Translations under genes and position numbers: made by a program
In this document: piece by piece, positions 1 through 35,585 of the stretch
Layout: each line of letters begins with the position of its first letter
Position numbering within the stretch: the stretch's first letter is position 1
Assembly (NCBI GenBank): GCA_004321915.1
Contig: SCQE01000018.1
Span: 1 to 35,585, forward strand
Direction: 5' to 3'
Length of the DNA stretch: 35,585 nucleotides
DNA from: Nitrospirota bacterium
GTDB taxonomy: Bacteria > Nitrospirota > Thermodesulfovibrionia > Thermodesulfovibrionales > Dissulfurispiraceae
The notes under the pieces: model-generated
Databases searched by the model: none
Told to the model about the DNA's origin: nothing
What the model saw: the letters and a program-made list of their open reading frames with translations, nothing else

Positions 1-14
1 CTGTAATCAGTCAT
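1..14 (-). CDS. 5' end of a gene leaving the left edge (partial)
   Basis: Reading the minus strand, an ATG at 14-12 is preceded by a good Shine-Dalgarno (GGAGG, about 8 nt upstream, near 22-28). Only four full codons (Met-Thr-Asp-Tyr) are in the window, so the product cannot be named. It points the same way as the diguanylate cyclase at 221-1852 and would lie downstream of it. The only support is the ribosome binding site and its spacing. Confidence 0.35.
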
Positions 15-220
15 TTAAGATTCCTCCAAAAGACACCCGATAGGATCCGTTCATACTTCAACAATACTACGACAAAATATGCTGCTTAATGAGCATACTA
101 TTATGAGACCGTTAATAATTCTATCCGAAATCTCAGAAATACAAGTTCTGGCATTCCCGTATACAGGGGAATGCCTAAAAAAAGTGCCGGTTATGAGAAC
201 TCTGAATTTTGAGATGGTTT
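15..220. other. Left-edge intergenic region
   Basis: About 200 bases lie between the partial left-edge gene and the diguanylate cyclase stop. They hold a 9-bp inverted repeat (150-175), a short TATGCT/AGCATA dyad near 79-98 and no convincing gene. No canonical terminator follows the cyclase gene: its transcript has a U7 run (copied from the A run at 177-183) before the hairpin rather than after it. Confidence 0.5.
150..175. repeat. 9-bp perfect inverted repeat (hairpin)
   Basis: GGCATTCCC (150-158) pairs with GGGAATGCC (167-175) around an 8-nt loop, and an A-rich run follows on the plus strand. Hairpins of the form GGxATTCCC...GGGAATxCC resemble dispersed intergenic REP-like repeats of many bacteria; that reading is inference. 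The poly-T is on the wrong side for a simple terminator of the minus-strand cyclase. Confidence 0.55.
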
Positions 221-1852
221 TTAGTACTTAGCTTCCAAGGAACTCAGCACCACTCTGTTTTTGCCGGTCCTCTTTGCTTCATAAAGGGCCTTGTCAGCTT
301 CGTTGATTATGTCCTTTATGCTCAGCGCGTTTTGCGGGCATGAAGCTACGCCTATGCTCACCGTGACCTTTATCCTTGCTTCGCCCGTATCGACCTCCTG
401 AGACTCTATAGACTCGCGTATCCTCTCGGCAACCACTTTTCCGCTCTCCTCGTCCGTTGCAGGAAGAATGACCACGAGTTCCTCCCCACCGTAACGAAAT
501 GCCATGTCGTCATCCCGTATTGCGAGCTGCACGCAGTTGCTCGCTTCTTTCAGCACCTGATCGCCGGCAGGATGGCCGTAAGTATCGTTTACTTTCTTGA
601 AGTTGTCGATATCGAGCATAAGAAGCGTAAGTTTTTCTCCGTATGTCTCATACATGATAAACCGTTTCTCTATCGAGGTCCTGAAATGCCGCTTGGAATA
701 AAGGCCGGTAAGCTCATCCGTTATAGCTATGTGGTAGAGCATAGCGTTTTCGAAAGCCACGGAAAGATGTGTGCTCAAAATCTTTATAAGGGCCAATCTG
801 ACCCGGTCGAAGTCCCTGAATGTTTTTCTCACCACTATCAGGGCAAGTCTGTTGTCGCCTTTGTTGATCGGAATGTAAACCTCTTTGCGGTCTTTAGAGA
901 ACCACTCTTCGGTTATATCTTCTTTAAGCCATTTGTTTGTTACTTCAAATATGTGGTCTGACGGCTCTATCTTCTTACGGAACATACGGTTCTCATAGCC
1001 TGTCCATGCTATAGCGCCCGCATCCCTGTATTCTTTTGGGAGTACTATGTCTATCTCATCGGCGTCGAGCGCGTCCCTGATTATATCCACCACCGTGTGC
1101 TTCAGGTCTGAAATCTCGATAGTCCTGCTCAGACGTTCAACGACGTTGTAGAGGAAAGAGAGCTCTTTCGATTTCACTATTATCTCATCTATATACCTGT
1201 CGAGGCCTTTAGCAAGAAAACGCGACAGGAAAGGCACCAGAAACACGAGGCATACAAGTCCTGAAACGGCTATGATCAACTCAAGCGTAAATATAAGCGA
1301 GTATGTCGGGGCCAACGAACGGTCGATTATGAGTTTGCCGTTGATCCTTTCAGCAGGGTCATGACAGCCGTGACAGGAAGGCTCATTGTAAATAACATTG
1401 ACGCTCCTTAACACCTTTGATCCGTTAATATCGAGCAATGTGGTAGTGACCTTATGGGTACCGACATTGTTTCTGTGGCACGACAGGCATGAACTGTCTT
1501 TGAACCTGTCAATAATCCTGCCCCTTTCGGTCTTGTCGGTCGAATAAGCGATCTTACCGTATCTGTCGAGGACTATGGTCCTGATTATTGACGATTCGTG
1601 ATTGCGGAAATTTTCGAGGCTGCTCTGTATCTTTTCGGGATCGCGGGCCAGCATGAGATGGCCCAAACTCATTTTAATGATCTGGCTCAGTTCGCGCGTC
1701 TTTATCTTGGTGTCTTCTATAAGCCGGTCTCTCAAAAGAAAGGCGAGGACGATCATTGCGAATGTTATTGAAAGGGTAAGGGCAACTAAAATGCCTATTA
1801 TAAGCTTCTTTTTGTAACCGAAGAACCACTCATCTGCTTTAATCTCTGCCAT
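221..1852 (-). CDS. Membrane diguanylate cyclase (GGDEF) with two periplasmic c-type haem motifs
   Basis: This is a 543-residue inner-membrane enzyme predicted to make cyclic di-GMP from GTP. A transmembrane helix (about 17-40) leads to a periplasmic sensor domain holding two haem c attachment motifs, CLSCH (122-126) and CHGCH (160-164). A second helix (about 184-212), a GAF-like linker and a C-terminal GGDEF domain follow. The active-site signature is GGEEL (455-459). An RxxD inhibitory site (RDDD) lies five residues before it, so the cyclase should be active and feedback-inhibited. I start at the ATG at 1852, behind a purine-rich GGGGGGAC/GGAAG stretch. The open frame reaches a TTG at 1906, but a good promoter covers that part. 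The gene diverges from cooC. The signal sensed (redox state, NO, CO or other) cannot be read from the sequence. Confidence 0.9.
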   Translation of the reverse strand: MAEIKADEWFFGYKKKLIIGILVALTLSITFAMIVLAFLLRDRLIEDTKIKTRELSQIIKMSLGHLMLARDPEKIQSSLENFRNHESSIIRTIVLDRYGKIAYSTDKTERGRIIDRFKDSSCLSCHRNNVGTHKVTTTLLDINGSKVLRSVNVIYNEPSCHGCHDPAERINGKLIIDRSLAPTYSLIFTLELIIAVSGLVCLVFLVPFLSRFLAKGLDRYIDEIIVKSKELSFLYNVVERLSRTIEISDLKHTVVDIIRDALDADEIDIVLPKEYRDAGAIAWTGYENRMFRKKIEPSDHIFEVTNKWLKEDITEEWFSKDRKEVYIPINKGDNRLALIVVRKTFRDFDRVRLALIKILSTHLSVAFENAMLYHIAITDELTGLYSKRHFRTSIEKRFIMYETYGEKLTLLMLDIDNFKKVNDTYGHPAGDQVLKEASNCVQLAIRDDDMAFRYGGEELVVILPATDEESGKVVAERIRESIESQEVDTGEARIKVTVSIGVASCPQNALSIKDIINEADKALYEAKRTGKNRVVLSSLEAKY

Positions 1853-1877
1853 TCTTCCGTCCCCCCCGTCTAAATGG

Positions 1878-1906
1878 ATTATAACAGATTTACATTGCCT
1901 TAACAA
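1878..1906 (-). promoter_or_regulatory. Sigma-70-type promoter of the haem diguanylate cyclase
   Basis: On the minus strand TTGTTA (1906-1901) is followed, after exactly 17 nt, by a perfect TATAAT (1883-1878). Transcription would start near 1871, about 19 nt before the ATG at 1852. This excludes the upstream in-frame TTG at 1906 as translation start. Confidence 0.65.
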
Positions 1907-1914
1907 TTATATAA

Positions 1915-1943
1915 TTGCCTTTTTAAGAAGCCTTAATTATTAT
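1915..1943 (+). promoter_or_regulatory. Candidate promoter of cooC
   Basis: TTGCCT (1915-1920), a 17-nt spacer and TATTAT (1938-1943) match a sigma-70 promoter reasonably. A TATAAA at 1941-1946 is an alternative -10. It diverges from the diguanylate cyclase promoter, with the two -35 boxes about 10 nt apart, so a regulator bound here could affect both genes. Confidence 0.4.
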
Positions 1944-2002
1944 AAATTCAAGAATCGACAAAAAACCTAAATGACGATGCAATCTATAAGGAGGACCAAT
2001 AA

Positions 2003-2770
2003 ATGGCTTTTGTTATTGCTTTCGCGGGAAAAGGCGGCACCGGAAAGACAAGTCTTGCCGGATTGACGGTTAAATATTTGACGGAGAAGAGGCGCGGGCC
2101 TGTGCTTGCGGTCGATGCGGACAGCAATTCCTGTCTGAACGAAGCGCTCGGCGTTCAGATACATGCAACCATAGGCAAATTGAGGGAGGAATCTCTCCAA
2201 GCTGTGCGGAGCGGCGGCGAACGGCTAGGCGGAATGTCTATGGAGCAGTTGTTCGACTATCAGGTGCAGCAGTCTATCATAGAAGCCGCGGGTTTCGATT
2301 TAATGGTGATGGGAAGGCCCGAGGGGCCCGGATGTTATTGCGCCGCCAACAATATAATAAGGAAATACACGGATATACTTTCGGACAAATACCCGTATGT
2401 GGTCATAGACAACGAGGCAGGGATGGAGCACCTGAGCAGACGGACAACGCACAAGGTCAATGTGCTCGTGATGGTAAGCGACCCGACCGCAAAAGGGATA
2501 CTTACCGTAAAAAGGATAAATGAACTTGTTGACGAACTGCAGCTTGATGTCGAAAAGAGAGTGCTTATTATAAACAGGATTATGGGACAGGAAGGAGAAG
2601 AACTCAAAAAAATGGCGGAAGGTTTTGGTATAACCGTTGCCGGACTCGTACGTCAGGACGAGATGATATTCAGGTTCGACCTCGAAGGTAAGCCCATATA
2701 CCTGCTGCCCCCGGAGTCGGTGGCAGTTCAGGCCCTGTTCGGCATATACGATTCAATGCAAATACCGTAA
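2003..2770 (+). CDS. cooC: CooC-type nickel-insertion ATPase for CO dehydrogenase
   Basis: A 255-residue cytoplasmic P-loop ATPase of the MinD/CooC (SIMIBI) class. It carries a deviant Walker A, GKGGTGKTS (9-17), and an Asp-containing Walker B region (VVIDNEAG, near 133-140). A CYC pair (Cys111, Cys113) matches the CxC motif by which CooC dimers bind Ni or Zn. Family members use ATP to deliver nickel to the C-cluster of CODH. The first gene of the Wood-Ljungdahl cluster, it has a strong ribosome binding site (AAGGAGG, about 9 nt before the ATG). A 161-bp gap separates it from acsE, so it may form its own transcript. AcsF-type paralogues look similar; the CxC motif and position fit either CODH or ACS nickel loading. 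Confidence 0.9.
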   Translation: MAFVIAFAGKGGTGKTSLAGLTVKYLTEKRRGPVLAVDADSNSCLNEALGVQIHATIGKLREESLQAVRSGGERLGGMSMEQLFDYQVQQSIIEAAGFDLMVMGRPEGPGCYCAANNIIRKYTDILSDKYPYVVIDNEAGMEHLSRRTTHKVNVLVMVSDPTAKGILTVKRINELVDELQLDVEKRVLIINRIMGQEGEELKKMAEGFGITVAGLVRQDEMIFRFDLEGKPIYLLPPESVAVQALFGIYDSMQIP

Positions 2771-2821
2771 TAAATGTATTAAATATTAAAATAACCGCAC
2801 GCTTTTATTTGTCCGCATTTT

Positions 2822-2851
2822 TGTGTTAGCCTGTTATATTTTGCTGACACA
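2822..2851. repeat. Inverted repeat downstream of cooC
   Basis: TGTGTTAGC (2822-2830) and GCTGACACA (2843-2851) form a 9-bp stem with one G-T pair around a 12-nt loop. A T-rich stretch follows from 2859. It could be a weak terminator of cooC or a binding site in the acsE leader. The half-site resembles the repeat at 12969-12991. Confidence 0.45.
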
Positions 2852-2891
2852 TAAAACTCTTTACTTTTTACGTAGGAATCAATTAATATTG

Positions 2892-2907
2892 CTAATTTAC
2901 AAATTAG
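2892..2907. promoter_or_regulatory. Palindromic operator-like site upstream of acsE
   Basis: CTAATTT and AAATTAG form a perfect 7-bp dyad with a 2-nt centre. It lies about 25 nt before the acsE start codon and just upstream of the GGGGG ribosome binding site. Short, tight, AT-rich dyads of this type are typical of dimeric repressor sites. A hairpin this small is unlikely to terminate transcription. Confidence 0.4.
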
Positions 2908-2931
2908 TAAAACTTATAAGGGGGAACGCGT

Positions 2932-3789
2932 ATGCTTATAATCGGTGAGAAGCTCAGCATCATAGCCAAGAGGGTCAGAGAGGCTATGTTGAAGAAGGAC
3001 AAGGGCCCTATTCAGGAAATAGCGACCCGTCAGTGGAAGGAAGGCTCGGGCATGATCGACGCCAATATCGGCCCTGCGGAAGACGGCGGAGAGGATCTTA
3101 TGCAGTGGATGGTGACCACCATTCAGGAGGTTGTCCCGCTCCCGGTTTGTCTCGACACAACGAATTTCAGCGCGGTCGAGGCAGGCCTGAAGGTCCACAA
3201 CAACCAGTGGGGAAGACCGCTCATAAATTCTACTTCGAACGATCCCGAGCGTTTTCCAATGATGGAGATTGCCGCCAAGTACAATGCGCAGATAATCGGA
3301 CTTACCGTAGGAAAAGGCGGGTTGCCGGCAGATGCGGAAGAAAGAGCGGGGATAGCTGCCGAGATTATGGGCAGGGCCATGGAATACGGCATTCCTCTCG
3401 AAGATTTGTATCTTGATCCGCTTGTACTTCAGGTGGCGACATCTCAGGACCATGCGTTGCATGTGGTGAAGGCCATAAAGATGTTTCAAGAGATGAACGA
3501 TCCTGCGATGAAGACCGTTGTCGGTTTGAGCAATATATCGAACGGATGTCCGAAGACGCTCAGACCTATTCTGAATAAATATTATTTTGTCATGCTCATG
3601 GATGCGGGTCTGTCTTCCGCAATCGCTGACGCCCATGAGATGGCCGAAGCTATGCAGGAGAAGAAGACCATAGACGATGTCTTGTCCGGTAAGTCTATAG
3701 ATGACGCAGCCAAGATGACCGAGATCAAAAAGACTATGGATATCTTTATGAACAAGACACTGTACGCACACTCGTATCTTGAAATGTAA
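2932..3789 (+). CDS. acsE: Methyltetrahydrofolate:corrinoid/iron-sulfur protein methyltransferase
   Basis: This enzyme moves the methyl group of methyl-tetrahydrofolate to the cobalt of the corrinoid iron-sulfur protein, linking the folate branch to acetyl-CoA synthesis. The 285-residue protein is a pterin-binding TIM barrel. DTTN starts at Asp75, INSTSND begins at 98, LDPL contains Asp162 and GLSNISNG surrounds Asn201. These line up with the catalytic Asp75, Asn96, Asp160 and Asn199 of the Moorella enzyme. It is about 20 residues longer than the usual 262, mostly at the C terminus. The ATG follows AGGGGGAACGCGT. It lies directly upstream of acsD, encoding its partner protein. The next gene starts 36 nt after the stop. 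Confidence 0.95.
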   Translation: MLIIGEKLSIIAKRVREAMLKKDKGPIQEIATRQWKEGSGMIDANIGPAEDGGEDLMQWMVTTIQEVVPLPVCLDTTNFSAVEAGLKVHNNQWGRPLINSTSNDPERFPMMEIAAKYNAQIIGLTVGKGGLPADAEERAGIAAEIMGRAMEYGIPLEDLYLDPLVLQVATSQDHALHVVKAIKMFQEMNDPAMKTVVGLSNISNGCPKTLRPILNKYYFVMLMDAGLSSAIADAHEMAEAMQEKKTIDDVLSGKSIDDAAKMTEIKKTMDIFMNKTLYAHSYLEM

Positions 3790-3825
3790 ATAACGGCTGA
3801 CAAAGCTGAAAAACGGAGGTATAAA

Positions 3826-4764
3826 ATGGCTTTTGTTGAACCTAAAGAATCTTTTGCAGGAAAGGTCTATCAGATAACTATAGGGTCTGATAAGACTGCT
3901 GTTTTCGGCGGAGAGAACGCCCTTCCTTTTTTAACGGTAGACGGCAATTATCCGAACAAGCCGGTAATAGCATTCGAAATTCAGGATGTACCGCCTACGG
4001 ACTGGCCCGATACGGTCAGAAAGGCCTATGAAAATGTGTCCGGAGACCCGGTCACATGGGCGAAATATTGTCAGAACGAACTCAATGCTCAGGCTATTGC
4101 GCTAAGGCTGGTAGGCACACACCCGGACAGGGAAAACCGCACGGCGGAGGATGCTGCCAAGACGGTCAAAGACGTACTCGCAGCAATAAATGTACCGCTT
4201 ATAATCCTCGGCAGCAATAATGTCGAGAAGGACTCTGTGGTATTGGTTGCCGCGGCAGAGGCTGCAAAGGACAAGAACTGCGTGATAGGAAAGGCACAGG
4301 AGGCCAACTACAAAACTATTGCGGCGGCCGCAATGGCCAACAATCACAAGTTGATTGCGATGTCCGAGCTGGATATAAACCTTTCCAAACAGCTCAACAT
4401 CCTTATAACCCAGATGGGCTTTGACAAAGAAAGATTGATAACCGACCCGATGTGTTCTGCGTTGGGGTACGGTCTTGAATACACCTATTCCGTTATGGAA
4501 AGAATACGGCTTGCGGCCCTTACGCAGAACGATGCGACTATGCAGCCGCCAATACTGGCCGATGTCGGCATGTATGTCTGGAAGGTAAAAGAGACCCAAG
4601 CGGCCGAGGCGGATGTCCCCAACTGGGGAAATGTCGAACAGAGGGGCATAACATGGGAAACGGTCACTGCCGGCAGCCTTATGGTTTCGGGCGCCGAGCT
4701 TCTCATAATGAGACATCCCGAGGCTGTCAAGGCAATCCAAAAATTCATAGACGAGTTAAATTAA
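3826..4764 (+). CDS. acsD: Corrinoid/iron-sulfur protein small subunit
   Basis: A 312-residue small subunit of CoFeSP (also called CfsB or CdhD), a TIM-barrel protein. It pairs with AcsC and helps hold the corrinoid that carries the methyl group from AcsE to acetyl-CoA synthase. The family is recognisable from the beta-rich N terminus with VFGGENALPF, the central segment ILGSNNVEKD and the conserved DPMCSALGYGLEY stretch. Length is normal for the family. A GGAGG ribosome binding site lies 7 nt before the ATG. acsC follows after 13 nt, so the two subunits should be made together. Confidence 0.95.
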   Translation: MAFVEPKESFAGKVYQITIGSDKTAVFGGENALPFLTVDGNYPNKPVIAFEIQDVPPTDWPDTVRKAYENVSGDPVTWAKYCQNELNAQAIALRLVGTHPDRENRTAEDAAKTVKDVLAAINVPLIILGSNNVEKDSVVLVAAAEAAKDKNCVIGKAQEANYKTIAAAAMANNHKLIAMSELDINLSKQLNILITQMGFDKERLITDPMCSALGYGLEYTYSVMERIRLAALTQNDATMQPPILADVGMYVWKVKETQAAEADVPNWGNVEQRGITWETVTAGSLMVSGAELLIMRHPEAVKAIQKFIDELN

Positions 4765-4777
4765 GGAGGGTTAGATC

Positions 4778-6115
4778 ATGGCTTTAACCGGCGTTGAAAT
4801 ATTCAAATTGCTTCCAAAAACAAACTGCAAGAAATGCGGACACCCAACCTGTCTTGCCTTTGCCATGAAGCTGGCGCAGAGACAGGCCTCTCTCGATGCG
4901 TGTCCCGATGTGTCCGAAGATGCAAAGAAGGTCTTGGGTGAGGCTTCGGCCCCGCCTGTCAGGCCTATAACTTTGGGCACCGGAGACAAGGCCGTTAAGA
5001 TGGGAGAAGAGACCGTTCTTTTCAGACATGAAAAGAAATTCGTCAATCCATGCGCCTTTGCGGTCGAAGTAAAAGACACCATGTCCGAAGCGGACATCAA
5101 CAAAATCTGCGATGACGTCAATTCGTCCGAAATAGACAGGGTCGGCCAGAAACTCAGGATCGACGCCATATTTATAAGCAATGCCTCCAACGATGCGGCA
5201 AAGTTCGAGGCTGCTGCAAAGACCGTAGCGGCAAAAGCCCCGGCCGCTGCCATAATCCTCGGGACCGAGAATGCTCAGACTGCCGAGGCTGCTGTAAAGG
5301 CCGTTGCCGACAGAAAACCGTTGCTGTTCGGAGCAAACGACTCCAATGCCGAAGCTATGGCCGGCATAGCAAAGGCAAACAAAATTGCACTCGGAGTCAG
5401 CGCAAAAGGCCTCGAAGCACTCTCCGCACTTACCGAAAAGATCAAAGGACTGGGTGTTGAAGATATAGTGATGGATTCAGGCGCAAAAACCGCGAAAGAG
5501 ATCATCAATAATAATACCCTGATCAGAAGGGCCGCCATAAAAAAGAATTTCAAGCCTTTGGGGTATCCGGTCATAACCTTCGCGCAGAGGGACGACGTGA
5601 TGCTGGAAACGCTTATCGCAGTGGCGTGTGTTGCCAAGTACTCCTCGATTGTGGTACTCAGCAGCGTCGAAAAATGGAAAAACTTGGCCCTGTTCACGGT
5701 AAGACAGAATATCTATACTGACCCTCAGGTCCCGATGCAGGTGGAACAGAAGATATACAAAATCGGAGAGCCCACGGAAAATTCTCCTCTAATGATAACC
5801 ACGAATTTCTCGCTCACCTATTTCATAGTGTCGGGCGAAGTAGAGAACAGCAAGGTCCCGTGCAGGCTTGCCGTAATGGATTCCGAAGGTTTGTCGGTGC
5901 TTACCGCATGGGCGGCGGGAAAGTTCACAGCATCCAAGATCGCCCAGTTCATAAAGGAAAGCGGCATAGAAAACGAGATAAAACACAGGGAAATCATAAT
6001 CCCCGGTTATGTTGCCATTATGAGCGGCGCCATCGAGGAAAAACTCCCCGGATGGAAAGTTACCGTTGGGCCGAGAGAGGCAAACGCTCTGCCTGCATTC
6101 CTTAAGTCCAGATAG
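4778..6115 (+). CDS. acsC: Corrinoid/iron-sulfur protein large subunit
   Basis: A 445-residue large subunit of the CoFeSP. The N-terminal domain carries the [4Fe-4S] motif C-x2-C-x4-C-x16-C (Cys17, Cys20, Cys25, Cys42), used for reductive reactivation of Co(II). A TIM-barrel-like central part and a C-terminal B12-binding domain follow. AcsE methylates the Co(I) corrinoid and AcsB demethylates it. The Ala-rich segment at about 130-215 is notable but still fits the barrel. AGGAGG lies about 10 nt before the start. The acsB gene follows 140 nt downstream, after a strong hairpin. Confidence 0.95.
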   Translation: MALTGVEIFKLLPKTNCKKCGHPTCLAFAMKLAQRQASLDACPDVSEDAKKVLGEASAPPVRPITLGTGDKAVKMGEETVLFRHEKKFVNPCAFAVEVKDTMSEADINKICDDVNSSEIDRVGQKLRIDAIFISNASNDAAKFEAAAKTVAAKAPAAAIILGTENAQTAEAAVKAVADRKPLLFGANDSNAEAMAGIAKANKIALGVSAKGLEALSALTEKIKGLGVEDIVMDSGAKTAKEIINNNTLIRRAAIKKNFKPLGYPVITFAQRDDVMLETLIAVACVAKYSSIVVLSSVEKWKNLALFTVRQNIYTDPQVPMQVEQKIYKIGEPTENSPLMITTNFSLTYFIVSGEVENSKVPCRLAVMDSEGLSVLTAWAAGKFTASKIAQFIKESGIENEIKHREIIIPGYVAIMSGAIEEKLPGWKVTVGPREANALPAFLKSR

Positions 6116-6124
6116 AGTTCTACC

Positions 6125-6157
6125 ACGAGCGCCCTCTCTTAAAACGAGGGCGCTCGT
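6125..6157 (+). terminator. 12-bp GC-rich hairpin between acsC and acsB
   Basis: ACGAGCGCCCTC (6125-6136) pairs perfectly with GAGGGCGCTCGT (6146-6157) around a 9-nt loop. An A-rich stretch follows on the plus strand instead of a T run, so it is not a classical intrinsic terminator. It could be a 3'-end stabiliser, an RNase processing point or a partial terminator, allowing cooC-acsEDC and acsB-cooS to be expressed at different levels. Confidence 0.6.
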
Positions 6158-6189
6158 AAACTGAAAAAAACAACTAAAAAATAAAGAAC

Positions 6190-6220
6190 TTGACAGAACA
6201 CTAAAGCCATGTTGTATATT
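6190..6220 (+). promoter_or_regulatory. Internal promoter candidate for acsB-cooS
   Basis: A perfect TTGACA (6190-6195) is followed by TGTATA (6213-6218, 17-nt spacer) or TATATT (6215-6220, 19-nt spacer). It lies after the acsC hairpin and 36-43 nt before the acsB ATG. The most likely role is a second, separate transcription start for the CODH/ACS catalytic subunits. Confidence 0.5.
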
Positions 6221-6255
6221 AAAAAAATTTATAATCCCATAAACAGGAGGGGTAG

Positions 6256-8454
6256 ATGTCCAAGTTAATAGCATCAGCAGCCATAAGAGCGGCAAACAAA
6301 CTTGTGGCGCAGGCAGAAGAGATGGTCGAAAAGGCTATAGCCGAAAAGGGTAAGGACTTTGTTTTTGAATTTCCGGACACGGCGTTTTATCTTCCGATGA
6401 TTTACGCCATGACCGGTTTTCCGGTAAAAACTCTGGGCGACATGAAGGTTGCCCTCGGTTTTGCCAGAGAGCTTCAGCACGCTGAACCTGATGAAAAAAT
6501 ATGGAAACCTTATTTGGGTGAGGCCCTCGATTCGGGTATGGCAACGCTGTTTGCCGAAGAGATAATCCTCGCGATAAGGTATATCTACGGCCTCGAACCT
6601 TGCAAGGACCCCGAGACCGGCTATGTGTACAACGGATTCATAACCGACACCATACAGAGGAATCTGGGCATTCAGCTTGTTGACGGGACCATGCCCGGCT
6701 TTGCCGCCATTTTAGGCGCGGCCCCGTCGGACGACATCGCCGTTAACATAGTCAGAGAGCTTCAGGAAAAAAAGATACTGACCTTCCTCTCGGGCCAGTC
6801 CAACGGCGACAGCGTGACAAAACAGCTTTTGAGAAAGGGTGTAGAGCTCGGTTGGGATTCATGGATCGTTCCGCTCGGACCTGATACGGAACACACCCTC
6901 TACGCTCTTGACTGGGCAATCAGGGCATCATTGATCTTCGGCGGTATAAAACCTGCCAACTTCAAAGATCACCTCAAATACCAGAAAGACAGGGTCTTCG
7001 CGTTCGCAATAGCGCTCGGCCCGCTTGACGACGTAAAATGGGCAACAGGCGCAGGCGCGATAAATATGGGCTTCCCTGCTGTCGCCGATACGGACGTTCC
7101 TGTTATCCATCCTACCGGAGTATGCACCTATGAAGAGGTCGACACGGAATTCGACCACACAAAGATCGTACAGAAGGCCATAGAAGTAAGAGGCCTTAAG
7201 ATCATCGTAGAGAGACCTGATATACCGGTGGCCTTCGGTCCCGCCTTTGAAGGCGAGAGAATAAGAAAAGAGGACATGTTCATCGAGTTCGGCGGACAGC
7301 GCACTCCTGCATTCGAGTGGGTTCGCATGCGCGAGATGGAAGAGATCGAAGACAACAAGGTCATCATAGTCGGTGACAACTGGCAGGAGCGTTTTGCTGC
7401 CGGAGGCAAGATGCCGATCGGTATCCTTATCGAGGCTGCCGGAAGAAAGATGCAGAAAGACTTTGAGTCTGTCATCGAGAGAAAGATCCATTCGAATATT
7501 AACGAGGCTCAGGGCGTATGGCACATGGGACAGCGCGACCAGAACTGGGTAAGGATAAGCGTTGCAGCTAAAAATGCGGGCTTTACCCTCGAACACATAG
7601 GCATAATACAGAATACACTGACGCACAACCGCTTCCGCTCTATTGTAGACAAGGTGCAGACCACCATATTTACGGATGAAGCCAGCGTCAATAAGATGCT
7701 GGAGGAAGCTAGGGCCGCTTACAAAGAACGTGATAAAAGGCTCGGCAGCCTCACCGACGAATCTGTCGAAACCTTTTACTCATGCCTGCTCTGTCAGTCT
7801 TTCGCACCCGCCCATGTTTGCGTTATATCACCTGAGAGGCTCGGTCTGTGCGGCGCTTATAACTGGCTTGACGGCAAGGCCGCATACGAGATAGACCCGA
7901 CAGGAGGAAACCAGCCTATCAATAAAGGAGAGCTGGTCGATCCTAAATACGGACGCTATACGGGCGTTGACGAATATCTCAAGAAGGCCTCAGGCGGGGC
8001 GGTCGAGACCCTGAACCTTTACACGATCATGGAAAACCCTATGACATCCTGCGGCTGCTTTGAATGTATACTTGCGATAATCCCCGAGGCAAACGGCGTT
8101 ATGATAGTCAACAGGGGATTTACCGGAATGACCCCTATCGGAATGAAATTCTCGACCCTTGCCGGGACCGTAGGCGGCGGCGCCCAGACCCCCGGATTTA
8201 TGGGAATAGGAATAAACTTCGTTACCAGCAAAAAGTTTCTTTTCGGAGATGGCGGCTTAAAAAGACTTGTCTGGATGCCGAAAGGTTTGAAGGAAAGGAT
8301 AGCCGATGAGTTCAAGAAGAGGGCGGAAGAGGCCGGAGTTCCCAATCTCCTTGATATGGTAGCGGATGAATCGATCTGCGAAGATTCCGAGAAACTTCTT
8401 GAGCATCTCACGGCAGTCGGTCATCCGGCCCTCGAAATGCCGTCGATCATCTAA
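6256..8454 (+). CDS. acsB: CO-methylating acetyl-CoA synthase (ACS alpha subunit)
   Basis: A 732-residue acetyl-CoA synthase, about the size of the 729-residue Moorella protein. It condenses CO, the methyl group of CoFeSP and CoA into acetyl-CoA. The A-cluster ligands are present. Cys510, Cys513, Cys522 and Cys532 should bind the [4Fe-4S] cube. Cys599-Gly600-Cys601 followed by Phe602 is the CGC motif that binds the distal nickel. The full N-terminal domain that docks onto CODH and forms the CO tunnel is present, so this is the bacterial long form, not the short archaeal CdhC. AGGAGG lies about 8 nt before the ATG. It is followed 25 nt later by cooS, its complex partner. Confidence 0.97.
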   Translation: MSKLIASAAIRAANKLVAQAEEMVEKAIAEKGKDFVFEFPDTAFYLPMIYAMTGFPVKTLGDMKVALGFARELQHAEPDEKIWKPYLGEALDSGMATLFAEEIILAIRYIYGLEPCKDPETGYVYNGFITDTIQRNLGIQLVDGTMPGFAAILGAAPSDDIAVNIVRELQEKKILTFLSGQSNGDSVTKQLLRKGVELGWDSWIVPLGPDTEHTLYALDWAIRASLIFGGIKPANFKDHLKYQKDRVFAFAIALGPLDDVKWATGAGAINMGFPAVADTDVPVIHPTGVCTYEEVDTEFDHTKIVQKAIEVRGLKIIVERPDIPVAFGPAFEGERIRKEDMFIEFGGQRTPAFEWVRMREMEEIEDNKVIIVGDNWQERFAAGGKMPIGILIEAAGRKMQKDFESVIERKIHSNINEAQGVWHMGQRDQNWVRISVAAKNAGFTLEHIGIIQNTLTHNRFRSIVDKVQTTIFTDEASVNKMLEEARAAYKERDKRLGSLTDESVETFYSCLLCQSFAPAHVCVISPERLGLCGAYNWLDGKAAYEIDPTGGNQPINKGELVDPKYGRYTGVDEYLKKASGGAVETLNLYTIMENPMTSCGCFECILAIIPEANGVMIVNRGFTGMTPIGMKFSTLAGTVGGGAQTPGFMGIGINFVTSKKFLFGDGGLKRLVWMPKGLKERIADEFKKRAEEAGVPNLLDMVADESICEDSEKLLEHLTAVGHPALEMPSII

Positions 8455-8479
8455 ATAACGCAAACGGAGGAAAAGATAA

Positions 8480-10456
8480 ATGGAAAAGAAAAAGATAAGA
8501 ACGGCTCAGCCGGGCACAGAACAGATTATTGATAATTTGCCTGATATGGAGACCTGTTTTGACAGGGCCGATAAGATGAAACCCTGCCCTATAGGCCATG
8601 AAGGGGCCTGCTGTAAGAATTGCCACATGGGCCCATGCAGACTTGTGGGCAAGGATGCAGAGAACACCATGAAAGGAGTTTGCGGGGCCACGCTGCCTGT
8701 TGTTACTGCGCGGTATTTTGCCCGCATGGTTGCTGCCGGGACCGCATGCCACGGCGATCATGGAAGGGACATGGCGTTTACGCTTCTTGCTGTTGCAGAA
8801 GGACACGCAAAAGATTTTCAGGTGAAAGACGTTAAAAAACTTTACAGGACCGCCGACATTTTGGGAATTGAGTTTGAGGGCAGGCCGGTCCTTGATGTTG
8901 CGAAAGATGTTGCAACAAAGATTCTTGAGGATTTCGGACGCCAGAGGGGAGAGATGAATTTCATTAAACGTGCGCCGAAGAAAACTCAGGACCGCTGGAA
9001 GAAGTACGGCATTGTTCCGAGGGGAATGGATAGGGAAGTGGTCGAGGTGATGGACAGGACCACGATGGGAATGGACGCAGATCCGGATTCGATTCTCGAT
9101 GCTGCGCTTCGCTGCGCTCTCGCTAACGGATGGGGCGGCAGTATGATATCCACCGATGTCACCGATATCCTGTTCGGTACTCCTATGCCTGTAAGGGCCG
9201 AGGCGAGTCTTGGCATATTCAGGGAAGACGAGGTCAACATCATAGTCCACGGTCATGAGCCTTCCCTTGCCGAGATGATCGTAGAAGCCGTAAGCGAACC
9301 GGAATTGATAGAGTACGCCAAATCAAAAGGCGCTAAAGGCATCAACTTAGGCGGTATGTGCTGCACCGCGAACGAAGTATTGATGAGACATGGAATAGCA
9401 ACTGCCGGAGGCTTCACAAACCAAGAGCCTGCCATAATGACAGGCCTTATCGATGCCTTCACGGTCGACGTTCAGTGCATAATACCTGCTATCGTGGATG
9501 TCGCAAAGAAGTTCCATACAAAGGTTATAACCTCATCCGATAAGGTCAAGATTCCGGGGGCTGTTCATATGCCATTTGACGAGCATATAGCAAAAGACCA
9601 AGCGCGTCAAATTGTAAGAATAGCTATAGACAATTACCCGAACAGGACCAAGAAAGGAAGTTTTGTTACCGAAAAATCCACGCTTATCGGAGGATTCTCC
9701 CACGAATACATCGAATATATGCAGGGTGGAAAGTACAGGGGCTCTTTCAGGCCTCTGAACGACGCTATAATGGCAGGAAGAGTGCGCGGAGTGGTCGGTA
9801 TGGCAGGCTGCGACAATCCGAGATGGCCTTCTACGGGAGTGCATAAATATCTTGCCACAGAGCTGATAAAGAACGACGTCCTTATCGTCTCGACAGGCTG
9901 CAGTTCAGCGGCCTGCGGCGGCGCAGGATATCTTACACCCGAGATGGCGCTCGAAAATGCAGGCCCCGGTCTGCGCGAAGTCTGCGAAGCAATCGGAATT
10001 CCTCCTATTCTGCATCTCGGCGCATGTGTCGACAATACGAGAATACTTACGATAGCGAGCGCTATGGCGGCGGAAGGCGGTCTTTCCGATGAGATAGGCG
10101 GTATGCCTGCGGTAGGCATAGCGCCTGAGTGGATAACAGAAAAAGCCGTATCCATCGGCGCATACTTTGCGGCCTCCGGCGTTCCGGTCATATTCGGGGG
10201 AGAGTCTCCTGTTAAGGCCTCAAAAGAGGTCACAAGGATCCTCACCGAAGTATGGTTTGAAAGATACAGAGGAGCGTTTATATTTGAGCCTGATCCGGAA
10301 AAGATGCTTGCTATAGCTCTTGATTACATCGATAAGGCCAGAGCAGCTCTCAAACTGAAGAAGTACGAACCGGGCAAGTTTACGACCGAAAAAGTCCTTA
10401 TGGATATGACCGCAAGGCGTGAAATGAAGGCTGCAAAACCTCACATAGGGCTTTAA
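8480..10456 (+). CDS. cooS: Ni-Fe-S carbon monoxide dehydrogenase catalytic subunit
   Basis: A 658-residue CODH (CooS/AcsA) that interconverts CO2 and CO, passing CO to AcsB. N-terminal cysteines fit the D-cluster (Cys36, Cys44) and B-cluster (Cys45, Cys48, Cys53, Cys68). C-cluster ligands are recognisable: His in VHGHEP (257-259), Cys295, Cys333, Cys444, Cys474 and Cys516, so no key ligand seems missing. Adjacent to acsB and with cooC in the cluster, it most likely forms the bifunctional CODH/ACS complex (acsA is an equally valid symbol). The ribosome binding site GGAGG lies upstream, 25 bp after acsB. A strong terminator follows. Confidence 0.97.
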   Translation: MEKKKIRTAQPGTEQIIDNLPDMETCFDRADKMKPCPIGHEGACCKNCHMGPCRLVGKDAENTMKGVCGATLPVVTARYFARMVAAGTACHGDHGRDMAFTLLAVAEGHAKDFQVKDVKKLYRTADILGIEFEGRPVLDVAKDVATKILEDFGRQRGEMNFIKRAPKKTQDRWKKYGIVPRGMDREVVEVMDRTTMGMDADPDSILDAALRCALANGWGGSMISTDVTDILFGTPMPVRAEASLGIFREDEVNIIVHGHEPSLAEMIVEAVSEPELIEYAKSKGAKGINLGGMCCTANEVLMRHGIATAGGFTNQEPAIMTGLIDAFTVDVQCIIPAIVDVAKKFHTKVITSSDKVKIPGAVHMPFDEHIAKDQARQIVRIAIDNYPNRTKKGSFVTEKSTLIGGFSHEYIEYMQGGKYRGSFRPLNDAIMAGRVRGVVGMAGCDNPRWPSTGVHKYLATELIKNDVLIVSTGCSSAACGGAGYLTPEMALENAGPGLREVCEAIGIPPILHLGACVDNTRILTIASAMAAEGGLSDEIGGMPAVGIAPEWITEKAVSIGAYFAASGVPVIFGGESPVKASKEVTRILTEVWFERYRGAFIFEPDPEKMLAIALDYIDKARAALKLKKYEPGKFTTEKVLMDMTARREMKAAKPHIGL

Positions 10457-10480
10457 AACAACGGCTTTCCAAACCGTTTT

Positions 10481-10512
10481 AAAAAAGGGAGCGCACTGCG
10501 CTCCCTTTTTTT
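10481..10512. terminator. Bidirectional intrinsic terminator
   Basis: GGGAGCGC (10487-10494) and GCGCTCCC (10498-10505) form an 8-bp stem around a 3-nt loop. It is flanked by six A on the left and seven T on the right. It ends the CODH/ACS cluster on the plus strand and the convergent yciH-like gene on the minus strand. Confidence 0.9.
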
Positions 10513-10540
10513 ATGTGACTTTCAAAAAGATATTTTATCG

Positions 10541-10882
10541 TCAGCCGCCCGAGCGTTTCGGCTTATGACCCATTTCAGTCAATATTGCAATAATTACGTC
10601 GCAGCGGTCCCCCTGAATTTCAAGAACCGTGTCTTTGAGCGTACCGCCGGTGCCCAGCGCCGACTTCAACTTCTTCAGCAGCGCTTCCCTGTGGTCTGCC
10701 GGGAGTTGGAGACCTTCGATTAGAGTCACAGACTTCCCGCCCCTTCCCTTGCGATCGAGCCGTACAATCACTCTTTGAGAGGAAGGATCCATAGTCGGCC
10801 GTAAATTCTTTTCAACCGGTTTTTCTTTTCGGGGAACAGCGCTGTCGGTGGAATAGACTAATTTCGAATTTTTTTCCGTCAT
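10541..10882 (-). CDS. yciH: SUI1/eIF1-family protein (YciH-like)
   Basis: A 113-residue protein with a variable basic N terminus (1-37) and a C-terminal SUI1/eIF1 domain (about 38-110), including GRGGKSVTLIEGL and the Gly-rich GTGGTLKD loop. Bacterial YciH proteins resemble eukaryotic eIF1, bind the 30S subunit and have been described as stress-linked modulators of initiation fidelity. The role here is inferred from family. It starts 18 nt after the stop of the YceH-like gene and is probably co-transcribed with it. No strong Shine-Dalgarno is visible (AGGTTG about 8 nt upstream at best). Confidence 0.85.
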   Translation of the reverse strand: MTEKNSKLVYSTDSAVPRKEKPVEKNLRPTMDPSSQRVIVRLDRKGRGGKSVTLIEGLQLPADHREALLKKLKSALGTGGTLKDTVLEIQGDRCDVIIAILTEMGHKPKRSGG

Positions 10883-10900
10883 ATATTATCAACCTGCATG

Positions 10901-11563
10901 TTACTCGAACTGCTTCTTCCAGTCATCGAACATCCGTTTCAGTCGATCGATCTCGGCCCGCATTTGAGAGACCTGCGACTCAAGACCCGAAATCCTTGCG
11001 TCCTCGTCGCGGACTTTTTTGGTGGCGTCTTCTTCAGGCAGTTCAACAGGCAGCTCGGCCCCAAGCTGCCCTCCGCTGAGCAGATGCATATACCGGCGCT
11101 CTTTTTGTCCCACCTGACGCGGAAGTTTTATAATAAGAGGGTCCTCTCTCTCTGCCAGTCTATTCATAATGTTTTCAACTTCATCTAAGCCTGAAAAAGA
11201 GTGCATCCTGTCGGCCCGTCCCCTCAGCTCTCCTGTTGTTTGCGGACCGCGCAAAAGAAGTTCGCAAAGAACGGCAGTCTCAGCTCCGGAAAGTTCAAGC
11301 CTCTGTTGCAGCAGATGCCGGTATTTGGGGATCCTGCTGTCTATCAGGTGCACCTTCTCGGCCAGATGCTTGTCCCTCAAACCGTCAAGTCCTCTCACCA
11401 CAGTCGTCTCTTCATATGTTACAACCGGATGCCGGTTCGACTTCTGATTGCAGGCCGAACAGAGCGAATTCAGGGTAAGCGGATAATAGTCGGGGGTCGT
11501 CTTCTCCTTTTCTATAAGACAGCCGAGAACACGGGCCTCGACATCATTCAGTACAAAGTCCAT
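10901..11563 (-). CDS. yceH: YceH/DUF480 (UPF0502) family protein
   Basis: A 220-residue protein of the YceH family. The conserved start is EARVLGCLIEKEKTTPDYYP, followed by LNSLCSACNQKSNRHP. Two winged-helix domains span roughly 1-165, and an acidic/basic coiled coil (about 185-218) ends the protein. The family is widely conserved and its exact function is not established; the tandem winged helices suggest DNA or protein binding. GGGAGG lies 5 nt before the ATG. It appears to form an operon with the SUI1-like gene. Confidence 0.85.
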   Translation of the reverse strand: MDFVLNDVEARVLGCLIEKEKTTPDYYPLTLNSLCSACNQKSNRHPVVTYEETTVVRGLDGLRDKHLAEKVHLIDSRIPKYRHLLQQRLELSGAETAVLCELLLRGPQTTGELRGRADRMHSFSGLDEVENIMNRLAEREDPLIIKLPRQVGQKERRYMHLLSGGQLGAELPVELPEEDATKKVRDEDARISGLESQVSQMRAEIDRLKRMFDDWKKQFE

Positions 11564-11661
11564 TCATGCCTCCCGTTATTTGAAATTTCGGATTCTTATT
11601 CTTTACCATTACAAACAATCAAAGCGAACATGTTTCCCGTCTTATCGCCGAAGTTAGCGCC

Positions 11662-12897
11662 CTATATGGTCAGTTTTGCAATAAAACCGATAAACGTCTT
11701 AAGCATATCAGGCTCAAAAATATGCTCCTGATGCACCATCTCGCCTATTATCTGTGTGCGTTTTTTGAATGTATGCTTAAAGTCCGTCACCCTGCTGCTT
11801 TCAAATGTGTCTGCCAAGGCCACTATTTTAGAAAACTTCGATATCCTATCGCCCGTAAGTCCGGCCATATACCCGCTGCCGTCCTCCCTCTCATGATGCG
11901 TAAGCGCTACGATCTTGGCCGCTTTGGGAACGTCTCGTTGCGGGTCCAGCAATTCCTTGCCCTTTATCACATGAGACTTGAAAATTTCACGTTCCATTTC
12001 ATTGTATGAGTTTTCGCCGGCATCATCATCTATATCGACACGTCCAACATCATGGAGCATGGCGGATATGCCCAGATTAAGAAGCTCCGCCTCCTCCATA
12101 TTGGACGCATGTCCATACATAAGCGACATCAGACATACATTAGTGGAATGAATATATAAGAAAAAATCCGAGACGTCAAAGAACAGAAACTTTCCGGCAT
12201 AGCCGAAATCGTTCGCTATCAGATTCATTACGATATTGATGTGTTTGTAGAGCTTAAATAACGTATCCTGCGTGATGGAATTGTTACGGGCCTCCTCAAG
12301 CAGCCTGTAGCACCAGACCTTAAGCTTCTCACGCCGACACCTTAACTTTAATAGAGGGTCCTCGATACCTTCCGCATCCAGTATTTTATCCAAGTAGAGG
12401 TAATAGGAATCTACATCCTGTTCGCGCACCGCAATATCTGAATTCAGGTCGAGCAAATTCCTGTACGCGTCATTGCTGTCTACGCTAAAAGGAATTTCCC
12501 CGAATAGAGGGAACCTTAAACCGCCGAGCGGCAGCGTGAAAGGTATGCCTGAATCAAGCACCTGCTTGTCCACAATAAACCACTTGTCCCTGAATGCCTT
12601 GTACCTCGAGTTAAAGAAGTCGGGTTCAAGAAGCATTTTCTTCAGCTTGGCGGCATTATGCATGTACTCGTCGAAATTCAGGGCGCTGCCCTGTCGTATA
12701 TAAAACTTGCTCAATGCTTGGTCCTCTATCATCCGTTGGGCATAGTAACTGTAAGTGGAACCTTTGTCCAGAAGGGATTTGTAGATGGTCCCGTCGTGAG
12801 TAAATATTTCAAAAGGGATCTGCGCCCCGGTCACCAGTTCACCGAGGTCAATGGGGATATATCGTTCGCTGTCGTCGTATTTATAAATTCGTGACAT
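11662..12897 (-). CDS. HD-GYP-type phosphohydrolase with degenerate GYP motif
   Basis: A 411-residue cytoplasmic protein without membrane segments. The N-terminal half (1-200) is an unassigned input domain. The C-terminal half (about 215-400) is HD-GYP-like, with His250, His282-Asp283, His309, His334-His335 and Asp363 as expected metal ligands. The signature HHERxDGSGYP appears as HHEREDGSGYM (334-344), so the Pro of GYP is Met. HD-GYP enzymes hydrolyse cyclic di-GMP. With metal ligands intact it may still be active, or act as a related dinucleotide hydrolase or sensor. Ribosome binding is weak. It makes a plausible counterpart to the diguanylate cyclase at 221-1852, but it is not linked to it. 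Confidence 0.85.
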   Translation of the reverse strand: MSRIYKYDDSERYIPIDLGELVTGAQIPFEIFTHDGTIYKSLLDKGSTYSYYAQRMIEDQALSKFYIRQGSALNFDEYMHNAAKLKKMLLEPDFFNSRYKAFRDKWFIVDKQVLDSGIPFTLPLGGLRFPLFGEIPFSVDSNDAYRNLLDLNSDIAVREQDVDSYYLYLDKILDAEGIEDPLLKLRCRREKLKVWCYRLLEEARNNSITQDTLFKLYKHINIVMNLIANDFGYAGKFLFFDVSDFFLYIHSTNVCLMSLMYGHASNMEEAELLNLGISAMLHDVGRVDIDDDAGENSYNEMEREIFKSHVIKGKELLDPQRDVPKAAKIVALTHHEREDGSGYMAGLTGDRISKFSKIVALADTFESSRVTDFKHTFKKRTQIIGEMVHQEHIFEPDMLKTFIGFIAKLTI

Positions 12898-12920
12898 AGT
12901 GATAGTTGTTCTATATTTTC

Positions 12921-12931
12921 ATTATATAACA
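12921..12931 (-). promoter_or_regulatory. Extended -10 promoter candidate for the HD-GYP gene
   Basis: On the minus strand the segment reads TGTTATATAAT. This gives TGn-TATATA (an extended -10), or TATAAT three bases on. No good -35 box is seen. The start of transcription would be about 15-20 nt before the ATG at 12897. Confidence 0.4.
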
Positions 12932-12968
12932 ACCGGACTGAAAGATGGTTTTCGACGAAAAAGTAAGA

Positions 12969-12991
12969 TGTGTTACTTTTACTAACACATA
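12969..12991. repeat. 8-bp perfect inverted repeat 3' of tRNA-Pro
   Basis: ATGTGTTA (12969-12976) and TAACACAT (12984-12991) flank a 7-nt spacer. On the minus strand the hairpin follows the tRNA and precedes a T-rich stretch (CTTACTTTTTTC), so it may be the tRNA terminator. It also sits upstream of the HD-GYP promoter and could be a protein-binding site. Confidence 0.55.
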
Positions 12992-13004
12992 AACAAGGGG
13001 AAAA

Positions 13005-13083
13005 TGGTCGGGGCGAGCCGATTCGAACGGCCGACCTCTCGCACCCCAAGCGAGTGCGCTAAACCAAGCTGCGCTACGCCCCG
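13005..13083 (-). tRNA. tRNA-Pro, anticodon GGG
   Basis: A 79-nt cloverleaf with encoded CCA. The acceptor stem CGGGGCG pairs with CGCCCCG and the discriminator is A. The anticodon stem CTCGC/GCGAG encloses the loop TTGGGGT, which gives anticodon GGG (reads CCC/CCU). The T-loop GTTCGAATC is canonical. It lies 4 nt after the merR-like stop on the same strand, so it may be co-transcribed with ihfA-merR. Confidence 0.95.
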
Positions 13084-13086
13084 ATT

Positions 13087-13494
13087 TTAAGAAAGATCCT
13101 CAAGCAGTTTCGTCAGGCTCTGCCTTACCGCTTTAAGGACTTCGTCATTGCTGCTGCCGCCTGCGTCTTTGTTCACCGTAATTTTGGTATCTAAAGGCGC
13201 ATCCGCTGCCTGCTGCTTTAAAGGGCCTGAACCAAGCTTCTTTCTGACCCCCTCAATCGTATATTTCTCTTCATGCAGAAGTTTTTTTATCTGTATGAGT
13301 AAATCAACGTCGTCTTTAGTGTAAGTTCTTTGTCCTGAAGACGTTTTTCTCGGCTTTAGAAAGGGAAACTCAGTTTCCCAATATCTAAGGACATAAGACT
13401 CTACTCCGACTATTTTCCCGGCCTCGCCGATCTTATAAAAAATTCTCTCCGGAAATAGCTTCAGCGGCTCGGGTGATTCTAATGCGTCATGCAT
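13087..13494 (-). CDS. MerR-family transcriptional regulator (IHF-linked type)
   Basis: A 135-residue protein with an N-terminal MerR winged helix-turn-helix (about 18-85): IGEAGKIVGVESYVLRYWE, then GQRTYTKDDVDLL and a helix-rich dimerisation part. It has no cysteine cluster, so it is not a metal sensor of the classical MerR type. It lies 40 nt downstream of the IHF/HU gene on the same strand, an arrangement common in Deltaproteobacteria and relatives. The target is unknown. A GGGGAGA stretch lies about 11 nt before the ATG. Confidence 0.88.
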   Translation of the reverse strand: MHDALESPEPLKLFPERIFYKIGEAGKIVGVESYVLRYWETEFPFLKPRKTSSGQRTYTKDDVDLLIQIKKLLHEEKYTIEGVRKKLGSGPLKQQAADAPLDTKITVNKDAGGSSNDEVLKAVRQSLTKLLEDLS

Positions 13495-13534
13495 AGAGAT
13501 TGTTATCTCCCCTTCGCTGACAACAGAAAAAAGC

Positions 13535-13813
13535 TCAGGCTTTTTCTACTGCTTCTTTAAGCTGGTCGCTTGCCTTGAATGTGATGACTCTGCGAGGAGT
13601 AATCTCAACTTCTTCCTTGGTCTTAGGATTCCGGCCTACCCTAGAATTCTTCTTTCTTATATTGAATGTGCCGAAACCCGAAACCTTGATAGATTCATCC
13701 TTTTGCAAGGTTTCCTTAAGCGTATCGAACACCGCCTCGACTATCAGTTGGGTCTCGTTTCTAGGAAGACCCACCTTTTCAAAAACCAGATTAACGATAT
13801 CAGCCTTTGTCAT
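13535..13813 (-). CDS. ihfA: Integration host factor / HU family DNA-bending protein
   Basis: A 92-residue DNABII protein. The N-terminal dimerisation helices (TKADIVNLVFEKVGL...) are followed by VSGFGTFNIRKKNSRVGRNP and TPRRVITFKAS. The latter two form the beta-arm with the Pro that intercalates DNA. Length and the KADI start favour IHF-alpha over HU, though single-sequence reading cannot separate them fully. It should bend chromosomal DNA at promoters and origins. The ribosome binding site GAGG lies 5 nt upstream. A TTGACA promoter with a surrounding dyad lies at 13855-13906. merR follows, then tRNA-Pro. Confidence 0.93.
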   Translation of the reverse strand: MTKADIVNLVFEKVGLPRNETQLIVEAVFDTLKETLQKDESIKVSGFGTFNIRKKNSRVGRNPKTKEEVEITPRRVITFKASDQLKEAVEKA

Positions 13814-13854
13814 AAATACCTCACAATTTTTCCAATAAAAATAGACACTTTCAA

Positions 13855-13884
13855 ATATTAATAGCTAACCCAGATAAATGTCAA
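13855..13884 (-). promoter_or_regulatory. Promoter of the ihfA-merR-tRNA-Pro unit
   Basis: On the minus strand a perfect TTGACA (13884-13879) is followed by TTAATA (17-nt spacer) or TAATAT (18-nt spacer, 13860-13855). The mRNA would begin about 35 nt before the ihfA start codon. Confidence 0.6.
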
Positions 13885-13906
13885 GTGGCATAACACATTG
13901 ACATTT
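13876..13906. repeat. 9-bp perfect dyad over the ihfA promoter -35 box
   Basis: AAATGTCAA (13876-13884) and TTGACATTT (13898-13906) are exact inverted copies separated by 13 nt, about two helical turns centre to centre. One arm contains the -35 box of ihfA, which fits an operator, possibly for autoregulation. As a hairpin after prmA it lacks a T run. Confidence 0.55.
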
Positions 13907-13925
13907 TTACATTTACAGGCTGTGT

Positions 13926-14777
13926 TTATATATTCTTCGTTACGGTTATGGATATCCATCGCCCGTCTTCAAAACGCTGCGCTAAATTAAGACCGCATGA
14001 CTCCATAGCTTTTAACACATCCGTTTCTTGTCCGAGAAGCATGCCGGAAAGCAAAGCAATACCTTCAGGCGCAAGCCTTTCAGCTATTTCAGGCGCTATT
14101 TTTATCAGCGTTTCGGATATAAGGTTTGCGGCAATCATATCATATACCCCCGCAGCCCGGCCTATCTCACCTTCGATCAGGCAGATATTAGAGAGTCCGT
14201 TTAGAACAACATTCCTTCTTGCCGCATCGATAGCGAGCGGATCGCTATCGATAGCCGTGATCTTTTCAAAACCGAGTTTGGCGGCCGCTATGGCGAGTAT
14301 CCCGGTTCCCGTTCCAAGATCGAGAAAGCTTTCTTTATTTTTCGTAGTCGAAGAATATTGTTCGATTATTTTCAGACAGAAACGGGTGGTCTCATGATGT
14401 CCGGTACCGAAGGCCATCCCGGGATCTATTACAAGATTTATTTTCCGGATATCGGGTTCTTCCCATGGAGGCAGGATTGACAGGTTTTCTCCTACATCTA
14501 TCGGCCTGAAATTGGTCTTCCATGTTTCATTCCAATCCTGTTCTGGCACAAAAACATAATCGTAGGACAAATCCGAAGCAAGCCCGCTTTTATTCAATTC
14601 AAGAACAGATTCTTTCAGGGCCCCAATAATCGTTTCTATTCCCGATACATCTGAAAAATATGCGGTGATTCCGCCGTCTGCTTCTATTAAACCGAGAAGT
14701 CCGGAGGCCCGCATAAGCTCGATAAGGGCATCTTTAGACTCATCAGGAAGCTTGATATCGAATTCGTAGTACCCCAC
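13926..14777 (-). CDS. prmA: Ribosomal protein L11 methyltransferase
   Basis: A 283-residue class I SAM-dependent methyltransferase that trimethylates ribosomal protein L11. The N-terminal L11-binding domain (1-95) precedes the PrmA signature DPGMAFGTGHHETT (118-131), SAM motif I LDLGTGTG (151-158), the acidic Asp176 of motif II, and the NLI catalytic-loop motif (218-220) replacing the usual NPPY. Length is normal. The start is a GTG at 14777, 4 nt after the stop of the small membrane protein gene. The pair is probably translationally coupled. Confidence 0.93.
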   Translation of the reverse strand: MGYYEFDIKLPDESKDALIELMRASGLLGLIEADGGITAYFSDVSGIETIIGALKESVLELNKSGLASDLSYDYVFVPEQDWNETWKTNFRPIDVGENLSILPPWEEPDIRKINLVIDPGMAFGTGHHETTRFCLKIIEQYSSTTKNKESFLDLGTGTGILAIAAAKLGFEKITAIDSDPLAIDAARRNVVLNGLSNICLIEGEIGRAAGVYDMIAANLISETLIKIAPEIAERLAPEGIALLSGMLLGQETDVLKAMESCGLNLAQRFEDGRWISITVTKNI

Positions 14778-14781
14778 CCTG

Positions 14782-15078
14782 TCAGTCTATATAGCCTTTC
14801 TGGAAAAAACCTATAACTGCGGCTACGAGCATGGCTATACCTGACAGAGCATAGATGTAAAGTCCAAAATGGGTCTGGCCGAGGATGTTTATGAACTCGG
14901 CCCTGTTTAAAGAGAACCCCCAATAGAAGACGAAGAGATAAGAAATCAGGAGTCCCAGTTTGTATTTCCCCAACAAAAGGCACCCTGAGTTTAAAATCAC
15001 GAGGATTATAATCTGTCCGAGCGGCACTGAAAAATCCTTGTCAGAGATAAAGTTATAAACGTTCATAAGCGTGTCCAT
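14782..15078 (-). CDS. Small integral membrane protein, unknown
   Basis: A 98-residue protein with about three hydrophobic helices (roughly 18-36, 39-57 and 70-90) and a short, charged C terminus. I do not recognise a family. GGAGG lies 7 nt before the ATG and overlaps the last codons of the potassium channel gene. The start is 2 nt after that stop, so translation is tightly coupled. It could be an accessory subunit of the channel or just a co-transcribed membrane protein. Confidence 0.75.
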   Translation of the reverse strand: MDTLMNVYNFISDKDFSVPLGQIIILVILNSGCLLLGKYKLGLLISYLFVFYWGFSLNRAEFINILGQTHFGLYIYALSGIAMLVAAVIGFFQKGYID

Positions 15079-15080
15079 AA

Positions 15081-16130
15081 TCAGGCCTCCTTTTTATTTG
15101 TTTCATGTCCAAGCAATGCATTTATAACAGACTCTCTTTCCTCCGGGGTTGACATAAGGACGAGAGTGCTCGACGGCTGTACAAGATAGTCTTCCTGAGG
15201 ATTGAAGACCCAGTCCTCCAAGGTCCTTATTGCAAGCAGGAGCGTATGCCGATACCTCTTTAAAGATAATGCGGATAAAGGTTTCCCTACATATGATGCA
15301 GGTATCCCGACCTCTTCTATCCTGAGCCCCCTTTCTTTGTCACGCAGCATTATGTCGAGAAATGAAACCACTGCAGGCCGCACCATCTCGGACGCCATTC
15401 TAAGGCCCCCTATAAACGTCGGAGAAACCACCGCGTCCGCTCCGGCCATCTTCATTTTTTCGATATTTTTAAGGTCATGGCTTCTTGCCACCACCCGTAT
15501 GGCCGGATTGAGCTGCTTTGCGGTAAGACTTATGACCATATTCAGGTTGTCGTCTCCGGAAACCGCAAAAAGTCCGGTTGCCCTGTTTATTCCTGCTTTT
15601 ATAAGAGTATCGTTATCAGTGGCGTCCCCTTCGATATACACATTGGTATGAAAGGTCGGGAGTATCTTTTCGATCTTTTTTCTGTCTATGTCAACGATAA
15701 CATACGGTCTTTTGGTTTCGTAGAGTTCGTTGACTATGTGAAAACCAACGCCCTCTATACCGCAAACTATATGGTGGTCCTTGAACTTTTCGATGAGCCT
15801 CTCCATCTTTCTCCTCCGGAATGCTTCGTTTAGCTCGCCTTCTACAATAAAGGCAGTGACATTAGAAAGAATATATGTAAGCGATCCGATCCCGCAGAGC
15901 GCAATGACCATCGTAAAGACCCTGCCTGCCGGATTGTTTGTCAAGTCTATAATTTCGCCGTAGCCGATCGTGGATATGGTAATAACGGTCATATACAGGC
16001 AATCGACGAGCGAATATTTGTCTCCGCCTAGCACTCTGTACCCCATGGTGCCTAAGATAATTACCAGCAATAGGGTTGCGCCGGCCCATGAGAATCTTTT
16101 AACCAGCTGTTCTGTAAGTTCGTCTTTCAT
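15081..16130 (-). CDS. TrkA/RCK-domain potassium channel
   Basis: A 349-residue ligand-gated K+ channel of the Kch/MthK type. It has two membrane helices (about 16-34 and 71-94) around a pore loop with selectivity filter TIGYGE (54-59). A cytoplasmic RCK N domain (about 118-235) contains the Rossmann motif GIEGVG. An RCK C (TrkA_C) domain covers about 265-345. It should conduct K+ out of or into the cell under control of bound nucleotide or ions. TIGYG instead of TVGYG is a conservative change. The ribosome binding site is poor. The next two genes on this strand follow with almost no spacing. Confidence 0.93.
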   Translation of the reverse strand: MKDELTEQLVKRFSWAGATLLLVIILGTMGYRVLGGDKYSLVDCLYMTVITISTIGYGEIIDLTNNPAGRVFTMVIALCGIGSLTYILSNVTAFIVEGELNEAFRRRKMERLIEKFKDHHIVCGIEGVGFHIVNELYETKRPYVIVDIDRKKIEKILPTFHTNVYIEGDATDNDTLIKAGINRATGLFAVSGDDNLNMVISLTAKQLNPAIRVVARSHDLKNIEKMKMAGADAVVSPTFIGGLRMASEMVRPAVVSFLDIMLRDKERGLRIEEVGIPASYVGKPLSALSLKRYRHTLLLAIRTLEDWVFNPQEDYLVQPSSTLVLMSTPEERESVINALLGHETNKKEA

Positions 16131-16157
16131 AAGAAGCTTTCGGGATGATTTTAATAA

Positions 16158-16179
16158 TAACTTTTTGTTTAAAAAGTTA
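16158..16179. repeat. AT-rich 9-bp hairpin between glyS and the K+ channel gene
   Basis: TAACTTTTT (16158-16166) and AAAAAGTTA (16171-16179) enclose a GTTT loop. On the minus strand it follows glyS and precedes an AT-rich stretch, so it may weakly terminate glyQS. It also lies about 30 nt before the channel start codon and may overlap its promoter. Confidence 0.45.
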
Positions 16180-16224
16180 CAATCATGCCGTTAAACCAAT
16201 TTCGGGGATTTTGAAAAAAGCGGG

Positions 16225-18294
16225 CTAGCTAAGTTTCGAAAAATCGGCAAGCTGACGTCCGACCGTCTGGATATACTTTATCAGGGCAAGCCTGTTGTTC
16301 TTTATATCTTCATTCTTGTCCATAACTAGGACTTTGTCGAAAAACCGGTTGACCGGTTCCCTCAGCGTAAGCAGTACCTCTAAAGAATCCGAGTATCTTT
16401 CGAGCGCGAGCAGGGGGTAAAGTTTGGACGCAGCCGACTCTGCCGCGTTGTACAGCGCGGCTTCCTCTTCCTGCGAGAACAACTCTTTTTTTACAGGCCC
16501 GGATTTGCCCTCAGGGGCTATGTTGTTTATTCTCTTGAACGAAAGCAGAAAGCCTTCGTAATCAGGCAGGGTCTTGAATCTTTTAAGCGCTTCGAGCCTG
16601 TCCTTCACAGTATAAAGAGGTTCGTCTTTGGCAAAACAGGTTACCGCGTCGACACAATCGGCCGCATATCCCTGATTCAGCAGCACCTCAAGCCTCTGCT
16701 CATAAAACTTAAGCATATCTTCGAGTATGGATGCAGTTCTATCCGACTGATAAGGTTGAAGCGCTTTTCTGAAGAGCTCGCTTACATCAAGACGGTATCT
16801 TTTGCCTATCAGTATGGAAATGATTCCGAGGGTCTGTCTTCTTAAGGCAAACGGGTCTTCGGTAGCTGTCGGCACAAGCCCTATGCTAAAAAACGAGGCT
16901 ATATTGTCCAGCTTATCGGCAAGGCTTACAACCGCTCCGGCATCTGTTTCCGGAATTGTGTCACCCGAAAAAGCAGGGCGATAATGCCCTGCTATCGCTT
17001 GTGCGACATCAGGACCAAGCTTATCGTTGGCCGCATAATATCCGCCCATCACGCCCTGAAGCTCCGGGAACTCTCTGACAACCCCCGAAACAAGGTCCGA
17101 TTTCGAAAGCTGGGCCGCAATCCTTATCTCATCTTTAATGTCAGCGCAGCATTTGTCTGCTATATATTCCGCTATTGAGGAAATCCTCAAAGTTTTTTCA
17201 TAAAGGTTGCCGAGTTTTTCATGAAAAGTTACCTTTTTAAGCTCTTTAAGCCGTTCCTTGAGCGAGGCCTTCTTGTCATCATGATAATAGAACCGAGCGT
17301 CCTCGAACCTTGCCTTGATTACACGTTCAGCGCCCCTTTTTATGGTTTCCGCATTGTCTTCCTTGGTGTTGCTCACAATGATAAAACGGTTTGTAAGCTT
17401 GCCTCCCGAATTTACGGCAAAATATTTCTGATGGCCCTTCATCACAGTTATCAGAAGTTCGGGCGGCAGTTCGAGATATTCCGCGGGGAATGTTCCCAGA
17501 AAAGGCATTGGATACTCTATAAGATACGAAACATGATGCATAAGCTCGTCGTCTTTGACAACGGAAGCGCCTATTGCCGACGTGAGAACGTCCGACTCTT
17601 CCATAATGGTCTTCTTGCGTTCATCATGGTCGATTATAACGAAATTGTTTCTCAGGAGATTTATATACGAGCGAGTATCTTTCACCTCAAATGAGGCGGG
17701 AGAAAGAAACCTGTGCCCCTTCGTCATATTGCTGCTCTTGATGCCTTCTACCTCAAAAACTACTTTTTTATTGGCATAGCTTGCGAGTATCCAGTGTATC
17801 GGCCTTGCAAACCTGATGCTGCCGTTTCCCCAACGCATCGATTTAGGAAAATTTATCGAGAGTATGAGTTCGTAAAATACCTCAGGCAGAATAGTTTCCG
17901 TAGGTAGGGCATCTTCCCTGACAAGCGCGACCAGATACAAGCCCTTGCCCTTCTCTTTCCTTTGCAGTGAATCGACAGACAGGTTATTTGCTTTTGCGAA
18001 CGCCTCTGCAGCTTTTGTCGGATTACCGTTAGCGTCAAACGACACATTTACAGGCGGCCCCCATACTTCTTTCTCTACGGCTGTTTGAAGAGAAGGCACG
18101 CCTTCGGCAATCAAACAGAGCCTTCTCGGCGTGGCATAGGCTTTCAGGGAGGTGAAAGAAAGCCTTTTGTCGGACAACATTCTCTCTGCATTGGACCTGA
18201 GCTTGTCCAGCGCCAAAGGCAGAAAACGCGCAGGTATCTCCTCGGTCCCTATTTCGAGAAGCAGCATCGAAGCCGTATCGTTTTTCAGTTCCAT
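16225..18294 (-). CDS. glyS: Glycyl-tRNA synthetase beta subunit
   Basis: A 689-residue beta subunit of the alpha2beta2 bacterial glycyl-tRNA synthetase, which recognises tRNA-Gly. The start region LLLEIGTEEIPARFLPLAL is the family signature. The internal HD-like segment (FPELQGVMGGYYA and AGAVVSLADKLDN) and the C-terminal DALR-like anticodon-binding part are all present. Length matches the family. It begins 8 nt after the glyQ stop. Confidence 0.97.
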   Translation of the reverse strand: MELKNDTASMLLLEIGTEEIPARFLPLALDKLRSNAERMLSDKRLSFTSLKAYATPRRLCLIAEGVPSLQTAVEKEVWGPPVNVSFDANGNPTKAAEAFAKANNLSVDSLQRKEKGKGLYLVALVREDALPTETILPEVFYELILSINFPKSMRWGNGSIRFARPIHWILASYANKKVVFEVEGIKSSNMTKGHRFLSPASFEVKDTRSYINLLRNNFVIIDHDERKKTIMEESDVLTSAIGASVVKDDELMHHVSYLIEYPMPFLGTFPAEYLELPPELLITVMKGHQKYFAVNSGGKLTNRFIIVSNTKEDNAETIKRGAERVIKARFEDARFYYHDDKKASLKERLKELKKVTFHEKLGNLYEKTLRISSIAEYIADKCCADIKDEIRIAAQLSKSDLVSGVVREFPELQGVMGGYYAANDKLGPDVAQAIAGHYRPAFSGDTIPETDAGAVVSLADKLDNIASFFSIGLVPTATEDPFALRRQTLGIISILIGKRYRLDVSELFRKALQPYQSDRTASILEDMLKFYEQRLEVLLNQGYAADCVDAVTCFAKDEPLYTVKDRLEALKRFKTLPDYEGFLLSFKRINNIAPEGKSGPVKKELFSQEEEAALYNAAESAASKLYPLLALERYSDSLEVLLTLREPVNRFFDKVLVMDKNEDIKNNRLALIKYIQTVGRQLADFSKLS

Positions 18295-18302
18295 TCCGAT
18301 AT

Positions 18303-19181
18303 TTATCCGTTATTCCCGTTGAGCAGCGGAAACCCCTTCTCCTCACGCTGTTTAAGATAGGCTTCCGCGCAAAGCCTTGCCAAGCCTCTTACACGCGCTA
18401 TATATCCGGTCCGTTCCGTCACGGAGATAACGCCCCTCGCATCGAGCAGGTTGAAGGTATGCGACCCTTTAAGGCAGAATTCATACGCGGGAAGCACTAA
18501 CCCCGCCTCAATCATCCTTTTAGACTCTTTCTCGTAAGCGTCAAACTGTTTTACAAGGAGCTTGTCGTTGGAATAATCGAAATTATATTTTGAGAACTCG
18601 ATCTCTCCCTGCTTGTGTATCTCTCCGTATTTGACACCTTTGCGCCACTCGATGTCGTAAACATTGTCTATCTCCTGAAGGTACATCGCTATCCTCTCGA
18701 GACCGTATGTAAGCTCTACAGACACCGGCTTCAGGTCTATGCCGCCGACCTGCTGAAAATAGGTGAACTGCGTTATCTCCATGCCGTCAAGCCATACCTC
18801 CCAACCGAGGCCCCATGCTCCGAGGGTCGGAGATTCCCAATCGTCCTCGACAAACCGGATATCATGCTTGGTAGGGTCTATGCCGACCATGCTGAGGCTT
18901 TCAAGATAAAGCTCCTGACTTTCAAGCGGGGAAGGTTTCAGTATGACCTGATACTGATAGTATTGCTGGAGCCTATTCGGGTTTTCGCCGTATCGGCCGT
19001 CGGTAGGCCTGCGGCAAGGCTCTACATAAGCTGTTTTCCATGGTTCAGGTCCCAACACCCTGAAAAACGTGGCTGTATGAAATGTGCCCGCCCCGACCTC
19101 AAGGTCATACGGCTGAAGCAGTATGCACCCTTTAGCGGCCCAGAATGTGTTTAATTTTTGAATAAGGTCTTGGAAATACAT
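18303..19181 (-). CDS. glyQ: Glycyl-tRNA synthetase alpha subunit
   Basis: A 292-residue catalytic alpha subunit that activates glycine with ATP. Family landmarks are [43 protein letters not shown] and the active-site stretch [19 protein letters not shown]. Length is normal. A canonical promoter lies upstream (19207-19234). The leader is only about 19 nt and shows no Shine-Dalgarno, which is unusual for a synthetase gene. glyS follows directly. Confidence 0.97.
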
Positions 19182-19206
19182 GGTTAAAATAAAAATGAAT
19201 ACTCAT

Positions 19207-19234
19207 GTTATACAAAAAGCCGTTTCTTTGTCAA
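19207..19234 (-). promoter_or_regulatory. Promoter of glyQS
   Basis: On the minus strand TTGACA (19234-19229), a 16-nt spacer and TATAAC (19212-19207) form a near-consensus sigma-70 promoter. The start would lie near 19200, 19 nt before the glyQ ATG. Its -35 box overlaps the -35 box of the opposite pilin promoter. Confidence 0.7.
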
Positions 19235-19255
19235 ACGCGCTTTATGTGATAAAAT
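19228..19255 (+). promoter_or_regulatory. Promoter of the pilin-like operon
   Basis: TTGTCA (19228-19233), a 16-nt spacer and TAAAAT (19250-19255) preceded by TGA (an extended -10). The start would lie near 19262, just upstream of the AGGAG ribosome binding site of the mini-prepilin gene. It shares five bases of -35 sequence with the glyQ promoter, so both cannot be occupied at once. Confidence 0.6.
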
Positions 19256-19275
19256 GGAGCAGGAGAAGGGAAAAT

Positions 19276-19407
19276 ATGACTATAAGAACAAAAAAGACAA
19301 AAAAAGAAAAAGGCATCGCAACCATGGAGTTGGTGTCTGTGGTTTCAATTATTGCCTCAGCTCTTCTCGGGAAAAGTTTTGTAATGACCACAAAAATCTG
19401 CAATTAG
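19276..19407 (+). CDS. 43-residue prepilin-like protein (mini-pilin)
   Basis: A short open frame of 43 residues with the layout of a type IV prepilin N terminus. A basic leader (residues 1-12, rich in Lys) ends at Gly13. Processing between Gly13 and Ile14 would leave IATMEL, with Glu at position +5 as in type IV pilins, followed by a hydrophobic stretch (VSVVSIIASALL). There is no globular head. It has its own AGGAG(AAGGG) ribosome binding site and a matching promoter. It lies 10 nt upstream of the PilW-like gene, whose start is preceded by another AGGAG. It may be a real small pilin-like peptide or a truncated relic that keeps translation signals. Flp/TadE-like prepilins are an alternative comparison. 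Confidence 0.6.
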   Translation: MTIRTKKTKKEKGIATMELVSVVSIIASALLGKSFVMTTKICN

Positions 19408-19417
19408 CGGAGGAATT

Positions 19418-20314
19418 ATGCTGCGCAACAACAAGGGTTTTACTCTTATCGAAGCCTTGATGGCCTTGGCGATCGGCATTATAATCGTAGGGTCTATTAC
19501 GACGGCATACATGGCGGTAGTAAAGGACTTCAGGGATGTAAAAAGCATATCGGACAACCTTCAGACAAAAACCCCGGCCATTGAGCTTATCGGGAGGTTT
19601 TTTGACAGATGGGGGGTCGGTGTAGTTTCTCAACAGGACAACTCGAGTTGCACTAATTGCCCCTCGACTCAAAGGGCCGTGACAATAACCACCACTGGCG
19701 GCTGTTCCGATGTGACTTTTTACGGCAACATCTACGGCATGGGATTTGTTTATTCGGTATCTGGAGGCGCTGCAAACATTATAAGCTGCAGGCTTAAAAC
19801 AGGCGCAGCCGACAACTGCTATGTAATATGGCGAGATAATGCTACGGCAAATTCAATTTCCGGCGGCTCTGTAGTCCCTGCCGCCCTTGCCTCTTTGAGC
19901 GCCGATGATCAGACTTGCTCGGATTTAACTGCAGGCGCAACTTCCAATGTCACCGCTAGTTCTACAATGTCGTCTCAGACCGTTCAGGCAGGGGATGTGA
20001 TACAGCGTTTTTGGCACAGAATAAGGTTTTATTGCTCGAACAATTCGAACGATTCGGACAAAAATTGGTTGTTCGTTGATTTGACCGACGCGTCTTCATG
20101 CGCAAATTCCCAATCGGCAGTGCCGATAGCCCCGGTTGAGGCGTTCTCTGCAACGGCCATGCCGGCCGGGACCAATTGCAATTCGTCCACAGGCGGGACC
20201 GCGTGCAGGGCCGTGAATGTAAACTTGACTTTCAGAAGCCAAACATCAAAATACACGGGGGGAAGCGGATCTTACGACAATTACACTACCTCGAACAAGG
20301 TCTTCGGGAGGTAA
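19418..20314 (+). CDS. PilW-like type IV pilus minor pilin
   Basis: A 298-residue secreted prepilin. The leader MLRNNKG is cut before Phe8 and the mature N terminus FTLIEALMALAIG keeps Glu at +5, followed by a single membrane/assembly helix. The extracellular part (about 45-298) is rich in Ser, Thr, Asn and Cys (for example SSCTNCPS), suggesting disulfides. By family, PilW-type minor pilins prime type IV pilus or pseudopilus assembly. It sits between a mini-prepilin and a PilX-like gene. AGGAG lies 5 nt before the ATG. No other pilus assembly gene is in this window. Confidence 0.82.
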   Translation: MLRNNKGFTLIEALMALAIGIIIVGSITTAYMAVVKDFRDVKSISDNLQTKTPAIELIGRFFDRWGVGVVSQQDNSSCTNCPSTQRAVTITTTGGCSDVTFYGNIYGMGFVYSVSGGAANIISCRLKTGAADNCYVIWRDNATANSISGGSVVPAALASLSADDQTCSDLTAGATSNVTASSTMSSQTVQAGDVIQRFWHRIRFYCSNNSNDSDKNWLFVDLTDASSCANSQSAVPIAPVEAFSATAMPAGTNCNSSTGGTACRAVNVNLTFRSQTSKYTGGSGSYDNYTTSNKVFGR

Positions 20315-20321
20315 CCGGAAA

Positions 20322-21629
20322 ATGAAAAGAACAATTAATAACGAAAGAGGAATGGCCATTCTGATAGCCCTGACGATAATGCTTTTGATCCTGATCATTG
20401 CAGGAACATCCATGACGATTTCACAACTCGGATATATGTCTATAGGCAGCGAACAAAAATACCAGCTTGCAACGGCAGCGGCGGAATATGCTGTAAATTC
20501 CGGTGTTTCAGCGGCGGCCACATGTTCCCAGACAGCCTCAAGCGGCACTTTGACCGGAGGCGCGAGTTACAGCTATTTTGGCAGGTCCGACAATTCAAGC
20601 GCTTATTGCTTTGTTTACGGCAGGGGACAGATGGGAACAGCCTCGGTTATAAGGGTCACGGTAGTTCCAAGAAGCTCAAGCGATATCACCGCGCTCGTCG
20701 CCAACAATGTAAGCAATGAAACTTTTAACGGGGGTAATTCGGCCATCAGTTCCAATGGATGCGGCCCGGCTGTCATATACGAGTCCTGCGGCTTTTCGAA
20801 CTGTTCGAGCACAATGGCTGCTGAATCTCATCTGGAGGGTTCGCCCAAGGCCCAACAGAAAACGATTGACGATATGACCTCTAAGCTCTTCAACGTTGCG
20901 GACTGGAACGACCTCGTCAACCGGAATATCGCTGCTGCAGCCACACTGAACTCCAGCGTTCCGGCGGCATGCAAATTTTATTCAAGCAATGCAGCCACAG
21001 TCGCGAATACGACATGCACCACTATAAATAACTCCGGCGACATAAAATGCGAAACCAGCGGAGGCGGCACTACTTATATATATGCTTCGTCGAATTGCTC
21101 GACCGTTCTTATCACCGCCGGGCAGATGACTATAAACGATACGCAGAACCAAGCCCCGGACATGTTTGTGTATGCGCAGAACACGCTTTCTATAAGTTTG
21201 AACGGCAACCAGCCTACTTTGAGCGGATACTTTTGCACAGGCGCAACAGGAGAGACGAGTTTCAACATGGGCGGCGATGGTGGATTTACAGGAATCCTTA
21301 CGACCGCCCGCGCGAACAATATAACCCTGAGCGGGAATACCACCAGCGAAGGCCTGATCTTTGTGGGTAACTCAGGGACCGAAACTCCTAATGTTACCAT
21401 TAACGGAAACGACAAGATGCAAGGGGCCATGGTGTTTAACGGCAATGTGGAAATGACCAGAAACGGCGGGGGGACCGCCTACCCCAATATCGAGTATAGC
21501 GCAGACCGGATCAATGCTTGGAAATCCAAGTTCGGCGGCTCCCTTCTCAGCAGTCTTATAAAGACAGCCTCCTGCGGCGGGGGTTCGCTTTCCTCCGCAA
21601 CTTCACGCACTAAAACAACGGTATATTAA
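20322..21629 (+). CDS. PilX-like pilus assembly protein with large extracellular domain
   Basis: A 435-residue protein. The N terminus (leader through Gly10, then MAILIALTIMLLILIIAGTS) matches PilX/GspK-type proteins and has no Glu at +5, as usual for this class. The long exported part is rich in Ser, Thr, Asn and Gly, with scattered Cys. Its C-terminal half has beta-solenoid-like Asn/Gly turns (MTINDTQNQAPDMF, NITLSGNTTSEGLIF, VTINGN). It is likely a tip or surface component of a pilus; binding partners are unknown. GGGAGG lies 11 nt upstream of the ATG, 7 nt after pilW. Confidence 0.78.
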   Translation: MKRTINNERGMAILIALTIMLLILIIAGTSMTISQLGYMSIGSEQKYQLATAAAEYAVNSGVSAAATCSQTASSGTLTGGASYSYFGRSDNSSAYCFVYGRGQMGTASVIRVTVVPRSSSDITALVANNVSNETFNGGNSAISSNGCGPAVIYESCGFSNCSSTMAAESHLEGSPKAQQKTIDDMTSKLFNVADWNDLVNRNIAAAATLNSSVPAACKFYSSNAATVANTTCTTINNSGDIKCETSGGGTTYIYASSNCSTVLITAGQMTINDTQNQAPDMFVYAQNTLSISLNGNQPTLSGYFCTGATGETSFNMGGDGGFTGILTTARANNITLSGNTTSEGLIFVGNSGTETPNVTINGNDKMQGAMVFNGNVEMTRNGGGTAYPNIEYSADRINAWKSKFGGSLLSSLIKTASCGGGSLSSATSRTKTTVY

Positions 21630-21642
21630 CGATGATACCCAA

Positions 21643-21657
21643 GGCGGCGTTGCCGCC
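21643..21657 (+). terminator. Weak hairpin after the pilX-like gene
   Basis: GGCGGC (21643-21648) pairs with GCCGCC (21652-21657) around a 3-nt loop, followed by GTTATTAAATCTT. The stem is short and the T run broken, so it would be a leaky terminator at best. Confidence 0.45.
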
Positions 21658-21676
21658 GTTATTAAATCTTGAAGTC

Positions 21677-21708
21677 GGCATACCCTCATAGTTGAGGGCT
21701 GTTTTGCC
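21677..21708 (+). promoter_or_regulatory. Nested hairpin in the dodecin leader
   Basis: CCCTCA/TGAGGG (21683-21688 and 21693-21698) sits inside a GGCA/TGCC outer pair (21677-21680 and 21705-21708). It ends just before the GGGG ribosome binding site of the dodecin gene. It could tune mRNA stability or translation. It does not fit the c-di-GMP or FMN riboswitch patterns I know. Confidence 0.3.
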
Positions 21709-21722
21709 AAAAGGGGTGGACG

Positions 21723-21938
21723 ATGTCGGAGAGCGTTTACAAGGTCATCGAGCTGGTCGGTACAAGTCCTGAATCTTGGGAAAAAGCTGCTGCCGCTGCT
21801 GTCTCAACTGCGGCAAAATCCTTAAAGGACTTAAGGATTGCGGAAGTGGTGGAATTGGACATGCAAATCGAGGATGGCTCGATACGCGCATACAGAACAA
21901 AAATAAAGGTTTCGTTCAAGTATCACCAGAAAGACTAA
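21723..21938 (+). CDS. Dodecin (flavin storage protein)
   Basis: A 71-residue protein matching the dodecin family through its length: VYKVIELVGTSPESWEKAA, AAKSLKDLRIAEVVELDM and the C-terminal YRTKIKVSFKY. Twelve subunits form a hollow sphere binding flavin (FMN, FAD or riboflavin derivatives) in pairs between tryptophans; the Trp of ESWEKA is present. The role is buffering free flavin. An AAGGGGTGGACG stretch precedes the ATG. It lies alone between a weak hairpin and a bidirectional terminator, and flavin supply suits the redox-rich neighbourhood. Confidence 0.93.
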   Translation: MSESVYKVIELVGTSPESWEKAAAAAVSTAAKSLKDLRIAEVVELDMQIEDGSIRAYRTKIKVSFKYHQKD

Positions 21939-21958
21939 GGGTATAGTTTTTAGGAAAT

Positions 21959-21999
21959 AAAACGAAAGGGCGGCCAATTTTGGGCCGCCCCTTCGTTTT
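21959..21999. terminator. Bidirectional terminator between dodecin and lysS
   Basis: GGGCGGCC (21968-21975) pairs with GGCCGCCC (21983-21990) around a 7-nt loop. The stem extends, after one mismatch, with AAAACGAA/TTCGTTTT. It ends dodecin on the plus strand and overlaps the lysS stop on the other. Confidence 0.85.
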
Positions 22000-23473
22000 A
22001 TTGTTCAGGTTTCATTAACGGAAAGATTATTACGTCTCTGATGGACTGGCAGTTGGTAAGCAGCATCACAAGCCTGTCTATCCCTATGCCTTCGCCGGCT
22101 GCAGGCGGCATGCCGTATTCGAGGGCCCGTACAAAATCTTCATCCATCGAGTGTGCCTCGTCATCCCCGCGCTCTTTGGCCTCGACCTGTTTCATAAACC
22201 GCTCCTTCTGGTCTATCGGGTCGGTAAGCTCGGAAAAAGCGTTTGCTATTTCCCTGCCTGCGATGAAAAGCTCGAATCTCTCGACAAGTTCAGGATTGTC
22301 CGGCTTGCGCTTTGCGAGAGGCGAAAGCTCTACAGGATGGTCGGTTATGAATGTCGGTTGGATCAAATCGGGTTCAACGGTCTCTTTGAAAATCTCGTCA
22401 AGCACCTTTCCGAAAGAACTGCCTGACGGAATATTCATGCCCTTGCCCCTTGCCCATGCAACAGCGGCATCATAGTCCGTAAGCGCTTCCTTAGGTACGC
22501 CTTTATTGGCCATCGCATCGAGCATAGGCAGGCGCGGCCACGGCGGAGTAAGGTCAATAGTCAAGTCCCCGTAAGGGATTTTAAGCGTTCCTATCGCCCT
22601 CTCTGCCACATACGCAAACAACTCTTCGGTGAACGACATAAGAAAATTGTAGTCCTGATATGCGATATAAAACTCCATCATCGTAAATTCAGGGTTATGC
22701 CTTGTAGAAATCCCCTCATTCCTGAAATTCTTGTTCAGTTCGAAGACCCTTTCGTAGCCGCCCACAAGAAGCCTCTTTAAAAACAACTCCGGAGCTATTC
22801 TGAGGTACAGCTCCATATCGAGGGCGTTATGGTGCGTCTTGAAAGGCCGGGCAGTCGCTCCGCCCGGGATCTTGTGCATCATCGGGGTCTCGACCTCGAT
22901 AAAGCCTTTTGCTTCCAGAAAGTCGCGGATAGATTTGATTATCGCGCTTCTCTTTGCGAAGATGTCCTTCGCCTCAGGATTTACTATCAGGTCGACATAT
23001 CTCTGCCTGTATCTTATCTCGATGTCCTTCAGACCGTGCCATTTTTCGGGCAGCGGCCTGAGCGACTTGCAAAGCATTACAAAGTCGGTCACTTCGATGG
23101 TAAGCTCATTGGTCCTTGTCCTGAAAAGTCTGCCGCTTACGCCGATTATGTCGCCTATATCGAGTTTTTTGAGCAGCTTGAATTTTTCTCCCAGCATATC
23201 TTTTTTAAGATACATCTGGATCTTTCCGCTCGCATCCTGCACATGACCGAACGATGCCTTGCCGAAATCCCTCAGCGCAATGACCCTGCCTGCAACGGTA
23301 ACATCTATCGGCATGGACTCAAGTGTTTCCTTATCGGTATCGCGGTATTTGTCGAGCAGAAACGCAGAGCTGAATTCGGGAATGAACTTGCCGTTGTAAG
23401 GCTCTACGCCCGTTTCACGCAGTTCCGATAACTTTTTAAAGCGTTGTTGTACGAGTTCGTTGGTATCTTCCAT
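21998..23473 (-). CDS. lysS: Lysyl-tRNA synthetase (class II)
   Basis: A 491-residue lysyl-tRNA synthetase that charges tRNA-Lys with lysine. The N-terminal OB-fold tRNA-binding domain spans about 1-140. The class II motifs include NKNFRNEGISTRHNPEFTMM (motif 2) and GEGIGIDRLVML (motif 3). I choose the ATG at 23473 (MEDTNELVQQRFKKL) rather than the in-frame start at 23527, because the 18 extra codons lie over a TTGACT/TATAAT promoter. No Shine-Dalgarno precedes this ATG, so the mRNA may be leaderless. Confidence 0.95.
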   Translation of the reverse strand: MEDTNELVQQRFKKLSELRETGVEPYNGKFIPEFSSAFLLDKYRDTDKETLESMPIDVTVAGRVIALRDFGKASFGHVQDASGKIQMYLKKDMLGEKFKLLKKLDIGDIIGVSGRLFRTRTNELTIEVTDFVMLCKSLRPLPEKWHGLKDIEIRYRQRYVDLIVNPEAKDIFAKRSAIIKSIRDFLEAKGFIEVETPMMHKIPGGATARPFKTHHNALDMELYLRIAPELFLKRLLVGGYERVFELNKNFRNEGISTRHNPEFTMMEFYIAYQDYNFLMSFTEELFAYVAERAIGTLKIPYGDLTIDLTPPWPRLPMLDAMANKGVPKEALTDYDAAVAWARGKGMNIPSGSSFGKVLDEIFKETVEPDLIQPTFITDHPVELSPLAKRKPDNPELVERFELFIAGREIANAFSELTDPIDQKERFMKQVEAKERGDDEAHSMDEDFVRALEYGMPPAAGEGIGIDRLVMLLTNCQSIRDVIIFPLMKPEQ

Positions 23474-23482
23474 AAGATAGTG

Positions 23483-23512
23483 ATTATACTTTTCCAAATT
23501 CGGGCAAGTCAA
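23483..23512 (-). promoter_or_regulatory. lysS promoter giving a nearly leaderless mRNA
   Basis: On the minus strand TTGACT (23512-23507), an 18-nt spacer and a perfect TATAAT (23488-23483). A normal start 6-7 nt on (about 23476) leaves only 3-4 nt before the lysS ATG at 23473. Confidence 0.6.
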
Positions 23513-23594
23513 TTTTGAGGGAAACATACCGCCAAACGACCTCTTTTGTTCTTCTCTGTAAAATCATTGGCGTGTTAAAATATAGAAAAGGACC

Positions 23595-23909
23595 ATGAGC
23601 GCCACAGACCAGAAATACTCGGAAGACACCGAAACAAAAGAGCGGCAGGACACCAAGACCCCGTCGCTTTACAGGGTCTTTCTGCTTAACGACGACTATA
23701 CGACTATGGAGTTCGTGATACATGTGCTCGAAAAGATTTTTCACAAACAGCCTCCGGAAGCCATGCGCATAATGCTGCATGTGCATAAAAACGGCAGGGG
23801 GCTTGCCGGAATCTACACAAAGGACATTGCTGAGACAAAGATAGCGGCGGTACATGAGCTCGCCGCACAGTCCAAATTCCCGTTAAAATGCTCAATGGAG
23901 AAAGAATGA
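23595..23909 (+). CDS. clpS: ClpS adaptor protein
   Basis: A 104-residue adaptor that binds N-degron substrates and the ClpA N domain. A disordered charged N-terminal tail (about 1-25) precedes the core YRVFLLNDDYTTMEFVIHVL, where Asn and Asp of NDDYT contact the N-terminal residue. VHKNGRG and the C-terminal AAVHELAAQ are conserved in the family. AAAGGA precedes the ATG. Its TGA overlaps the clpA start (ATGA). Confidence 0.96.
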   Translation: MSATDQKYSEDTETKERQDTKTPSLYRVFLLNDDYTTMEFVIHVLEKIFHKQPPEAMRIMLHVHKNGRGLAGIYTKDIAETKIAAVHELAAQSKFPLKCSMEKE

Positions 23910-26158
23910 TAAACAAAGAACTGGAACTTACCATCGAAGCTACGATAAGAGACGCAAGCACGCGGCGACACGAGTATCTTACAGTGGAACACCTGCTGTA
24001 CGCGGTCCTTCATGACGAATGGGGCATCGAGATAATAATAGGCTGCGGGGGCGACGTCGAAAGACTGAAGGCCAATGTCGAAGAGTTCTTCAGCAAGCAC
24101 GTCCCGCTGATACCTCAGGCCGAAAAGACCCATCCCCAGCCTACTCTGGCCTTTCAGAAGGTGATACGCAGGGCGATACTTCATATCAAATCGGCGGCAA
24201 AACCCGAGGCCGATTCAGGCGATATCCTCGCCTCGATACTGCTCGAAGAAGAATCCCATGCCGAAAACTTGCTGAAGAATGAAGGCATAACGCGGATAGA
24301 TGTGCTGAATTTCATATCGCACGGCATATCGAAATACAACATCGATACGCCTTCAGGGGACACGGAAGCAGAACCTGCCGCCAAGCATGAAAAAAAGACA
24401 GGAAAAGACCCGCTGCAGGCCTTCACAGTCGACCTTATCGAAAAGGCAAAGAGCGGACAGATAGACCCGCTCGTGAGCCGCGAGGCCGAGATAAAGAGGA
24501 CCGTTCAGGTCTTAAGCAGGCGCAGAAAGAACAACGTGATCCTTGTGGGCGAACCGGGTGTAGGCAAGACAGCGATAGTCGAAGGCCTTGCGCTGAAAAT
24601 GCATAGGGGAGAAGTACCTGCTGCGCTGAACGCATCCCGAATCTTCTCTCTCGATATGGGCTCCATCTTGGCAGGGACCAGATACCGAGGTGATTTTGAG
24701 GCGCGGCTGAAAGCCACGATAGCGGCCGTTGAAAAGATAGACGGGGCCGTTCTTTTTATCGACGAGATACACACCATAGTAGGCGCAGGCGCAACATCAG
24801 GCGGGTCTATGGATGCCTCCAACATACTCAAGCCCGTCCTCAATTCAGGCCGGATGCGCTGCATAGGGGCGAGCACTTACGAGGAGTTCAAAAACCATTT
24901 CGAAAAAGACAGGGCTTTGTCGAGACGCTTTCAGAAGATAGAGATTCAGGAGCCTGCAGTGCATGAAACCATAAATATTCTCAAAGGGCTCAAATCATAT
25001 TACGAAAAGTTTCACGGGGTCCACTACACCTCAGGGGCGATAAAAACAGCGGCAGAGCTTGCCTCGAAATACATCAACGACAGGTTCCTGCCCGACAAGG
25101 CCATCGATGTTATTGACGAAGCAGGGGCGAGGCTCAAGCTTTCACCTCAATACAAGCTGAAAAAAACCGTGGGCAACGCAGAGGTGGAAAAGGTCGTGGC
25201 GGACATTGCAAAGATCCCTCCGCGCACCGTATCCACGAATGACATCGAAAAACTCAAGACCCTCGAGAACGAACTGACATCGGTTGTTTTCGGGCAGGAC
25301 AGCGCTATTCATTCCCTTGCCTCGGCCATCAAACGGTCTAGGGCAGGACTCGGATCTCCGGAAAAGCCTGTCGGCTCTTTTCTCTTCACAGGCCCTACCG
25401 GTGTGGGCAAGACCGAGGTCTCCAAACAGCTCGCAAATATTCTGGGAGTAAAATTCATACGCTTTGACATGAGCGAATATATGGAAAAACATACGGTGGC
25501 AAGGCTCATCGGAGCGCCTCCCGGATATGTAGGGTTCGATCAGGCAGGACTCCTGACCGACTCGGTGCGCAAACATCCTTACAGCGTAATATTGATGGAC
25601 GAGATAGAAAAGGCCCATCCCGACATATTCAGCCTGCTCTTGCAGGTAATGGATTATGCGACACTCACGGACAACAACGGCAAGAAGGCCGACTTCAGAA
25701 ATGTGATTCTGGTCATGACCTCCAATGCAGGGGCGCAAGACATGGACAGGAGTACAATAGGTTTCGGGGACAGGACCGGCGACACTCAGGCGAAGGGCGC
25801 CGATGCCGTAAAAAAGCTCTTCAGCCCCGAATTCAGGAACAGGCTTGACGGTATAATACAGTTCAACCAGCTCACGGTTGAAATAATGCAGCGGGTGGTG
25901 GATAAGTTCATCTCTGAGCTTCAGGCCCAGTTAAGCGAGAAGAAAGTCGAAATATCGCTTTCGGACAGCGCAAGGGAACGGCTTGCGCAAAAGGGCTTTG
26001 ATCCCAAATTCGGCGCACGTCCGCTTGCGAGAGTGATACAGGAAGAGGTCAAGGACAGTCTGACGGAAGAGGTGCTGTTCGGAAAGCTTATGCGCGGAGG
26101 GAAAGCGCTTATAGATTTTAAAGAGGGTAAAATAAGCATAGACTGCATTTCCTCATGA
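23906..26158 (+). CDS. clpA: ClpA ATPase subunit of the ClpAP protease
   Basis: A 750-residue AAA+ unfoldase that feeds proteins into ClpP. It has a Clp_N domain (1-140) and two ATPase modules, with Walker A GEPGVGKT (about 215-222) and GPTGVGKT in the second. The ClpP-binding loop IGF is present as STIGFGDR, so it should couple to ClpP, which is not in the window. I start at the ATG at 23906, behind GGAGAAAG, overlapping the clpS stop by ATGA; an ATG at 23888 lies inside clpS and lacks a site. The stop overlaps the PHP gene start. Confidence 0.96.
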   Translation: MINKELELTIEATIRDASTRRHEYLTVEHLLYAVLHDEWGIEIIIGCGGDVERLKANVEEFFSKHVPLIPQAEKTHPQPTLAFQKVIRRAILHIKSAAKPEADSGDILASILLEEESHAENLLKNEGITRIDVLNFISHGISKYNIDTPSGDTEAEPAAKHEKKTGKDPLQAFTVDLIEKAKSGQIDPLVSREAEIKRTVQVLSRRRKNNVILVGEPGVGKTAIVEGLALKMHRGEVPAALNASRIFSLDMGSILAGTRYRGDFEARLKATIAAVEKIDGAVLFIDEIHTIVGAGATSGGSMDASNILKPVLNSGRMRCIGASTYEEFKNHFEKDRALSRRFQKIEIQEPAVHETINILKGLKSYYEKFHGVHYTSGAIKTAAELASKYINDRFLPDKAIDVIDEAGARLKLSPQYKLKKTVGNAEVEKVVADIAKIPPRTVSTNDIEKLKTLENELTSVVFGQDSAIHSLASAIKRSRAGLGSPEKPVGSFLFTGPTGVGKTEVSKQLANILGVKFIRFDMSEYMEKHTVARLIGAPPGYVGFDQAGLLTDSVRKHPYSVILMDEIEKAHPDIFSLLLQVMDYATLTDNNGKKADFRNVILVMTSNAGAQDMDRSTIGFGDRTGDTQAKGADAVKKLFSPEFRNRLDGIIQFNQLTVEIMQRVVDKFISELQAQLSEKKVEISLSDSARERLAQKGFDPKFGARPLARVIQEEVKDSLTEEVLFGKLMRGGKALIDFKEGKISIDCISS

Positions 26159-26805
26159 ACTTTAGAATAGACCTTCATGTTCATTCGAGGTCCAGCGGCG
26201 ACAATAATGCAGACCCCGAAGAGACCGTTTCAGAGGCGATCTTAAAGAAACTCGACGGGATAGCCTTTACAGAACATTACTCTTACGGGGCCTCCGAACA
26301 TGCCGAGCGGCTCCAAGAAAAATACAGAGATGTCATCAGGATATTCAGGGGCGTCGAATTTTCTGCGCTCGAAGGGCATTGTCTAGTCTTCGGAGTCGAT
26401 ACCGACAAACTGCTTCCCAAACATGCCCCTATTGCCGAAGTCATAAAAAACGTCAATTCTTCGGGCGGGGTTGTCATCCCTTCTCATCCGTACAGAAGGG
26501 TCAACAGCATCGACGATATGGTTTTTAAATTGTCGGGCATTTGCGCCATCGAGGGATACAACGGCTGTAATATGCACGCCTACAACCTTAAGGCTGTGGA
26601 GGCGGCAAAGCAGATAGGATGCCGGTTTACCGGAGGTTCGGACGCTCATCTGCCGTCAGAAATAGGCTCGTGTTATACCGAATTTTACGAGGAAGTAACG
26701 CACGAAAACCTCGTAAGCCTTCTGAAATCAGGCGCTTACACAGGCAAGGACACCCGAAAAATAAGCAAGACAACCATAGACTATATGAACAAGTGGTTTA
26801 TGTAA
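26155..26805 (+). CDS. PHP-domain metal-dependent phosphoesterase
   Basis: A 216-residue PHP-fold protein with the family's histidine/acid clusters: DLHVHSRSS (6-14), FTEHYS, GVEFSA, IPSHPYR and GGSDAHLP. These should bind two or three metals and hydrolyse a phosphoester. The substrate is unknown; the group includes histidinol phosphatase, nucleotide phosphatases and DNA polymerase exonuclease domains. ATGA overlap with clpA implies translational coupling. PHP proteins behind clpA are not a standard protease partner. Confidence 0.87.
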   Translation: MNFRIDLHVHSRSSGDNNADPEETVSEAILKKLDGIAFTEHYSYGASEHAERLQEKYRDVIRIFRGVEFSALEGHCLVFGVDTDKLLPKHAPIAEVIKNVNSSGGVVIPSHPYRRVNSIDDMVFKLSGICAIEGYNGCNMHAYNLKAVEAAKQIGCRFTGGSDAHLPSEIGSCYTEFYEEVTHENLVSLLKSGAYTGKDTRKISKTTIDYMNKWFM

Positions 26806-26850
26806 AACGAATAATGTGTGTTACGCTTCCTGATTGAGCCCTTACCAGAC
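26806..26850. other. Short convergent gap
   Basis: 45 bases between convergent PHP and phospholipase D-like genes. They contain the heptamer TGTGTTA (26817-26823) but no terminator hairpin. Confidence 0.4.
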
Positions 26851-28458
26851 CTATCCCAGCCTGAACCTTTCGCAAATAATCCGCGCTTCATTCAAAAAAT
26901 CGGCAGCGATTTTTTTGTCCCTTAGCACGGTCAGAATTTCGTCGGAATAAACGCTGTGAGTGTACCAGTTGTACGAGCCTGTAATGACTGTTTCGGAATC
27001 AAATACCGCAAACTTGTGATGGAGCGGCGAATAAACGCTCTCATGGTAATAGACGAGCGAAACATCCATCCATGAGTCTCTAAGCCTTTTGACATGCTCC
27101 TTCAGCGGCCTCCTGAAATCCTTGTCCCACGCAGCCGGAAGCCTGCCCGTATGGGCAATCATGCCGTTCAATATCACTTTTACTTTTACCCCTCTATCAC
27201 GGGCGGCAATCAGGGCGCTTATAACGTCGGATTCGTTTTCTTCTCCAAGCCGGATGCCCGTAAGAAAATCCATGTCGAACATGCAGACCAGTATAGACCC
27301 TTGCGCTCCGGCTATTTCGGTCAAAATCGCGTCCTGAGGCCTGAATAACACGCGCTTTTTACGGCCCGCGCTATATTTGCCGAAACTGTAATAGGTATTA
27401 TGCCTTGCCTTAGGTTTCAGGCCTATCTCCCGAACAACGGCGCCTTTGATATGGCGGTATATACTCTCGTAAAGCATGCTGAAATCTCTTGCATAATAAA
27501 AAAGAGAATTCTCCCAGTTGCCTCCCCACAGATGAAAGTGCAGGTTGTAGGATGAAGAATGGGCCGCCTCTCCGTCGAAGATTATTATCTTTGTGTGCAT
27601 GCTTGCAATGCCGCCTGCCGGGTCTGCAGGAGTATTGCGCACAATGCCGTAAACAGGTATTCCCGCGCGCCTCAGTTTGGCAATATTTTCGGAGCAGTTC
27701 ATAGAGCTGACGGACGCCCAATCACCCACACACTCCACCTCTACGCCTTTCTGAAAAGCATAGACAAGGTGATCGGATATGTATTGGTTGTCAAAATCGA
27801 AGAGGGCAAATTTTATGTAATGCCTGCCTTCAGGGTCTTTTGTCTTTTTGTCTATGACCCGATCGATAAGCCTGTGGATCTCATGAACGGGATGATCAGG
27901 CCCAAAGGCATTTCCTCTCGTAAAAAAAGGTTTTATCGGAAGGTCCTTTCTGCGGCCAATCCTTTCCAGGGCCTGCTGCAACGACCGGTAATCGACCGCT
28001 TCAGGAGCATAAACGTTGAGCTTTTTAAAAAGCGGGTTGTCGAAATCATCCCCGGAAACCCGTTCTCTGTAAAAATCTTCAAGTGCGGCAAAAAAATATT
28101 CATATTTCGAAGAAACAGCCTCCCCGTCTTTATGAATAAAATAGGCGAAAGAGACATGCGTCGCCTTTCCGTGAAGACTTTCATATGGAAAGAGCGGCAG
28201 TCTCTTGGCCTGCCGGATTTGCGAACTGCCGCCGCATCCATCCATAGGATACGCGTCGGAGATAAATCGTTCGCAGCAGCCGGCCTCTCTGTAAACGTTC
28301 AGTACGACCCTCAATGTCTCAATGTGGCAGTCTTGGGCCAGAAAATCTATGCCGCCCGGGAAGTTGGAGATATTCCAGCTTTGAAGATTTGTGACGAACC
28401 TTCTCGCGCCTATCCATTTGCCGGACGGTATGGCGTATTTTTCGGCGTATTCTTTAAT
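26851..28458 (-). CDS. Phospholipase D-like protein with two HKD motifs; start codon unclear
   Basis: A PLD-superfamily protein with two catalytic HKD motifs, MHTKIIIFDG and LHHKFAVFDS (the latter followed by TGSYNWYTHS). It should act on phosphodiester or phospholipid bonds, or on DNA in some relatives. There is no signal peptide or clear membrane segment. From a conventional start (TTG at 28314) it has 487 residues. However, plausible coding continues 48 codons upstream (KEYAEKYAIPSGKWIGARRF and on) with no ATG, GTG or TTG. It reaches an in-frame TGA at 28467-28465. AAGGAG (28475-28470) stands 11 nt before ATT at 28458, so I list that as the start. A small assembly error near the start is an alternative. 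Confidence 0.82.
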   Translation of the reverse strand: MKEYAEKYAIPSGKWIGARRFVTNLQSWNISNFPGGIDFLAQDCHIETLRVVLNVYREAGCCERFISDAYPMDGCGGSSQIRQAKRLPLFPYESLHGKATHVSFAYFIHKDGEAVSSKYEYFFAALEDFYRERVSGDDFDNPLFKKLNVYAPEAVDYRSLQQALERIGRRKDLPIKPFFTRGNAFGPDHPVHEIHRLIDRVIDKKTKDPEGRHYIKFALFDFDNQYISDHLVYAFQKGVEVECVGDWASVSSMNCSENIAKLRRAGIPVYGIVRNTPADPAGGIASMHTKIIIFDGEAAHSSSYNLHFHLWGGNWENSLFYYARDFSMLYESIYRHIKGAVVREIGLKPKARHNTYYSFGKYSAGRKKRVLFRPQDAILTEIAGAQGSILVCMFDMDFLTGIRLGEENESDVISALIAARDRGVKVKVILNGMIAHTGRLPAAWDKDFRRPLKEHVKRLRDSWMDVSLVYYHESVYSPLHHKFAVFDSETVITGSYNWYTHSVYSDEILTVLRDKKIAADFLNEARIICERFRLG

Positions 28459-28473
28459 CGGATTTCACGCTCC

Positions 28474-28501
28474 TTCACACTTTAAAACAATCTATTATGA
28501 T
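28474..28501 (+). promoter_or_regulatory. Promoter candidate of the HD-domain gene
   Basis: TTCACA (28474-28479), a 16-nt spacer and TATGAT (28496-28501). It starts transcription about 28 nt before the ATG at 28536. Its -35 box overlaps the AAGGAG of the opposite phospholipase D-like gene. Confidence 0.45.
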
Positions 28502-28535
28502 AAAATATTCCCTATAAAACTACATGAGGGGATGT

Positions 28536-29465
28536 ATGCCAAGTAATATCAAACTGCTTTCCGACCTTATCAATATGGAAGACGCCAAGTCCGTGTGCGA
28601 AGAGGTCAGATATATCAATTCCCTTATGTATGCAAAGACAGGCTGCAAACTCTTCGACGAGGTTTTTAAAAAAATATATTACGATATCGTCGACCTTTTC
28701 AGGGGCAAATGGAACGATTACAAAAGCTGCAATACCGGATACCATGATCTCATGCATACTACCGATGTCTTGCTCTGTTTTGCAAGGCTTTTGCATGGGG
28801 CCGTTATCAAGAAAGTGCAAATTTCCGAAGAGACCGCAATGCTCGGGCTCATAAGCGCTCTGATGCATGACACCGGCTATATCCAGAAAAAAGACGACGG
28901 ACAGGGGACCGGCGGCAAATACACCCTCAGCCATGTCGAGAGAAGCGTAGAGTTTATGAAGGATTATCTTTCGAGCATAGGATGTCCGCTCGGTTACGTC
29001 CAGAAATGCTCGGACATAATCATGGCCACAAGCCTGAGCGCCAAGGTCGAGGAGATAAAATTCGAAAGCGAAGAAATAGCAAACGTGGCTAAAATGCTTG
29101 CCGCGGCAGATCTTGTGGGACAGATGGCAGACAGGGTATACCTCGAAAAATTGCTCTACCTCTATAAGGAGTTCGAAGAAGGCGAGGTGGCGGGATTTAC
29201 GGATGAGCTGGACCTGCTCAAAAAAACAGTCGGTTTTTTTGATTTTGCAAAAAAACGGATATCCGATAAACTGGACAATGTGGACAAATATCTGAAATAT
29301 CATTTTAAGGCGCGTTGGCAGATAAAAGAGAACCTTTATGAAGTCGCCATGAAGAACAATTTGAAATATCTCAACAAGATAATTAACGACTCGGAAGATA
29401 ATATTCTCAACTATTTGAAACGCGGCGGAATAGTGCAGCACTGGCACCAGATAAGATCGGCTTAA
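28536..29465 (+). CDS. HD-superfamily protein resembling cyclic-nucleotide phosphodiesterases
   Basis: A 309-residue cytoplasmic HD-superfamily protein. Metal-binding motifs are GYHDLMHTTDV (about 68-78), LMHDTGY and AAADLVGQMADR. The first resembles the YHNxxHAxDV signature of eukaryotic class I cyclic-nucleotide phosphodiesterases, with an HD pair following. It lacks the full HDxxHxG. A phosphodiesterase or other phosphohydrolase activity is likely; the substrate is not evident. I choose ATG 28536 behind GAGGGG over the ATG at 28524. The gene after it is the Nramp transporter, 19 nt away. Confidence 0.8.
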   Translation: MPSNIKLLSDLINMEDAKSVCEEVRYINSLMYAKTGCKLFDEVFKKIYYDIVDLFRGKWNDYKSCNTGYHDLMHTTDVLLCFARLLHGAVIKKVQISEETAMLGLISALMHDTGYIQKKDDGQGTGGKYTLSHVERSVEFMKDYLSSIGCPLGYVQKCSDIIMATSLSAKVEEIKFESEEIANVAKMLAAADLVGQMADRVYLEKLLYLYKEFEEGEVAGFTDELDLLKKTVGFFDFAKKRISDKLDNVDKYLKYHFKARWQIKENLYEVAMKNNLKYLNKIINDSEDNILNYLKRGGIVQHWHQIRSA

Positions 29466-29484
29466 GCCGTACGCCTTGTTTTCA

Positions 29485-30729
29485 ATGAAAAAAACGCCTC
29501 ATTCACCTTCGCTCGGCGCAAAAGAAATACTTAAGTACATCGGCCCGGGCTTCTTGGTAACGGTCGGCTTCATAGACCCCGGGAACTGGGCGGCCAATAT
29601 CGCGGCAGGCTCTCAATACGGATACTCTCTTCTATGGATGGTCACGCTTTCGACCGCCATGCTTATCCTGCTCCAGCACAATGCAGCGCATTTAGGCATA
29701 GCAACCGGACTGTGCATATCCGAGGCCGCGACCAAATTCCTTCCTAAATGGATCAGCACCGCATTTTTGGTCAGCGCGATGCTGGCTTCCGTATCAACCG
29801 CTCTTGCCGAGATACTGGGCGGCGCAATAGGACTGAAAATGCTCTTCAACCTGCCGCTTAACATTGGGGCGGTGCTTACGTCAATATTCACCCTGACGAT
29901 GCTCCTGACGAACAGCTACCGGAAAATAGAGAAATGGATCATAGGTTTTGTTTCTCTTATAGGCCTCTCGTTTCTCTTTGAACTCAGCCTTGTCAATCTA
30001 AACTGGCTTGACGCGGGCAAAGGCTGGGTGGTCCCGTCAATGCCTGCAGGTTCTCTTCCCATAATTATGAGCGTGCTTGGCGCCGTAGTTATGCCCCACA
30101 ACCTGTTCCTGCATTCGGAAGTGATCCAGAGCAGGCAGTGGAACCTTGAGAGCGAGGAAACGGTCAAACGCCAGCTCAAGTACGAGTTTTTGGACACACT
30201 GGCAGCAATGCTTACGGGCTGGGCGATAAACAGCTCTATGATACTTGTGGCCGCGGCGGTTTTTTTCAACAGCGGCACGGTGGTCACAGAGCTTCAGCAG
30301 GCGCAGGAGACTTTGCGCCCACTGATCGGAAGCTCGGCCTCTATCGTATTTGCTTTCGCCCTTTTGATGGCAGGTCTTTCGTCGTCGATTACTGCGGGTA
30401 TGGCCGGAGGCAGCATATACGCGGGCATATTCATGGAACCCTTCGACCTTAAAGACAGCCACTCCAAAACAGGCGTCCTTCTGACAATACTAGGCGGCCT
30501 CTTTGTCATATTCTTTCTTACAGACCCGTTTCAGGGGATAATATGGAGCCAGATATTGTTAAGCGTGCAGCTTCCCCTGTCCATACTCGGACTGATATTT
30601 CTCACCTCCTCTAAAAAGGTGATGGGTGGATTTGCAAACTCATTGAAGGACAATATAATGCTTTGGCTTACCGCTATTATTGTTTCCGGACTCAATATAG
30701 CGCTTCTTGTCCAGTTCATAAGAAACTAA
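29485..30729 (+). CDS. Nramp-family divalent metal transporter
   Basis: A 414-residue polytopic membrane protein with about 11 helices. It imports Mn2+/Fe2+-type metals with protons by family. The canonical DPGN metal site is present as FIDPGNWAANI (about 29-39) and the second is VMPHNLFLHSE; the Met of MPH supports transition metals rather than Mg2+ or Al3+. It begins just after the HD-domain gene. The in-frame TTG at 29476 has no ribosome binding site and neither does the ATG at 29485, so translation may depend on the upstream gene. Confidence 0.92.
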   Translation: MKKTPHSPSLGAKEILKYIGPGFLVTVGFIDPGNWAANIAAGSQYGYSLLWMVTLSTAMLILLQHNAAHLGIATGLCISEAATKFLPKWISTAFLVSAMLASVSTALAEILGGAIGLKMLFNLPLNIGAVLTSIFTLTMLLTNSYRKIEKWIIGFVSLIGLSFLFELSLVNLNWLDAGKGWVVPSMPAGSLPIIMSVLGAVVMPHNLFLHSEVIQSRQWNLESEETVKRQLKYEFLDTLAAMLTGWAINSSMILVAAAVFFNSGTVVTELQQAQETLRPLIGSSASIVFAFALLMAGLSSSITAGMAGGSIYAGIFMEPFDLKDSHSKTGVLLTILGGLFVIFFLTDPFQGIIWSQILLSVQLPLSILGLIFLTSSKKVMGGFANSLKDNIMLWLTAIIVSGLNIALLVQFIRN

Positions 30730-30740
30730 AATCCGATTTG

Positions 30741-30760
30741 ATTACAGCGGCGTAATTTTT
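30741..30760 (+). terminator. Weak hairpin after the Nramp gene
   Basis: ATTAC (30741-30745) and GTAAT (30752-30756) form a short stem around AGCGGC, followed by a run of T ending at 30760. It may be a weak terminator. Confidence 0.35.
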
Positions 30761-30794
30761 CTAAAATAACTTCAAAAAGGAGGTGACTGTTAAA

Positions 30795-31094
30795 GTGTCG
30801 GCTAAAATTTTAATTCTATCTATGGCCTTGGTTGTTTTCGCTTCGGTCGTATCGGCGGTGCCGCCGGGAGACGTAATGAAATTCGGCAACGTTATTATTG
30901 ACGGCAAGCTTCACGCAGACAGAGGTATGGATTGCAATAACTGCCATAGCGGGATATTCGAAATGAAGAAGGGGGCCGCAAAGATGACTATGGATGCCAT
31001 CTATAACGGCAAGTTTTGCGGGGCCTGTCATAACGGACAGATGGCCTTTGATTCAAAGGCCATGAGCAATTGCGGCAAATGCCATAGAATGTAG
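30795..31094 (+). CDS. Secreted triheme c7-type cytochrome
   Basis: A 99-residue periplasmic cytochrome. A Sec signal peptide (about 1-21, SAKILILSMALVVFASVVSA) leads to three CxxCH haem motifs: CNNCH (47-51), CGACH (75-79) and CGKCH (93-97). Additional His (such as His40) can act as axial ligands. The segments IFEMKKG, KMTM and GKFCGACHNGQMAF match the nanowire-like triheme c7 domain of Geobacter and relatives. It carries electrons in the periplasm. The GTG at 30795 is chosen, 8 nt behind a full AAGGAGGTGA site. The GTG at 30783 lies inside that site. Confidence 0.9.
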   Translation: MSAKILILSMALVVFASVVSAVPPGDVMKFGNVIIDGKLHADRGMDCNNCHSGIFEMKKGAAKMTMDAIYNGKFCGACHNGQMAFDSKAMSNCGKCHRM

Positions 31095-31113
31095 CTTCTT
31101 CTTGAAAAATGAT

Positions 31114-31153
31114 AAAAAAGGGGAGCAGCCTGTTTCCGGCTGCTCCCCTTTTT
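31114..31153. terminator. Strong bidirectional terminator
   Basis: GGGGAGCAGCC (31120-31130) pairs perfectly with GGCTGCTCCCC (31138-31148) around a 7-nt loop, with six A on the left and five T on the right. It ends the cytochrome on the plus strand and the repeat protein on the minus strand. Confidence 0.92.
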
Positions 31154-31166
31154 GGGTGTTAAAGGC

Positions 31167-31883
31167 TTATTTTACAAGCTTATTGTCCTTGTAATATTCC
31201 TGTTTTACCTGTTTGCCTGTCGCGTCGAAGTAATTGATCAGTTTGTCAAAGCCGTTTTCTTTTGCGTATTTCTGGGTATAGTCAAAGGCCCTTGTAGCAA
31301 CCATGTTCGAAGCGCTGTAGGTGACCGTAAACCTGTAGTACCCCTTTGTTTCGGCGTGTTTGTCCGTGTAATAGTATTCGCGATGGGTTATCCTGTTACT
31401 GTCGTAATAATCGACATGTTTTATCATGGCGTTTTCTTTGGAATACTTATCGGTGTAAACAGCCTCGCGTCTCACGATAATGCCTTTGCTGCCGTAATGG
31501 TCCGTGTACTTCAGGTATCCGTTGGCCGAAGATATCGCATCCGTGAATTCGTATTCCTGCTTTGCCACCTTTTCGGTAGCGACATTAAAGTACGCGGCCG
31601 CTTTTTTAAACCCGGTCTGCTGCATTATTTTTTCGGTATAGGAATATTCTTCTTTTGCCTTCCTGCCGGTGTCATAGTAATAAATGAAGTGATCGACAAA
31701 CAGTTCCGCATTTTTGTCCCCCTGCGTATAGACCGTTTTGGTCGTTTTCCCGCCGAACTCGTTCTTTTGGGCAATAACCGTAGTGGTTTCAGCGTAAGCA
31801 AGCCCGACAACAAAGAACAGCATCACGGAAACGGTTATAAGTACTCTGCTTAATCTCTTAAAATCTCTCTTTACAATACGCAT
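31167..31883 (-). CDS. Secreted protein with about 30-residue Tyr-rich tandem repeats
   Basis: A 238-residue exported protein of unknown function. A signal peptide (about 1-31, ending GLAYA) is followed almost entirely by six to seven tandem units of 29-31 residues. The consensus is roughly YYDxxGxxxxxEYxYTDKYxxENGFxK. The C-terminal copy is partial and the N-terminal copy diverged. I do not recognise the family; YD-like and MORN-like repeats were compared and do not match well. The start at 31883 (MRIVKRD) has GGAGG 7 nt upstream and is better than the in-frame start at 31922. It is convergent with the c7 cytochrome. Confidence 0.75.
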   Translation of the reverse strand: MRIVKRDFKRLSRVLITVSVMLFFVVGLAYAETTTVIAQKNEFGGKTTKTVYTQGDKNAELFVDHFIYYYDTGRKAKEEYSYTEKIMQQTGFKKAAAYFNVATEKVAKQEYEFTDAISSANGYLKYTDHYGSKGIIVRREAVYTDKYSKENAMIKHVDYYDSNRITHREYYYTDKHAETKGYYRFTVTYSASNMVATRAFDYTQKYAKENGFDKLINYFDATGKQVKQEYYKDNKLVK

Positions 31884-31958
31884 GTATGACCTCCCGGGAA
31901 TATAGTCATTAAGTTTAATCAATTATAACCATAACTAAGCTTGATTTCAATCGTCAAG

Positions 31959-32549
31959 TCAGCCGGATGTTTTTTTACCCTGAAAAAGTTCGCTGCCTAC
32001 GCCCCTGTAAACCTTCCTCTGCGTTTCCGGGGTAGGCGTTACAACCCCGGGCCATTTACCCGGTTGCGGGTCGGGGCCTTCGAGCGTAATGTCAGATGGG
32101 TTTTTATCTATTATCTTAGGCTTGCTGCGCAGATCATTTTCGGGAATGGTGCGGCTGAACTCGATAGCTATGCCATTCGGATCGAAGGAATAGATCGAAT
32201 GAATAAATCCGTGGTCGATAACTTCAGAAACCCAGATGTCGGCGGCATCCAATCTGTCTTTAATCTCATAGAGATCGCCTTCATTCTCGACACCGATAGA
32301 AACATGATCGAAGGCGACCCTTCCGGAAGCGGGTCTGCCGTGCTCCTTCTCATTCACAGGCCCGACATCCGGCCATTCAAAAAAGGCTATCATGTCCGTG
32401 TCCGAAACCTCGAAAAAGTAATGCTTATAACCGGTAGAGCCCATGCCGATAACCAGCCTGAAACCGAGCAGGTCCCTCCAGAACCTTACTGTCCTGTCCA
32501 TATCGCCTGTAACGAGCGCAAGGTGATTTATGCCGTTGTATTTCACCAT
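31959..32549 (-). CDS. Glyoxalase/VOC-superfamily metalloprotein
   Basis: A 196-residue protein with one vicinal oxygen chelate domain (about 1-125). The likely metal ligands are His8 in INHLAL, the His of FDHVSIG, and the Glu of GIAIEF. The C-terminal 60 residues are Pro-rich (TLEGPDPQPGKWPGVVTPTPE) with no recognised domain. Substrate is unknown (lactoylglutathione lyase, dioxygenase or fosfomycin-type relatives). Start chosen at 32549, behind GGAGG 7 nt away, rather than 32573. Confidence 0.83.
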   Translation of the reverse strand: MVKYNGINHLALVTGDMDRTVRFWRDLLGFRLVIGMGSTGYKHYFFEVSDTDMIAFFEWPDVGPVNEKEHGRPASGRVAFDHVSIGVENEGDLYEIKDRLDAADIWVSEVIDHGFIHSIYSFDPNGIAIEFSRTIPENDLRSKPKIIDKNPSDITLEGPDPQPGKWPGVVTPTPETQRKVYRGVGSELFQGKKTSG

Positions 32550-32577
32550 TTCGTATCCTCCATTATACCCCAATCAA

Positions 32578-32586
32578 ATTATAACA
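32578..32586 (-). promoter_or_regulatory. Extended -10 promoter candidate of the VOC gene
   Basis: On the minus strand the segment is TGTTATAAT, an extended -10 (TGn-TATAAT). It gives a leader of about 22 nt that contains the GGAGG site. A second TATAAT (32567-32562) directly abuts GGAGG and would start transcription after it, so it is less likely. Confidence 0.45.
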
Positions 32587-32630
32587 ATGTTTACCGGGCA
32601 TTGCAGCATTTGATAAGCTAACATGAATTT

Positions 32631-35000
32631 ATGATAAGCGAACAATCCCTAAAACTCCTCGATTTCCCGAAGCTGCTCGCTGTAATTTCGGACTTCACCC
32701 ACAGCGAAGCATCGAAAAACAGGGCGAATGCATTAAGACCCTTGCAGGACATCGAAGAAATACGCCTGAGACAGGAATCGGTTTCTGAAATAATGCGGAT
32801 GTCTTCGGAAGGCCAAAGGCTTTCGCTTCGCGGGTTCAGGGACATCGAACCTCTGCTTGCAAAGGCCCGTCCGGCAGGGGCGGTCTTGGATGGGAGCGAG
32901 CTTGCAGCTTTTATTCCGGTCATCGAAATGATCTCGATGCTGCATGAAGAGACGACCGGCAGGCAAGACCTTCCGCGCCTTGCCTCTATTGGCTCGGAGC
33001 TTACCGGCTTTCCCGACCTGCTCAAAATACTCACCCGGTCTTTGGACGAAGACGGCAACATCCTCGACACAGCATCGTTTTTGCTGTCCGACTTGCGCGA
33101 GAAGATACGAAGAATAGAAGGACGCATACGCAAAAAACTCGAAGACATAATGAAAGACTCTAGTGTTTCGGTATTTCTTCAGGATGATTTTATCACGATG
33201 CGCTCGGGCAGATGGGTCATACCTGTACGCATGGACTCGAAAGGCGAAATATCCGGAGTGGTCCATGACGTATCGAAATCGGGCGAGACCGCATTTATAG
33301 AACCCCTTTCGATCATAAGCCATGCAAACGAACACGAAAATCTATTGGCCGAGCATAAGGCGGAAGAGATACGGATACTAAGGGAAATAAGCGCCAAGAT
33401 ACGGCTTAACACCGACGAGCTGCTGTCGCAATTCAATCTGCTTGTGAGTATAGATGTAATGAACGCTGCCGCAAAATTGGGACTGCTATATAACATGAGC
33501 ATGCCTCAGGTCGAAAACTCCGGAGAACTGTCGATCATCGGGGGCAGACATCCGCTTCTTTTCATCTCGTTTGTCAGAAGCGACAACGGCCGGAGGGTGG
33601 TGCCTTTGGACGTAAAAACAGGCAACGATTCTACGATAATGGTCATAACGGGTTCTAATGCCGGGGGCAAAACCGTTGCTATAAAAACTATAGGCATCCT
33701 GCTCTCAATGGCGCTTACAGGGCTCCCTGTGTCGGCCGATTCCGGCTCGAAGTTCCCCATAAAAAAAGATGTCCTTATCGACATAGGCGACGAGCAGTCG
33801 ATCGAGAGCAATCTTTCCACGTTCTCCGCCCATGTATCGAATATCTCGGAAATCCTCAAGTCCGCAGGCAAAGAAACGCTTGTGCTGATTGACGAACTCG
33901 GCACCGGCACCGACCCTGCGGAAGGCGCGGCTTTGGCCTGCGCCGTGCTGAACGAGCTGAGAGAAAGCAGGGCGCTGGTATTCGCTACAACCCACCTTAT
34001 GGACATAAAGGGGTATGTGCACAGGACAGAAGGCATGATCAACGCCTCTATGGAGTTCGACCTTAAAACAATGACCCCCCTATACCGCTTGAGAACAGGG
34101 GAACCGGGACAGTCGCATGCCCTCGAAATAGCCCGTAAGTACGGCCTTCCCGACTCTATTATCGAATCGGCAAAAAGACTCCTCGGCGGCGTGAGGGTGG
34201 AGTTCGACAAACTGATAGCAGACCTTAACGATAAGAGGTCCTACTATGAACGCCTAGTAGCAGAGCTTGAGGCGGAGAGATCGGAATTGAAAGAAAATAT
34301 TGCTGTGCTGGACAGGAGAGTGTCCGAAGCCGAAGCAGCTAAAAAACAGACTCTGGCCGATGCATACAGGGAATCGGTAAAGATAATTTCCGAGACCAAG
34401 GGCCGGATGAATTCATACCTCGACGAAATGAAAAAAAACGAAAGGGCCGCTGTAAAAAGCGCCCTCAAACAAATTGGAGATATGCAGAAAGAGACGACGG
34501 CAAAACTGAATGAGCTTGAAGACTCTACCGGGACTTCCACTTCCCCCGACAGTCTGTCCGAGGGGGACACGGTTTATGTGCGGACACTCGGCTGCGACGC
34601 CCAAATCGTCGAGATAAATCTCAAAAACGACAGGGTAAGGGTAAGCGTAGGGGGCAAAGAGATAGAGGTCCCTATGGCCGATATAGGCGCCAAAAAAGGG
34701 ATACGCCTTGAAGAAACAAAAAAACGCCCGTACGGCGACCACAAGAACGATACAGTGGATTCATCCGGAATAAACCTCGTAGGCATGCGGGTGGACGAAG
34801 CCCTTTCAGTTTTGGAACCGTTCTTGAACCACGCCTCGCTCGACGGCCTTAACGAAGTGGTTTTAATACACGGAATAGGCACAGGCGCACTTGCCAAAGG
34901 AATACACACCCATCTTAAAAGACACCCGCTCATAAAATCGTTCAGAAAAGGCGAACCTAAAGAGGGCGGGGGCGGGGTTACGGTTGTATCGCTCGCATAA
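32631..35000 (+). CDS. mutS2: Endonuclease MutS2
   Basis: A 789-residue MutS2 with Walker A GSNAGGKT (341-348), Walker B LVLIDELGTGTDP (417-429) and the ABC signature region. A long charged coiled coil (about 510-640) and a C-terminal Smr nuclease domain (about 715-789) follow. MutS2 acts on branched or recombination DNA or, in some bacteria, on collided ribosomes. The Smr motif HGIGTGAL is kept; the upstream LDLHGxR-type motif is INLVGMR, lacking the Asp and His/Arg. It starts divergently from the VOC gene, with no obvious Shine-Dalgarno. Confidence 0.95.
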   Translation: MISEQSLKLLDFPKLLAVISDFTHSEASKNRANALRPLQDIEEIRLRQESVSEIMRMSSEGQRLSLRGFRDIEPLLAKARPAGAVLDGSELAAFIPVIEMISMLHEETTGRQDLPRLASIGSELTGFPDLLKILTRSLDEDGNILDTASFLLSDLREKIRRIEGRIRKKLEDIMKDSSVSVFLQDDFITMRSGRWVIPVRMDSKGEISGVVHDVSKSGETAFIEPLSIISHANEHENLLAEHKAEEIRILREISAKIRLNTDELLSQFNLLVSIDVMNAAAKLGLLYNMSMPQVENSGELSIIGGRHPLLFISFVRSDNGRRVVPLDVKTGNDSTIMVITGSNAGGKTVAIKTIGILLSMALTGLPVSADSGSKFPIKKDVLIDIGDEQSIESNLSTFSAHVSNISEILKSAGKETLVLIDELGTGTDPAEGAALACAVLNELRESRALVFATTHLMDIKGYVHRTEGMINASMEFDLKTMTPLYRLRTGEPGQSHALEIARKYGLPDSIIESAKRLLGGVRVEFDKLIADLNDKRSYYERLVAELEAERSELKENIAVLDRRVSEAEAAKKQTLADAYRESVKIISETKGRMNSYLDEMKKNERAAVKSALKQIGDMQKETTAKLNELEDSTGTSTSPDSLSEGDTVYVRTLGCDAQIVEINLKNDRVRVSVGGKEIEVPMADIGAKKGIRLEETKKRPYGDHKNDTVDSSGINLVGMRVDEALSVLEPFLNHASLDGLNEVVLIHGIGTGALAKGIHTHLKRHPLIKSFRKGEPKEGGGGVTVVSLA

Positions 35001-35014
35001 AATGTCCTGAAAAC

Positions 35015-35041
35015 CGTTTACGCTGACAATCTCTGTAAACG
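35015..35041. repeat. Weak inverted repeat after mutS2
   Basis: CGTTTAC (35015-35021) and GTAAACG (35035-35041) form a 7-bp dyad with a 13-nt loop and no T run. CGTAAAC recurs near 35067. It is a weak hairpin of unclear role. Confidence 0.3.
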
Positions 35042-35075
35042 CAAATCCTAACCAGCAGTTAATTTCGTAAACCGT

Positions 35076-35291
35076 TCAAACCTTTACAGGTTCAAAGGTA
35101 TGTTGCACCTTGTATCGTGTGATTTTTTTCTTTTTAAGCGGAGTTTTTGTTTTGAGAGGCACATCTTTATCGATAAAATCGAGTTCAGCACCGTCGGGGA
35201 TTGTGGCAATAACTTCAGGGTGGTCAATAATATGTTTTACAAAGTCGAAAGTGACACCTATATTTCTTTCAACATATTCTTTTTTTGTCAT
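35076..35291 (-). CDS. DUF5647-like small protein
   Basis: A 71-residue protein. The core NIGVTFDFVKHIIDHPEV, then IPDGAELDFID, resembles the DUF5647 family (ERNLxxxFEFxxYLLEHPE...IPDGAxVV). The C terminus is Lys-rich. Function is unknown. The ATG overlaps the TGA of the preceding 61-residue gene (ATGA, 35288-35291), with AAGGA about 9 nt before it. Such small coupled pairs often behave as toxin-antitoxin or mobile cassettes; this is unproven here. The base composition is visibly more AT-rich than mutS2. Confidence 0.7.
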   Translation of the reverse strand: MTKKEYVERNIGVTFDFVKHIIDHPEVIATIPDGAELDFIDKDVPLKTKTPLKKKKITRYKVQHTFEPVKV

Positions 35292-35473
35292 TTTTTCATT
35301 CCTTTCTTAAACTTTTCCTTATACCATTCCCACCTGTCCTTGATGTCTTGTTCAGCATAAGTCAAGGCATCTTTAAGATTCTGTATGGGAATAGCCTGTT
35401 TTGTTGTTTCACCTTTTGGCGTTAAAATATCCCGGTGAAAGAAGCCATGTGAACAATCGTACCTGACTGTCAT
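35288..35473 (-). CDS. 61-residue protein, partner of the DUF5647-like gene
   Basis: A 61-residue cytoplasmic protein with conserved-looking YDCSHGFFHRDIL and a charged C-terminal helix (LTYAEQDIKDRWEWYKEKF). I have a weak memory of this pattern next to DUF5647 genes and cannot name the family. The start is fixed by an upstream in-frame TGA two codons before the ATG. There is no ribosome binding site; the ATG overlaps the stop of a 13-codon frame (35511-35470) as ATGA. It overlaps the downstream gene in the same way. It lies against the 25-bp repeat. Confidence 0.65.
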   Translation of the reverse strand: MTVRYDCSHGFFHRDILTPKGETTKQAIPIQNLKDALTYAEQDIKDRWEWYKEKFKKGMKK

Positions 35474-35514
35474 TTTTCAGGTGCATTCCCCAGTTTCTTT
35501 TTCAGGTGCATTCC
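35473..35514. repeat. 17-bp direct repeat, 25-bp period
   Basis: TTTTTCAGGTGCATTCC occurs at 35473-35489 and again at 35498-35514. A shorter TCAGGTG follows at 35515-35521, and the first copy abuts the start codon of the 61-residue gene. On the minus strand the repeats contain short Met-starting frames, one of 13 codons. Dispersed copies elsewhere cannot be seen from this window. Confidence 0.6.
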
Positions 35515-35538
35515 TCAGGTGTAGCACCCTGTGTTAGA

Positions 35539-35568
35539 TTTTTAGCATATCGGTTTAAGCAGAATCAA
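35539..35568 (-). promoter_or_regulatory. Weak promoter candidate for the right-edge cassette
   Basis: On the minus strand TTGATT (35568-35563), an 18-nt spacer and TAAAAA (35544-35539). A moderate match only; the window ends 17 bases farther on. Confidence 0.22.
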
Positions 35569-35585
35569 GCCGACATCTTTTTTCT

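Follow-up and report, generated by a model that had tools for sequence, protein, structure and literature searches.

The window analysed here is the whole of contig C36, 35,585 bases, of a Nitrospirota metagenome-assembled genome. It carries two divergent genes, a diguanylate cyclase with a GGDEF domain on the minus strand and cooC on the plus strand, the latter being the first gene of a CODH/ACS operon (Table 1); because of the contig limits, sequence past the 3' end of the cyclase falls outside view. The preliminary description gave positions 221-2770 for a cyclase divergent from the CODH maturation gene; the cyclase is indeed present, and the span takes in both genes, the cyclase and cooC. 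The divergent arrangement with a gap of about 150 bp was described correctly: the intergenic region measures 150 bp here and 144 bp in Nitrospirae bacterium MYbin3, a member of the same genus, and the two align at 77% identity.

Table 1. Positions of the genes, domains, motifs and predicted promoters at the locus.
Feature	Position	Strand	Evidence
Dihaem-sCache / GAF-like / GGDEF diguanylate cyclase, 543 aa	221..1852	minus	ORF list, Pfam GGDEF, orthologs, MYbin3 start
I-site RDDD and active site GGEEL (residues 446-459 with margin)	473..517	minus	sequence, ortholog alignment
Periplasmic sensor domain, residues ~37-190, single Cache fold of haem-c type	1283..1744	minus	GSU0582 (3b47) profile match, AlphaFold model, fold comparison
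Second CxxCH, CHGCH, C160-C163-H164, canonical sCache_heme site (predicted)	1361..1375	minus	aligns with GSU0582 haem motif; invariant in orthologs
First CxxCH, CLSCH, C122-C125-H126, inserted second haem site (predicted)	1475..1489	minus	GSU0582 gap in profile alignment; invariant in orthologs
Met67 codon, predicted sixth (distal) ligand, counterpart of Met60 of GSU0582/GSU0935	1652..1654	minus	profile alignment, literature, invariant 24/24
Sigma-70-like cyclase promoter TTGTTA-N17-TATAAT (predicted)	1878..1906	minus	promoter scan; same site in MYbin3
Sigma-70-like cooC promoter TTGCCT-N17-TATTAT (predicted)	1915..1943	plus	promoter scan; similar site in MYbin3
cooC-like nickel-insertion ATPase of CODH/ACS operon	2003..2770	plus	Pfam, family survey
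acsE, acsD, acsC, acsAB, codh (CODH catalytic subunit)	2932..10456	plus	neighbouring operon

The list of open reading frames gives the GGDEF frame as 221-1906 on the minus strand, with a TTG at 1906 as its start. The true start is very likely the ATG at 1852, with a protein beginning MAEIKADEWFFGYKKK, since the MYbin3 gene, 91% identical, has its start codon at the equivalent ATG, whereas the TTG sits within the predicted promoter. The two promoter-like sites of the intergenic region face opposite ways and are both recognisable in MYbin3; as the scan returned 2 sites against a mean of 0.9 in shuffled sequences, their support comes from conservation and not from their number. The cyclase and cooC would each be under their own promoter. 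The cyclase gene of MYbin3 stands alone and converges on a metallo-hydrolase/murJ/prmC group (names assigned by reading). Two further genes of the window are recorded here as side observations. Just past the CODH gene, at 11662-12897 on the minus strand, lies an HD-GYP-like protein (HD_5, E=1.5e-15, with an HHEREDGSGYM motif), a possible c-di-GMP phosphodiesterase on the other flank of the acs operon, with a homolog at the equivalent place in MYbin3 (L012:52-300); and at 30783-31094 on the plus strand, directly behind an Nramp-type metal transporter gene, a small cytochrome c7-type protein is encoded (Pfam E=2.3e-17).

Read from its N-terminus, the cyclase consists of a transmembrane helix, a periplasmic part, a second transmembrane helix, a GAF-like linker and the GGDEF domain. 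The hydrophobic helices are predicted at residues ~17-42 and ~187-210 (numbered from the ATG) and flank both CxxCH motifs, which bears out the earlier description of a GGDEF protein with two periplasmic motifs of this kind. The GGDEF domain matches its Pfam family with E=1.1e-45; its active site reads GGEEL, the metal-binding acids lie in the D414/D416 region, and an RxxD site, RDDD, precedes GGEEL by five residues (RDDD-MAFRY-GGEEL). The catalytic and I-site residues are conserved across orthologs. The active site and the RxxD site are intact, as had been claimed, and synthesis of c-di-GMP is predicted. Ahead of this domain, a GAF match at residues ~229-370 stays below threshold and appears solely in orthologs L097 and L099, and for this reason we term the linker GAF-like. 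A full-length AlphaFold model computed from two sequences reached a pLDDT of 32 and was set aside. Judged from its sequence, the gene product is very probably a membrane enzyme that makes c-di-GMP according to the state of two haems outside the inner membrane.

For the periplasmic part, the top PDB sequence matched by the four-sensor profile was the sensor of the Geobacter MCP GSU0582 (3b47, E=4.5e-6). In the profile alignment, the second CxxCH falls at the haem motif of His143, which is the proximal haem ligand of GSU0582 (PMC8396549), and Met67 falls at Met60; in the numbering of 3b47, chain index 26 corresponds to Met60, and the identical offset of 34 sets index 109 as His143. The first CxxCH, in contrast, corresponds to a 13-residue gap in GSU0582. 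Because the haem ligands of GSU0582/GSU0935 have counterparts in the second CxxCH and Met67, we interpret the sensor as a haem-c type Cache domain (sCache_heme) into which a further haem site has been inserted, and its assignment to the sCache_heme/GSU0582 type is supported at the level of sequence. The Pfam scores of the window protein lie below the gathering cut-offs of both related families, at 22.6 vs 27 for Mcp40H-20_sensor (PF21563) and 15.9 vs 24.1 for Tll0287-like (PF11845); the ortholog L098 exceeds the PF21563 cut-off (29.1 vs 27).

An AlphaFold model of residues 1-225 from four sequences (mean pLDDT 73) has the element order of a single Cache domain, namely two helices, five strands and a helix, and comparison of the sensor model with known folds returned WalK (Z 13.2) and CitA (Z 11.4). 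Model confidence is low in the loops that carry both haem motifs, and the geometry of the ligands is therefore a prediction. In the structural searches, GSU0582/GSU0935 came out low or were missing: 3b42 stood at Foldseek rank 18 and was not among the VIA matches listed. The GSU0582/GSU0935 structures are described as domain-swapped dimers (PMC3460858), and this swapping may be the reason for their poor structural ranking.

ResB/CcsB-like and CcsA-like genes lie side by side on contig C143 of this genome; given these maturation genes of CcsA/CcsB type, c-type haem attachment outside the membrane is to be expected, and we consider haem loading of both CxxCH motifs plausible. The first motif might instead be a fortuitous or structural cysteine pair, a reading in keeping with its being an insertion relative to GSU0582 and with its place in a low-confidence loop of the model. 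We regard this as highly improbable: C122, C125 and H126 are invariant in 24/24 orthologs, with 37-40 residues to the second motif, and the genome encodes cytochrome c maturation machinery, which recognises CxxCH.

Dihaem cyclases of this kind number 25 genes in 24 of the 176 genomes of the order, and five more occur in another class of the phylum. Both CxxCH motifs are kept at this spacing in every ortholog examined across Nitrospirota, which excludes a chance origin of the pair. The ortholog alignment has both CxxCH, Met67, Arg70, Arg149, Asn156, Lys173, the catalytic DxD, RxxD and GGEE invariant in 24/24 sequences; from this invariance we conclude that the extra CxxCH is under selection and that the dihaem form is a real family. 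Outside Nitrospirota, the scan of one collection returned monohaem or unrelated relatives and no dihaem form. We found no account of a dihaem Cache sensor in the literature searched, where absence is not proof, and the main text of PMC12889525 does not mention a dihaem domain. We would give even odds to the further proposal that these proteins form a separate family of dihaem Cache sensors, which arose when a second, cytochrome-like CxxCH segment entered a Cache domain that already bore a haem, and that the haem pair acts as an electron-transfer-gated gas/redox switch setting c-di-GMP in Nitrospirota. In the tree, the window protein groups with proteins of another class and not with copies from its own family (support 100/99), which suggests transfer or old paralogy and hence a late arrival beside acs.

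The surroundings of the other dihaem cyclases vary. MYbin3 (L058) has a second one, 51% identical, at 6971-8587, divergent from a che-type cluster (8680-15002) in which CheW-, MCP-, CheB-, CheR- and CheA-like genes were identified by reading; this suggests another route for a haem signal. Four dihaem cyclases of the other class (L098, L099, L100 and L101) have multihaem cytochrome genes close by, with 13, 8 or 17 CxxCH motifs, and contig C121 of the present genome (L112) carries a comparable 13/8-haem cluster, there accompanied by a monohaem sensor protein.

The preliminary description had suggested that the cyclase may connect c-di-GMP with periplasmic redox or CO status beside an operon for CO chemistry, and had proposed a search for the gene beside cooC or acs in related genomes. 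Among the 176 genomes of the order, 24 have the dihaem cyclase and 143 have cooC, and G000 and G026, this genome and its only sampled genus mate, are the only ones with both genes on one contig. In 0/22 of the other cyclase-bearing genomes of the order was cooC on the cyclase contig, and no cooC, acs or CODH matches were found around the remaining cyclase loci of the order; some contigs are short, and contig ends could hide a few pairs, though not all 22. Presence of the two genes is not associated either, with cooC in 21/24 cyclase carriers of the order vs 122/152 non-carriers (Fisher p=0.58). Within the family of this genome, cooC occurs in 27/31 genomes; of 17 family neighbourhoods read, none had the cyclase beside cooC, and 11 had a HAD phosphatase gene (named by reading) directly ahead of cooC on the same strand. 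In G022, the cyclase contig and the cooC contig both end close to the site concerned, and the 138 bp visible upstream of cooC are free of cyclase sequence. Of the proposal, the haem-c sensor predicted to drive a GGDEF domain is thus supported; the link to CO and CODH, by the survey suggested along with it, is not supported. The position beside cooC is most likely lineage-specific, known from two genomes of one genus, and need not mean a functional tie to CODH.

Three observations that could have been taken as signs of such a tie were set aside. Coupling through conserved synteny fails because the pair is confined to these two genomes; a phylum-wide co-occurrence with ACS (11/11 carriers in a 198-genome sample) reflects that ACS is nearly universal in those clades; and G213, where acs likewise adjoins a haem sensor gene, has a different protein, and the arrangement is not kept in its genus, where other genomes have the two genes on separate contigs or at least tens of kb apart. 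At the G213 locus (L114; 2636-5745 and 5925 onwards), from another family of the order, a monohaem sCache-type, histidine-kinase-like protein of 890 residues and a four-CxxCH cytochrome gene are divergent from acsE-acsD-acsC-acsAB.

Taking these results together, we propose, with a probability of about 0.72, that the gene encodes an inner-membrane dihaem-Cache diguanylate cyclase which works as a ligand/redox switch and is an incidental neighbour of acs. The periplasmic single-Cache domain would hold two covalent c-type haems. Haem 2 (C160/C163/H164) would occupy the canonical sCache_heme site, where Met67 of the long first helix would serve as its exchangeable sixth ligand; haem 1 (C122/C125/H126) would sit in a loop inserted between strands 2 and 3 and probably exchange electrons with haem 2. 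A redox change, or displacement of Met67 by NO (and also by CO if the haem is ferrous), would shift the first helix, whose continuation is the first transmembrane helix; this movement may then be passed through the second membrane helix and the GAF-like linker to alter the pairing of the GGDEF domains and thereby the output of c-di-GMP, which would in turn feed back on the enzyme at the RxxD site. What the second haem would add is a means for electron carriers to read the switch, or a way of fixing its potential. That Met67 should act as the switch is argued from homology to Met60 of GSU0582/0935, where oxidised haem is high-spin and reduced haem low-spin, midpoint potentials differ, CO binds the reduced form only and NO both forms, and both gases replace Met60 in the reduced form.

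Redox state is a good candidate for the signal, as is NO, and either would fit within this proposal. If the domain monitors a periplasmic electron-transfer chain, multihaem cytochromes would reduce or oxidise the haems and c-di-GMP would follow respiratory status. This is a tentative reading, consistent with the retention of both haem sites in all orthologs, with the location of the other-class orthologs of G053, G044 and G077 near 13- and 8-CxxCH cytochrome genes and of the G035 ortholog close to a 17-CxxCH gene, and with the grouping of the window protein with those same orthologs in the tree; most orthologs of the order, however, have no multihaem gene within ~10 kb, and an exchangeable methionine ligand also suits gas binding. 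Just as tentatively, NO could displace Met67 and so switch the cyclase, haem 1 merely tuning potential or structure. Signalling-type sCache_heme proteins have NO-sensor rather than O2-sensor properties, and one of them releases NO slowly and forms no stable complex with O2 (PMC12889525); GSU0582/0935 bind NO in both redox states. On the other hand, informal inspection of the locus and of a set of ortholog neighbourhoods brought up no NO-related genes, and strict conservation of an extra haem is left unexplained, since the monohaem family already senses NO.

It is far less likely that the protein is a genus-specific CO/redox sensor for CODH/ACS, which would detect CO leak or periplasmic electron supply, tune lifestyle to autotrophy through c-di-GMP and be co-regulated with the operon through the shared promoter region. 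The close divergent arrangement with both promoters is kept in MYbin3 at the intergenic identity given above, ferrous GSU0582/0935 haem has a high affinity for CO, and, with 23 cyclase-like matches in the genome, one would by chance lie no more than 1 kb from a given operon in ~1% of cases, a value that is not small for a pattern chosen after reading. Against this stand the missing pairing in the other carriers of the order and the many genomes with cooC (143/176), mostly without the cyclase. In ACS, moreover, CO is produced and consumed inside the enzyme in the cytoplasm, whereas the haems of the sensor would face the periplasm, and in its ferrous form this type of domain does not discriminate CO from NO. 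Binding of CO is chemically possible by analogy with GSU0582/0935, but the comparative data do not point to CO as the signal; we suggest that the diguanylate cyclase most likely responds to redox state or NO and that its gene came to adjoin acs.

Cache domains were held to be free of cofactors until haem-bearing ones were described in 2026, in a preprint that named sCache_heme and found it enriched in Nitrospirota and sometimes fused to GGDEF (PMC12889525). Monohaem sCache_heme domains and their GGDEF fusions are thus known, and the new element, as predicted here, would be the dihaem variant; its strictly conserved second haem site is the part that deserves follow-up. If the proposal is true, a conserved two-haem class of sensor on a second-messenger enzyme would let anaerobic Nitrospirota turn periplasmic redox or NO status directly into a c-di-GMP signal, and the soluble sensor domain of about 150 residues makes this testable. 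Adjacency to a CODH operon within one genus should not be taken as CO sensing.

Haem control of c-di-GMP synthesis is also found in DosC/YddV, which has a cytoplasmic globin-type sensor with non-covalent haem b, in contrast to the predicted periplasmic c-type haems here. CooA and RcoM are CO-sensing transcription factors that control CO oxidation genes. CoxC, too, is a transcription factor controlling such genes (PMC11347149); these three resemble the window protein in their CO-related gene neighbourhood, but have no domain in common with it. Two CX2-4CH motifs in one signalling protein are found in GSU0591 and GSU0599 of Geobacter, which are annotated as a cytochrome family protein and a two-component protein, respectively, and are likened here by their description (PMC8396549). 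Closer are GSU0582 and GSU0935 of Geobacter sulfurreducens (PF21563), with the top PDB match and the shared haem-ligand positions; they have one haem and a HAMP-MCP output, whereas the window protein has two motifs and a GAF-like/GGDEF output. With the sCache_heme domains (DUF3365/Tll0287-like, PF11845; PMC12889525), finally, it shares the periplasmic single Cache fold, a CxxCH for covalent haem near the C-terminal end of the domain and a fusion to GGDEF of the kind already on record, and to this the window protein adds a strictly conserved CxxCH ~38 residues upstream.
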